Shown here: piece by piece, positions 1 through 39,779 of the stretch
How the letters are laid out: each line of letters opens with the position of its first letter
Position numbering within the stretch: the first letter of the stretch is position 1
Virus record (IMG/VR): IMGVR_UViG_3300049057_000084
Location: 1 to 39,779 of that record
Length of the DNA stretch: 39,779 nucleotides
Direction: 5' to 3' (one strand)
DNA from: a virus
Made by a program: the position numbers and the translations under genes
The notes under the pieces: generated by a model
What the model was told of the DNA's origin: nothing
Database searches by the model: none
Seen by the model: the letters and a program-made list of their open reading frames with translations, nothing else

Positions 1-127
1 ACCTTCGCTATGCGGACCTTAGTTATGCGGACCTTCGCTATGCGGACCTTCGCTATGCGGACCTTCGCTATGCGGACCTTCGCTATGCGGACCTTCGCTA
101 TGCGGACCTTAGCTCTGCGGACCTTAG
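1..127. repeat. 127-bp terminal direct repeat (contig overlap), left copy
   Basis: The first 127 bases are identical to the last 127 bases (39653-39779). Joining the ends after removing one copy keeps the pentapeptide-repeat reading frame open from 39550 through to 419. The simplest explanation is a circular assembly graph with a k-mer-sized overlap, so the molecule is circular or circularly permuted at 39,652 bp. A true 127-bp terminal redundancy is possible but less likely, because the repeat lies in the middle of a gene and inside a tandem array. Confidence 0.9.
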
Positions 128-196
128 TTATGCGGACCTTCGCTCTGCGGACCTTAGCTCTGCGGACCTTCGCTCTGCGGACCTTCGCTATGCGGA
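1..196 (+). repeat. 15-bp coding tandem repeat (pentapeptide array)
   Basis: A 15-bp unit of the form GCGGACCTTMGYTMT is repeated head to tail about 13 times here, continuing the array at 39648-39779. Most copies differ at only two or three bases, including silent positions. This indicates recent duplication or ongoing homogenisation rather than ancient repeats kept by protein selection alone. Each gain or loss of a unit adds or removes exactly five residues, so length can vary without frameshift. Confidence 0.9.
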
Positions 197-419
197 CCTT
201 ATGGTTTATCAGTTTCGCAAAAACTGGGCATATTATACTTTCGATGGAATGATTCGCATTGGCTGTGAGTTTCATAAAATAGAGACGTGGCTCAGAGACT
301 ATAAATCAATAGGCAAGAAAAACGGTTACGACAAAGTTGAAATTAAGATGTACGGGCACTTTATTAAAATGTGCGCGAGCCACTATAAATCTCTTAAAAA
401 GGACCACGATGGAAAATAA
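3..419 (+). CDS. Pentapeptide-repeat protein, C-terminal part (continues from 39550)
   Basis: This is the 3' part of a gene that begins at 39550 and crosses the contig join; on the circle it is about 173 aa. The frame reads repeated Ala-Asp-Leu-X-X units (variants [20 protein letters not shown]), about 14 units in total. A non-repeat tail follows from about position 198, with the segment [12 protein letters not shown]. Pentapeptide repeats fold as a right-handed quadrilateral beta-helix with the Leu pointing inward; some family members mimic DNA and bind gyrase, but most phage members have no known role. The tail resembles that of other small phage pentapeptide proteins as I recall them. The 15-bp unit gives open frames in other phases, which are shadows. 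The stop at 417-419 overlaps the start of the next gene at 409. Function unknown. Confidence 0.85.
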
Positions 420-978
420 AAAGGCGCCTCTAACGATTAAAGATGTTTACCGTGAATTTGAGCGCAGCAATTTCTATCATGTTAATGACCAAGATCCGTA
501 CAAATCTCTTTCGCAAGAGTACAGGAATAAGGTGCTTGAAATTTGTAATGCTTACGACGCTTTGGCGCGTGAGTGTGAGGTTGAAAAAGGTCTTACGGTA
601 CTGCTCACTAAAGAGCTAAATTTATGGAAAGCTGAAGTGGAGGAGTTGCGGGCTGAACGCGAAACATATTATAATAACTTCCGAGCAGATTACGATGTTG
701 AAACCAAAGACCTCCAATCCCAACTCTCAGCTTTGCGGTTGAGAAACGAAGAGCTAGAGATTGCATCTAAGCGACCATTTGAAACTAACACTGGTTGGCC
801 GCACGAGAAAAAACTGATAGAAGAAAATAAACAACTCCGCGCGCAGCTTGATGTGGCGAGGGAGCTTTTAAAATCGCTAAATGTTCAAATCATCGTTAAT
901 GGTTTAGACAATCAAAATAAAGTGTCAAACAGGATTAACGAATGCCTAGCAAAACTCGGCGGCGCTGATGACAAATAA
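409..978 (+). CDS. Coiled-coil protein, unknown function
   Basis: The product is 189 aa, starting at ATG 409, which overlaps the end of the pentapeptide gene by 11 bp; AAAAAGGA just upstream is a reasonable ribosome site. Residues about 60-165 are rich in Glu, Lys, Leu and Arg with heptad-like spacing (segments such as [16 protein letters not shown]), pointing to a long coiled coil. No catalytic motif or membrane segment is visible. It lies in a run of small accessory genes between the probable small terminase and the large terminase. I do not recognise the family. Confidence 0.7.
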
Positions 979-998
979 AAATCTATGGGTGAGTATCT

Positions 999-1139
999 TT
1001 GAGTAATTTAAATTGGCTGGCGAATCGCGATAAATTAAAGCCAGTGAAAATCGTAAGTCGCGCGAGACATGACGGTATGCAGGTTCAAATCTGCTTCAAA
1101 GCGAAAGCCCACCAAAACCCCCAGCAAATAAAGGAGTGA
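999..1139 (+). CDS. Small basic protein, 46 aa, TTG start
   Basis: This short frame begins at TTG 999, preceded by GGTGAG about eight bases upstream, and ends five bases before the next start. The product is basic and polar, beginning MSNLNWLANRDK, with no recognisable domain. It fills an otherwise empty gap between two genes on the same strand, which supports it. The start codon and the small size keep confidence moderate. Confidence 0.5.
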   Translation: MSNLNWLANRDKLKPVKIVSRARHDGMQVQICFKAKAHQNPQQIKE

Positions 1140-1143
1140 GCGG

Positions 1144-1353
1144 ATGTGGCAAATAGGGGTACAACAAGGGTGGCAGTGTCCGATTTGTAATTACGTTTAC
1201 AGTCCAGCAACGCCATGCTGTTACAATTGTAATCGTCCAGAAAATGAAAAGACTAAAACAACATCGGGCACGACAATAACGTGGAACTGTAAATGCACTC
1301 AAACGAGGGTAATCATGGACGGTAAGTGCGTAAGTTGTGGAGGCATGACATGA
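1144..1353 (+). CDS. Small zinc-ribbon protein
   Basis: The product is 69 aa with three CxxC motifs (CPIC, CYNC, CVSC), a further CC pair and CKC, enough ligands for one or two zinc ribbons. It starts at ATG 1144 behind AAAGGAGTGAGCGG, one of the best ribosome sites in this area. Its stop overlaps the next start in an ATGA junction. Phage zinc ribbons of this size may bind nucleic acid or protein partners; the specific role is unknown. Confidence 0.7.
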   Translation: MWQIGVQQGWQCPICNYVYSPATPCCYNCNRPENEKTKTTSGTTITWNCKCTQTRVIMDGKCVSCGGMT

Positions 1354-1562
1354 CCCTCCCCCAAATTTTAGCTGCGCTTCGCAAGAAAGTTGACGCAAAT
1401 GATTTTTCTGAAGCTGACGTGGACAGCATACTCGATGCGCTGGAAATGGCGATTGAGCAGCGGGACGAGCTTCATATTCACGCTAATGAACTTCACTTGA
1501 GAAGCGATCAAGAGATTGTAGATTGGAACACCCAACTCGCCGATATTTTGGAGGGGCGCTAA
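1350..1562 (+). CDS. Small acidic helical protein
   Basis: The product is 70 aa starting at ATG 1350 in an ATGA overlap with the zinc-ribbon gene, so it is probably translationally coupled. The sequence is acidic and predicted helical (segments such as SEADVDSILDALEMA). No known domain is visible. It ends two bases before the nonulosonic acid synthase start, so it may share that transcript. Confidence 0.6.
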   Translation: MTLPQILAALRKKVDANDFSEADVDSILDALEMAIEQRDELHIHANELHLRSDQEIVDWNTQLADILEGR

Positions 1563-1564
1563 AA

Positions 1565-2518
1565 ATGAAAATAATCGCTGAAATTGGCTCTAACTGGCGC
1601 TCGCTTAACGACTGCTTAAACTCTATCGCGCTAGCTAAAGCGTGTGGTGCTGACGCTGTTAAGTTTCAAGCGTATGACTGGCGCTCACTTTATGGCTTTG
1701 GCGCCGTACTTAACCCGCATGAGCTAAATCTAAGGGGCATTCTCGATCCCGCCTGGCTACCCACTCTCAAAGCCAAAGCCGACAGCGTGGACATTGAATT
1801 TATGTGCTCAGCTTTCAGCGTGCCTTTGCTAAACGAAGTAGATAAGTACGTTAGCACTCACAAGGTCGCCAGCGCTGAGCTAACTCACATCCGCATCTTA
1901 GAGCGCCTGCGCGAAATCGGTAAGCCCGTAATCTTGAGCACAGGCGCTAGCAGCATGAATGATATTGCAATAGCGCTAAAGGTGTTGGGCGATACGCCAG
2001 TGACGCTCTTGTATTGCGTGAGTGCCTATCCAGCGAATTATGTGAACTTTAGGAAGATAGACTTGCTGAGAATGAAGTTTCTAAAGCCCGTTGGCTATTC
2101 GGATCACTCGACTGACGCTATTGTTATTCCTATGACCGCAAAGATGTATGGCGCGACCGTTATTGAAAAGCATGTTAACTTGGTTGGCGTTAAAGATACG
2201 CCTGACGCACCACACTCACTAAATACTGATCAGTTTAAGGCTATGTGTAATGCTTTAATCGAGGAGGATGGGTATCGAAGCTTACCCCTCGAGGACGATA
2301 GCGAGCGCGATATGTTTACTACGCATAACCGCCGCTTGATCGCCACGCGCGACATAAAAGCAGGCGAGCACTTCAAAGAAAACGAAAACTTTGGCATATT
2401 TAGAGCGTTAAAGCCTGACACGAAAGCTTTAAGCCCTTGGGCTATTGACAAGGTTAACGGGCATGAGTGTAAGATAGATATTAAAGCTGGCGATGGCATA
2501 CCGCCGGAAGCACTCTAA
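1565..2518 (+). CDS. neuB: NeuB/PseI/LegI-type nonulosonic acid synthase
   Basis: The product is 317 aa. NeuB-family enzymes condense phosphoenolpyruvate with a C6 amino sugar to make a nine-carbon nonulosonic acid (sialic, legionaminic or pseudaminic acid) in the cytoplasm. The start MKIIAEIGSN, CVSAYP (about 151-156), GYSDHS (177-182) and EKH (201-203) match the TIM-barrel signature. A C-terminal SAF (antifreeze-like) domain follows from about residue 255 (NRRLIATRDIKAGE). ATG 1565 follows TTTTGGAGGGGCGCTAAAA, a strong ribosome site, and is preferred over an upstream in-frame ATG at 1523. Length is slightly short for the family (usually about 335-350). It sits directly upstream of the large terminase, 22 kb from the other sugar genes. 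Which sugar it makes cannot be read from motifs, so neuB is a family label. Confidence 0.9.
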   Translation: MKIIAEIGSNWRSLNDCLNSIALAKACGADAVKFQAYDWRSLYGFGAVLNPHELNLRGILDPAWLPTLKAKADSVDIEFMCSAFSVPLLNEVDKYVSTHKVASAELTHIRILERLREIGKPVILSTGASSMNDIAIALKVLGDTPVTLLYCVSAYPANYVNFRKIDLLRMKFLKPVGYSDHSTDAIVIPMTAKMYGATVIEKHVNLVGVKDTPDAPHSLNTDQFKAMCNALIEEDGYRSLPLEDDSERDMFTTHNRRLIATRDIKAGEHFKENENFGIFRALKPDTKALSPWAIDKVNGHECKIDIKAGDGIPPEAL

Positions 2519-2521
2519 ACT

Positions 2522-2542
2522 TATTTATCTTATTTATCACTA
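2522..2542 (+). promoter_or_regulatory. 21-bp intergenic repeat, copy 1 (TATTTATC doublet)
   Basis: This intergenic stretch contains TATTTATC twice, 9 bp apart, followed by ACTA. The whole 21-bp segment recurs exactly at 7384-7404. Both copies lie in gaps upstream of late structural genes (large terminase here, the small pre-scaffold gene there). A phage-specific promoter element or regulator site is inferred; no clear sigma70 -35 box accompanies it. Confidence 0.5.
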
Positions 2543-2564
2543 GAGCATTTTAAAGAGCTTTGTA

Positions 2565-3896
2565 TTGTCGGCTGACGCTATAGAGTTTTATCCGCATAGT
2601 GATAAACAATCAGACGTTATATTTTCTGACGCTGAAATTACTGCTGCATCTACGGGCACTCAATGGGGTAAAACCCAAGCAGGCACGCTCTGGATGCAGC
2701 GGCAAATGTTCACATATACCGATCCGAAAGATAATTTCATTGTTGCCGCTCCAACTTACAAAATCTTACAACAATCAATCATTCCGTACTTCCTTTATCA
2801 CTTAAAGCCCTTCGGGAAATACAACGGCGCTGACGCTGTTTTTAAACTAAACGAAGGCGGGCAATGTTTTTTTAGAACTGAAACTGATCCTGACTCAATA
2901 GTTGGTATCCCGAACGTGCGCGCTGGTTGGCTTGATGAAGCTGGAAAGCTGCGCTTGTATTTTTGGGAGAATTACCTCGCTCGCGCTGCCGCGAAAGGCG
3001 CAAAGACACTACTAACGAGCTCACCTTACGCGCTTAACTGGTTTTGGCACAAGCTAATTAAGCCAGCGTCTACGGGCGCTCGTCCTGACGTTAAACTTAT
3101 TCGCGCAGCTAGTTGGGAAAATCCTTATCACACGCTACACGATCCCGCTAAGCGCCAAGCCATGCGCGAGACGATGGACGCTCGCCGCTTTAACATGATC
3201 TTTGGCGGTGAGTTTGGGCAAATGGCTGGGCTAGTTTATGACTGTTGGGATGATGCTCAAAACTATATCCCTGAAACAAAGCTCCCAGCTGGTACACGCT
3301 ACTACGGCGGCATTGATTGGGGCTTTACGGAGCCGTTTGCGCTAAAGATCCGCGCCGTGTTGCCATCAGGTGAGCAAATTGGCGTAAGCGAATTTTATAA
3401 ATCAGGCCAGACTATTTCTGACATTAAAGAAGTCTGCGCTAAAAAGCTCAAAATCTATAGCGTTGAAATGTTTTACTGCGATCCCTCTCAGCCTGGCGCA
3501 ATTCTAGAGCTAAACCGCGCGGGCATTCCAGCAGTAGCAGCTAATAACGACATACGCAGGGGCATTGACGCCCACTATGAGCTAATTAAAACGCGTAAGT
3601 ATAAAGAGTTTATAGGCGCATGCCCACACACGCAAGACGAGCGCGAAACCTACCACTATCCAGAGCCAGAGGATTTAGCTCCAGACGATAACGCTAAAGA
3701 GCGAAAGCCCGTACAGCAAAACGACCACTTAATGGATGCTGATCGCTACCTATCAATTTCGCTTAGCGCGGCCGCTGAGAAGCGAAAGCCCATTATTAGC
3801 GAGGGTAAGCCAAAAATACATCGCGATGACATGAGAACTTATTTTGAGAGTTTAAAAAAGAAACGTCCCGGCGGGAGGGTGATTAGTGATTACTAA
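2565..3896 (+). CDS. terL: Terminase large subunit
   Basis: The product is 443 aa and is the DNA-packaging motor ATPase and nuclease. A degenerate Walker A lies at about 29-38 (STGTQWGKTQ), Walker B at 119-127 with D124-E125, and the coupling motif TSSP at 151-154. The RNase H-like nuclease domain has candidate acidic residues D251 (GGIDWGF), D306 (FYCDPS) and D387/D391 (NDHLMDAD). The start is TTG 2565 with TAAAGAGC upstream; the N-terminus fits the family. It follows an intergenic repeat and overlaps the methylase gene by 11 bp. Headful packaging, as in P22-type phages, would agree with the circular assembly, but this is not proven. Confidence 0.92.
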   Translation: MSADAIEFYPHSDKQSDVIFSDAEITAASTGTQWGKTQAGTLWMQRQMFTYTDPKDNFIVAAPTYKILQQSIIPYFLYHLKPFGKYNGADAVFKLNEGGQCFFRTETDPDSIVGIPNVRAGWLDEAGKLRLYFWENYLARAAAKGAKTLLTSSPYALNWFWHKLIKPASTGARPDVKLIRAASWENPYHTLHDPAKRQAMRETMDARRFNMIFGGEFGQMAGLVYDCWDDAQNYIPETKLPAGTRYYGGIDWGFTEPFALKIRAVLPSGEQIGVSEFYKSGQTISDIKEVCAKKLKIYSVEMFYCDPSQPGAILELNRAGIPAVAANNDIRRGIDAHYELIKTRKYKEFIGACPHTQDERETYHYPEPEDLAPDDNAKERKPVQQNDHLMDADRYLSISLSAAAEKRKPIISEGKPKIHRDDMRTYFESLKKKRPGGRVISDY

Positions 3897-4848
3897 AGGA
3901 CTTCGCAATTATGGCATTCCTTATATGGGCTCTAAATCAGCGATAGTTAGAGACTTATTAAAAGTAATCCCATCAGCTGATAATTTCTATGATCTATTTG
4001 GCGGCGGTTTTTGCGTTACTCATTGTGCGCTAGAAATGTTTAGTCACAAGTGGAAAAACCTTTATTTTAACGAAATTAAAAGTGATGTAAGCGAGCTAAT
4101 TAAAGATGCTATAGCTGGCAAATATAACTATGAAAATTTTAAGCCAGAGTTTATCACGCGTGAAAAGTTTTTTAAAAATAAAGACACGTGTGCCTACACA
4201 AGACTGATTTGGTCCTTTGGAAATAATCAAAAGGACTATCTCTTCGGAAAAGAAATCGAGAGTCAAAAACGAAGTATGCACATGGCCGTAGTGTTTGACG
4301 AATTTGATAAATTCATGGTGGAGACTTTTGATTTAAAAAAATGGCCGAATGATCTTGATATAACTGGAAAAAGATTGTATTTAAAAAGAGTCTTAGCTAA
4401 GAAAAAACAACGTGTCGATCTCGAGCAACTCGAGCGCCTCCAGCGACTCGAGCAACTCGAGCAACTCGAGCGCCTCCAGCAACTCCAGCTCCAGCAACTC
4501 CAGCAACTCCAGCGACTCCAGATAACCTCACTTGATTACTCTAAAGTAAAAATAAAAAAGAACAGCGTTATCTACTGCGACATACCCTACCAAAATACCA
4601 CCAACTATTTACAAGAATTTGATTATGAGCGCTTTTTTGATTGGGCCGCCAAACATCCTATGCCCGTATTTATCTCCGAGTTTGAAATTAAAGATCCGCG
4701 CTTTAGTGTAGTGTTTGAAAAGCCACGTCCCCAGCGGCTCGCTGCTAACTCAAAAAACGGTAAGCGTAAAGTATTTATCGAAAAGCTTTACGCTAACAAA
4801 CAAGCGCTAGAGTTAATAAATAATTTTAAATTGGAGATATCAGCATGA
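3886..4848 (+). CDS. D12-class DNA N6-adenine methyltransferase with LEQ/LQQ repeat insert
   Basis: The product is 320 aa, an S-adenosylmethionine-dependent adenine methylase of the Dam/D12 class. Visible motifs are YMGSK (13-17), the SAM-binding DLFGGG (36-41) and the catalytic DIPY (232-235, a form of DPPY). GTG 3886 follows GGGAGGG at six bases. Residues 179-212 are a low-complexity insert of Leu-Glu/Gln-X triplets, encoded by a 9-bp tandem repeat, between the target-recognition part and the DIPY half. The methylase probably protects phage DNA from host restriction; no cognate endonuclease is adjacent. Target sequence unknown. It sits between terminase and portal genes, so it is probably expressed late. 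Confidence 0.85.
   Translation: MITKGLRNYGIPYMGSKSAIVRDLLKVIPSADNFYDLFGGGFCVTHCALEMFSHKWKNLYFNEIKSDVSELIKDAIAGKYNYENFKPEFITREKFFKNKDTCAYTRLIWSFGNNQKDYLFGKEIESQKRSMHMAVVFDEFDKFMVETFDLKKWPNDLDITGKRLYLKRVLAKKKQRVDLEQLERLQRLEQLEQLERLQQLQLQQLQQLQRLQITSLDYSKVKIKKNSVIYCDIPYQNTTNYLQEFDYERFFDWAAKHPMPVFISEFEIKDPRFSVVFEKPRPQRLAANSKNGKRKVFIEKLYANKQALELINNFKLEISA
4420..4521 (+). repeat. 9-bp coding tandem repeat within the methylase
   Basis: About eleven units of the form CTCSAGCRA run in frame and encode Leu-Glu/Gln-Gln/Arg triplets (34 residues). Units carry CTCGAG or CTCCAG, with one unit shortened by three bases. Repeat number can change by replication slippage without breaking the frame. The segment is predicted helical with Leu every third residue, which is not a canonical leucine zipper. 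Confidence 0.9.
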
Positions 4849-5174
4849 TCTATGAATACGCGTGCGATCAATGCGTGCGCCAGTTTGAAGTCGTTAAAGC
4901 TATGAGCGAGAGTGGGCGCATTGAAGTCTGTGAGGCATGCGGCGCGGAAGCTAGGCGGCTTTGGAGCGCTAACATTGAGCTACATAAGACCGCCGTAAAG
5001 GACGCTGAGTACTATCACAGCTTAGGGCGCGTCGTTAAAAATGATCGCGAGAGAAGTGAGCTAATTAAACGCTATGGCTTAGTAGAAATCGGAAACGAAA
5101 AGCCAGATCGCGCTAGATATCACATGGAAAAAGACAGAAAAGAACGCATACGTAAACGCTGGGAGGATGATTGA
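4845..5174 (+). CDS. FmdB-like zinc-ribbon protein
   Basis: The product is 109 aa. The N-terminus MIYEYACDQCVRQFE and the second knuckle CEACG match the FmdB-type zinc ribbon (Pfam zf-FmdB class), followed by a charged, helical, basic C-terminus ending in RKRWEDD. Phage homologues commonly lie between terminase and portal genes as I recall, but their function is unknown. It starts in an ATGA overlap with the methylase stop and is probably coupled to it. Confidence 0.7.
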   Translation: MIYEYACDQCVRQFEVVKAMSESGRIEVCEACGAEARRLWSANIELHKTAVKDAEYYHSLGRVVKNDRERSELIKRYGLVEIGNEKPDRARYHMEKDRKERIRKRWEDD

Positions 5175-5335
5175 GCAAAGCTAATTTTAACTTTAGCGAA
5201 ACTCTTAAAGAGCTTACGGGCTATGAGTACAGCCAAATTCGTTTCGAGCAAATTCATGTGCAAAACGCTTTACTGATGCTCGCAATTAAAGAGCTAAAAG
5301 AAATCAAAGAACTTTTAAAAAAAGAGGATAAATAA
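5171..5335 (+). CDS. Small helical protein, 54 aa, TTG start
   Basis: The frame starts at TTG 5171, behind GGGAGGATGA, overlaps the previous stop and runs to a TAA that shares a base with the portal start. The product begins MSKANFNFSETLKELTGYEY and ends in a Lys/Glu-rich helix (IKELKEIKELLKKEDK). Its tight fit between two genes supports it. It may be a small virion or assembly protein; no domain is recognised. Confidence 0.6.
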   Translation: MSKANFNFSETLKELTGYEYSQIRFEQIHVQNALLMLAIKELKEIKELLKKEDK

Positions 5336-7314
5336 TGGATGAAATCATAGGCTCACCACTACTAGCTGAGCACGACGCGCCCAAAGTAGAAGCTAACACC
5401 GAAAAATCTGGCACCTATCAGCCAACCGATGAGGAGCAAAAAGCTATCCGCTTAGTTGAGCGCATATTTGAAAAAAACAAAAAGCATCGCAAAAAATATG
5501 ACGGTAAATGGATGGACCACTACAAAATGGTGCGCGGTAAGCAGTGGAAAGAAGAACGCCCAAGCTATCGTAATAGCGCTGTCTTTAACATTATCTGGCG
5601 TGCGATACAATCACAAGTGCCGATTGAAACTGATTCGCGTCCTAAGTTTGAGTTTTTGCCGCAAGAGCCAAGTGATTATGAATTATCAGTAATTTTAAAC
5701 GAGCTATGCGAAGCTGACTGGGATTCTAAAAACTGGCTCATGACGCTTGTTGAAATGATTTATGATAAAAACTTTTACGGCACAGCGTTTGGCGGGCTAA
5801 CGTATGATGAGGACTATAACGATGGCTTAGGCGATATCTGCTTTCAAAGTCATGATCCGTTTTATCAATTCCCCGATCCAAATTGCTATGACATAAACGA
5901 TAAGCGCTGTAAAAACTATGTCGAAGCTGAGCCCGTTGACGTTGACGTGCTTAAGAGCCAGTACCCAGATAAAGCGCAATTTATTAAGCCAGACTTACAA
6001 GAGTTTTACGGCTCTGATAAAACCAACGTCACCACTGACATTTTAAAGACGCCAGTTGATAACTTAGCTTACACAGAAAACTATAATGATGGCTACGGCG
6101 TGGAGGCGAGAAAAGCATTAAAGAAAACGCTCTGGATTTATGATGATTCCGTAACGGAAGAAAAAGTAGATACCGTTAACGATGACGGCTCCGTTATTAC
6201 AGAATTTGTATCTAAAAAGAAATATCCAAAAGGCCGTAAGATCATTGTCGCTAATAAAGTCCTCTTAGAGGATAGAGAGGGCGAGTACGATGACGGTAAG
6301 ATCCCTAAAGCTAAACTTGTAAACTACATGCTCCCGCGTGAATTTTGGGGCGTTGGCGAAGTAGAGAATCTCTCTGACTTGCAAGTAAACTATAATAAAG
6401 TATGGAGCTTTGTCTTAGATGTTCTTGAGCTAATGGGAAATCCGATTTGGATTATAAGTCAAGACACGGCCATTGACACAGATAACGTCTATAATCGTAA
6501 TGGGCTTATACTAGAGCCCGCATCCTCTGAAGGCATAGTCCAGCGAGTAGAGGGCGTGCAGCTACAGCCTTACGTTATGAATTTAATCGACCGCATTAAG
6601 TCTGACTTTGACGAAATCGCAGGCGATAGAGACGTATCTCGCGGCGTAAACCCCACGGGCGTTACCGCTGCAAGTGCTATTGAAGCTTTACAAGAAACCG
6701 CGCAAACGCGCCAGCGTCAGAAAGCCCGCTTTTTAGATGCGTTCTTGCAGCAGCTTGGGCAAATGTATGTCTCACGCGTATTTCAGTTTAGAACTGTGCC
6801 GCAAGTGTACCGCTTAACGAATAATCAAAACGTAACTAAATACTTTAAGTTCCACGTTGAGGATCAGCCCGTGATGAACGAGCCGCAAATTGATCCTATG
6901 ACGGGCATGATGGGCGCGCCAACTCCCGTGATGGGCGTTGACGGCCAGCCTGAGATGCAGAAAATAGTAAACTATAGCGAGGTAGGCCCTATGGGCGAAA
7001 CGCTCGCAGGATCTGAGCGCCAGCTACCCGTAAACGGTAAGTTTGACGTTAAAGTTTCTACTGGCAGCAGTTTGGCTTTTGATAAGGCGCGCCGAACGGA
7101 CCAAGCCTATCAACTATTTGATCGCGGGCTAGTCGATCCGCAGTACGTTTACGAAACGCTAGAACTTCCAAACTGGCAAGCTGTGATGACACGCATGCAG
7201 CAAAAAGCGATAGCCGATCAGCAAATGCAGGCGCAATTAGCTATGCAAGGCCAGCCGCCAATGCCAGGACAAGGTCCAGCGCCAGCGCCGGGAGGCACGC
7301 CGCCAGCTGCGTAA
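5335..7314 (+). CDS. Portal protein (P22-like podovirus type)
   Basis: The product is 659 aa, the size of portal proteins of P22-type phages, and sits where the portal is expected: after terminase and before scaffold and capsid. The N-terminal half has a charged alpha-helical lead-in and an aromatic-rich wing region (HDPFYQFPDPNCYDI). The segment from about 435 (DEIAGDRDVSRGVNP and a Gln-rich helix) fits the portal stem and crown. The C-terminus is Gln/Met/Pro-rich and ends PAPGGTPPAA. The portal forms the dodecameric DNA channel at one capsid vertex. Assignment rests on family-like sequence, length and synteny. Confidence 0.8.
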   Translation: MDEIIGSPLLAEHDAPKVEANTEKSGTYQPTDEEQKAIRLVERIFEKNKKHRKKYDGKWMDHYKMVRGKQWKEERPSYRNSAVFNIIWRAIQSQVPIETDSRPKFEFLPQEPSDYELSVILNELCEADWDSKNWLMTLVEMIYDKNFYGTAFGGLTYDEDYNDGLGDICFQSHDPFYQFPDPNCYDINDKRCKNYVEAEPVDVDVLKSQYPDKAQFIKPDLQEFYGSDKTNVTTDILKTPVDNLAYTENYNDGYGVEARKALKKTLWIYDDSVTEEKVDTVNDDGSVITEFVSKKKYPKGRKIIVANKVLLEDREGEYDDGKIPKAKLVNYMLPREFWGVGEVENLSDLQVNYNKVWSFVLDVLELMGNPIWIISQDTAIDTDNVYNRNGLILEPASSEGIVQRVEGVQLQPYVMNLIDRIKSDFDEIAGDRDVSRGVNPTGVTAASAIEALQETAQTRQRQKARFLDAFLQQLGQMYVSRVFQFRTVPQVYRLTNNQNVTKYFKFHVEDQPVMNEPQIDPMTGMMGAPTPVMGVDGQPEMQKIVNYSEVGPMGETLAGSERQLPVNGKFDVKVSTGSSLAFDKARRTDQAYQLFDRGLVDPQYVYETLELPNWQAVMTRMQQKAIADQQMQAQLAMQGQPPMPGQGPAPAPGGTPPAA

Positions 7315-7427
7315 ACAAAAAGCTTGCGCGAGAGCAATTTATAATTTAAACTAGACGTACTTTAAATTTAAGATATACCCATCTATTTATCTTATTTATC
7401 ACTAAAAAATTTAGAACGCGGGCCACG
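7315..7427. promoter_or_regulatory. AT-rich intergenic region with inverted repeat and 21-bp repeat copy 2
   Basis: This 113-bp gap after the portal gene holds an 8-bp inverted repeat (AATTTAAA at 7343-7350 and TTTAAATT at 7361-7368, 10-bp spacer) and, at 7384-7404, the second copy of the 21-bp TATTTATC doublet found before the large terminase. It is the only sizeable gap in the portal-to-capsid block. It may contain a promoter for scaffold and capsid genes or a processing site. No strong terminator hairpin is seen. Confidence 0.5.
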
Positions 7428-7604
7428 ATGCCAAGTGATAACGTAGATATCGCCACGCTCATTTCTGAGCTAGACGCGCTTAAAACTCCCGAAGAAAAAC
7501 AAGCGCGCGTTTTAGAACACCTCAACAAGCAAAAAGAAAAAGATCCGCAAGTTATCGGCATACCAGAAAACGCCAGCGCTGACGGCGCTGAGCCTTGTCT
7601 ATAG
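7428..7604 (+). CDS. Small acidic protein upstream of scaffold, 58 aa
   Basis: ATG 7428 opens a 58-aa frame beginning MPSDNVDIATLISELDALKT, which ends eight bases before the scaffold start. The product is acidic and helical with a disordered tail. The ribosome site is poor. A minor head-assembly or scaffold-associated role is possible from position only. Confidence 0.5.
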   Translation: MPSDNVDIATLISELDALKTPEEKQARVLEHLNKQKEKDPQVIGIPENASADGAEPCL

Positions 7605-7612
7605 GAGAGCAA

Positions 7613-8488
7613 ATGGGAGCAGAGGACATTTCAAATATCGACGTTGACGGTTTGCTAGCGCAAGCTAACACGCCTCACGAAATGCCAATGGGCGATGATG
7701 TGGGCGCACCACAAGAGCAAGCGCCAGAGCCACAAGCGCCACAACAAGCGCAAGCTCCCGCGCCAGAGCAAGTACCAACGCCTGCGCAAATGGAAAGGCT
7801 TGTAATCGACGGGCAAGAAATTCAAGCAACAAAAGAGCAGTTAGTAAAATGGGCGCAAATGGGATATTCCGCGCCAAATAAAATAGGACAAATCAAGCAA
7901 GAGTATGAGGCAAAGTTTAAGCCTTACTTGGAAGTAGATCAGTTTGCGCGTGAAAATCCTGAGTGGTGGCAACAAGTTCAAGACTTGTACGCCCAGCGCG
8001 AAGCTTTACGCCAAAAGGCTGATCCAAATAACCCACTCACGCAAGAGCTAAGCCAAGTTAAAAATCAGCTACAAGAATTATCTAAATTTAAAAATGAAAT
8101 TTTACAAGAGCGCACTCAAGCTCAACACAAACAAGAGGACGATGCACTCGATACCGAAATAAAATCCATTCGCGAAAAATTCGCGGATCTAGATTGGAAT
8201 ACGGCAAACGAGCAGGGACACAACCTAGAGCGCCAGGTGCTTACCTATGCTACTCAACGTGGTATCGGTAATTTCCAGGACGCATTTAGAGCGTTTATCT
8301 TTGATAAAGCAGTAGTCAGAGCCGAGGAGCGCGGTAAAGAATCAGTAGGGAAAACCATTCAAAAACAAGTCAAAGCCGGGATTATTGGTAAGTCACCAAC
8401 TCCCACACAAGGCATTCAAAGCACTTCTGTGAAAGGTAAATCCTACGAGGATCTATTAAACGAGGCAAAGCAGGAGCTTGGCCTTTAA
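7613..8488 (+). CDS. Scaffolding protein (putative)
   Basis: The product is 291 aa. It has a Pro/Gln/Ala-rich disordered N-terminal part (about 25-65), a long charged coiled-coil middle (about 95-200) and a basic C-terminus (GKTIQKQVKAGIIGK). This composition and the position between portal and capsid genes are typical of podovirus scaffolds, which drive procapsid assembly and then leave. ATG 7613 follows TAGGAGAG at a good distance and is preferred over TTG 7595. Identification is by composition and synteny rather than a sequence motif. Confidence 0.7.
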   Translation: MGAEDISNIDVDGLLAQANTPHEMPMGDDVGAPQEQAPEPQAPQQAQAPAPEQVPTPAQMERLVIDGQEIQATKEQLVKWAQMGYSAPNKIGQIKQEYEAKFKPYLEVDQFARENPEWWQQVQDLYAQREALRQKADPNNPLTQELSQVKNQLQELSKFKNEILQERTQAQHKQEDDALDTEIKSIREKFADLDWNTANEQGHNLERQVLTYATQRGIGNFQDAFRAFIFDKAVVRAEERGKESVGKTIQKQVKAGIIGKSPTPTQGIQSTSVKGKSYEDLLNEAKQELGL

Positions 8489-8510
8489 CAACTAATCACG
8501 GAGGACACTC

Positions 8511-9434
8511 ATGGCATTAACATGGGGACAAGTGTCGGCCATTACGGAAAAGAAATTTATCCCTAAGATGGTAGACAACATTTTTGATTCTATGGTGCTT
8601 TTAAAGCGCTTTAAAGACGGAGACGTTTACGAATCTGTAGACGGCGGAACGTCGATCATGCAACCGTTAAACTACGCTACTAACTCAAGCGGCGGATGGT
8701 TTTCTGCTAACGATACTATGGACACTACTGACGTAGAATCAATCACGTCAGCTGAGTACGCTTGGTATCAAATGTACGATACTATTTCTATCAGCGGTAT
8801 GGACGAGCGTAAAAATAGTGGTGACGCTGCAGTTTTAAAACTCGTAAAAGAGAAAGTTAAAATTGCTGAGCAAACTGGAATGGATCGCTTGGGCACTGGC
8901 CTTTATAACGCTGGCTCAACATCTAACGCTATTATCGGTTTACGTGCGATCATTAACACGTCAAACACTATTGGCGGTATCTCGCAATCAAGCTACTCAT
9001 GGTGGCAAGGTAAGCTAGATTCTAGCACTACCACTTTGACCTTGGGCGCAATGGCGTCTCGCATGAGCGCATGTAGAATCGGTAGCGATAGACCAACTAT
9101 CATCCCTACTGACTCTACTTATTGGGATAAGTTTCACGGGCTCTTACAACCGCAACAACGCTTTCAAGATTCTAAGTCTGCTAGCGGCGGCTTTAGCTCT
9201 TTACTTTTCCAAGGCGTGCCAGTGGTTGACGATGCTCAATGCCCGTCAGGCTACATGTTTTTCTTAAACGAAAAATACTTAAAGCTTTACTACCATAAGG
9301 ACGCAAACTTTAAGTTTGAAGCATTCGCCAAACCTATTAACCAAGACGCAAAAGTAGCCAAAATCTTATGGATGGGCGCTTTAGCATCTTCTAACAACCG
9401 TATGCATGGCGCTATGAGCGCTCTGACTGCGTAA
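8511..9434 (+). CDS. Major capsid protein
   Basis: The product is 307 aa. It starts at ATG 8511 after CACGGAGGACACTC, a strong ribosome site, as expected for the most abundant virion protein. It follows the scaffold and precedes decoration-like proteins. The sequence has a mixed alpha/beta composition with aromatic-rich beta segments and a central long helix (AAVLKLVKEKVKIAEQTGMDRLG), compatible with an HK97-fold shell protein. No protease gene or long N-terminal delta domain is seen. It is a plausible acceptor for glycosylation by the neighbouring DUF115/Maf-like enzyme because many Ser/Thr residues lie in loop-like segments; that is inference. Confidence 0.8.
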   Translation: MALTWGQVSAITEKKFIPKMVDNIFDSMVLLKRFKDGDVYESVDGGTSIMQPLNYATNSSGGWFSANDTMDTTDVESITSAEYAWYQMYDTISISGMDERKNSGDAAVLKLVKEKVKIAEQTGMDRLGTGLYNAGSTSNAIIGLRAIINTSNTIGGISQSSYSWWQGKLDSSTTTLTLGAMASRMSACRIGSDRPTIIPTDSTYWDKFHGLLQPQQRFQDSKSASGGFSSLLFQGVPVVDDAQCPSGYMFFLNEKYLKLYYHKDANFKFEAFAKPINQDAKVAKILWMGALASSNNRMHGAMSALTA

Positions 9435-9447
9435 GGGGAGGTGACAT

Positions 9448-9900
9448 ATGGGATATAATGGAATTTCACCGATTTTCTTTAAAAGCGTTTCAAACGTAAC
9501 CGCCGTTGCTGACGTACAGCTTGGCACTCGCCGCGTAGAAAGCGGTGAGGAGTACGTTTACTGCTACAACAACACTGGCTCAAGCGTTACTCAAGGCGCT
9601 TTGATGATTAAGAGCTTAACCTCTCTTACTCGTTCAAGCACTGACGCTCTTGACTGGCCGCTTGTGTGCGTAAAGCACGCCGCCGTGCCAGCAGCAGAGT
9701 ACTTCTGGGGCTTAGTGCGTGGTGAGGCAAGCGTAATGTCAATTGCGATGACCGCTGGCGATCTACTAACTGTAGGCGCTGACGGTGCCGTTGCAACGTA
9801 TATTACAGCAACGCTACCGACTGGCGTTTTCATTGGTAAGGCGCTTAGCACGTCAACTGGCAACGCTCAACCAAACTGTCATTTAAGACTATTCGGTTGA
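9448..9900 (+). CDS. Head decoration-like protein
   Basis: The product is 150 aa, beta-rich, Ser/Thr/Ala-rich and acidic to neutral. It starts at ATG 9448 after AAGGGGAGGTGACAT, 13 bp behind the capsid gene. Composition (short hydrophobic strands alternating with Gly/Ser loops, for example TAGDLLTVGADGAVATY) and position fit a capsid-surface protein. The family is not recognised for certain. It is another possible substrate for the adjacent transferase. Confidence 0.5.
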   Translation: MGYNGISPIFFKSVSNVTAVADVQLGTRRVESGEEYVYCYNNTGSSVTQGALMIKSLTSLTRSSTDALDWPLVCVKHAAVPAAEYFWGLVRGEASVMSIAMTAGDLLTVGADGAVATYITATLPTGVFIGKALSTSTGNAQPNCHLRLFG

Positions 9901-9918
9901 TAATCAAAAAGGGGAGAT

Positions 9919-10938
9919 ATGAGTCGAAAGGCTGAAATTACATTAGAGTTTCAAAACTACATCGAAGCGCCGCCAGTTTCAACTGATAGGCTTTACGGTA
10001 CTGCTGCGAGAAATGACGATATTACCGTCAAATCTTGGCGCGGTACTTGGCTAGCCCAAATCAAGGCAAACAAAAAGCGCTTTGGAAGTTTTAAAGACTA
10101 TGGTGTTGGGAAGCTTTTTGACAAATACGCAAAGCGTCCCGCGATTATCGCGGGCGCTGGCCCTTCGCTAAAACATAATGGACATTTGCTAAAAGATCGT
10201 GGCGACATTGCGCTTTTTAGCTGTCTCCATAACTTTCATTTTTTTGAGGACCAGGAAATATACCCCGATTACTACGTAACTTTAGACGCTGGCGATATTA
10301 CAGTGGGAGAAGTTTCAGAGGGCGGTAAATATGATCCTGAGTATTATTGGAACAAAACAAAAGATAAAAAACTAATTGCCTATATTGGCACTAGTCCGCT
10401 CTTGCTAGAGAAATGGCAGGGCGAGATTTATTTTTTCAATGCTCCAATGCCTGACGAATCTTTGAAAAAAGAAATTAACGAGATAGAGGAATTTCACACA
10501 TATATTTCGAACGGCGGTAACGTGCTTGGCGCGTGTCTGTATGCCGCGAAGGGTATTTGTGGAGCTAACCCGATAGCGTTTGTTGGTGCGGATTTTTGTT
10601 TCAGCTATGACAAAAAGTTTCACGCTTGGGATTCAAAGTATGACGCTAACCTTGGACACGTAATGCGTACTAACGACGTTTACGGCAACAAGGTTTTAAC
10701 GTGGGCGTCTTACATGGGTTTTAAATCGTGGTTTGATTTTGTCGCAATTAAAGTGCCCGGCATTTGGATAAATTGTACAGAGGGCGGAACTTTCGGCGCA
10801 TATCCTGACGGTAACATCATGGCGGTTAAGCAAATGGAGCTACAAGAATTTCTAGATATGTATTCACTAAATCGACACATAAAAGATCAATGCCTTGATC
10901 CTGAAAATGCAGCTTCTAAAGGTATTGTACTTTTTTAA
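9919..10938 (+). CDS. DUF115/Maf-like glycosyltransferase (MptE-like fold)
   Basis: The product is 339 aa with the hallmarks of the DUF115/MAF_flag10 family: the nucleotide-sugar loop AGAGPSL (78-84), PDYYVTLDAGD (116-126), SNGGNVLGA (197-205), PIAFVGADF (218-226) and NCTEGG (285-290). In bacteria Maf proteins transfer nonulosonic acids such as pseudaminic or legionaminic acid to Ser/Thr of flagellin; other members of the fold are pterin pyrophosphokinases (MptE). The phage copy is shorter than most Maf proteins (commonly 450-700 aa), so it is mostly the catalytic core. There is no flagellin here. It sits between head genes and starts after AAAAGGGGAGATATG, suggesting high late expression and a virion substrate. 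A function outside glycosylation cannot be excluded. Confidence 0.8.
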   Translation: MSRKAEITLEFQNYIEAPPVSTDRLYGTAARNDDITVKSWRGTWLAQIKANKKRFGSFKDYGVGKLFDKYAKRPAIIAGAGPSLKHNGHLLKDRGDIALFSCLHNFHFFEDQEIYPDYYVTLDAGDITVGEVSEGGKYDPEYYWNKTKDKKLIAYIGTSPLLLEKWQGEIYFFNAPMPDESLKKEINEIEEFHTYISNGGNVLGACLYAAKGICGANPIAFVGADFCFSYDKKFHAWDSKYDANLGHVMRTNDVYGNKVLTWASYMGFKSWFDFVAIKVPGIWINCTEGGTFGAYPDGNIMAVKQMELQEFLDMYSLNRHIKDQCLDPENAASKGIVLF

Positions 10939-10950
10939 AAGGGGTAAAAA

Positions 10951-11220
10951 ATGGCTTTCTCTATTTCTACAATTCATAACAGTGTGTTTGGCGATCTTCG
11001 CGTTGCGATTCTGTCATGCACTATTGATAGTGCTTCTGGTAACATTAACACTGGCTTTCAAAGTGTTTACGGCGCTCACATTATGCCGGGCTCAATGGCG
11101 ACAGCGGGCATCACGCTAGTTAGAAACGTAGGCTCTGGCGCCACAGCACGCGCAGGATACGTAAACGTAAATTCTGGCGCAGCGGGTGACGTTTTCGTTT
11201 TATCGGTTTACGGAAAGTAA
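10951..11220 (+). CDS. Small virion-like protein, 89 aa
   Basis: The product is beta-rich and Gly/Ser/Ala-rich (segments such as NVGSGATARAGYVNVNSG). It begins at ATG 10951 after AAAAGGGGTAAAA, a good ribosome site. It has no Cys-rich or catalytic motif. Composition and position among head genes suggest a small capsid-associated or head-completion protein. Family not recognised. Confidence 0.55.
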   Translation: MAFSISTIHNSVFGDLRVAILSCTIDSASGNINTGFQSVYGAHIMPGSMATAGITLVRNVGSGATARAGYVNVNSGAAGDVFVLSVYGK

Positions 11221-11222
11221 GC

Positions 11223-11600
11223 ATGAGCTTTTTTAAGGCGCTGCTTATCTGGCTCTCCCGATTAATTTTCGGGGCACGGGCCTTACCAGCTAAAGCACAA
11301 GCTAAAGCGCTTTCGGCTTCAAATGAGGCCGTGGTTTATTTTGCTGATGATCCCGTACTAACGAAACAAAAAGACGATTTTCTAGCTGGCGCTAAGCGGC
11401 CCGATTGGAATGAGGAGGACGTTTACAGTGCTAAAATTTACGCTCAAGAATTATTTGATTCGCGGGCGCTAGTTGATCTTGATAGCCTTCCCGCTCACTA
11501 CTTCAATTTAATTGATGACGCCAATCTTTTAGAGTCAAAGGCAAGCGTTGACCGTTTAGCGAAAAAGCTAGCCGATGAAATAGCTAGAAGGGGCGTGTAA
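11223..11600 (+). CDS. Helical protein with N-terminal hydrophobic segment
   Basis: The product is 125 aa. The first 25 residues (MSFFKALLIWLSRLIFGARAL) are amphipathic or weakly membrane-seeking, and the rest is charged and helical (for example SVDRLAKKLADEIARRGV). It begins two bases after the preceding stop. It could be a head-tail joining or internal virion protein with a membrane-active end. No family is recognised. Confidence 0.5.
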   Translation: MSFFKALLIWLSRLIFGARALPAKAQAKALSASNEAVVYFADDPVLTKQKDDFLAGAKRPDWNEEDVYSAKIYAQELFDSRALVDLDSLPAHYFNLIDDANLLESKASVDRLAKKLADEIARRGV

Positions 11601-12470
11601 GTGGCAATAGTGTTTGCTGTTCGCGGAGATAGTTTAGACGCTAGATACTCAAGCGGCGGTAAGACTGGCACACGTACAAGCTCTACGCTGGTCGTGCCAA
11701 ACACAGCTACGACTGGCGCACTCGGCGGCGTAGCGATTGACTTTAACACTGTAGCAAGCTCTAAAGCGGCAACGTGGAACGCATCATCTAATACGCCAAA
11801 CGGGCGCGCTATTTCTGCAAATCATGGCTACGTCCCGCAGTATTCTGGCGCGCCATCATCACGCCGTGCGATTATAAATCTCTCGGCAAACTCTGGGCGC
11901 TTAGGCGAAATAGAATTAACACATGAAACGACCACGGGAAATATAAACGTCACCGCGATAAATGCCGCTGGAACAGTTTGCATAAATGCGGCAAGCGCCG
12001 GAGCCTTTTCGCCAACATCGGGCACTAGATATGACATAAGTTTCGCTTGGGACGGCACCACTACAGCAAACTCTTTTAAGGTTTACGTAGATGCAGCACT
12101 GCTTGGCAGTCTCACTCCGGGCACAGCGTTTGAGGCTGGCTGGACAAACACATATTTTAAAGAAATTATTTTAGGCGTCTCGCGAGCATCATCCGCAGCG
12201 CTACATCGCACTGACGAACTAGTGGTATGGGATACGGTTATAGATTTTACTGCTAACGTAGCGCTTGAATCTGGTAACGGTTTATTAAACGGTGCAAGCC
12301 GCTCAAGCTACGTAAGCGTGTCAGCGTTTGACGGGCTTAATTCTACTGATCCAGGCATAGCAAACGTCGCAAGCGGCACCTCATATTATATTAACGGCAC
12401 GTCCTACACTGGTACGATGACCGCGTCAGGCGGGAGCACGCACTCAAGCTCATATAATTGGAGTAACTAA
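11601..12470 (+). CDS. LamG/concanavalin-like virion surface protein
   Basis: The product is 289 aa with GTG start 11601 immediately after the preceding stop. The pattern of short strands, the segment RYDISFAWDGTTT and FKVYVDAALLGSL suggest a concanavalin/LamG-type jelly roll across about 25-215. Near the C-terminus, PGIANVASGTSYYINGTSYT is a motif I recognise from many phage surface proteins, where it recurs before polymeric or domain tails. It probably decorates the capsid or binds carbohydrate. It is Ser/Thr-rich, so it is another possible glycosylation target. Confidence 0.55.
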   Translation: MAIVFAVRGDSLDARYSSGGKTGTRTSSTLVVPNTATTGALGGVAIDFNTVASSKAATWNASSNTPNGRAISANHGYVPQYSGAPSSRRAIINLSANSGRLGEIELTHETTTGNINVTAINAAGTVCINAASAGAFSPTSGTRYDISFAWDGTTTANSFKVYVDAALLGSLTPGTAFEAGWTNTYFKEIILGVSRASSAALHRTDELVVWDTVIDFTANVALESGNGLLNGASRSSYVSVSAFDGLNSTDPGIANVASGTSYYINGTSYTGTMTASGGSTHSSSYNWSN

Positions 12471-12482
12471 AAGGAGTTTTTT

Positions 12483-12836
12483 ATGTCATACGGACCTTTA
12501 GCAATTTACCCTGACACGATAGCGTCAGGTGCATCAACATCGAGTGGAGTTTACCTAGATCGCTCCTACAAAAACGTACTATTGCAAGTGGGCACTATGA
12601 GTACAGGTGTCGCGATAAACGTGCAAGGCAAAGCGCGCTCGTCAGATTCCTACTACTCTCTTTATCATCCCGTGATTAACTCAAGCACAGTAACCACAAA
12701 TTCATTTGTGATTAGCGCCGTAGTTGGCGATAACGGCGGCATTGTACCAATACCAAACGGTTTACAATATATCCGCTTTCGCGGCACTGGCGTCGTATCT
12801 GGCGGCGTTTCTTTTACAGTAATTTGCTCAGATTAA
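12483..12836 (+). CDS. Beta-rich virion-like protein, 117 aa
   Basis: ATG 12483 follows AAAAGGAGTTTTTT, a clear ribosome site. The product is almost entirely short hydrophobic strands and Ser/Thr/Gly loops (for example GVAINVQGKARSSDSYY), without catalytic residues or membrane segments. A head decoration or joining role is plausible from position. Family not recognised. Confidence 0.5.
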   Translation: MSYGPLAIYPDTIASGASTSSGVYLDRSYKNVLLQVGTMSTGVAINVQGKARSSDSYYSLYHPVINSSTVTTNSFVISAVVGDNGGIVPIPNGLQYIRFRGTGVVSGGVSFTVICSD

Positions 12837-12850
12837 TTAGGAGGGCACTT

Positions 12851-13219
12851 ATGAGTTTAGTAAGGGTTTATAATAGAAATGTTTATCCCTATAAGGAAAA
12901 CTTCAAAGGCGAATGGATCACTATCCAGCCAAACGAGTTTGTAACTATGGATGATAAGAAAGCGCAAATGTTTATGGGTACGTATGCGCCAGCGAAAAAA
13001 ACGCCAATGGGCGAAGACGATCCCATATATTTTAAAAAGCTAGAAGTGGTTGAGGTAGATAACGCTCCTGCAAAAGAGGAAACGCGTTTTATCTGCAACG
13101 CTGACGGCACAGAGCATGCGACGAAAGAAGCGCTTGAAAAATGGGAAGCCGAGCACCACTTAGACAAGCTCACTGACGTTAAGGTCGCTGACGAAATTAG
13201 AAAAAAAGCTAAGAAATAG
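12851..13219 (+). CDS. Charged protein at the end of the head block, 122 aa
   Basis: ATG 12851 follows TTAGGAGGGCACTT, a strong ribosome site, and is preferred over an upstream in-frame alternative at 12824. The N-terminal half is a small beta module (MSLVRVYNRNVYPY), followed by a charged linker and a Lys-rich helical C-terminus. It is the last gene before a pair of terminator-like hairpins. Possible head-completion protein; not identified. Confidence 0.5.
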   Translation: MSLVRVYNRNVYPYKENFKGEWITIQPNEFVTMDDKKAQMFMGTYAPAKKTPMGEDDPIYFKKLEVVEVDNAPAKEETRFICNADGTEHATKEALEKWEAEHHLDKLTDVKVADEIRKKAKK

Positions 13220-13282
13220 CGTCCACGGATTCGGACGCGGCCCGCGCCTTGCGCCGCTCTCGTCAGGGCGCGGGAGTTTTTT
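13219..13282 (+). terminator. Two hairpins, the second with a T-tract (intrinsic terminator)
   Basis: The first hairpin pairs GCGTCC (13219-13224) with GGACGC (13233-13238). The second pairs CCCGCGCC (13241-13248) with GGCGCGGG (13267-13274) around an 18-base loop and is followed by AG and six Ts (13277-13282). The second is a good rho-independent terminator candidate for the head-gene transcript, although its loop is longer than usual. Confidence 0.65.
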
Positions 13283-13299
13283 AACATGGAGGTTTTAAC

Positions 13300-13944
13300 G
13301 TGACTAACGCTAGCATCGAGCAAGCAGCGCGTGAGCAGTACAACGCTGTAAGCGATAGCTTTTACTCGCAAGCCTCTATCATTACGTTAATCAATAAAGC
13401 GCAACAAGAGCTCGCGACAAAAGCGCTTTTGATTGAAAATAAAACTACGTTTGCGACCGTAGCTGGAACGCGTGCCTATAGCTATCCTTCAAACGTGATA
13501 GCGTTTAAACGCGTTGAGTATTCGGGCGCCAAACTTGATCCAATAGACTTTAGAGATGACGATTTAGTAAACCTTTACCCTACGACTACGACAACCGGAA
13601 CGCCGCGCTTTTACTCGATATGGGATAAGCAAATATACTTGCGCCCCATTCCCGCAGCGGTCGCAACTGTTACGGTTTACGTATATTCAGAGCCAACTAT
13701 CATGACGCTTTCAACTGAAACGCCAGAGGTGCCGACGCAATTTCATTTAGGCTTAACTGATTACATTCTCATGCACATGGCCGCCAAAGATGGGAACTTA
13801 CAGTTAGCTAGTTGGCATCAAAACATTTGGGAAAAGTTTGTAAAAGACGCAATCAGGTGGAAGCAAAAAGAAAAAGTAACTGACGGCTTTCGTGCCGTGA
13901 AATCTGAGGATTTAGCTAGAAAAACTGTTTTAGGAGTTAAGTGA
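13300..13944 (+). CDS. Head-tail adaptor protein (putative)
   Basis: The product is 214 aa. GTG 13300 follows GGAGG by six or seven bases and sits right after the terminator-like hairpins. The N-terminal helices (MTNASIEQAAREQYN, ITLINKAQQELATKALL) and a central beta region (YPSNVIAFKRVEYSG, IYLRPIPAAVATVTVYV) resemble the head-tail connector or adaptor proteins that sit below the portal in podoviruses. The next gene overlaps in a GTGAG-type junction, so the two are probably coupled. Assignment by pattern and position. Confidence 0.55.
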   Translation: MTNASIEQAAREQYNAVSDSFYSQASIITLINKAQQELATKALLIENKTTFATVAGTRAYSYPSNVIAFKRVEYSGAKLDPIDFRDDDLVNLYPTTTTTGTPRFYSIWDKQIYLRPIPAAVATVTVYVYSEPTIMTLSTETPEVPTQFHLGLTDYILMHMAAKDGNLQLASWHQNIWEKFVKDAIRWKQKEKVTDGFRAVKSEDLARKTVLGVK

Positions 13945-15836
13945 GAAGGATTTATCCGAGCAAGACACCTATACGTCCTGACGGCGGCTTAAACAATAAG
14001 TTTGCGCCAGCGCTCATTGGCGATAACGAATCACCAGACTGCCTAAACGTAAGCTTTGGCGACGGCGCTGTAGGTACGCGCGGCGGATCCAGTAAACTAA
14101 ATACGGCAAGCGTTGGCTCTTATGTTTGCGATGGGCTCTATACGCGCCATGATCAAACGGGCGCTGAGACTATGTGCGCATGGTATGGCGGTAGTATGTG
14201 GGCTGTTAACGGTACCTCTGGCGTCACTGTACCAAGCGCCACAAGCATTTGGACCGCTGGCCAGCGAGTAGCAAGCGCTGAGTATCAGAATCAAATTTTC
14301 TTCGGTAACGGCGGCTCTATTCCCATGAAATGGAATGGTACAGACTTTACACGCCACGGCGTTTACCCGCCCACGACAACGGCAACGGTAGCGACTGCGC
14401 CAACGGGTACCGGACGCACGGGCTCGTTTAGTTATAAGTTTACTTACGTAAATAGCTATAGCGTTGAGGGTGACGTTTCTCCTGTGACGAATACGCACAC
14501 GCTAGCAAATGAGAATGCGCGCTTAACTTCTATTCCGGTAGCGCCGCAAAGCTTTGGCGTAAGCGCTCGGCGCATTTACCGCACCACTAACGGCGGCACG
14601 AGCTATAAGCTTGTGACCACGCTAAATGATAACTCTACGACAACGTATGACGATGCGGTAGCTGACGCTTCACTAGGCGCGACGGCGCCAACTGATAACG
14701 GCGTACCGCCGCTTTATAACTCAATTGTTTATCATCAAAATAGATTATTCGCGCTTGATCCTTCAAACTTAAACTACGTGATGTATTCAGAGCTTGGCGA
14801 GCCGCACACGTGGGCTACGACTAACTTTTTAAAGGTTGGCGATAATACTTCTGACTTATGCCGGGGCTTAGGCGTTTACGATAACGCTATTTACGTCGTG
14901 TGTGATAATTCAAAATGGCTAATTTACTTACCTGATCCAAGCGATGCGACCACGTGGCAAGTGTTAAAAGTTAAGGGCGCGCACGGCTCTAAATCTCCAT
15001 TTTGCTTACTTGATGTTAAAGACGGCTTGTTATTTCCAGCAATGCAGAATGATAAGTTTGTTGGCTTTGGCATGGTAAAAGGAAACTCTCAAAGCCAAAG
15101 CGAAACGCTTTTAACAGTAAATGCCGTGGGCTCTGATTTAATTTCTAATCGCATAGAGCCTGATATGTTTGATATGAACGATACCTATATAGGGAATATA
15201 TCTGGCACCGTTTTTAAAAATAAAGCGTATATTACGCTAACGAAAGCCTCAGCTAATTCTACCAATAACCGCGTTTACGTTTACGATTTTTCTATTGATA
15301 ACATCACTAAAAAGCAAAAAGCCGTTTGGGCGCCGTACACTGGCTGGAATGCCGCGCAGTTTACTATCTGGAATGGTAGCTTATATTTTGGCTCGTCAAC
15401 GGCTAACGGTTTTATTTACCAAGCCGAAACGTCTACGTATAACGATGACGGCTCAGCGATTAACTCTTACTTCTGGACCAAAGAATTTGCGGGCTATGAT
15501 GGCGAGTACAGCTACAATAAAGACTACCGCCATGCTAGACTGTTAGTGGATTTGCCGGGCGCATACTATATGAATGTCGCTTACAAAACTGACTCCGATG
15601 ATAGTGACGGTACAAACATACAACTCGATTTAACCCCCGGCGGTTCTTTGTGGGGCGTTATGGTTTGGGGCGTAGACAATTGGGGCGGCGGGGCTTTGCG
15701 CTCTGAAAAAGAAATCAAAATCGGCGGCGCCAGGGGCAAGAGAATACAGTTTAAATTTTCAAATCAAAATACAGTTAATCAAATGTTTAAAGTTCACTGG
15801 TTTAGCTTTGCATATAATCTGAAAGGATTTAGATAA
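13941..15836 (+). CDS. Tail hub/neck protein of podovirus type (putative)
   Basis: The product is 631 aa. It begins with the recognisable segment PDGGLNNKFAPALIGDNESP and has repeated strand-turn modules with Trp/Tyr-rich blades (for example YHQNRLFALDPSNLNYVMYS, IWNGSLYFGSS). These suggest a beta-propeller-like fold as in P22 gp10-class DNA-stabilisation or hub proteins. It follows the adaptor with a 4-bp overlap and precedes ejection proteins, the order expected in short-tailed phages. The exact family is not certain. Confidence 0.6.
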   Translation: MRRIYPSKTPIRPDGGLNNKFAPALIGDNESPDCLNVSFGDGAVGTRGGSSKLNTASVGSYVCDGLYTRHDQTGAETMCAWYGGSMWAVNGTSGVTVPSATSIWTAGQRVASAEYQNQIFFGNGGSIPMKWNGTDFTRHGVYPPTTTATVATAPTGTGRTGSFSYKFTYVNSYSVEGDVSPVTNTHTLANENARLTSIPVAPQSFGVSARRIYRTTNGGTSYKLVTTLNDNSTTTYDDAVADASLGATAPTDNGVPPLYNSIVYHQNRLFALDPSNLNYVMYSELGEPHTWATTNFLKVGDNTSDLCRGLGVYDNAIYVVCDNSKWLIYLPDPSDATTWQVLKVKGAHGSKSPFCLLDVKDGLLFPAMQNDKFVGFGMVKGNSQSQSETLLTVNAVGSDLISNRIEPDMFDMNDTYIGNISGTVFKNKAYITLTKASANSTNNRVYVYDFSIDNITKKQKAVWAPYTGWNAAQFTIWNGSLYFGSSTANGFIYQAETSTYNDDGSAINSYFWTKEFAGYDGEYSYNKDYRHARLLVDLPGAYYMNVAYKTDSDDSDGTNIQLDLTPGGSLWGVMVWGVDNWGGGALRSEKEIKIGGARGKRIQFKFSNQNTVNQMFKVHWFSFAYNLKGFR

Positions 15837-15837
15837 T

Positions 15838-16431
15838 ATGGCACTACCGAATCAACCACAACCGAATGCCTTTGCTCCTAAGCCGCCAATGGCTCCACAA
15901 GCGCCACAAGTAAACCCTTACGAGCAATTTAGAAAGCAGGCTGAGCAGCGCAATCAAGCGCAAATGCAGCAGCAGCAAAATGCTATGCAAAGACGTTTTG
16001 CTCAGCTTGGCGGCGGACCATCTGGCGCGCAAATTAAAATGCAACAAGAGGCCCAGCGCCAAGGTAACGAGGATTTATCTAATCAGATTGGCTCTATCAA
16101 CGCGCAAGAGGCGCAAGCTAACCAACAACAAAATCAGTTTCAGCAGCAATTTGGCTTAGAGCAAACAAAAGCTCTAGCGGGCATTGATATGGCTCGCAGA
16201 CAGTCAGCACTTGATGAGCAAGGGCAATTGTTTAACCAAGCGCAAGCTCAGCTGGGCAGCGCTCATAACGCTCCGAGATTTGAGCAAGAGATTGGTCGTT
16301 ATCAAAATTTATTAAATAATCAGGGCGGCTTTGGCGATTACTATGCGCAGTTACAACAATACGCAAATCCAATGCTAAGGCGCTTGCAAGCTGATCCTGG
16401 CGCGGTATCAGCACAAGGAGGGCAAGTCTAA
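15838..16431 (+). CDS. Gln-rich DNA-ejection/internal virion protein
   Basis: The product is 197 aa and very rich in Gln, Ala, Asn and Met (segments such as QAQMQQQQNAMQRRFAQLGG), with no hydrophobic core. It starts one base after the hub stop and its stop codon shares bases with the next start. Such Gln-rich helical proteins in this position are typical of the ejection-protein set (P22 gp7/gp20/gp16-like role), which leave the capsid with the DNA. Sequence identity to those proteins is not claimed. Confidence 0.55.
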   Translation: MALPNQPQPNAFAPKPPMAPQAPQVNPYEQFRKQAEQRNQAQMQQQQNAMQRRFAQLGGGPSGAQIKMQQEAQRQGNEDLSNQIGSINAQEAQANQQQNQFQQQFGLEQTKALAGIDMARRQSALDEQGQLFNQAQAQLGSAHNAPRFEQEIGRYQNLLNNQGGFGDYYAQLQQYANPMLRRLQADPGAVSAQGGQV

Positions 16432-16778
16432 TGGCTCAAATTTTCATGCCGAAAAAAGTAGATGAGGGGAATAATAACGGCGGCCTGGGCACGCTTTTGG
16501 GCGCGGCAGCTGGCGCAGCACTCGCGCCATTTACAGCTGGCGCAAGCATACCTGCAATGATGGGATTGGGAGCTAGTCTCGGCGGCGCCGCTGGCGGAAT
16601 GCTTTCAAAGCCAGGCTCAGTACAAGAAACTCCCGGCATACAACAAGGTCAAGGGCAAGGAGGAGCGCTCGCCAGGCGTTTAATGGAAAGCGGGCCAGCA
16701 ATGCCTCCACCGCAAATGCAAGCGCAAGGTGATCCAGGGCTCGAAGCGCTAAAACGCCGCTATGGAATGTTGGGGTAA
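16431..16778 (+). CDS. Gly/Ala-rich membrane-active ejection protein (putative)
   Basis: The product is 115 aa. Residues about 18-60 are a Gly/Ala-rich hydrophobic stretch (LGTLLGAAAGAALAPFTAG and a following segment) capable of forming a helical hairpin in membranes. The C-terminus is Gln/Met/Pro-rich. It is translationally coupled to the Gln-rich gene. A role in forming the ejection channel in the host envelope is inferred from composition and neighbours. Confidence 0.5.
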   Translation: MAQIFMPKKVDEGNNNGGLGTLLGAAAGAALAPFTAGASIPAMMGLGASLGGAAGGMLSKPGSVQETPGIQQGQGQGGALARRLMESGPAMPPPQMQAQGDPGLEALKRRYGMLG

Positions 16779-16781
16779 CGT

Positions 16782-17843
16782 ATGGCTGTAAGCATAAATC
16801 AAATTCAAAGACCGCAAGAAAATAAAGAGAGCGATTTAGATAAGCTCGCGAAGTTAGTTGGCATTGGGACGAATATCTATGGCGCGTATGACACTTTCAA
16901 ACAAGCGCCGGGGCGAGAAGCTGACGCCGCTCTTAAGGTTTCACAAGCAGAGGCTATGAAGCGTCGCCAGGCTGGACAAGCAAATGACGCTGACTTGTTA
17001 GAGTATAGCAAAGAGTACGATATTTCCGACGTAGCACCAAAAGATATGACTGGCGTGCAAAAGCTTTCTTACGTGGGTCAGCCAAGCGGCTTGCCTCCAG
17101 TAAACCCGCAAGATGGCATGCCCCTACCTGAAACCGTGAGATATTTAACGCTTAAAAAAGACAAATCGCTTCCATATATGATTGAGAAACTTAAATCGGA
17201 TGCGGCATTAAATTACGCCAACGCTGAAAAAGCGCGTCGCGAAAATGACCCGAATAATCCAAAAAAAGCATGGGATTTATTGCCGCCTGAAAATCAAAAG
17301 CAAATTGAAAAGCTCGCTGGCAATATGGCCGATACGTCAAAAGTTCGATCTATCATAGACGCTGGCGTAGCCCAACTTAGTGATCCAAACATACCCGATG
17401 AGCAAAAAATAATTATTGGGAAAGAGCTTTTAAAACCAATTAACTCTCTGCTTGGCTCTGACGCCACGGGTGCCGAAGAGGTTAAAAGACTTGGCGCACT
17501 ACTTGAATTTAAACTTTTTAACGCCACTGAGCCGGGCTCATTTATTGGCCGCGATTTGGGAATGTTTACCGATCAAGTAAAAAACAATCTTAAACGAGTT
17601 GATGCCGTACAAAGAGATGCTCAGGGGCAAATTGCTAATTTAAGAACTGGCCAGCCGTTTCAAGTGGCGCCAAATCCGACGCAAGCTGGCTTACCAAAAA
17701 ATAATTTTCCGAATGTTAAGGTTATTCCCGAAGCGCAAGCTGCAAGCGCTCACCCTCAAGATACTCAGGCGGTGCAATGGGCAAAACAAAACCCTAACGA
17801 TCCGCGTGCGCTTAAAATTTTACAAATGAACGGAGCTAGATAA
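16782..17843 (+). CDS. Internal virion/ejection protein, 353 aa
   Basis: The product is mainly helical and charged, with Gln-, Asn- and Pro-rich linkers (AYDTFKQAPGREADAALKVSQ, NPTQAGLPKNNFPNVK) and no recognisable enzyme motif. It starts three bases after the previous stop and its last base overlaps the next gene. Size and location between hub and fibre fit one of the ejection proteins. The family is not recognised. Confidence 0.5.
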   Translation: MAVSINQIQRPQENKESDLDKLAKLVGIGTNIYGAYDTFKQAPGREADAALKVSQAEAMKRRQAGQANDADLLEYSKEYDISDVAPKDMTGVQKLSYVGQPSGLPPVNPQDGMPLPETVRYLTLKKDKSLPYMIEKLKSDAALNYANAEKARRENDPNNPKKAWDLLPPENQKQIEKLAGNMADTSKVRSIIDAGVAQLSDPNIPDEQKIIIGKELLKPINSLLGSDATGAEEVKRLGALLEFKLFNATEPGSFIGRDLGMFTDQVKNNLKRVDAVQRDAQGQIANLRTGQPFQVAPNPTQAGLPKNNFPNVKVIPEAQAASAHPQDTQAVQWAKQNPNDPRALKILQMNGAR

Positions 17844-20146
17844 TGCCGTTTGATCCGAATAAATACTTACAAGAAAAAGCTCAAAGCGCGGCTCCCGCGT
17901 TTGATCCCGACAAGTATTTATCGGAAAAGCTCGCGCCGCCGCCAGAGTCACGCATGCTAGAAGCTGGCATTGAGGGCGTTGGTAAGGGCGCTACGTTTGG
18001 CTTACTTCCTTACGCGCAAGCCGCGACTGAAAAAGTAATCACTAAAGGCGCAAATTTAGCTGGCATGAACTTAACCGACTCGCCGATGAGTGAGCTAGTG
18101 AGACAATACCGCGAGCGCGGCGCTGGTTTGCGCGAGCAACATCCAGCGATCACGTTAACGGGTGAAATAGCTGGCGGCTTTGCGCCGGGTGCGGCAATTA
18201 GCAAGGGCGTAGCGATGGCTGGCTCTAAGTTTTTGCCACCGGCTATGCAAAATATAGGAATGACAAAAAACTTTTCTCAAGCGGGGCCAATGGTGCCGCA
18301 GCTAAATACTCTTGGAAAAGTTGCTAAGCTTGGAACTGAGGGCGCTGTAATGGGCGCAGCTTACACGCCTGATGAAGGCGCTGATTTTAACAGGCGCGTA
18401 GAGCAGGCTAAATTTGGCGGCTTAGTTGGCACGGCACTCCCAGCAGCGGGCGCAGCTATTAAAGGCGGAGCTAATTTAGTTGGTAAGGGAATAACGAAAG
18501 GCTTTTCTGCGCTGACTGGCGTTGACGAAAATATCGTAAAAGAGTTTTACGCCGATCCAAATAAATTTCTAAATGCCCAGACACGCGAGCAAGTTGTAGA
18601 AAACATGCAAAAAGTTATCAACAAAGTGCACGACGATGTTGAGCGCGGAGTAATGTCTGTAGATGACGCTAAGCTTGCTCTGCGTGAAATGCAAAACACT
18701 TTAAAGCAAACGCGTGGCGAGGCTACGAAAGTAGCGCGCGAGGCTTTACGACAAAGCGAGCAGAATCTAGATAGCGCATTTAAGACTACTGTTAACGAGC
18801 TAAAAGCAAAGCCAGCGCCGACAAGTTTACAGCCGGAAATATCTGGAGCAATTAAAACTCTAGGCGACGATGTTAGCGCCCAAAGCGGCAAGGCTTTTGA
18901 TATTTTAGAAAACGAAAAAGTAAAAGTTCCAGCTTATGACGCCTATACTTGGCTCGGTAAAACTATTGATAAGCTAAAATCAGGACCGCCAAGCGATAGC
19001 GCCAACGCCGCGATAACAAAACTAGAGACATATAGAAATTATTTAGGACCTAAGGCTGAATTGTCAGGTCCACAGGCCAAAGAGTTAATAATGGCAATTG
19101 ATTCTGACGTTCGCCAATGGGAAAAGATTTTTGGGCGCGGCAATCAAAAAGATAATCTCTTGAGACAATTTAGGGGCGAGATAGATGCGCCTCTAAAAAG
19201 AGCTTCTGAAAATTACGCCAAGGCAATGGAGCCGCTAGCTAAAGACACGACACTTCTTAAAACTTCACAGAAAGCGTATGGCTCGCCAGATAAGGCTCTA
19301 TCAAAACTATCAAGTATTGCTAGCCCTAAATCTGTCGAAAACCAAAAACTACTTAATGAGCTTGGCGCGCGCACGGGTAGGGACTTTAACTCACCTATTC
19401 AGGACTTCATTAGCACTCAGCGCCTACTTAAGTCGCCAGAGCGTTTGAATACGGTTAAGCAGGGCTTACCACAATACGCAGAAAGACAGAGCGCGCTTGC
19501 TCAAGCCGCGAAAGGAAAACGCGCAAGTGATCCGCGAGAAATCCAGCGCCTAACCAAAAACTCCATTGAAAATAGAAGTTTAAATGTAGCTAAAGAATCT
19601 CTTGAAAAAGCTCAAAGAACTAAAGCTGACTTGTCTGGTTGGTCACGCCTAAACACAAGCAAAAAAATTAATTCAGTGATGCGCAATATGGATGATCCAG
19701 CGGTTAAGAAACAAGTAGAAACGCTCTCTAAGCTTGGCGATCAAGATTTTGCCGACCAGATTAATCGCTTGCGCGTAAACAAGGGCTTTACGGGCTCACG
19801 CATGAACGGCTCTAGAAACGTAAATTTCTGGGCGCTAATGGGCATGGGTACAGCGGGCGGTGGACCTGTCGGCGGCATGATTGGTGCGTCAACGGGCTAC
19901 ATAATGGATAAATACGGGCCAGCGCTGGCTAAAAAAGTGCTTGTCGCCGTTCATAAAACTCAAGGTACGCCAACGGTGCAAAAACTAATCAAGGCTGGCA
20001 TTAGCTCGCAAAAAGTAGCGCAAGAGCTAGTTGATGATTTCGCGAAAGCCGTCGGCGTGCCCGCACAATCGCTAAACGCTGACGCAATTTCACGGCGCTT
20101 AATTGGCTCACAACAAGAGGACGAAACATATGCAAGCAAAGAATAG
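17843..20146 (+). CDS. Large ejection protein, 767 aa
   Basis: This is the largest gene in the window. The N-terminus contains two copies of a FDPNKYLQEK/FDPDKYLSEK motif (residues 3-12 and 20-29), a short repeat I recognise at the starts of large internal virion proteins. A Gly/Ala-rich segment (about 95-225) follows with hydrophobic stretches that could insert in membranes, then a very long helical region (about 245-640), and another Gly-rich hydrophobic segment near 650-690 (MGMGTAGGGPVGGMIGAST). No lysozyme or transglycosylase motif is evident. It probably travels with the DNA into the host envelope. Confidence 0.6.
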   Translation: MPFDPNKYLQEKAQSAAPAFDPDKYLSEKLAPPPESRMLEAGIEGVGKGATFGLLPYAQAATEKVITKGANLAGMNLTDSPMSELVRQYRERGAGLREQHPAITLTGEIAGGFAPGAAISKGVAMAGSKFLPPAMQNIGMTKNFSQAGPMVPQLNTLGKVAKLGTEGAVMGAAYTPDEGADFNRRVEQAKFGGLVGTALPAAGAAIKGGANLVGKGITKGFSALTGVDENIVKEFYADPNKFLNAQTREQVVENMQKVINKVHDDVERGVMSVDDAKLALREMQNTLKQTRGEATKVAREALRQSEQNLDSAFKTTVNELKAKPAPTSLQPEISGAIKTLGDDVSAQSGKAFDILENEKVKVPAYDAYTWLGKTIDKLKSGPPSDSANAAITKLETYRNYLGPKAELSGPQAKELIMAIDSDVRQWEKIFGRGNQKDNLLRQFRGEIDAPLKRASENYAKAMEPLAKDTTLLKTSQKAYGSPDKALSKLSSIASPKSVENQKLLNELGARTGRDFNSPIQDFISTQRLLKSPERLNTVKQGLPQYAERQSALAQAAKGKRASDPREIQRLTKNSIENRSLNVAKESLEKAQRTKADLSGWSRLNTSKKINSVMRNMDDPAVKKQVETLSKLGDQDFADQINRLRVNKGFTGSRMNGSRNVNFWALMGMGTAGGGPVGGMIGASTGYIMDKYGPALAKKVLVAVHKTQGTPTVQKLIKAGISSQKVAQELVDDFAKAVGVPAQSLNADAISRRLIGSQQEDETYASKE

Positions 20147-20158
20147 TGGAGGCGTAGC

Positions 20159-21523
20159 ATGGCAGCACCGAGCGTAACGTACTCTTTTTCAAACAGCACG
20201 ACCGCTGACGCCACACAAGTAAACCAAAACTTTACTGACATCATAAACGGCTTAAGCGATGGCACTAAGGATCTAACGATAAACGCGCTAACATGCGCTG
20301 GCGCAGTTAGCATGCAGGGACACGTTACGCTTGGTAACGGCACGCCAGATGATATCACTGTAAGCGGTTCGCTTGCCTCTAGCATTCCGATTAAGACTAC
20401 ATTTAGCTATGACGTTGGCACAAGCACTATCGGCTTGCGCAGCATTTACTTTGGTTCTAACGATAGCGCTGCACGCACTACGCGTGTGATCGCGGGCGCA
20501 GTGGGATCTAGCTACACGTTAACGCTACCAACGGGCGCTGGCTCTGCTGGGCAAGTGGTTAGAAACTTGGGCTCTGGCTCTCTAGCGTTTTCAGATGACG
20601 CTGGCGAAACTATAAATTTAGGGCTCGCCGCAAGCGTTGGCTCAAGCGCTCTAACAGTTGCGCTAAAAGGCGCTGACGGCAACGACGCAAGCTCAACAAA
20701 TCCAGTTTACATCAAATTTAGAAACGCAACGCTCACCACAGGTACGCCAGTCACGCGCACTATAACGGGAGCGCTGAGCGTTGTCGCATCAAGCGGCTCA
20801 ACACTGGGGCATAAGAGCGCAGTGGTGCAGTATGTTTACGTTTACGCAATAGATAACGCTGGTACGGTAGAGCTAGCTGTGAGCGGGCAAAAGCTTTTTG
20901 AAGAGGGCGGAGTTGTTAGCACCACGGCTGAAGGCGGCGCTGGCGCAGCTGATAGCGGGACGGTACTTTACTCAACGACCGCGCGATCAAATGTGGCGTG
21001 CAGACTAATTGGTCGGCTTAAGTCAACGCAAGCTACAGCGGGCACTTGGGCTACAGCGATTGCGGAGATTGCCGTAGGAGCGTTTGAGGACGTGGTTATC
21101 AGGTCAGAAGTTTACGTTTCTAACGGCAACGCTCACGGCTCAACAAATAATAAAATACGTCGCTTTACTACCGTTAACAATAACACTGGTACCGCAATCA
21201 CTTATGCAGATTCAGGAACTGACGGCGCTTCATTTACAATAAATGAAGAGGGTCTTTACGCGGCTTACTATGGTGATACTCATGACTCGGGCCTGCAATA
21301 TCATGGCATTACGCTTAATTCTACCAACCTAACAACAGCGATCAACTCGCTTGCTCATCCAGAGGCCTTGTGCATATGCACTTGTAGTACCGCCGCAGCG
21401 CCAGCCACAACCGGGTTTGTAAAGCGGTTACGGCCAGGCGATGTTGTGCGCCCACACACAGGCGGCAATCATGCAAATTCGACGGTTTTTAACTTTTTTC
21501 ACATTGCTAAGGTAGGTCCGTAA
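20159..21523 (+). CDS. Tail fibre protein with C1q/TNF-like C-terminal domain
   Basis: The product is 454 aa. The N-terminus (MAAPSVTYSFSNSTTADATQ) is followed by a beta-rich Gly/Ser region with repeated GNGT and TLTLPTGAG-type segments, typical of fibre shafts. The last ~130 residues (NTGTAITYADSGTDGASFTI, the Cys-containing CICTCSTAA, LRPGDVVRPHTGG, FNFFHIAKVG) have the layout of a C1q/TNF-like jelly roll often found at receptor-binding tips. ATG 20159 follows GTGGAGGCGTAGC. It is the likely host-recognition protein. Confidence 0.7.
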   Translation: MAAPSVTYSFSNSTTADATQVNQNFTDIINGLSDGTKDLTINALTCAGAVSMQGHVTLGNGTPDDITVSGSLASSIPIKTTFSYDVGTSTIGLRSIYFGSNDSAARTTRVIAGAVGSSYTLTLPTGAGSAGQVVRNLGSGSLAFSDDAGETINLGLAASVGSSALTVALKGADGNDASSTNPVYIKFRNATLTTGTPVTRTITGALSVVASSGSTLGHKSAVVQYVYVYAIDNAGTVELAVSGQKLFEEGGVVSTTAEGGAGAADSGTVLYSTTARSNVACRLIGRLKSTQATAGTWATAIAEIAVGAFEDVVIRSEVYVSNGNAHGSTNNKIRRFTTVNNNTGTAITYADSGTDGASFTINEEGLYAAYYGDTHDSGLQYHGITLNSTNLTTAINSLAHPEALCICTCSTAAAPATTGFVKRLRPGDVVRPHTGGNHANSTVFNFFHIAKVGP

Positions 21524-21903
21524 TGGCATTGACACAAGATCAAAAAGTAAGACTGGGGCAATGCTTAGCGCGCTTAGTGCCTGGCTTTGACGGGCAAATT
21601 TTAGCTTACAACAATCATGAAATTGTTTGGAAAGACCAGCGCCCTCAGCCGAGCGAAGACGAAATAATTGCTGAGTATGAAAAAATCTTGCGCGAAGAAA
21701 AACGCAAACAAGACGAACACGTAGAAAAAGAAAACGCCAGAAAAGAATTGCAGCTACTCCCGCCTAACGCGGATTTGCCGACGTTAATCGCGGCATACAA
21801 CAAGCTTGCACTCATTCTCATGGATAAAGGCCAACACAGCGGTCAACCGTCTAACGCTGTCGAGGCTCGAATAATAATAGACGGAAAAAAGGTAGGTAAG
21901 TAA
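21523..21903 (+). CDS. Hypothetical fibre-associated protein, 126 aa
   Basis: The start overlaps the fibre stop, so it is probably coupled. The product is charged and helical, with an acidic middle (PSEDEIIAEYEKILREEKRK) and a C-terminal helix-strand. In related phages genes immediately after the fibre often encode fibre chaperones or assembly factors; here that role is only positional inference. Confidence 0.45.
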   Translation: MALTQDQKVRLGQCLARLVPGFDGQILAYNNHEIVWKDQRPQPSEDEIIAEYEKILREEKRKQDEHVEKENARKELQLLPPNADLPTLIAAYNKLALILMDKGQHSGQPSNAVEARIIIDGKKVGK

Positions 21904-22202
21904 TGGCTATTAAAATTGGTCAAAAGATTCCCTTTGAAGTTGAGTTTTTAGACGAAGACGGAAACGTCACGCGCGAGCTTGACGTACTCCCGGTTTTTTC
22001 TCTTGATGACCCTTCAATGGGAGAGCTCAAACTGAAAGATGAGTTTAGCGGTCACTACATTCCAGCTAAAACTGGCGTTGTAAAGCTAAGCTGTATCGCC
22101 AAAGACGGCGGTATTGATTTACTAGCTGAGGCTGAAATTGTTGTTGGCGGTAAAGACGCCGTTAAGTCAGCAATTAAACTTGGTAGCGCTGAACCTGTTT
22201 AA
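21903..22202 (+). CDS. Small beta-sandwich-like protein, 99 aa
   Basis: The start overlaps the previous stop. The sequence reads as alternating strands (PFEVEFLDEDGNVTRELDV, SGHYIPAKTGVVKLSCIAKD), resembling an Ig-like or cadherin-like small domain. It may be a minor virion or fibre-associated protein. The family is not assigned. Confidence 0.45.
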   Translation: MAIKIGQKIPFEVEFLDEDGNVTRELDVLPVFSLDDPSMGELKLKDEFSGHYIPAKTGVVKLSCIAKDGGIDLLAEAEIVVGGKDAVKSAIKLGSAEPV

Positions 22203-22225
22203 CTATTAATTAAATGGAGAGCCGC

Positions 22226-22414
22226 ATGGATGAGCAAGCTTTCTCTTTTTTAAAAACTATACTGTCCAAGCAGGATGATGAGATCCAAGAAATAAAATCG
22301 GACGTAAAAAAGCTTTTAAAATTTAAATGGCAAATCATCGGCGGCTCACTTTTTTTTTCATTTATTTTAACATCCGCTATTAACTTAGCGGTTATTTATT
22401 TTCAGAGGGGATAA
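22226..22414 (+). CDS. Small coiled-coil plus single transmembrane protein (holin-like)
   Basis: The product is 62 aa. An N-terminal charged helix (ILSKQDDEIQEIKSDVKKLL) is followed by one transmembrane segment (about 38-57) and a short basic tail. This layout matches XhlA-type and other single-pass holin-associated proteins. ATG 22226 follows GGAGAG by five bases and is preferred over ATG 22214. It begins the lysis block that ends in the amidase. Confidence 0.6.
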   Translation: MDEQAFSFLKTILSKQDDEIQEIKSDVKKLLKFKWQIIGGSLFFSFILTSAINLAVIYFQRG

Positions 22415-22416
22415 CC

Positions 22417-22614
22417 ATGGAAAAGATTAAGTCGCTACTGCTACCGCTTTTAGCTCCGCTACTTGCTGCGCTAAAACCGCTAATTAAAGTCGAAATTGAA
22501 AATAAAATCATCGGCCCATTGGAGCAATATATTTTAAAATCTGAAAACAAAATTGACGATGCGATTGGGCTTCCGATTATCGCTAAAGCACGCGAGCTAT
22601 TGGCGGCTTTCTGA
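22417..22614 (+). CDS. Small hydrophobic/amphipathic lysis-block protein, 65 aa
   Basis: The first 24 residues (MEKIKSLLLPLLAPLLAALK) are very Leu/Ala/Pro-rich and could insert in the inner membrane; the rest is amphipathic and charged. It starts two bases after the preceding gene. Candidate holin or pinholin-like component; this is a structural inference, not a family match. Confidence 0.5.
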   Translation: MEKIKSLLLPLLAPLLAALKPLIKVEIENKIIGPLEQYILKSENKIDDAIGLPIIAKARELLAAF

Positions 22615-22814
22615 GTTTTCTTGCCGCTGTAGTCGCAAACATTATTCAATGGCTCCTTGCTAAAGGGGCCGCATTTCTTGCGGGTTTTATCCCTGAGAAA
22701 TGGTTTAACTGGCGCGGGCGTAAGAAAACAAAAGAAACTGGCGAAAAAGTTAAAGATGCTAAACCTGGCAAGGAGCTAGAGGATGCCGCAAAAGAGCGTA
22801 TTGAAAATATATAG
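22611..22814 (+). CDS. Small membrane protein with apparent CTG start, 67 aa
   Basis: An open frame with no ATG, GTG or TTG near its beginning starts at CTG 22611, in a CTGA overlap with the previous stop. It encodes a hydrophobic N-terminus (SFLAAVVANIIQWLLAKGAA) followed by WFNWRGRKK and a charged helix, the layout of a holin-like or spanin-like protein. Length, clear transmembrane pattern and perfect packing between two genes argue that it is real. Initiation at CTG by coupling to the upstream stop is the simplest reading; a frameshift product is an alternative. Confidence 0.5.
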   Translation: MSFLAAVVANIIQWLLAKGAAFLAGFIPEKWFNWRGRKKTKETGEKVKDAKPGKELEDAAKERIENI

Positions 22815-23130
22815 CCTATTGCTATGCACACTCTTATGCTCATGCGCGAGCGGCCCAGCTAAACCGCTAATGAAAATTGGCGTGCCTGACGTGCCAAATA
22901 ATCAAATCTATAACTGTATGACTACTAACGCCACATGGAAGGGCATCACGACGGCGCAAGGGCTTACCACGCAAAAGTTTCAAAGCATTGTAGCAACAAA
23001 AGCAATGCAGTGTCAGTGGGAGCCGCTAGCAACAATTGATAGGGGCATTTGCTTAGATGTTTTTAACGGCAACACTTTAATCGACTACCTACACGACTTA
23101 GAAAACTACATAAAATATAGGTGTAAATGA
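22783..23130 (+). CDS. Lipoprotein in lysis block
   Basis: The product is 115 aa, with a hydrophobic signal (IYSLLLCTLLCSCASG) whose lipobox-like LCSC predicts lipidation on Cys. The mature part contains several Cys residues and no known domain. It overlaps the preceding membrane-protein gene by 32 bp, in a different frame, as outer-membrane spanin subunits often do, but it is longer and not Pro-rich like typical Rz1. TTG 22801 is an alternative start giving a more compact signal peptide. Confidence 0.6.
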   Translation: MPQKSVLKIYSLLLCTLLCSCASGPAKPLMKIGVPDVPNNQIYNCMTTNATWKGITTAQGLTTQKFQSIVATKAMQCQWEPLATIDRGICLDVFNGNTLIDYLHDLENYIKYRCK

Positions 23131-23729
23131 TTGAGATGCGCTTGGCGATTGTTGTTGGTCACTCATTTGATAAACCTGGCGCATTGGGTATCTATCCTCT
23201 TAGCTTGCGCGAGTATAATTGGAATTTGGATTTATCTAATGTCGTTTACCGCTATGCCCGTGAAGCTGGATTAAACGCTAGAGTGTTTCTGCGCAATAAT
23301 CGTAATCTGGAAAAAACCTACGCCGACGTTAACGAGTGGTGCAATGGCGAAAATGCCGTTTGCGTAGAGCTTCACTTTAATGCGCTTGATGGTAAGTGCC
23401 GTGGGACTGAAACGCTCTGGGATGATGATCCCGCTGACGGTATAGAGTTTGCGCGCGAAGTGCATGAGGAGATTTGCTACGTGCTCGGTCGCAAAGGCAA
23501 GCTTGATCGCGGCTTAAGAAAAATAGCTAAGCCAGAGGAGCGTGGTTATCTAAATCTAAAGCTCATGAAAGCGCCTGGCTGTATCTTAGAGCCATTCTTT
23601 GGCGATAACGCTGACGATGCGATGCTTGGGCAAGCTAAATCTTGGGAGTACGCTAAGGCGATAGTAACTGCTAGCTATAAATTTATGATCAGAAAAGAGT
23701 ATGAGAATCCGCTACTAGACAAACAGTAG
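23127..23729 (+). CDS. N-acetylmuramoyl-L-alanine amidase endolysin (Amidase_3)
   Basis: The product is 200 aa. The zinc-amidase pattern is complete: H12 in VVGHSF, E29 in REYNWN, H83 in VELHFNA and catalytic E155 in ILEPFFGD. Amidase_3 enzymes cut the bond between MurNAc and L-Ala in peptidoglycan. There is no signal peptide, so release would need the adjacent holin-like proteins. It starts at ATG 23127 overlapping the preceding stop; ATG 23136 is an alternative. This is the phage lysis enzyme. Confidence 0.85.
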   Translation: MIEMRLAIVVGHSFDKPGALGIYPLSLREYNWNLDLSNVVYRYAREAGLNARVFLRNNRNLEKTYADVNEWCNGENAVCVELHFNALDGKCRGTETLWDDDPADGIEFAREVHEEICYVLGRKGKLDRGLRKIAKPEERGYLNLKLMKAPGCILEPFFGDNADDAMLGQAKSWEYAKAIVTASYKFMIRKEYENPLLDKQ

Positions 23730-23738
23730 GGAGGTCTT

Positions 23739-24134
23739 ATTAGCAACATCGGGCGAGGGCGTCAGGCTGAGTATTTAGTAGCTGCGCATTTGTGTGAGCA
23801 TGGTTTTGCAATTAGCTTTGCGCCAGGCCAGTGTCGCTATGATTTACTTGCTGAAAGAGATGGAAAAATTTATCGCGTACAGGTTAAATCTACTTCTGTC
23901 ATTCGCGGCGGCGGCTATATGTTTTGGGCCGTTAAAGGCAATAGATACAAGAAAGCTGACTTTGATCTTATCGCCTGCATAGCTCTCGATATAAGTGTCA
24001 TCGCGTTTTTGCCGTCGCTACGCTTTCAAAACAAATGCAAAATCTATTTACGCCCGCCTGAAAGCAAAAGGAAAAGCCGCCGCCCATCAATATCAGAATA
24101 CCCTTTGGGGAAAGCGCTAAAAGAAATCGGTTGA
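23739..24134 (+). CDS. PD-(D/E)XK-like nuclease with apparent ATT start
   Basis: The product is about 131 aa if initiated at ATT 23739. The N-terminus NIGRGRQAEYLVAAHLCEHG, then RYDLLAE and VQVKSTS, follow the helix / D / Q-x-K order of small PD-(D/E)XK endonucleases. An excellent ribosome site, AGGGAGGT (23728-23735), ends three bases before ATT. The first ordinary start (TTG 23790) would delete the conserved first helix, so the ATT start is favoured. A role in DNA processing or host DNA damage is possible. It closes the lysis block. Confidence 0.55.
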   Translation: MSNIGRGRQAEYLVAAHLCEHGFAISFAPGQCRYDLLAERDGKIYRVQVKSTSVIRGGGYMFWAVKGNRYKKADFDLIACIALDISVIAFLPSLRFQNKCKIYLRPPESKRKSRRPSISEYPLGKALKEIG

Positions 24135-24164
24135 CAAACTTTTTGCCCTGGCGCTTGGCACACA

Positions 24165-24201
24165 TTTCCTTGAAATCTTAAATTTTCTTTGAAACCTTAA
24201 A
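24165..24201. promoter_or_regulatory. Imperfect tandem repeat before the sugar cassette
   Basis: TTTCCTTGAAATCTTAAA (24165-24182) and TTTCTTTGAAACCTTAAA (24184-24201) are 18-bp direct repeats with two mismatches at a 19-bp period. They lie in the 76-bp gap between the nuclease and the first cassette gene. A TTGACA hexamer is at 24131-24136. This is a plausible promoter or operator region that sets cassette expression apart from the lysis genes. Confidence 0.45.
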
Positions 24202-24210
24202 AGTATATTT

Positions 24211-24420
24211 ATGGAAAAAAACTTATTTATTTTACTTACAGCCTCTATCCTATTAAACGCTTACCTAATCTATAAGCTAAAATACCAAAAACTTAAAAAA
24301 ACTGAAACGTATGACGCTAAAGCCTTGATGGTAGACCTCATGCGCGGCGGTGCTTTAGTTGAGATTCGGCGCTTAGATCCTGAAAGCATTTTCTTGCGCT
24401 CACCACGGGAGCTAAATTGA
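24211..24420 (+). CDS. Small single-pass membrane protein, 69 aa
   Basis: An N-terminal transmembrane segment (LFILLTASILLNAYLIY) is followed by a basic then mixed cytoplasmic part (YDAKALMVDLMRGGALVEI). ATG 24211 is A-rich upstream. Its stop overlaps the TTG start of the dehydratase gene, so it is the first cistron of the sugar cassette. It could anchor something at the inner membrane; no family known. Confidence 0.55.
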   Translation: MEKNLFILLTASILLNAYLIYKLKYQKLKKTETYDAKALMVDLMRGGALVEIRRLDPESIFLRSPRELN

Positions 24421-25265
24421 AGGTCTTTATCAGCGGTATTACTGGCTCGCTTGGAACGGAAGTCACGCGCCAACTGCTAGAGCAAGGCGTGCATCAAATC
24501 ACTGGCTACTCACGCTGCGACCATAAACAAAAAGCATTCCCTTACAAAAAAGATGTGGCGCTTTACTTAGGCGATATCCGCGACCGTGACCGCTTGCTAG
24601 AGGCTACTCGTGGCGCTGACATTATCTTTCACTTTGCAGCTTTCAAGCACGTTGATAGCGCTGAGATCCAGCCAGAGGAGTGCATAGCTACTAATGTCGC
24701 TGGCACTAATAACGTTTTATTTTGTCAGCGCATGAATAAGATTAAGCGCGTAGTATTCACGTCAACTGATAAAGCGTGTGATCCGATTAACGTCTACGGC
24801 TGTACAAAGCTAATTGGCGAGCGCTTAGTTATGCGTAACCCAAACAATCTTGTTGCGAGATATGGAAACGTCATTGCTTCCAACGGGAGCGTTATCCCAT
24901 CGTTTGTTAAGACGCTAAAAAAAGAGCGCAAAGTCTATATCACTGACACTAACATGAATCGCTTTTTCATACGCCTAGAGGACGCAGCTGCTTTCGTTAT
25001 TGAAAACGGGCTTAACTCTAAGGGCGGAAAGTATATTCCTGAGATGAGAGCTTGCAGCATTGAGCAATTAGCTGACGCTGTGGCAAAGGTAATGCGCATT
25101 AAAACCTACGGCATGGTCAACATGGGCATTCGTCCCGGCGAAAAAATGTTTGAGCAGCTAGTTAGCCCACACGAGGGCACAGAGATTAGATCCGACAAAG
25201 CAACGCAATTTACGAAAAAAGAGCTTATTGAATTAATACGCCCAAGCGTGGAGGCACTCTTATGA
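24417..25265 (+). CDS. FlaA1/PseB-like nucleotide-sugar dehydratase
   Basis: The product is 282 aa, an extended SDR. The NAD(P)-binding motif GITGSLG is at 7-13; FAAFKHVDSAE and the catalytic STDKACDPINVYGCTKLIGE (T/D-K plus Y-x-x-x-K) follow the FlaA1/PseB pattern. PseB converts UDP-GlcNAc to a 4-keto-6-deoxy sugar with C5 inversion, the first step to pseudaminic acid; CapD/LegB-type relatives do related chemistry. TTG 24417 with GGGAG upstream overlaps the previous stop (TTGA). It overlaps the next gene by an ATGA junction. Slightly short against PseB (about 330 aa), so the exact product needs testing. Confidence 0.85.
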   Translation: MKVFISGITGSLGTEVTRQLLEQGVHQITGYSRCDHKQKAFPYKKDVALYLGDIRDRDRLLEATRGADIIFHFAAFKHVDSAEIQPEECIATNVAGTNNVLFCQRMNKIKRVVFTSTDKACDPINVYGCTKLIGERLVMRNPNNLVARYGNVIASNGSVIPSFVKTLKKERKVYITDTNMNRFFIRLEDAAAFVIENGLNSKGGKYIPEMRACSIEQLADAVAKVMRIKTYGMVNMGIRPGEKMFEQLVSPHEGTEIRSDKATQFTKKELIELIRPSVEALL

Positions 25266-25921
25266 GTAAGTTTCTAATCATTGGCAATAAGGGCTCTATG
25301 GGTAGGCGCTATACTGCGCTATTACGCCACTTCACGATGAAAGCTGACGGCATTGACGTTGATACGCCAGTTAACAACATCGCAGCTATTGCAAAAGATT
25401 ACGCTGGCGTGATTGTGGCTACACCTACAGATACGCACTTTGATATTTTAGTTAAGCTCAGTGATATCAAAAATGATATCAACATTCTTTGCGAAAAGCC
25501 GCTAACGAAGGGCGCTTTTGAGCTAGCAAAAATATGTCAACTTTATAAAGACAAAAACTTGCAAATGGTCATGCAGTATAAAGACCTAGATCTTGGCGGC
25601 GAGGGCGATAGTTTCTACGACTACTACAATCACGGTAGAGACGGCTTGCACTGGGACTGCTTACAAATAGTGGGCTTAGCGCGTGGGCGCGTAATGCTTT
25701 CCGAGGATTCGCCATATTGGAAGTGTCGGCTAAATGGCGCTGACTTAGACATCAAGAAAATGGATTACGCGTACAGCATGATGCTTCGGCGCTGGTTTAG
25801 AAATCCAAAGGGTGACTTGGGCTTTTTAACTTCTATTCACGATAAAGTAAGGGACATGATTGATGAGACATCAAGGGCCGCCGAAGCGGGTAGTGATCGG
25901 TATACAAGCGCGTTCTACTAG
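25262..25921 (+). CDS. Gfo/Idh/MocA-family oxidoreductase, short
   Basis: The product is 219 aa. The Rossmann start FLIIGNKGSMGRRY and the signature ILCEKPLTKG (about 75-84) place it in the Gfo/Idh/MocA sugar-dehydrogenase family. Full members usually have about 310-360 aa with a beta-sheet C-terminal substrate domain; here only the first ~120 residues and a short remainder are present. It overlaps the next gene by 59 bp. It may be a reduced but functional enzyme or a degenerated copy. Related proteins occur beside sugar-nucleotide genes in flagellar and surface-glycan loci. Confidence 0.7.
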   Translation: MSKFLIIGNKGSMGRRYTALLRHFTMKADGIDVDTPVNNIAAIAKDYAGVIVATPTDTHFDILVKLSDIKNDINILCEKPLTKGAFELAKICQLYKDKNLQMVMQYKDLDLGGEGDSFYDYYNHGRDGLHWDCLQIVGLARGRVMLSEDSPYWKCRLNGADLDIKKMDYAYSMMLRRWFRNPKGDLGFLTSIHDKVRDMIDETSRAAEAGSDRYTSAFY

Positions 25922-26597
25922 CCAAAGGCTACCGCGAAAAGTTCACGCTATTGTCGGCAAGAAAAGGGTTTTAGACCTAGTGCTAGACGCCGCTTCTGAG
26001 AGCGTTAACTATGTAAACACTGGCTTTAACGGGCGCGTGTTTTCGGAGTTTTGCCTGCTCGTGCCAACAGGTGACGAAATCGTAGAAGCGTTTCCCGATA
26101 ACTTTATTATTGAAGGCTCAGAGTTTGACGTTTTATCTAGATATAAAAAAATGTCCGATAGCTTAAAGCCAGACTATATCGTTAGAATTACCGCTGACTG
26201 CCCGCTAATCCCAAGCCACGTTATTACAAATATCATTAAAGTTGGCTCTATGAATAATTACGACTACGTCGCTAACTTTTTCGAGAAGGGCGATAAGCTA
26301 TTTCGGTTAGTGCCTGACGGTTTTGAGTGTGAGTTTTTCTCACGTAAAATGCTCTCTTGGGCGCATGAAAATGCTACTGAAAAATCAGACCGCGAGCATG
26401 TAACCACGATCATGCGCACATATCCAGAGGGGTATAAATACGGCGTTGTCATTCCGAAAGTGCCCTACACTGGCAAAAAATTAAGTATTGATACTAAAGA
26501 CGATTTAGAAACTATCAGCGACCTAAAGTCTTGCGTTGACGAGGCCGTACAGAAAGCGAGCGTGCTATTTGGCAAATCAAGCGTCCACCGCTATTGA
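25863..26597 (+). CDS. SpsF/NeuA-like cytidylyltransferase
   Basis: The product is about 244 aa. IQARSTSQRLPRKV, FDVLSRYKKMSD, ITADCPLI, DREHVT and LSIDTKDDLE match the SpsF/CMP-sugar synthetase branch of GT-A-like nucleotidyltransferases. Such enzymes activate nonulosonic acids as CMP-sugars for transfer. ATG 25863 follows TAAGGGA; TTG 25860 is one codon upstream. It overlaps both neighbours, consistent with a coupled operon. The substrate is inferred from the presence of a NeuB-like synthase and a Maf-like transferase in the same genome. Confidence 0.82.
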   Translation: MRHQGPPKRVVIGIQARSTSQRLPRKVHAIVGKKRVLDLVLDAASESVNYVNTGFNGRVFSEFCLLVPTGDEIVEAFPDNFIIEGSEFDVLSRYKKMSDSLKPDYIVRITADCPLIPSHVITNIIKVGSMNNYDYVANFFEKGDKLFRLVPDGFECEFFSRKMLSWAHENATEKSDREHVTTIMRTYPEGYKYGVVIPKVPYTGKKLSIDTKDDLETISDLKSCVDEAVQKASVLFGKSSVHRY

Positions 26598-27780
26598 TTA
26601 TGATTTACTCGACCGCTCACGCAAATGCATAGCGCAAGGCGCTTTAACTAATTCTAAGCGCCCGAGCGTTTTCGTCGAGAATGTTTACCCCGTGCATTTA
26701 GCCAGGGGCTACGGTGCGCACGTGTGGGATACTAAGCGCAATAAGTACGTAGACTTTATCTGCGGGCTTGGCTCTAATCTCTTGGGCTACGGCGACGTTG
26801 AAATTGCTAACGCTATTTACACCGCTGCTCGCGATGGGCTAACGCTATCGTTAGGCTCACCGCTTGAGGTTGAGTACGCTGAGAAGCTAAAAACTATTTT
26901 CCCGTGGGTTGATCACATTAAACTTCTGAAAACAGGTACCGAGGCGGGCATGAGCGCTATCAAGATTGCGCGAGCGTTCACGAGCCGTGAGCTTGTGCTA
27001 AGCGAAGGATACCACGGGTACTCTGACGATTTCGTATCGCTTACGCCGCCAGCTTTAGGCGTACCAAAGCGCCACTGGATGGGCGAGCTAAAGCATTGCC
27101 CGATTGACGATAGAGTCGCCGCTGTAATTGTAGAGCCTGTTATTACTGATGCAAGCGATAAGCGTAAAGCTGAGCTGCAATGGTACCGCGAGCAATGCAC
27201 TAAAGCTGGCGCACTGTTAATTTTTGATGAAGTTATCACGGGCTTCCGCTTTCCAAAGTTTAGCGTGAGCAATTACTTTGGCATTGAGCCAGATTTAATT
27301 GTGCTCGGGAAAGCTATTGGCGGCGGTATGCCGTTAGCAGTAGTCGGCGGTAAAAAAGCGATCATGAATGACGTGGAGTATTTCGTTAGCTCTACTTTCG
27401 CGGGTGAGCGCGCGTCGCTAGCTGCTGGCTTAAAAGTGATAGAGCTACTCAAAGGCAAGCGCCGCATAGAGGAGCTATGGATTGCGGGCGAGCAGTTTCA
27501 AGCTAAATTTAATAAGCTACATCCAGAGCTAAAAATTGAAGGCTATCCCACTCGCGGCGTGTTTAAGGGCGATACTTTAGTGAAGGCGCTTTTCTGGCAA
27601 GAGGCGTGCAAAGCGGGAATGCTGTTTGGCCCAAGCTGGTTTTTCAACTTTCATCACATACCGCTAATAGATGACGTTATCAGTGCGAGCAAAGATATTT
27701 TAACTAGAATAAAAACAGGCGCAATTGAACTTGAGGGCGAAATGCCAAAAGTTCCATATGCGCAAAAACAACGGGAGTAA
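26569..27780 (+). CDS. Class III PLP aminotransferase (HemL-like)
   Basis: The product is about 403 aa. PLP-enzyme motifs are KTGTEAGMSAIKIAR (phosphate loop), FDEVITGFR (D220-E221) and IVLGKAIGGGMPLAV with the Schiff-base K248. It resembles glutamate-1-semialdehyde aminomutase but lies in a sugar operon; HemL-like aminotransferases recur in surface-glycan clusters with SpsF and NeuB relatives as I recall. It could install an amino group on a keto sugar in place of a DegT/PseC-type enzyme. The start is uncertain: TTG 26569 is chosen; TTG 26536 would give 414 aa. It overlaps the cytidylyltransferase by 29 bp. Confidence 0.85.
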   Translation: MANQASTAIDYDLLDRSRKCIAQGALTNSKRPSVFVENVYPVHLARGYGAHVWDTKRNKYVDFICGLGSNLLGYGDVEIANAIYTAARDGLTLSLGSPLEVEYAEKLKTIFPWVDHIKLLKTGTEAGMSAIKIARAFTSRELVLSEGYHGYSDDFVSLTPPALGVPKRHWMGELKHCPIDDRVAAVIVEPVITDASDKRKAELQWYREQCTKAGALLIFDEVITGFRFPKFSVSNYFGIEPDLIVLGKAIGGGMPLAVVGGKKAIMNDVEYFVSSTFAGERASLAAGLKVIELLKGKRRIEELWIAGEQFQAKFNKLHPELKIEGYPTRGVFKGDTLVKALFWQEACKAGMLFGPSWFFNFHHIPLIDDVISASKDILTRIKTGAIELEGEMPKVPYAQKQRE

Positions 27781-27782
27781 TA

Positions 27783-28076
27783 ATGGTGCACATTTTAGGA
27801 CAAGAAAAGCTAGCCGACAAAATCGAAGCGTTTAAAGCAAAGCGCGCTAACATTGAAAAGCTACAAGCGGAAGTTAACGCTGAAAAGCGCCAGCTTGATA
27901 CGTGGGTAGCGACAACTGAGATTTGCAAGAAATGGCAAGCCAAAGCTGAAACGCTAAACAAGGAAGTTGAAACGTATAAAGCTGAAATGAAGGCGCAGTT
28001 CGGTATTGCCGATGGCGAGCGCACGGATATTTTAGAGCTAGTGCAAGCCATGAAGAAAGTAGCGACACTTGATTGA
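27783..28076 (+). CDS. Coiled-coil protein inside the sugar cassette, 97 aa
   Basis: A Lys/Glu/Ala-rich product (MVHILGQEKLADKIEAFKAK) predicted to be one continuous coiled coil to about residue 70, then a short mixed tail. ATG 27783 lies two bases after the aminotransferase stop, with GGGAGTAATA upstream. Its location between two sugar enzymes suggests a cassette-specific role or a passenger gene. Not recognised. Confidence 0.6.
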   Translation: MVHILGQEKLADKIEAFKAKRANIEKLQAEVNAEKRQLDTWVATTEICKKWQAKAETLNKEVETYKAEMKAQFGIADGERTDILELVQAMKKVATLD

Positions 28077-28593
28077 TTTTGGCTTTGGCGTAGCGCTTGG
28101 GCCAATCTCTGACACAATAGCGGAGCTTTTGCGCCTATGGCGAAACGATCCGAAAATCTATAAGTGGTGCCGCCAAGTCGGCCCTTTAGAGAAGTTTGAG
28201 CATGCGGCTTGGCTCAAGTCATTAGAGGCCGGGCGTCCTGACGTTAAGATGTTTTCTATTATTGTCGAAAACGCCAGCGTCGGCGCTTGCGGGCTAACTA
28301 GTATTGACTGGATAAATCGGCGCGCTGAATTTTCGCTTTATATCGCGCCCGAGGACCAACGCAAAGGTTACGCTAGGGCTGCGCTTAAAACACTGCTTAA
28401 GCACGGCTTTGAAAGCTTAAACTTGCACTTAATCTGGGGCGAGACGTTTGACGGCAATCCAGCCGCTAAAATGTTTGAAGCGCTTGGCTTTCGCAAAGAG
28501 GGCACGCGCCGAGAGTTTTATTTTAAAGAGGGGCGCTACATAGATGCGCACTTATACAGCGTTAAACGTGAGGAGGTCGTATGGACTGGCTAG
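28069..28593 (+). CDS. GNAT-family N-acetyltransferase (PseH/RimJ-like)
   Basis: The product is 174 aa. LRLWRNDPKIYKWCRQ, SIIVENASVGACGLT, the acetyl-CoA loop QRKGYARAAL and FEALGFRKEGTRREFYFKEG follow the Acetyltransf_3 type of GNAT. In pseudaminic acid synthesis PseH acetylates the 4-amino group of the UDP-sugar; this enzyme could do that or acetylate another amino sugar. TTG 28069 overlaps the coiled-coil gene stop by eight bases. Substrate is inferred from neighbours. Confidence 0.82.
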   Translation: MIDFGFGVALGPISDTIAELLRLWRNDPKIYKWCRQVGPLEKFEHAAWLKSLEAGRPDVKMFSIIVENASVGACGLTSIDWINRRAEFSLYIAPEDQRKGYARAALKTLLKHGFESLNLHLIWGETFDGNPAAKMFEALGFRKEGTRREFYFKEGRYIDAHLYSVKREEVVWTG

Positions 28594-28778
28594 CATTTGC
28601 TGTAGGCGTTGGCGTGGGCTATTTGCTTAAAGCTAACCCGCAAGCTACGGCTGACATTAAAGCGTTTGCCATAAGGCCGCTAGCGAAGCTTAAGGGCAAG
28701 CCTGAGCGTAGAGCGCCAAAGGTTAACGATGACCGCAAAGCGTGGGCGCGCGAGCAAGAGATTATTGGCGAGCGCTAA
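28581..28778 (+). CDS. Small membrane-anchored basic protein, 65 aa
   Basis: A Gly/Val-rich N-terminal hydrophobic segment (WLAFAVGVGVGYLL) is followed by a basic, Arg/Lys-rich tail. ATG 28581 follows GAGGAGGTCGT, a very strong site. It overlaps the acetyltransferase end by 13 bp and the convergent lipoprotein gene end by 17 bp. It is the last cassette gene. Function unknown; it mirrors the small membrane protein at the cassette start. Confidence 0.6.
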   Translation: MDWLAFAVGVGVGYLLKANPQATADIKAFAIRPLAKLKGKPERRAPKVNDDRKAWAREQEIIGER

Positions 28779-29001
28779 GCTCCTCTTTGCAAGCGGTTTG
28801 CGTAGAGTAGCCAGCTTGGTTGTTAGCGCACACAAAGCGCTTGCCTCTGCACTCAGCGGTCCACGTCCAGTCGCCGCCAACGTGCCATTCTTTATCTATA
28901 ATTTTAAGCTCGCTTGACGGGCAGCCAATTTGGCCTACGGTCATAGTCTCAAGCGATGAGCAGCCAGTTAAGAATATAGAAAATACGATTAGCTTTTTCA
29001 T
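28762..29001 (-). CDS. Small lipoprotein downstream of the repressor (putative lysogeny gene)
   Basis: The product is 79 aa on the minus strand. MKKLIVFSIFLTGCSSLETM is a textbook lipoprotein signal with lipobox LTGC. The mature ~65 residues contain four Cys (GCPS, ECRG, FVCAN, ACKEE) and a Trp-rich segment. It lies 31 bp downstream of the repressor on the same strand, so it is probably co-transcribed and expressed in lysogens. Small phage lipoproteins expressed this way can block receptors or inhibit DNA entry (T5 Llp is a known example of a receptor-blocking lipoprotein); that role here is a hypothesis. Confidence 0.65.
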   Translation of the reverse strand: MKKLIVFSIFLTGCSSLETMTVGQIGCPSSELKIIDKEWHVGGDWTWTAECRGKRFVCANNQAGYSTQTACKEELSARQ

Positions 29002-29032
29002 GTAATTCTTATCGGCTGTAGGCGCGAATTAC

Positions 29033-29350
29033 TTAAGCTCGACGAGGCATTTTGCCCCTAATCATGTTTTTTTTTAAGCCGCCGCCCAAAAGCTTTTGAG
29101 TCAAATCTCTAATGGCCTTTTCTTGGCGCTGTAATAATTCAGGATCTAAAAACAATTCGCTAGGGTGACACTCTAGGGCTTTTATAATGGCGTCTAAAAA
29201 AACTTTCTCGGGCCATCTTCGTCCGCTTTCATAGCCTTGAACGGTGGATAATGAAATTTTTGCGCGCTCGGCTAGGGCGTCTTGGGTAAGGTCTTTAGCG
29301 CCCCTTAACCTCTTTAAATTAGATGAAAATATGTCAGCAATATCCTTCAT
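29033..29350 (-). CDS. XRE-family repressor (CI-like)
   Basis: The product is 105 aa on the minus strand. The helix-turn-helix is clear (LTQDALAERAKISLSTVQGY, then ESGRRWPE). After it comes a helical region with Leu/Gln heptads but no LexA-like S24 peptidase domain, so it is not self-cleaving in the manner of lambda CI. ATG (complement of 29348-29350) follows TAGGGCCA. It is divergent from a Cro-like gene across a 96-bp operator region and leads a two-gene operon with the lipoprotein. It is the likely lysogeny master regulator. Confidence 0.75.
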   Translation of the reverse strand: MKDIADIFSSNLKRLRGAKDLTQDALAERAKISLSTVQGYESGRRWPEKVFLDAIIKALECHPSELFLDPELLQRQEKAIRDLTQKLLGGGLKKNMIRGKMPRRA

Positions 29351-29446
29351 TGGCCCTACGTTATGCCAGACTTTTCATCAATAAAAACTGACACAATGTC
29401 TCGTTTTCTTGACTTTAGGCTGGCGTTATGTCAGTATTGTCCCACG
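29351..29446. promoter_or_regulatory. Divergent repressor/Cro control region
   Basis: This 96-bp gap contains the odd-length palindrome GACACAATGTC (29390-29400) and direct repeats CGTTATGCCAG (29359-29369) and CGTTATGTCAG (29424-29434), all candidate operator sites. A rightward promoter candidate is TTGACT (29409-29414), 17 bp, then CAGTAT (29432-29437), with only the -35 close to consensus. No clear leftward promoter was identified by eye. Confidence 0.5.
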
Positions 29447-29671
29447 ATGAAGTACCAAAGTGAGACATTCGATGCGAAGAAGGCGTATGAAGTTTGGAAA
29501 AAAAGCGGGCGCACGCAAGCGTGGCTAGCGGCTCAGTTGGGCGTAGGCCCGGAGCATGTTTCAAAAGTTCTAAACGGTAAAAGCAATCCAAGCTACGCCG
29601 TTCTAAAGCTGTTAGCAGCAGCTTTAGAGACGCGCCTCGAGGATTTAATGGCCGATAGCAGCGCGGCCTAA
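29447..29671 (+). CDS. Cro-like XRE regulator
   Basis: The product is 74 aa, almost entirely a helix-turn-helix (RTQAWLAAQLGVGPEHVSKV, then NPSYAVLKLLAAAL). Starting at ATG 29447 gives the usual Cro size. There is no ribosome site between the candidate promoter and this ATG, so the message could be leaderless or nearly so; ATG 29397 upstream in frame is less likely because it would lie before the proposed promoter. It is transcribed away from the repressor and probably opens the early genes (29749 onward). Confidence 0.7.
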   Translation: MKYQSETFDAKKAYEVWKKSGRTQAWLAAQLGVGPEHVSKVLNGKSNPSYAVLKLLAAALETRLEDLMADSSAA

Positions 29672-29748
29672 ACAGAAGCTATTTATCATGGGCTGGCACA
29701 AGTGCGTTAGTGCGTGACGAATTTATGTAATTATTACCAGGAGAGCCG

Positions 29749-30636
29749 ATGCAACCGACAACTGAAACCGTTAAAAACCCCTTCTGCGCTGGCACCGAGA
29801 CTGACTTAAGCGTGCCGACAGCTACGCTACAAATCTACAACTATATTAACGAGCACTTAAACGACCGCAAGGGCGGCGACGTTAACCGCTGCTCAAGCGC
29901 GCCACGCTGTGTGCGTGCCCGCTGGTATTCGCTAAACGGTTACGCGGGCGAGCCGCTCGCGCCGCGAGCGATTGTTAACTTTTTGCTCGGCGATTTAACC
30001 GAGCGAACGCTTGTCTACTTTGTGACTAAAGCATGCGTTGGCCCCGGCAAGCTCTACTCTGAGGTTATCTTTGGCGCTGAGGACGGTACTATTGAATATC
30101 AGGGCAAATCGCTAACTAAATATAAACAGATCACTACAAGTTTTCGCATTGGCAATCTAACTATCACTGGCCACTTTGACGGGCTTGGTAAGCGTAACTC
30201 TGACGGCAAGTGGGAGCTAATCGAGTTTAAAAGCGCTGCTGACTTTGGCTTTGAAGAGTTTAAAGAAAACGGCCCTGGCGACTACATAAAGCAGTCGCAC
30301 GCGCTGTTTGAGTGTGACGCGTGCAAAGAGAAAAATGTTGAGAGCGTACGCTACTTTTATTTGAAAAAGAATACTGGCCACTTGTGGGACGGGCTTTTTC
30401 ATAAAGATCCAGAGATAACTGCGCGCATGATCGCTGAATATAAAGCAGCCGCCGGGAATGATATTCCCGAGCGCCCGTATGCTCTAAAGCCAGAAACTTT
30501 TAGAGGTAAGCCAACCGGGCGCACTACGTGTCAGTGGCAATGCTCTTACTGTGCCTTTACTAAAGAGTGTTGGGGAAAATTTGACGTTGAGTTTAAGGGC
30601 GGTAAGCCAAAATTTTATTTCGAGGAGAAAGTATGA
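29749..30636 (+). CDS. Cas4/RecB-like Fe-S nuclease
   Basis: The product is 295 aa. The PD-(D/E)XK core is visible as GHFDG (D144), IEFKS (E159, K161) and a QxxxY-like helix (YIKQSHAL, Q182). C48 or C54 near the N-terminus together with C265, C268 and C274 (CSYCAFTKEC) provide ligands for a 4Fe-4S cluster, as in Cas4 and AddB-type nucleases. There is no CRISPR array or other cas gene, so it most likely acts in phage recombination or end processing with the SSB-like protein two genes downstream. ATG 29749 follows CAGGAGAGCCG. The preceding 77-bp gap contains one TATTTATC (29680-29687). Confidence 0.8.
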   Translation: MQPTTETVKNPFCAGTETDLSVPTATLQIYNYINEHLNDRKGGDVNRCSSAPRCVRARWYSLNGYAGEPLAPRAIVNFLLGDLTERTLVYFVTKACVGPGKLYSEVIFGAEDGTIEYQGKSLTKYKQITTSFRIGNLTITGHFDGLGKRNSDGKWELIEFKSAADFGFEEFKENGPGDYIKQSHALFECDACKEKNVESVRYFYLKKNTGHLWDGLFHKDPEITARMIAEYKAAAGNDIPERPYALKPETFRGKPTGRTTCQWQCSYCAFTKECWGKFDVEFKGGKPKFYFEEKV

Positions 30637-30878
30637 AGAAAAAAATAAAACTTATCATAGGTAACGAGAGAACCATTGAACTTGATCCAGCCACAGAGGC
30701 GGGAAAAACAACAATCGCCGCGCTGAAGGCTGGCGTAAAAACGGTGGGAGAGCTTCGAGACTTTCTGGAGTTTTACGAGAGAGAATTTGACACGATTTCT
30801 ACTGATGCCTTTATCAAAAAATATACAGAAGAAATTGGAAAGATAGAAGCCGATCTAAAAAAATTGGAGTCAAAATGA
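30633..30878 (+). CDS. Small charged protein in recombination block, 81 aa
   Basis: ATG 30633 overlaps the nuclease stop in a 4-bp junction. The product begins MKKKIKLIIGNERTIELDPA and continues as a charged helical tail (IGKIEADLKKLESK). No domain is recognised. Coupling to the nuclease and the SSB-like gene suggests a shared DNA-metabolism role. Confidence 0.55.
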   Translation: MKKKIKLIIGNERTIELDPATEAGKTTIAALKAGVKTVGELRDFLEFYEREFDTISTDAFIKKYTEEIGKIEADLKKLESK

Positions 30879-31375
30879 AATTTAAAACCAGAGAAAAATT
30901 TAACTCTGTCAATAGCGAAAGCTTTTTAAGGCTGGAGCCAAATAAACCGGTCTACGCCTTGCTTGTTGGCGACATTTACGAATTTAGAAAAAAATTTGAT
31001 GAAGAGGGCAAGCCTCACATCGTGCCGCCGGGCACACTTGGCGCTAAGTTTCAATTTAGAGTAAACGCTGTAATTGGTGAAAATGGCGCTTTCGTCTCTA
31101 GAATTTTAGAGGGCGGTAGCATGATTTACGACAGACTAGAAGAGCTTCACAATGAGCATGATCTTGAAAAAGTTGTTGTTAAAATTGGAAAGAAGGGCGC
31201 GGGAATGAATACCCGCTACTCTGTAGACATAAGCGCTAAGCAACCTTCCAAAGAACAGCTAGCGAGGATGAAAGAAGTCCCGTTGCAAGATCTGGGGAAC
31301 GGAAGCCCCGCTCAAAGTGATTTGCAAAACGATAACCAAGACGCCGACTCTGACGGCGACGAATTGCCATTTTAA
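30875..31375 (+). CDS. SSB-like single-stranded DNA-binding protein (putative)
   Basis: The product is 166 aa. The body has OB-fold-like strands (NKPVYALLVGDIYEF, AKFQFRVNAVIGENGAF) and the C-terminus is an acidic tail ending DSDGDELPF, like the protein-interaction tip (DDDIPF-type) of bacterial SSB. ATG 30875 overlaps the previous stop. An SSB beside a Cas4-like nuclease fits a phage recombination or replication module. Body similarity to known SSB is not certain. Confidence 0.6.
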   Translation: MKFKTREKFNSVNSESFLRLEPNKPVYALLVGDIYEFRKKFDEEGKPHIVPPGTLGAKFQFRVNAVIGENGAFVSRILEGGSMIYDRLEELHNEHDLEKVVVKIGKKGAGMNTRYSVDISAKQPSKEQLARMKEVPLQDLGNGSPAQSDLQNDNQDADSDGDELPF

Positions 31376-31384
31376 GGAGCGCTT

Positions 31385-31672
31385 ATGAAACGCGGAGAGC
31401 TAATTGAACTAAATCGCCAGTACCTACCGCTGTTAGGTGGGCTGTGGGTTACGGCTAGAGTTGACGAAAGTCATATTGACGTCGTGAAAGTAGAAAACTA
31501 TTTGCCCGGCTGTGATTTTGAGTATTGCGACGTTACCGTTTTCTACAAAGACGAAAAGTACGCGCCAAAGTTTTACACTTGGATTCGCGAGTGGTACGCC
31601 GAAACTGAGCATAGGCGCCGTGAGAGTGAGCGTGAAAATCGCGGTATGGATGAAGCTAAGGAGGGCGCGTGA
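31385..31672 (+). CDS. Hypothetical protein, 95 aa
   Basis: ATG 31385 follows AAGGAGCGCTT, a strong site. The product has a small beta module (LLGGLWVTARVDESHIDVVK) then a charged helix (EWYAETEHRRRESERENRG). Its stop overlaps the next start. No family recognised; a DNA-metabolism role is possible from position. Confidence 0.55.
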   Translation: MKRGELIELNRQYLPLLGGLWVTARVDESHIDVVKVENYLPGCDFEYCDVTVFYKDEKYAPKFYTWIREWYAETEHRRRESERENRGMDEAKEGA

Positions 31673-31836
31673 GTGAGCAAGAGCAAGAGACTGTGCGCGT
31701 GTGCGGCTGGTGTTACCACGAGGTGCGCGAGCGCTGGGTTGGCGATGAGGGCTTAACCGTTTGCGACGAATGCTTATGTGTGGAAGGGCCAACGCTTGAG
31801 GTAACGCTAAAGCAATACGAGGAAATGATAGCATAA
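31669..31836 (+). CDS. Small zinc-finger protein, 55 aa, GTG start
   Basis: GTG 31669 overlaps the upstream stop. The product contains CGWC and CDEC separated by 17 residues, a classic four-Cys zinc site, with an acidic tail. It may be a small DNA- or protein-binding modulator. The size and coupling make it plausible. Confidence 0.6.
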   Translation: MSEQEQETVRVCGWCYHEVRERWVGDEGLTVCDECLCVEGPTLEVTLKQYEEMIA

Positions 31837-31898
31837 AATTTTGGGAATAGGCCGAATGTTAATCGGACCGCGATTCAACACTTAAAAAAGGAGTACGT

Positions 31899-32396
31899 AT
31901 GAAGTCGCTTTTACTTGTTTCTGTTTTTACAATGATCGCTTGCACGCAAGATAGCGGTGAGCAATACCAAACTGGCCAAGGCTCTCTGAGCAAAACCGTT
32001 GCCGCAAGCGCTAGCCCGTCAGGCTTAACTTGCGAGGTGGTTTATCAAGTGCCACTTTCACGCGGTCAAGGCTCTGGCCTTGAGGGCAAATATCGCCAAA
32101 ACGATATCGTTTATTATCCGGCGTATTTGCGCGGTGACGTTAACGCCGACGGCGCGATCACTATCGAGGACGGTAAAATGGCAACGCAGCAATTATTTAA
32201 ATTAGCTGACGTTAAGTGCCAAGCGACCGCAGATGTCGCGGGTTATCCAGCGACAGCTACGCCCGACGGCGCAGTTACGTCGATCGACATTACAACATTT
32301 AATAACTATCGCCATACTGGCGTTATTACTTGGCCGCAAGATGTAATTTGCGAGTACAATTGCGCGGTCGTAAATCAACCGCCGGGAAGTTATTAA
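31899..32396 (+). CDS. Lipoprotein with dockerin-like calcium loops
   Basis: The product is 165 aa. MKSLLLVSVFTMIACTQ is a lipoprotein signal (lipobox MIAC). The mature part has RGDVNADGAITIEDGKMATQ and, about 40 residues later, TPDGAVTSIDITTFNNY, the paired calcium-binding F-hand loops of type I dockerins. Dockerins bind cohesin modules in cellulosomes and elsewhere; a partner here is unknown. ATG 31899 follows AAAAAAGGAGTACGT. It adjoins the next lipoprotein gene directly. An envelope-modifying or superinfection role is inference. Confidence 0.7.
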   Translation: MKSLLLVSVFTMIACTQDSGEQYQTGQGSLSKTVAASASPSGLTCEVVYQVPLSRGQGSGLEGKYRQNDIVYYPAYLRGDVNADGAITIEDGKMATQQLFKLADVKCQATADVAGYPATATPDGAVTSIDITTFNNYRHTGVITWPQDVICEYNCAVVNQPPGSY

Positions 32397-32705
32397 ATGA
32401 AATATCTAGCGCCGCTTTTAATTTTAGCTCTTTTGCTTTCCGCGTGCGGCGAGGGCTCAAAGCTCATGCACATGTTTGCGGGCGACTCTGGCGCTAAAGC
32501 TGGCTATCAATGTGAGCGTATAAAGCCAGCATACTTTTCTTGCGTGGCTGATACTGGCACTAACACGCAAGGCTCGCCAACAAGTGCATGCGTGCCAACG
32601 TATCGCTGTTTAGATTTCGACTGGATTATTAAATACGACGGCGAGCCAGCGTACACCTACTGCGGGCGCGATCCAGAGGGCGCGTTCAAGGAGTCGTGTA
32701 AATGA
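32397..32705 (+). CDS. Lipoprotein, Cys-rich, 102 aa
   Basis: MKYLAPLLILALLLSACGEG is a strong lipoprotein signal (lipobox LSAC). The mature part carries six further Cys residues (QCER, SCVA, ACVP, RCLD, YCGR, SCK), suggesting disulfides in the periplasm or on the surface. It starts immediately after the dockerin-like lipoprotein gene. Function unknown. Confidence 0.65.
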   Translation: MKYLAPLLILALLLSACGEGSKLMHMFAGDSGAKAGYQCERIKPAYFSCVADTGTNTQGSPTSACVPTYRCLDFDWIIKYDGEPAYTYCGRDPEGAFKESCK

Positions 32706-32917
32706 GCGCGCTACACGAGTTTCTCGCTATAAACAGCGCAAACGAAATCGTGCAACACGAGCATATCAAGCGCGCCATGTGGGAAAAGATTAACAGCGTG
32801 GGCATGTGTACTAAATGCGGCCAGCCCACAGCGCTAGAGGAGCCGTGCTGCCCAGCGCTTATTTGGTACGGCGGCACACTCGTGGACGTAAGCAAGATGG
32901 TAGGGGACGGGGAGTAA
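32702..32917 (+). CDS. Small zinc-binding protein, 71 aa
   Basis: ATG 32702 overlaps the lipoprotein stop in a 4-bp junction. CTKC and a CC pair (EPCCPAL) give three or four zinc ligands; the rest is mixed. Similar Cys-rich proteins occur in phage early regions. Role unknown. Confidence 0.5.
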   Translation: MSALHEFLAINSANEIVQHEHIKRAMWEKINSVGMCTKCGQPTALEEPCCPALIWYGGTLVDVSKMVGDGE

Positions 32918-32919
32918 AA

Positions 32920-33102
32920 ATGGGTGAGAAAAAACTGGATCAATACTTAACGATAGCGGAAGCGGCCCAGCTTTTAAAAATGGGCACGTCTACGCTTAGA
33001 CAAAAAATTAAATTAGGACTTTTACCAACATATAAACCAGCGCTGAAAATCCTCATCAAGGTTACGGACCTTGACGCATACGTTAAACGATGTAAGCAAT
33101 GA
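32920..33102 (+). CDS. Excisionase-like MerR/HTH_17 protein
   Basis: The product is 60 aa. YLTIAEAAQLLKMGTSTLRQ and ILIKVTDLDAYVKRC match the short winged-helix HTH_17 pattern of excisionases. ATG 32920 follows GGGGAGTAAAA. It overlaps the integrase start by 4 bp, so the two are coupled. As in lambda-like systems it would direct excision with the integrase, though some members only regulate transcription. Confidence 0.7.
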   Translation: MGEKKLDQYLTIAEAAQLLKMGTSTLRQKIKLGLLPTYKPALKILIKVTDLDAYVKRCKQ

Positions 33103-34154
33103 AATTGATTTCGGTGGACGGCAAAGGGAATGAAAACCTTTACCGTCATCCAAAGACAAATATAATTTACTACCGCCAGTACAAATCTGGCAAAGGTCGT
33201 ATTGAGCGCTCAACTGGTACCACTAACCTAAACGACGCTAGAAAAATTGCCGATAGGTTTCGTTTGGAGCTACTCGGCAGCACTAAAGCTTTTTTCTCAC
33301 GGCGCCTGTGTGGCGATCTTTTCCCAGAGTTTATAAAACAAAAAGAAATTTTAGCTTTCAAAACAGTTCAAAGCATTAAGCTTAGCTGGCAACATTTAAA
33401 GCCATTCATAAAAGAAATGCTCCCAGAGGAAATAACGCCGAAGTGGTGGGAGGGCGTTTACATCCCAGAAAAGCGCGCAATGACGAAACGCTCGCGCAAA
33501 TTCTTTAATGATAGAAAATGGCTTATGATGTTTTTGCACTCGCTTAAACGTGAAGGCTTACTTGAAAAAACGCCAGAGCTTATCAATCCAGATCCAGAGC
33601 GTAAGGCTGGCAAGGTTTACTCTGACGATGAGATGCAGCGCTTGCTTGCGAATGCTAGCGGCAATTTAAAGCTGCAAATTTTAATGGCGTCTACGATGGG
33701 TATGCGCAAAAGCGAAATACTTGGGCTAGCGTGGGAGCGTGTAGACTTAAAGAAAAGAGTTATACATTTGCGCGCTGAGGATACAAAGATTCGTAAAGCG
33801 CGCTCGTTTGCGATTAGCGAGCCCGTGCTTGCTTTATTAGAGCAAATGGATAGCTCGACAAGCCCTTACGTGTTTCCGTCGCGTGTTGACGCTAATCGCG
33901 CGTCTAAAGACCAAATCAATAAAAACTGGCAAGCGCTAAAGAAGTCGCTCAACATTAAGGGCCGCTTTCATGATTTACGCCACACGTTTTTAACTCATGC
34001 TTTTAAGACAACTACTAACCCTGCGCTGATATGTTTTTATGCAGGGCTGTCTTTAGAAGAAGCGCAAAAAACTTACTTACATTTCTCTGTAGAGGACGCC
34101 AGATGCGTGGCTGACACTGGGGGAATCGTTGGGGGAAAATGGCTAACGTGCTAG
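33099..34154 (+). CDS. int: Tyrosine integrase
   Basis: The product is 351 aa. An N-terminal SAM-like core-binding region is followed by the catalytic domain with R203 (TMGMRKSEI), a Lys near 230, HDLRH (H291, R294) and nucleophile Y326 (QKTYLHFS). The second His/Trp that normally precedes Tyr (GH in most members) is replaced by YAGLS, a noteworthy substitution. The last codons run through TGGGGGA motifs that look like arm-type sites, typical when attP follows int. The adjacent tRNA-Pro half gives the probable integration target. Confidence 0.9.
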   Translation: MKLISVDGKGNENLYRHPKTNIIYYRQYKSGKGRIERSTGTTNLNDARKIADRFRLELLGSTKAFFSRRLCGDLFPEFIKQKEILAFKTVQSIKLSWQHLKPFIKEMLPEEITPKWWEGVYIPEKRAMTKRSRKFFNDRKWLMMFLHSLKREGLLEKTPELINPDPERKAGKVYSDDEMQRLLANASGNLKLQILMASTMGMRKSEILGLAWERVDLKKRVIHLRAEDTKIRKARSFAISEPVLALLEQMDSSTSPYVFPSRVDANRASKDQINKNWQALKKSLNIKGRFHDLRHTFLTHAFKTTTNPALICFYAGLSLEEAQKTYLHFSVEDARCVADTGGIVGGKWLTC

Positions 34155-34164
34155 CTTTTAACAT

Positions 34165-34188
34165 AAAAAATCTGCTCCCAAAGCAGAT
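34165..34188 (-). terminator. Anticodon-stem hairpin followed by T-tract
   Basis: On the minus strand ATCTGC-TTTGGGA-GCAGAT forms a 6-bp stem and 7-base loop followed by five Ts. It has the form of an intrinsic terminator and coincides with the anticodon arm of the tRNA half. The T-tract is phage sequence, since real tRNA-Pro continues with a variable loop. Confidence 0.5.
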
Positions 34189-34214
34189 GCGCTACCAGAC
34201 TGCGCTACTCCCCG
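34171..34214 (-). other. 5' half of tRNA-Pro(UGG), attP core
   Basis: Read on the minus strand, these 44 bases are tRNA positions 1-43 (with 17a): acceptor 5' strand CGGGGAG, T8, the D stem GCGC/GCGC with G18-G19 and A21, anticodon stem TCTGC/GCAGA and anticodon TGG in TTTGGGA. The match stops exactly at the end of the anticodon stem; no variable loop, T arm or 3' acceptor follows. It is not a functional tRNA gene. It is best read as the segment shared with a host tRNA-Pro(UGG) gene for integration. Confidence 0.85.
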
Positions 34215-34448
34215 ACATTGTAGAAATACTATTTAGTTTCAATAAGTTAATAAAGATAATAAGACAAGATTTTGATGCCCGCATTTTCTCACTTATGGTT
34301 ACATTAGCTAGCTTTTCACTAGGGCTAGTGGGGGAAAATTGGGGGAGAGCTTTTAGCAAACTGCTCTTTTTAAATCCCGCATCTAATACCAATTTAAACA
34401 TAACTGCGCCTAACTTCATAGCAATTTATATAACACCGGGACTTAAGC

Positions 34449-35162
34449 ATGACAACAATTACTATTAACAAATGGGACGAGTTCAATCCGCGAAAAGATC
34501 GCCAAAGACATTACTGGTTTCGTTTAAATAACGACTTTTTTTCAAGCCCTGATTTGTGCGATCTTAACATGGAACAGAAATGGCTTTGGGTTTGCCTATT
34601 AGCTCATGCCTCAAGAATGGGCTCTGCTACTTTTGAATACAAACCGTCATATTTTGAAAAAAGCTTCTCTTTAACAAAATCGAAAATGGATAAGGCTTTA
34701 GAGGAGTTAAGTAAGTGTGGTGTCGTGGTGGTTACCGAGCGGTTACCAGATGGTTACCAGTCGGTTACCGAGCGGTGTCCTACAATACAAAACAAACAAT
34801 ACAATACAAACAATACAAACAAACAATTATCCGCCGTCGCGAAACTCGCGCCGCCGGAAAACAGTCCAGATGATTTGCTTAATTGTATACCACAAGAAAC
34901 TAGGGCCAGGTGGGTTGCCCTTTACCCGGACGAATTGTTTTTAAAAAGGGAGCTTATAAAAGCTCACGGGTATTACGTGACCGATAACCCGACCAAGTGC
35001 CCGAAGTCGGTTAAGGGTTGGCAAAGAGCCTTGAGCATGTGGTTTGAACGGGCCTGGACCTGGCAAGCCAAAAACACAAAAGGAAAATCCAACAACGTCG
35101 CCGACCTTACTGCCGAGGACTTGGCGAGAATGATGACCGGGGGGCCAGATGAATCTGCATGA
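34449..35162 (+). CDS. Replication initiator (winged-helix, lambda O-like role)
   Basis: The product is 237 aa. An N-terminal winged-helix-like region (about 20-100: WFRLNNDFFSSPDLCDLNME, then KALEELSKCGVVVVTE) is followed by a low-complexity Asn/Thr/Gln-rich linker encoded by the origin, then a helical C-terminal part (GWQRALSMWFERAWTWQ). This layout, with iterons inside the gene, is that of O-type initiators. It is followed by a possible helicase-loader gene with a 14-bp overlap. The linker QNKQYNTNNTNKQ is probably a by-product of the origin sequence. ATG 34449 lies ten bases after CACCGGGA. Confidence 0.7.
   Translation: MTTITINKWDEFNPRKDRQRHYWFRLNNDFFSSPDLCDLNMEQKWLWVCLLAHASRMGSATFEYKPSYFEKSFSLTKSKMDKALEELSKCGVVVVTERLPDGYQSVTERCPTIQNKQYNTNNTNKQLSAVAKLAPPENSPDDLLNCIPQETRARWVALYPDELFLKRELIKAHGYYVTDNPTKCPKSVKGWQRALSMWFERAWTWQAKNTKGKSNNVADLTAEDLARMMTGGPDESA
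34730..34831. other. ori: Origin of replication: four iterons plus A/C-rich tract
   Basis: GGTTACC occurs at 34730, 34741, 34752 and 34763, exactly 11 bp apart, so all copies face the same side of the helix. From about 34781 to 34831 the top strand is nearly all A and C with occasional T (repeats of ACAATAC/ACAAAC), an easily melted tract. Iterons followed by such a tract inside an initiator gene is the arrangement of lambda ori in gene O. Confidence 0.8.
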
Positions 35163-35712
35163 GTTTACTAGCGAAGTTTTAAAAGTCGCTAAAGCTTTCG
35201 ACAAAACACCAAACGATGAGTTTTTAAAGGTTTTATATCGGAAAATGGAGGGAGTTAACTCTCGAGAGTTTCACGCCATGTGTGAGTGGGCCATCGAGGA
35301 GTGCGAGCATTTCCCAAAGATCGCGCGCTGGATGATGCTCAAAAACCGCATTACTAGCAATCGCAAGCAGCAACAAGAAACGCGCTTTGAATTTGAGAAT
35401 TGCCGCGAGTGTTTATCGTGCGGATTTATTTATGTGCAGGTTGGCGTAAGCAAAACTTTTGTCGCATGTACTTGCGAGATGGGACGCCAATGGCCAACTA
35501 ACTTGCCGACGCTTGCACAAGTACCAAACGCAAAAGTGTTGCCGTGGAAGCTTAGCGACTTCAAGCCCACGTCAGAGCGCAGCTTTGAAAACTTGCGCGA
35601 TGGCTTTATGGAGCGCGTAAACATTGCTCAGCAATTCTGGACGCACAATCCAAGCTTACGTGAGATTGATGCCAAGTTCTTGCCGCCTATGCCGCCAGGG
35701 GTACTAGCATGA
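35149..35712 (+). CDS. Possible helicase loader/replication partner, 187 aa
   Basis: The start overlaps the initiator stop by 14 bp. The N-terminal half is helical (LHEFTSEVLKVAKAFDKTPN); the middle has a zinc-like cluster (CRECLSCG with CTCEMG); the C-terminus is Pro-rich. In lambdoid phages the gene after the O-like initiator recruits the host helicase; sequence identity to such proteins is not evident here. The role is by position only. Confidence 0.5.
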   Translation: MNLHEFTSEVLKVAKAFDKTPNDEFLKVLYRKMEGVNSREFHAMCEWAIEECEHFPKIARWMMLKNRITSNRKQQQETRFEFENCRECLSCGFIYVQVGVSKTFVACTCEMGRQWPTNLPTLAQVPNAKVLPWKLSDFKPTSERSFENLRDGFMERVNIAQQFWTHNPSLREIDAKFLPPMPPGVLA

Positions 35713-36074
35713 GCTACACGCTAGAATTCACCATCGCTGACTTGCCAAAGATAATCAGCAATACGCGCGGGCATTGGAGCGTGCTTTATCGCGAAAGCAG
35801 AAAGTGGCGCAAGCTTGTAGCGCAAGCGCTTGGCGCAAACGTGCCAAAGCTTCCGCTGAAAGTAGCGCAGTGCGAGTTCCTTCGCGCCTCAAGCGTTGAG
35901 CCGGACTACGACAATTGCGTGAGCTCGTTTAAGCATTGCACTGACGCTCTCGTGGAGTGGGGAGTGCTTGAAAATGATCGCCCGAGCAATATGCCAGGCG
36001 CAAAGTATACCTGGCAAAAAGCAAAGCCAGGCGCGGGCTTTATCAGAGTGAAGGTGCAAGAGGTGACGCCATGA
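35709..36074 (+). CDS. rusA: RusA-family Holliday junction resolvase
   Basis: The product is 121 aa, the usual RusA size. The segment PDYDNCVSSFKHCTDALVEW followed by VLENDRP reproduces the RusA catalytic pattern (PDxDN...K...DAL...G...DD), with a Glu-Asn-Asp variant at the last acidic pair. RusA cuts four-way junctions arising from recombination or replication. It overlaps the upstream stop by 4 bp. The start lacks a strong ribosome site, in keeping with coupling. Confidence 0.8.
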   Translation: MSYTLEFTIADLPKIISNTRGHWSVLYRESRKWRKLVAQALGANVPKLPLKVAQCEFLRASSVEPDYDNCVSSFKHCTDALVEWGVLENDRPSNMPGAKYTWQKAKPGAGFIRVKVQEVTP

Positions 36075-36229
36075 AAAAGCGCGGGCGCACGAGGGCGCGC
36101 GACTGGCGTAAGGTCATGGCGCTTTACGCAAGCGGCGTTAAGAAATACGCAATAGCAAAACGGCTGGGCTACTCACGTCAGCTTGTAGGTTACATCGTCA
36201 AACGCTCAACCATGGAGGTATCAGCATGA
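36071..36229 (+). CDS. Small helix-turn-helix protein, 52 aa
   Basis: ATG 36071 overlaps the rusA stop in a 4-bp junction and the stop overlaps the next ATG. The product is basic at the N-terminus (MKKRGRTRARDWRKVM) followed by a resolvase-like HTH (ASGVKKYAIAKRLGYSRQLV). It could regulate late gene expression or bind DNA during replication. Too short for automatic detection but well packed. Confidence 0.6.
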   Translation: MKKRGRTRARDWRKVMALYASGVKKYAIAKRLGYSRQLVGYIVKRSTMEVSA

Positions 36230-36489
36230 CAGACATTTCACACTTAACGCTAATCACTCGCGCTTGCATGTGCGGGTGCAGAGAAACATTTCGCTGCTTG
36301 CCCACGAGCCCGCAGCGCTACTCGGCGGCGTGGCATGATCGCTTAGGCACACGCTTTGATCGACACGCGCTAGATTACTCAAGCTACACGAAGTACAAAG
36401 CGGATTATCAAAAGCGTAATCGCGAGATTTACGAATCGCGGCTTAAGGGGCTAGAGATAATCGAGCTAGTGAAAGGGCGTGCAGCATGA
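36226..36489 (+). CDS. Hypothetical protein, 87 aa
   Basis: ATG 36226 overlaps the previous stop and follows ATGGAGGTATCAGC. The N-terminal TRACMCGCRETFRCLPTSPQ contains four Cys with CxC spacing, a possible metal site; the C-terminus is a charged helix (YQKRNREIYESRLKGLEII). Not recognised. Confidence 0.5.
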   Translation: MTDISHLTLITRACMCGCRETFRCLPTSPQRYSAAWHDRLGTRFDRHALDYSSYTKYKADYQKRNREIYESRLKGLEIIELVKGRAA

Positions 36490-36680
36490 GCAATTGGCAA
36501 AAGCGATTTAACAAACGCGTGCGGGAGATATGCAAGTGTGAATCTGGCAAGAGCCAAGTAAAGCGCGGAGATGCACAGACAGTGCTCGTGAACTTTGCTA
36601 AAGCGTTTGCGAAAAATCCAATACGCGAGAGCAGGTTTTTATTTCAGCTTGCGCTAAAGCATGAAGGGGTGCGCAAATGA
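36486..36680 (+). CDS. Hypothetical basic protein, 64 aa
   Basis: ATG 36486 overlaps the previous stop (ATGA). The product is basic and helical (MSNWQKRFNKRVREICKCES). No domain. It is coupled to the subtilase gene at its 3' end. Confidence 0.5.
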   Translation: MSNWQKRFNKRVREICKCESGKSQVKRGDAQTVLVNFAKAFAKNPIRESRFLFQLALKHEGVRK

Positions 36681-37834
36681 ATAAAACGGGAATGCGCAAA
36701 GTAATTTTATGGCTTGGTTTTTTAGGGAGCTTATTTTCAGCTTTTGCGTTTGGGCTCATGCTTTTTACCACGTACTTCGACAACGCCGACTACGTTCTTA
36801 TGCATAAAAGAATAGCAGGCATTGAGCTACGCACGTTTGCCAAAGATTACGGCAATGTGCTGGACGAAATGCCGGAAGCCAACGTGATTAAAATTAAAAC
36901 AAATTTTTTAAAAGCAAAAATAAACGCGTTTAGTGCAAGTGATGACGTGATCATAGAAAAAAACATCGCGTATAAAGCACTAATGGGCTGTCAGCCAAGC
37001 GCTACGCCGACACCTGCACCCACGCCTACCCCCGCACCAACTCCACCGCCAGGCGAGCCCGTTAATCAATTGCAAGATTGGTGGGCAACACGTGTTGGCG
37101 CTCAAAAGGTTAGCAAGTACGCGACCAACGTCCTAGTGGTTGTGCTAGACACTGGTTGCGTAAACAATCCGCAAATGCCAAAGCCGCATTCTTGCGCAAG
37201 CTTTGTTGGCGGCGATTCGCGCGATGTGTTCGGTCATTCGACCGCTGTAGGCTCTTTCGTTTACGCCACATCACACGCGCAAATCGCTTACGGCAAGGTG
37301 CTAACTGACAACGGTAGCGGCGATATCACTGCTATCGCTAACGGCGTGTACTGGGCTATTCGCATAAACGCTAAAGTAATTAACTTAAGTTTGGGCTCAC
37401 GCGAGTATTCGCAAATTTTAGCCTACGCAATAGAGCAGGCGCGTGCTGCTGGCATCTACGTGGTAGCTGCTGCTGGCAATGATGGCCAAGCTAGCGTTAG
37501 CCATCCAGCCGCACTCCCAACTGTAGCCGCTGTTAGCGCTACCACTCGCAGCGATACACTCGCGCGCTTTTCTAACTACGGCTCGCCAAAGATAGATTTG
37601 AGCGCGCCTGGCGAAAACGTCTTAGGCTTAGTGCCCATCGGTTGCGTAATGTGCCAGAATAAAAATGCCTACGCCGAAGTGATGAGCGGTACTTCATTCG
37701 CGGCACCTATCGCTAGCGGAGTCATCGCGCTCGCTATCGCTAATAGCACTAAAGTAATAGCTGACACTCAAAGCGACCGCACACGCTTTGGCTTTGGTAT
37801 CGTGCGCGCGGATCTAACAGCAGGTGCGCAGTGA
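36677..37834 (+). CDS. Membrane-anchored subtilisin-like (S8) serine protease
   Basis: The product is 385 aa. It has an N-terminal transmembrane or uncleaved signal segment (about 8-33), a short domain at 45-105 in the position of an I9-type propeptide (VIKIKTNFLKAKINAFSAS), a Pro/Thr/Ala linker (108-125) and an S8 domain from about 135. The full triad is visible: D158 in VVVLDTG, H187 in GHSTAVGS and S340 in SGTSFAAP, with oxyanion N268 in AAAGND. Intact motifs argue for an active exported protease tethered at the inner membrane. Subtilases are uncommon in phages. Possible roles are cleavage of envelope proteins, phage receptor removal or defence. ATG 36677 overlaps the previous stop. Confidence 0.9.
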   Translation: MNKTGMRKVILWLGFLGSLFSAFAFGLMLFTTYFDNADYVLMHKRIAGIELRTFAKDYGNVLDEMPEANVIKIKTNFLKAKINAFSASDDVIIEKNIAYKALMGCQPSATPTPAPTPTPAPTPPPGEPVNQLQDWWATRVGAQKVSKYATNVLVVVLDTGCVNNPQMPKPHSCASFVGGDSRDVFGHSTAVGSFVYATSHAQIAYGKVLTDNGSGDITAIANGVYWAIRINAKVINLSLGSREYSQILAYAIEQARAAGIYVVAAAGNDGQASVSHPAALPTVAAVSATTRSDTLARFSNYGSPKIDLSAPGENVLGLVPIGCVMCQNKNAYAEVMSGTSFAAPIASGVIALAIANSTKVIADTQSDRTRFGFGIVRADLTAGAQ

Positions 37835-38016
37835 ATAAAGTACTAACGATAATACTAATCGCTATCGCGCTAACCGCATGCTTAAGCCAACGCAATTGGG
37901 AACTCACACACACGCCATGCCCACGCTGCGAATGCGATAGCTGGCGACACCCAGAGCAAAACGAAAACTTAAACGAGGAGGAAACTTATGACACTAACGA
38001 AACTGTTACTCTATAG
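37831..38016 (+). CDS. Small lipoprotein, 61 aa
   Basis: MNKVLTIILIAIALTACLSQ is a lipoprotein signal (lipobox LTAC). The mature part has CPRCEC and an acidic Asn/Glu-rich tail. It overlaps the protease stop by 4 bp and the next gene by 29 bp, so the three exported proteins form a coupled set. Role unknown; a substrate or inhibitor of the protease is possible. Confidence 0.6.
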   Translation: MNKVLTIILIAIALTACLSQRNWELTHTPCPRCECDSWRHPEQNENLNEEETYDTNETVTL

Positions 38017-38263
38017 CGTACTATTTAATAGTACACTTGCACACGCTAACTTCGCTGACACGTACACGCCAGCGCACCTAACGCTCGCGCAATGCACAGG
38101 CGGCATCGCTACTAACATCGTCAGCATAAAAGGCAATTGCGTACAGCTGCCAAGCGTATGCCCAGCGCCAGGACGCTTATGCCTAGCGGTAACTAATAAC
38201 AACAATCGCGAAGCGCTCGTATGCAATCCGCAAGCAGGCGTGCTCTACACGTTTTGTGAGTAG
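37988..38263 (+). CDS. Secreted Cys-rich protein, 91 aa
   Basis: The N-terminus MTLTKLLLYSVLFNSTLAHA is a Sec signal with a probable cleavage after AHA. The mature ~70 residues hold six Cys (QCTG, NCVQ, VCPA, LCLA, VCNP, FCE), pointing to a disulfide-bonded periplasmic protein. ATG 37988 follows GAGGAGGAAACTT, a strong site. Third member of the exported set after the subtilase. Not recognised. Confidence 0.6.
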   Translation: MTLTKLLLYSVLFNSTLAHANFADTYTPAHLTLAQCTGGIATNIVSIKGNCVQLPSVCPAPGRLCLAVTNNNNREALVCNPQAGVLYTFCE

Positions 38264-38270
38264 TGGCAGC

Positions 38271-38696
38271 ATGAGTCAGGACGCGTCAAAGACAAAGCGC
38301 AAGAGAGCAAATACAAAAGCAGCGCGTAATCAGAAAATACTTATAGACGCTGCTAACGGTGCCACTAACGCTGATATAGTTGAAAAGTACGGGCTCTCAC
38401 GTCAGCACGTTACACGCATACTAAATAGCGATGAGATGAAAGCTATCGTTAAGCGCGGCGAGAGCCAGATTCACGCGATGGTAGATAAAGCGCTCAAAGT
38501 TATAGAGCGCGCACTTGATAGCGTTGACGAAAAGCTAGCAGCAGAGATCGCTGTGCGCATTACGAAAAGCGTTGGCGCTCTGAAAGATAAAGTAGACGTT
38601 AGCCATAGCTATCCAAAGCCAACTGTGATTGTAAAGCCAGATGGCACGCGTGTAGTCATGGGCGTTAGCGATGAAGAGGAGGAGGAAAATGACTAA
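38271..38696 (+). CDS. Terminase small subunit (putative)
   Basis: The product is 141 aa. A basic N-terminus (KTKRKRANTKAARNQK) precedes an HTH (NADIVEKYGLSRQHVTRILN), then a long helical region (about 60-105), then a beta tail (KPTVIVKPDGTRVVMG) and an acidic end. This is the plan of small terminases: DNA-binding HTH, oligomerisation helices, and a tail that contacts the large subunit. The large terminase is 4 kb away on the circle with small genes between. ATG 38271 is chosen; GTG 38256 would add five residues. Confidence 0.6.
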   Translation: MSQDASKTKRKRANTKAARNQKILIDAANGATNADIVEKYGLSRQHVTRILNSDEMKAIVKRGESQIHAMVDKALKVIERALDSVDEKLAAEIAVRITKSVGALKDKVDVSHSYPKPTVIVKPDGTRVVMGVSDEEEEEND

Positions 38697-39075
38697 CCTA
38701 TTCACGCCAGCGGATTTTGAAGACTTTGATTTTGGCGGTCTTGGCAGACAATCTTTGGCTGACGCTGCAAACACCATACTCACCGAGCGCGGGGTGCGGG
38801 TTTATGGAGATGGCGCCCCAAGCGCTGCCGCAAATGCTAATCCAGGAGACATGGACTATTCATCTTGGCGTATGCACAAATGCACTACAGCTAAGTATAA
38901 AGACAACCACACCGCTCTTCTCGTTTGCATTGAGCCTATCGAGAAGAAAGCGGAGTGCGAGCATGAAGTTAAGAGCAGCAGTATTACGTTGGTTTCAAAT
39001 GGAGATGCCCGCTATTACTGTTCAAAATGTTTTGTGAAAGTTAAACCTGCAAAATGGGAAGAGGTGAAGGAGTGA
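38689..39075 (+). CDS. Hypothetical protein with possible zinc site, 128 aa
   Basis: ATG 38689 follows GAGGAGGAGGA and overlaps the small terminase stop. The first part is acidic (LFTPADFEDFDFGGLG) with an Ala-rich helix; the second has CEHE and CSKC that could bind zinc. Family unknown. Confidence 0.55.
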   Translation: MTNLFTPADFEDFDFGGLGRQSLADAANTILTERGVRVYGDGAPSAAANANPGDMDYSSWRMHKCTTAKYKDNHTALLVCIEPIEKKAECEHEVKSSSITLVSNGDARYYCSKCFVKVKPAKWEEVKE

Positions 39076-39257
39076 GTGAGTTAATAATGGCTATATCTTT
39101 ATGGTGTTCTGTTAACGGCACAGGACATGGAGGCGGTTGGACAACTAAAGACCTACTTGAGAAAAAGATGTCATGCCAAAAAGAAATTTTAAATTGTATT
39201 GATGAGAAAATGATTTTGCATACGCAGCACAAATGGAGAGGATGTTTTTTAAAATGA
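39072..39257 (+). CDS. Hypothetical protein, 61 aa, GTG start
   Basis: GTG 39072 overlaps the previous stop (GTGA) behind GTGAAGGA. The product (SELIMAISLWCSVNGTGHGG, then a charged helix) has three Cys and no known motif. Its stop overlaps the next start. Low information. Confidence 0.45.
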   Translation: MSELIMAISLWCSVNGTGHGGGWTTKDLLEKKMSCQKEILNCIDEKMILHTQHKWRGCFLK

Positions 39258-39553
39258 CTAACGAAAAGCCTCGCGAGTTTTGGATTATTGACGAAACGCC
39301 ATACTCTACATGGGTATCAAGCAAGCCCCTACATAGCGCTGACACTAAAGAAGAAATCCACGTCATCGAATACAGCGCCCTCACCGCCCTTGAGCTTGAG
39401 AATGCGCGGTTGAGAGAGGCGTTGGAAGCTTATGTCAAATATGATTCGCAACGTGATTATATGGAAGAGAACTATTTTGAATATGATGGATACCGACATC
39501 GCTGCTATCTAGCGGCCCGCGCCGCGCTCGGAAAGATTGAGGGGGAAGGGTGA
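39254..39553 (+). CDS. Hypothetical coiled-coil-containing protein, 99 aa
   Basis: ATG 39254 overlaps the upstream stop; GAGAGG lies 12 bases upstream. ATG 39233 is an alternative giving 106 aa. The product has an N-terminal beta part ([18 protein letters not shown]) and a helical middle ([20 protein letters not shown]), a pattern I have seen in many small phage accessory proteins. Its stop overlaps the pentapeptide gene start. Confidence 0.55.
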
Positions 39554-39779
39554 AATTTGAAATCAAAAATAGATTCTCTGGTGCGTTAATTTTCTCTATA
39601 GAAACTGATTCTTGGCGATTAGCAGTCGAAGCGGCGATAAAATCTAAAGCGGACCTTCGCTATGCGGACCTTAGTTATGCGGACCTTCGCTATGCGGACC
39701 TTCGCTATGCGGACCTTCGCTATGCGGACCTTCGCTATGCGGACCTTCGCTATGCGGACCTTAGCTCTGCGGACCTTAG
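39550..39779 (+). CDS. Pentapeptide-repeat protein, N-terminal part (continues at 3-419)
   Basis: GTG 39550, behind GAGGGGGAAGG, opens a frame that begins [20 protein letters not shown] and then enters Ala-Asp-Leu-X-X repeats from about residue 34. The frame is open at the contig end and continues at position 128 once the duplicated 127 bp are removed, giving about 173 aa. The N-terminal segment is the capping part often seen before phage pentapeptide helices. It overlaps the previous stop by 4 bp. Confidence 0.85.
39653..39779. repeat. 127-bp terminal direct repeat (contig overlap), right copy
   Basis: This segment is identical to 1-127 and lies inside the pentapeptide coding repeat. It marks the circular closure of the assembly. 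One copy should be removed before counting repeats or genome length. Confidence 0.9.

Follow-up and report, generated by a model that had tools for sequence, protein, structure and literature searches.

A Maf-type glycosyltransferase gene in the capsid operon of an Mx8-related podophage and its predicted role in coating the virion with a nonulosonic acid

The stretch of DNA analysed here (the window, 39,779 bases, a complete IMG/VR record) belongs to a P22/Mx8-like podophage and was found to carry a gene of the Maf glycosyltransferase type within its virion module, together with a NeuB-family nonulosonic acid synthase and a cassette of further sugar genes. The comparative evidence presented below makes it fairly probable that the phage makes a nonulosonic acid and attaches it to a surface protein of its own virion. 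The relationship to Mx8 was indicated by a P22-like portal, a phrog_9953 capsid gene, an SU10-like adaptor and a homologue of genes annotated as 'phage stabilization protein'. The Maf gene lies in a block bracketed by the capsid gene on one side and the adaptor gene on the other, as listed below.

2565..3896, + strand, terminase large subunit (TerL), PHROGs profile match
5335..7314, + strand, portal protein, P22-like, Pfam and PHROGs profile matches
8511..9434, + strand, major capsid protein, phrog_9953, E 4.6e-59
9448..9900, + strand, p150, predicted decoration/cement protein of the capsid, gene immediately 5' of Maf, predicted fold
9919..10938, + strand, Maf-type glycosyltransferase (PF01973) consisting of a compact catalytic domain, from Pfam, predicted fold and motifs
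10951..11220, + strand, p89, small protein rich in Ser/Thr, next gene after Maf, second candidate acceptor
12483..12836, + strand, p117, small Ser/Thr-rich protein of the Maf block
13300..13944, + strand, SU10-like adaptor, profile match
13941..15836, + strand, 631-aa gene, the 'phage stabilization protein' homologue
20159..21523, + strand, p454, conserved Ser/Thr-rich protein whose gene closes the virion module, 5' of the cassette, third candidate acceptor

The window also encodes an integrase and a CI-like repressor. Elsewhere, a D12-class adenine methyltransferase gene (3886-4848) occupies the terminase-portal interval and has a counterpart in only 1 of 21 relatives, and a 385-aa Subtilisin-family (Peptidase_S8) protease is encoded in the non-structural region (36677-37834) and is absent from the compared relatives.

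Motifs and predicted fold of the Maf-type protein

The open reading frame (ORF) at 9919-10938 has an ATG start and encodes 339 amino acids. It is the second gene 3' of the major capsid gene and is preceded by a good ribosome site, AAAGGGGAGATATG. The sequences AGAGPSL, GADF and NCTEGG were all present, and the GxGPSL, G-x-D and N-x-T-E-G-G motifs of the Maf catalytic domain are all conserved in the phage protein; the glycine and NxTEGG motifs were invariant or nearly so across 18 relatives. In motifs, ribosome site and position, the preliminary description of this DNA was borne out. The match to PF01973 (E 1.9e-22, 80.3 bits compared to a cut-off of 34.6) was far beyond chance. The Pfam name of this family, MptE-like, is not decisive, since it takes in the pterin kinases of archaea as well as the Maf transferases.

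When a structure model built from 18 phage sequences (pLDDT 84.5, pTM 0.86) was compared with solved structures, the best match was the Maf of Magnetospirillum (5mu5), with a Z score of 21.8 over 241 residues at 2.9 A. Weaker matches were obtained with HPPK/MptE of M. jannaschii (Z 14.6), SteA (10.5) and the sialyltransferases ST8SiaIII (9.8) and CstII (9.4). Foldseek likewise ranked Maf first (E 5.1e-10) and HPPK second (E 2.3e-5), and no family scored above Maf among those in the structure libraries searched. The preliminary description had named a structural match to MptE-type kinases alone as evidence against its proposal; no such result was seen. Moreover, comparison of profiles with five longer Maf-like proteins from bacteria gave a probability of 99.5% (E 5.9e-23) over an alignment that covers GxGPSL and N-x-T-E-G-G. 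These five proteins came from a genome scan guided by two patterns, one of them around N-x-T-E-G-G, so the profile comparison carries a mild selection bias that leaves the structural result unaffected. From fold and context together, we infer that the ORF very likely encodes a Maf-type transferase.

The N-terminal Maf domain PF20157 had no match in the 339-aa phage protein in the Pfam scan; it reached the cut-off in two of the four longer bacterial Maf-like proteins scanned. The phage protein has neither this domain nor the C-terminal helical domain of full-length flagellin Maf. Neither a flagellin domain nor pterin genes were found among about 30 window ORFs scanned, in agreement with the preliminary description of a phage that has no flagellin. 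No match to the window Maf was found by tblastn in a collection of 50,697 cultured-phage records, and no PHROGs family matched it. Close bacterial homologues in the genome scan were confined to a single contig of 3.5 kb assigned to an Actinomycetota MAG, which is too short to name a host. Maf residues 198-243 (window 10510-10647) weakly resemble spike protein G of phiX174 (E 0.05-0.1); this was considered and set aside as probably due to chance, the stretch being short.

Sugar genes and their conservation with the virion module

The synthase and cassette that the preliminary description had placed in the same genome as Maf were confirmed, the cassette extending over 24417-28593 in the window.

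1523..2518, + strand, NeuB-family nonulosonic acid synthase, PF03102, 164.5 bits
24211..24420, + strand, p69, small protein of a conserved family, at the head of the cassette
24417..25265, + strand, PseB-like UDP-GlcNAc 4,6-dehydratase family, profile match
25262..25921, + strand, Gfo/Idh/MocA-like oxidoreductase, short, profile match
25860..26597, + strand, SpsF-like cytidylyltransferase, predicted CMP-nonulosonic acid synthetase, PF02348
26536..27780, + strand, class-III (HemL-like) PLP aminotransferase, profile match
28069..28593, + strand, GNAT acetyltransferase, PseH-like, profile match

The NeuB catalytic residues K47, K114, D194, H195, E215 and H217 were invariant in all 18 sequences compared, the cytidylyltransferase (PF02348, 42.7 bits compared to a cut-off of 22.6) retained its motifs in 18 of 18, and the aminotransferase retained Lys259 in 19 of 20. 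The best NCBIfam match of the dehydratase was PseB, at 210.5 bits and under the equivalog cut-off of 407.75, and the best match of the acetyltransferase was PseH, at 72.4 bits with a cut-off of 93.1. The Gfo/Idh-like family was found in 15 of 22 records. The p69 family was also found in 15 of 22; the window protein has 69 amino acids and a hydrophobic N-terminal stretch.

In 20 records, neither a DegT-type aminotransferase (PseC), in place of which a class-III aminotransferase occurs, nor a PseG/SpsG-type hydrolase (PF04101) was found, indicating that the sugar route is not the textbook pseudaminic or legionaminic acid route. The canonical pathway of these two acids, which the preliminary description named as the sugars that Maf enzymes attach to flagellin, is incomplete in the phage. 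Maf enzymes are known to accept several nonulosonic acids (PMC11339370). Bacterial homologues of the phage cytidylyltransferase are often fusions of about 680 amino acids with the same class-III aminotransferase, and NeuB is sometimes adjacent; the phage gene set thus resembles an existing bacterial nonulosonic acid module. The fusions were seen at loci L255-L257, L260, L261, L265 and L266, with NeuB adjacent in L265, and the overlap of about 60 bases between the window cytidylyltransferase and aminotransferase ORFs is an unfused version of them.

At least 140 relatives were found in IMG/VR scans, and gene maps were drawn for the window and 21 related records (22 in all). A constant order, mostly on a single strand, was observed: NeuB, TerL, a zinc-ribbon gene, portal, a scaffold-like gene, capsid, p150, Maf, p89, p117 and other small genes, followed by adaptor, the 631-aa gene, p454, p69, dehydratase, Gfo/Idh, SpsF, aminotransferase and GNAT. 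The exceptions were a dehydratase gene beside NeuB in two records and an inverted cassette in one. When the 19 records of at least 33 kb were clustered, most had in common only virion genes and the Maf, NeuB and cassette families; lysis, integration and replication genes were not widely shared. NeuB was present in 18 of these 19 records, the window included, and in 34 of the 38 records extending at least 7.7 kb upstream of Maf, mostly at an upstream distance of 6.8-8.7 kb and on the Maf strand. In two further records, NeuB lies where circular permutation would place it. ParB-like or ParB-methyltransferase-like genes (family f24) occur near NeuB in some relatives.

Mean identity within the clade was 53% for Maf and 55% for the capsid protein. 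Maf distances tracked those of virion genes (r 0.5-0.6), as did capsid distances those of the 631-aa gene, and when the window was compared with its closest relative, nonsynonymous change was well under synonymous change, indicating purifying selection. The GC content of the clade ranges over 40-66%, which suggests varied hosts. There was a single clear exception to the pairing of Maf with sugar genes. Record G029 (the record of locus L036) encodes an intact Maf at 28140-29090, while NeuB, dehydratase, SpsF and GNAT are absent and the aminotransferase is without its PLP lysine; this Maf may draw on a donor sugar made by the host.

Since these relatives had been found through Maf, a second search was made with the capsid protein, in which the clade was defined by a capsid identity of at least 47% and a sister clade by one of at most 42%. 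Maf was directly downstream of the capsid gene in 34 of the 34 clade loci having sequence there; two clade contigs ending 0 and 542 bases past the capsid gene were left out of this count. p150 was present in every clade locus having Maf. At one capsid-derived locus (L204) there was no NeuB inside the 10 kb searched. In contrast, Maf and NeuB were found in none of the 44 sister-clade loci, and in those inspected the gap between capsid and adaptor genes was 0.2-1.2 kb with one or a few small genes, compared to approximately 3.9 kb in the window. Neither PF01973 nor PF03102 was found in five cultured or complete outgroup phages whose whole records were searched. The clade pattern is essentially one acquisition, kept since, and not many independent ones; as a single evolutionary event, the clade does not allow a Fisher test to be used as a probability.

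Predicted target of the transferase

According to the explanation that we favour, the phage NeuB, dehydratase, aminotransferase, acetyltransferase and SpsF-like synthetase would make a CMP-activated nonulosonic acid, presumably late in infection. The Maf-type transferase would then put this sugar on Ser/Thr residues of a virion surface protein in the host cytoplasm, ahead of assembly, which would leave the completed capsid with a negatively charged coat resembling sialic acid. Such a coat may benefit capsid stability, surface charge or adsorption, or may shield the particle from host or environmental binding proteins. Modification before assembly fits with published work, in which Maf modifies unassembled monomers in the cytoplasm (PMC4065374). 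Several observations count against the explanation: the missing N- and C-terminal domains found in the Maf of flagellated bacteria, the lack of DegT and PseG in 20 records, which leaves no known complete pathway, the intact Maf of G029 despite loss of NeuB and most of the cassette, the single acquisition behind the clade pattern, and a p150 whose distances do not follow those of Maf.

The strongest argument for the particle as target is that the association of Maf with a capsid gene recurs in an unrelated virion. This second phage was found in the genome scan as a 65.6 kb contig (JAGXTB010000072.1, locus L093) in a Sphingomonadales MAG, and it also occurs in IMG/VR as 65,646 bases with an identical Maf. 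Its portal is lambda-family-like, just under the cut-off, and its capsid is of a different family from that of the window. Two tandem Maf genes lie between a cement-like gene (a weak PF22758 match, E 0.008, under the cut-off) and the capsid gene, and a third Maf is located 13.8 kb downstream; the Maf-like loci are L093 9920-11778 and L250 5509-6537. A CMP-sugar synthetase gene follows 1.3 kb past the capsid gene, with NeuB further on. Every PF01973 gene found in the MAG sits on this contig, and tblastn of the three Maf genes gave no match in the 50,697 phage records. The phage also carries a mannose-isomerase-like cupin, a GDP-mannose-dehydratase-like protein and a radical SAM gene.

Taken together, the predicted fold, synteny, clade conservation and the second phage argue that the target of Maf is quite probably a virion protein, as the preliminary description had proposed. 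Its suggestion of a LamG-like protein as acceptor did not hold: the LamG-like gene (11601-12470) has a counterpart in only one relative and is a poor candidate, p150 being a better one. A model of p150 folded with 18 relatives (pLDDT 75.5) matched HFTV1 (8qsy; Z 13.0), FCWL1 (10.8), Pam3 (10.7), E217 (10.3) and phi29 gp8.5 (9.7), and with few exceptions the best matches were either decoration proteins of phage capsids or the base of the phi29 head fibre. Ser and Thr make up about 20% of p150 compared to 12.7% across all ORFs, which alone is weak evidence since a high Ser/Thr content is also seen in further virion proteins of the phage. Co-variation gives p150 no specific support, its distances being uncorrelated with those of Maf (r 0.09). 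On the predicted fold and position, p150 is the most likely single acceptor, an assignment that is tentative and just short of an even chance; p89, p117 and p454 are alternative candidates.

Virion glycosylation could also be real with a protein of the tail or a fibre, for instance p454, as acceptor, serving adsorption, instead of the capsid shell. p454 contains 25% Ser and Thr, is conserved in 21 of 22 records and adjoins the cassette. However, in two unrelated phages the neighbours of Maf are the capsid gene and the gene of a predicted decoration protein, and we regard a tail or fibre acceptor as unlikely.

It is less likely still that the system alters the host surface (flagellin, LPS or capsule), blocking superinfecting phages or changing the lysogen in the manner of serotype-converting phages. 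The integrase and CI-like repressor of the window, the flagellin genes in the host bin of the second phage and the fact that characterised Maf enzymes target flagellin (PMC11339370) are all consistent with such a role. However, an integrase was present in only 5 of 19 relatives and Maf and NeuB were near-universal, indicating that the system is not tied to lysogeny and that lysogenic conversion is unlikely. Moreover, the sugar genes lie within the virion module, share its strand and are inherited together with it, flagellin and polymer-export genes were not seen in the cassette, and the N-terminal Maf domain is missing. The varied hosts suggested by the GC range are also unlike a single specific flagellin acceptor.

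The retention of Maf after cassette loss in G029, and a conservation of Maf equal to that of the capsid protein, would also be compatible with a phage-made sugar and a Maf that is a non-catalytic or scaffolding factor in capsid assembly. The donor-site motifs of the transferase fold are, however, among the invariant residues, and a host-made CMP sugar could serve G029, making this role very improbable. Least probable of all is an MptE-type pterin diphosphokinase or other nucleotide enzyme that lies near sugar genes incidentally, for which the Pfam name and the second-best fold speak, against a Maf match 7 Z units better over a longer aligned stretch, alignment of the NxTEGG motif and C-terminal half to bacterial Maf-like proteins, near-constant pairing with NeuB and the cassette, and the lack of pterin genes among the ORFs scanned.

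The wider reading of a virion modified by its own Maf is evenly balanced: that the widespread podophage clade would use a working, partly non-canonical nonulosonic acid route and a stripped-down Maf to glycosylate the capsid decoration protein, that no fewer than one unrelated phage (65.6 kb) would do so independently, and that the phage-made, sialic-acid-like coat would be integral to the particle.

Relation to known systems

The catalytic fold and motifs of the phage Maf are those of the flagellin Maf glycosyltransferases (5mu5, CbMaf and A. caviae Maf1). These are likewise paired with nonulosonic acid synthesis, and the likeness leads one to expect that Ser/Thr residues of a surface protein capable of self-assembly are modified in the cytoplasm (PMC11339370, PMC4065374). 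Unlike them, the phage protein is without the N- and C-terminal Maf domains, has no flagellin beside it and is encoded in a capsid operon. The Mx8-like and P22-like podophages have a homologous capsid and the same TerL-portal-capsid-adaptor order; the five cultured or complete relatives among them differ from the window phage in being without PF01973 and PF03102.

Mycobacteriophage virions are reportedly glycosylated by different types of glycosyltransferase and with different sugars, and we know of no NeuB or Maf in those systems. Their capsid and tail subunits have been reported to be glycosylated (Freeman 2023, as cited in PMC12619734). The VP4 spike of the haloarchaeal virus HRPV-1 bears 5-N-formyl-legionaminic acid (PMC6137143). 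There, the sugar pathway is owned by the host and the sugar terminates an N-linked pentasaccharide, whereas in the window phage synthesis and a candidate transferase are encoded by the virus. In Bacillus subtilis, the sps genes coat the spore crust with legionaminic acid; they share with the phage a NeuB-like synthase (SpsE), an SpsF cytidylyltransferase, an acetyltransferase (SpsD), UDP-linked precursors and a sugar that coats a particle (PMC7439481). In contrast to sps, for which no Maf is reported, the phage has no SpsG and has a class-III aminotransferase. No report of a phage encoding both nonulosonic acid synthesis and Maf was found in the open-access literature, subscription journals and preprints being outside the scope of the search. 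The self-modification system was called undescribed in the preliminary description; this stands, within that literature, for phage-encoded synthesis with Maf, but not for virion nonulosonic acid as such, which is known in its host-made form from HRPV-1, nor for phage glycans. The individual components are known ones, whereas neither their combination nor the target is.

NeuB-like genes on viral contigs should not be called host-metabolism genes before the virion operon has been checked for a transferase. If the proposed explanation is true, a phage is able both to make an acidic nine-carbon sugar and to coat itself with it; this would account for the presence of sugar genes inside the core genome of a phage lineage and would link bacterial flagellin glycosylation to virion biology. 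It would also provide a minimal, catalytic-domain Maf for the study of acceptor recognition, and the function of a phage capsid glycan would become directly testable in a small genome.

What the first reader, a model, noticed from the sequence alone, without database searches (positions are those of the whole stretch)
24417..28593. Phage-borne sugar cassette that looks like a variant nonulosonic acid pathway
Seen: five enzymes in coupled order - FlaA1/PseB-like dehydratase, Gfo/Idh/MocA oxidoreductase, SpsF-like cytidylyltransferase, class III aminotransferase, GNAT acetyltransferase - between the lysis block and the repressor. Known: pseudaminic and legionaminic acid routes use a dehydratase, aminotransferase, acetyltransferase, hydrolase, NeuB-type synthase and CMP-transferase. 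Inference: with the synthase at 1565 this covers most steps, but the DegT-type PseC and the hydrolase PseG are missing. Either the host completes the route or the HemL-like and Gfo/Idh-like enzymes define a different sugar.
Basis: partly seen in the sequence, partly recalled or inferred. Interest (0 to 1): 0.92.

Follow-up and report, generated by a model that had tools for sequence, protein, structure and literature searches.

The report
Phage kit for sialic-acid-like virion sugar
An uncultured family of bacterial viruses carries, as consistently as its shell genes, its own enzymes for a sialic-acid-like sugar plus a sialyltransferase-like enzyme encoded beside the capsid gene, suggesting that these viruses sugar-coat their own particles.

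Summary
The five-enzyme cassette (24417-28593) and the NeuB-type synthase (1565-2518) are real. Its AlphaFold model (pLDDT 94) matches Maf 5MU5 at Z 22.5 and CMP-sialyltransferases at Z 9-10. The module is a core feature of an uncultured podovirus-like clade. At least 115 viral contigs carry the transferase, always just downstream of the capsid gene where testable (74/74). Of 31 contigs reaching upstream of terminase, 29 encode NeuB there. Across 21 long records the sugar genes are about as widespread as portal, terminase and capsid, with nearly constant order and intact catalytic motifs. DegT (PseC) was found in 0/50 records and PseG/NeuC-type hydrolases in 0/21; a class III aminotransferase takes the PseC slot. 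Best explanation: a phage-encoded variant nonulosonic-acid pathway whose CMP-sugar is transferred, in the cytoplasm, to virion protein. Pathway and transferase rest on homology; acceptor, exact sugar and the missing hydrolase step are inferred or open. I found no precedent in the literature searched; the phage case found only modifies a host's nonulosonic acid.

The parts
1565..2518 (+). NeuB-type nonulosonic acid synthase (ORF opens at 1523; conserved start ATG 1565), directly upstream of terminase
   Evidence: PF03102 4e-48; closest solved structure pseudaminic acid synthase 8h2c 1e-37; catalytic motifs kept across clade
8511..9434 (+). major capsid protein (SU10-like, weak), candidate acceptor
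   Evidence: PF17236 4e-4, below cut-off; tblastn to annotated capsid proteins of Myxococcus phages Mx8/Mx9, 31-33% identity
9448..9900 (+). conserved small protein, putative decoration protein, candidate acceptor (20% Ser+Thr on average)
   Evidence: always between MCP and the Maf-like gene in long records; no Pfam match; function inferred from position only
9919..10938 (+). minimal Maf-like / MptE-like (PF01973) transferase with sialyltransferase-like fold
   Evidence: PF01973 2e-22; AF2 pLDDT 94.4; 5MU5 Maf Z 22.5, CMP-sialyltransferases Z 9-10; 97.6% hhalign probability to a bacterial Maf-like protein
10951..11220 (+). 89-aa conserved protein after the Maf-like gene, candidate acceptor (20% Ser+Thr on average)
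   Evidence: present in 19 of 21 records; function unknown
24211..24420 (+). 69-aa membrane-like ORF directly upstream of the cassette
   Evidence: in 17 of 21 records by clustering; function unknown
24417..25265 (+). PseB-like UDP-GlcNAc 4,6-dehydratase homologue
   Evidence: PF02719 2e-68; TIGR03589 PseB 210 bits, below cut-off; T-x9-Y-x3-K triad kept
25262..25921 (+). short Gfo/Idh/MocA-like NAD-dependent protein
   Evidence: PF01408 4e-8; AF2 pLDDT 93.7; nearest folds WlbA/WbpB and GnnA UDP-sugar 3-dehydrogenases; CEKP lysine invariant
25860..26597 (+). SpsF-like cytidylyltransferase (CMP-sugar synthetase candidate)
   Evidence: PF02348 7e-11; profile matches solved 'Cytidylyltransferase' 6oew 9e-23 and CMP-KDO synthetases
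26536..27780 (+). class III (HemL-like) PLP aminotransferase in the PseC slot
   Evidence: PF00202 3e-39; TIGR00713 189 bits against cut-off 527, so not HemL proper; PLP lysine kept in all intact copies
27783..28076 (+). 97-aa ORF without a family match, between aminotransferase and acetyltransferase
   Evidence: no Pfam match; similar ORF in G001 at 42% identity
28069..28593 (+). PseH-like GNAT N-acetyltransferase
   Evidence: PF13302 8e-17; TIGR03585 PseH 72 bits against cut-off 93; profile also matches solved PseH 4xpk 3e-11, spermidine acetyltransferases score higher

Best explanation
The phage encodes its own variant nonulosonic-acid (NulO) glycosylation system. Proposed route: a PseB-like enzyme dehydrates UDP-GlcNAc; the class III aminotransferase (in place of PseC) aminates the keto sugar; the PseH-like GNAT acetylates it; UDP is removed by a step not yet assigned (host enzyme, or the short Gfo/Idh-like protein); NeuB condenses the free sugar with PEP to a nine-carbon acid; the SpsF-like enzyme makes the CMP-sugar; the Maf-like transferase encoded beside the capsid genes O-glycosylates a virion protein in the cytoplasm before or during assembly. 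Shown here: gene content, homology, intact catalytic motifs, predicted fold of the transferase, clade-wide conservation and synteny. Inferred: every enzymatic step, the order of steps and the virion acceptor. Unknown: the exact sugar.
For: Family matches for all enzymes. Transferase model: Maf 5MU5 Z 22.5 and CMP-sialyltransferases Z 9-10; hhalign 97.6% to a bacterial Maf-like protein. Maf-like gene lies just downstream of MCP in 74/74 loci; NeuB upstream of TerL in 29/31 contigs. In 21 long records the seven genes occur in 17-21 records, like portal, TerL and MCP, while integrase occurs in 6; order nearly constant. DegT 0/50, class III aminotransferase 23/50. Catalytic motifs kept at 36-54% mean identity; Maf-like gene dN/dS about 0.05. 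NeuB and aminotransferase distances correlate (partial r 0.57, p 0.0025) although the genes lie apart. Known Maf enzymes O-glycosylate Ser/Thr with CMP-NulO donors and the PF01973 domain resembles CstII (PMC11339370).
Against: No UDP-sugar hydrolase in 21 records, so the pathway is incomplete by known enzymes. G008 keeps the Maf-like gene after losing NeuB, SpsF, PseB, Gfo and GNAT, and G040/L075 has no NeuB upstream of TerL, so the two parts can come apart. MAF distances do not track the pathway beyond the phage backbone. PF01973 also contains pterin kinases. No biochemical data; the acceptor is inferred from gene position and from cytoplasmic assembly only.
Confidence: 0.6

Rival explanations
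1. Same pathway and transferase, but the acceptor is a host structure: the phage glycosylates host flagellin or another cytoplasmic or surface protein to alter motility, mask receptors or exclude other phages.
For: Known Maf enzymes act on flagellin (PMC11339370); the known phage NulO genes epaA/epaB alter the host capsule (PMC12053666); some members carry an integrase.
Against: The transferase gene sits in the head module beside the capsid gene in every record tested. No second glycosyltransferase was seen among the window proteins. Integrase is found in only 6 of 21 records, while the module is near universal, which does not fit lysogenic conversion as the main use. Maf enzymes are specific for their cognate flagellin (PMC11339370).
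Confidence: 0.2
2. The PF01973 protein is not a glycosyltransferase but an MptE-like pterin kinase or a head-assembly factor; the NulO-like sugar made by the other genes serves another purpose.
For: PF01973 includes MptE (8sd5, Z 14.5); G008 keeps the gene without the pathway.
Against: Maf 5MU5 scores clearly higher (Z 22.5 against 14.5) and CMP-sialyltransferases also match; near-universal co-occurrence with NeuB and the SpsF-like gene.
Confidence: 0.12
3. The cassette makes a different sugar, for example a 3-amino or 2,3-diamino sugar by the WlbA/GnnA logic (Gfo oxidation, transamination, acetylation), not a pseudaminic/legionaminic-type compound.
For: Gfo-like model is nearest to UDP-sugar 3-dehydrogenases WlbA and GnnA; class III aminotransferase instead of DegT.
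Against: NeuB and an SpsF-like cytidylyltransferase in nearly all records point to a CMP-activated ulosonic acid; PseB- and PseH-like enzymes in the same cassette. A NulO with an unusual amino pattern would reconcile both readings.
Confidence: 0.25
4. Ordinary host genes picked up by chance (auxiliary cargo or assembly chimera) with no phage-specific role.
For: The genes are homologous to bacterial sugar-nucleotide genes.
Against: Clade-wide conservation with synteny and intact motifs in records of different G+C (46-57%).
Confidence: 0.03

Closest known systems
Bacterial pseudaminic/legionaminic flagellin glycosylation with Maf transferases (Campylobacter, Aeromonas, Clostridium)
   Same: NeuB-type synthase, PseB/PseH-like enzymes, cytidylyltransferase and a PF01973 transferase with sialyltransferase-like fold
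   Different: Phage-encoded; transferase is about 339 aa without the N- and C-terminal Maf domains and sits beside the capsid gene, not flagellin; no DegT aminotransferase and no PseG/NeuC hydrolase; extra short Gfo-like protein
Bacillus subtilis sps pathway (SpsC-SpsG, SpsM; CMP-legionaminic acid on spores; PMC7439481)
   Same: UDP-linked precursors expected; SpsF-type cytidylyltransferase; SpsE-type synthase; T-x9-M/Y-x3-K dehydratase
   Different: SpsG is required in Bacillus and has no counterpart here; in the phage the amination step is assigned to a class III enzyme; the phage carries a Maf-like transferase
Acinetobacter prophage epaA/epaB (PMC12053666) and phage-encoded NulO O-acetyltransferases (PMC6586298)
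   Same: Phage genes acting on a nonulosonic acid
   Different: They modify a host-made pseudaminic acid or its capsule; they do not encode synthesis plus a protein transferase
Mycobacteriophage capsid glycosylation (for example Maravista, PMC11256854)
   Same: Phage-encoded glycosyltransferases proposed to modify capsid protein
   Different: No nonulosonate pathway or Maf-type transferase is described there (abstract only seen)

Membership tests
Maf-type (Maf_flag10) nonulosonate:protein glycosyltransferase | PF01973 domain over the curated cut-off | tested here: met
   80.3 bits against 34.6; also in G001, G002, G008
Maf-type (Maf_flag10) nonulosonate:protein glycosyltransferase | Fold of Maf with sialyltransferase-like core | tested here: met
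   5MU5 Z 22.5 over 239 residues at 2.8 A; CstII and ST8SiaIII Z 9-10
Maf-type (Maf_flag10) nonulosonate:protein glycosyltransferase | Additional N-terminal (Maf_flag10_N) and C-terminal helical domains | tested here: not met
   339 aa with a single Pfam domain; so a Maf-like minimal variant, not a canonical Maf
Maf-type (Maf_flag10) nonulosonate:protein glycosyltransferase | Transfer of a CMP-NulO to Ser/Thr of a protein | not testable with these tools
   needs biochemistry
Pseudaminic/legionaminic acid pathway | NeuB/PseI/LegI-type synthase | tested here: met
   PF03102 164 bits; pseudaminic acid synthase 8h2c 1e-37; which subtype is unresolved, as the equivalog cut-offs are not reached
Pseudaminic/legionaminic acid pathway | UDP-GlcNAc 4,6-dehydratase with T-x9-M/Y-x3-K | tested here: met
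   T-x9-Y-x3-K in the window and, where the region is covered, across the clade (triad as given in PMC7439481)
Pseudaminic/legionaminic acid pathway | DegT-type aminotransferase (PseC/LegC/SpsC) | tested here: not met
   0 of 50 records; class III enzyme instead
Pseudaminic/legionaminic acid pathway | UDP-sugar hydrolase PseG or hydrolysing 2-epimerase LegG/NeuC | tested here: not met
   PF04101 and PF02350 absent from 21 records at E 0.1
Pseudaminic/legionaminic acid pathway | CMP-sugar synthetase of the CTP_transf_3 family | tested here: met
   SpsF-like
Pseudaminic/legionaminic acid pathway | PseH-type acetyltransferase | tested here: inconclusive
   PseH model is the best NCBIfam match but below cut-off (72 against 93 bits); among solved structures spermidine acetyltransferases score higher than PseH
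HemL glutamate-1-semialdehyde aminomutase | Equivalog score (TIGR00713 cut-off 527 bits) | tested here: not met
   189 bits: a class III relative, not HemL

The most novel reading that the evidence does not exclude
A whole family of tailed phages makes its own nonulosonic acid by a new enzyme route (class III aminotransferase for PseC; a minimal NAD-dependent Gfo/Idh-type enzyme in place of PseG) and regularly sialylates its capsid or decoration proteins with a capsid-linked minimal Maf, making NulO-coated virions a basic feature of the lineage.
Probability: 0.3. Interest if true: 0.93.

Novelty: new variant of a known kind. Interest (0 to 1): 0.86.

Why it matters
Nonulosonic acids (the sialic acid group) coat cells and flagella; I found no published case of a phage encoding most of a de novo pathway together with a dedicated transferase. 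If the sugar is on the virion, it would give a large uncultured phage clade a negatively charged, sialic-like surface with possible effects on particle stability, adsorption, decay or grazing. It would also provide a minimal, single-domain protein-O-NulO transferase with a nearby, probably multi-copy acceptor, useful for glycoengineering. The clade-wide lack of PseC and PseG makes it directly testable whether a NulO can be built by another route.

Tried and rejected
Close cultured relatives: none. tblastn of the Maf-like protein finds nothing in the phage or plasmid collections; the best MCP relatives include Myxococcus phages Mx8/Mx9 at 31-33%. NeuB alone in viral contigs by peptide patterns gave no hit, probably because of divergence; the profile search found it. 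Host search: 379 genomes of one phylum with the Maf-like profile, nothing (no positive control, so uninformative). Distance-matrix co-evolution of the Maf-like gene with the pathway: not distinguishable from the phage backbone. NeuB also tracks a tail protein (r 0.63); exploratory, uncorrected for multiple tests. Met/Tyr in the dehydratase triad as a sign of inverting versus retaining chemistry: dropped, because CapE carries Met there and also epimerises. dN/dS for the cassette genes: no usable close pairs. Literature searches for phage Maf, DUF115 or NeuB systems gave no precedent; the library lacks most subscription papers and preprints.
Full report
OBSERVATION. The window is a 39,779-bp virus record with a 127-bp terminal direct repeat, a P22/SU10-like portal and a weak SU10-like capsid match, an SU10-type adaptor, an integrase and HTH regulators. 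A 97-aa ORF sits between the aminotransferase and acetyltransferase genes.

ORF 9919-10938, after the major capsid gene (8511-9434) and a small conserved gene (9448-9900), carries PF01973, the central 'Maf_flag10' domain of flagellin glycosyltransferases (PMC11339370). With a 59-sequence alignment AlphaFold2 gives pLDDT 94.4. The best PDB match is the Maf glycosyltransferase 5MU5 (Foldseek E 3e-10; Z 22.5 over 239 residues at 2.8 A), then the MptE pterin kinase (Z 14.5), then sialyltransferases, several solved with CMP or CMP-sugar analogues (ST8SiaIII 9.6, CstII 9.3, ST6GALNAC2 9.0). Profile comparison with a 575-aa bacterial Maf-like protein found by the phage profile gives 97.6% probability over 250 columns. 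PHROGs holds no convincing counterpart: none for the window protein, and only 3 weak matches (E 0.002 at best) among 59 relatives.

CLADE-WIDE CORE MODULE. At least 115 viral contigs encode a relative of the Maf-like protein (50-73% identity in the 80 kept). In those 80 loci the Maf-like gene starts within 2.2 kb downstream of MCP in all 74 loci that hold both. Of 31 loci with 1.5 kb or more upstream of terminase, 28 encode NeuB there; one more record (G002) has it further upstream. Profile searches over 50 records, many of them fragments, found NeuB in 35, CTP_transf_3 in 22, Polysacc_synt_2 in 23, class III aminotransferase in 23 and DegT in none. Clustering the proteins of 21 long records gives, by number of records: portal 21, TerL 21, class III aminotransferase (AT3) 21, Maf-like 20, NeuB 20, MCP 20, decoration 20, scaffold 20, SpsF 19, GNAT 19, PseB 18, Gfo 17, but integrase only 6. 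The map order NeuB-TerL-portal-MCP-deco-MAF-...-tail-(p69)-PseB-Gfo-SpsF-AT3-GNAT is nearly constant. Most records were chosen because they carry the Maf-like gene and three because they carry the aminotransferase, so those two counts are biased; the other counts were not directly selected for.

FUNCTIONAL INTEGRITY. Across these records the dehydratase keeps T-x9-Y-x3-K, the aminotransferase its PLP lysine (except the relic in G008), the synthase its KFQ/SDH/EKH motifs with scattered single substitutions, the cytidylyltransferase and GNAT their motifs, and the Gfo-like protein its CEKP lysine, although mean identity is only 36-54%. The Maf-like gene shows median dN/dS 0.05 over 11 close pairs. 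NeuB distances follow those of AT3 (r 0.69; partial 0.57 given the phage backbone, p 0.0025), although the two lie about 15 kb apart on the circular map, better than those of adjacent TerL (0.33). This is exploratory, with 16 records and no correction for multiple tests.

MECHANISM. The most economical route is: PseB-like dehydration of UDP-GlcNAc; transamination by the class III enzyme; acetylation; UDP release; condensation with PEP by NeuB; CMP activation; transfer by the Maf-like enzyme to Ser/Thr of a protein in the cytoplasm, where phage heads assemble. The homologies are shown; each enzymatic step is inferred. UDP release is unassigned: no PF04101 or PF02350 protein was found in 21 records and no unassigned core cluster stands out as a hydrolase. 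The Gfo-like protein is only about 210 aa; its model (pLDDT 93.7) is nearest to the UDP-sugar 3-dehydrogenases WlbA/WbpB and GnnA, and an NAD-dependent glycoside hydrolase also appears in the list. NAD-dependent glycosidases of this superfamily exist (own knowledge), so a redox-neutral UDP release by this protein is conceivable but speculative.

EXCEPTIONS THAT INFORM. G002 lacks PseB and Gfo but keeps the rest, as if its host supplied the first intermediate; its NeuB stops before the C-terminal antifreeze-like domain. G008 keeps only a decayed aminotransferase without the PLP lysine and lacks NeuB, SpsF, PseB, Gfo and GNAT, yet keeps the Maf-like gene. Maf enzymes tolerate several CMP donors, including CMP-KDO (PMC11339370), so a host donor could serve there; this is inference, and the case is also the best argument for a role of the Maf-like protein beyond NulO.

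COMPARISON. The system works like bacterial Maf/NulO flagellin glycosylation but fails two tests of the textbook Pse/Leg pathway (no DegT, no PseG/NeuC) and one of canonical Maf (no flanking domains). It therefore counts as a new variant. The phage precedent found, EpaA/EpaB, only alters a host-made pseudaminic acid (PMC12053666). No literature precedent for phage NeuB + Maf was found in the searched library, which lacks many papers.

VERDICT. Observation confirmed, interpretation partly supported and extended. Confidence is high (about 0.85) that this is a phage-encoded CMP-NulO-like pathway with a sialyltransferase-fold transferase, and moderate (about 0.6) that the acceptor is a virion protein.

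Noticed in passing
L180:8140-9090 (record G008): Decayed class III aminotransferase relic without the PLP lysine in a member that lacks NeuB, SpsF, PseB, Gfo and GNAT but keeps the Maf-like gene: a natural loss of the pathway.
   Followed up: partly
L010:14233-15123 (record G002): NeuB frame stops (TAA) before the antifreeze-like C-terminal domain; could be real truncation or a sequence error.
   Followed up: partly
L010:1450-1914 (record G002): HNH-endonuclease-like gene inserted between the SpsF-like and class III aminotransferase genes (read by eye, not profile-tested), a sign of gene mobility inside the cassette.
   Followed up: no
window 24211-24420: 69-aa membrane-like ORF directly upstream of the cassette, conserved in most clade members; no known family.
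   Followed up: partly
window 28762-29001 (minus strand): Small lipoprotein-like ORF on the opposite strand just after the cassette (CPSSELKI...TWTAECRGKRFVC); a similar ORF lies at the same place in G001 and G002.
   Followed up: no
window 3886-4848: D12-class DNA adenine methyltransferase with an internal Leu/Gln-rich repeat (about 100 bp of 9-bp units at 4420-4521).
   Followed up: no
window 1-200 and 39649-39779: 15-bp tandem array encoding A(D/N)LxY-type pentapeptide-like repeats forms the 127-bp terminal repeat; circularity inferred from it is therefore not certain.
   Followed up: partly
window 36677-37834: Subtilase-family (S8) peptidase with an N-terminal membrane segment, unusual for a phage of this size; role unknown.
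   Followed up: no
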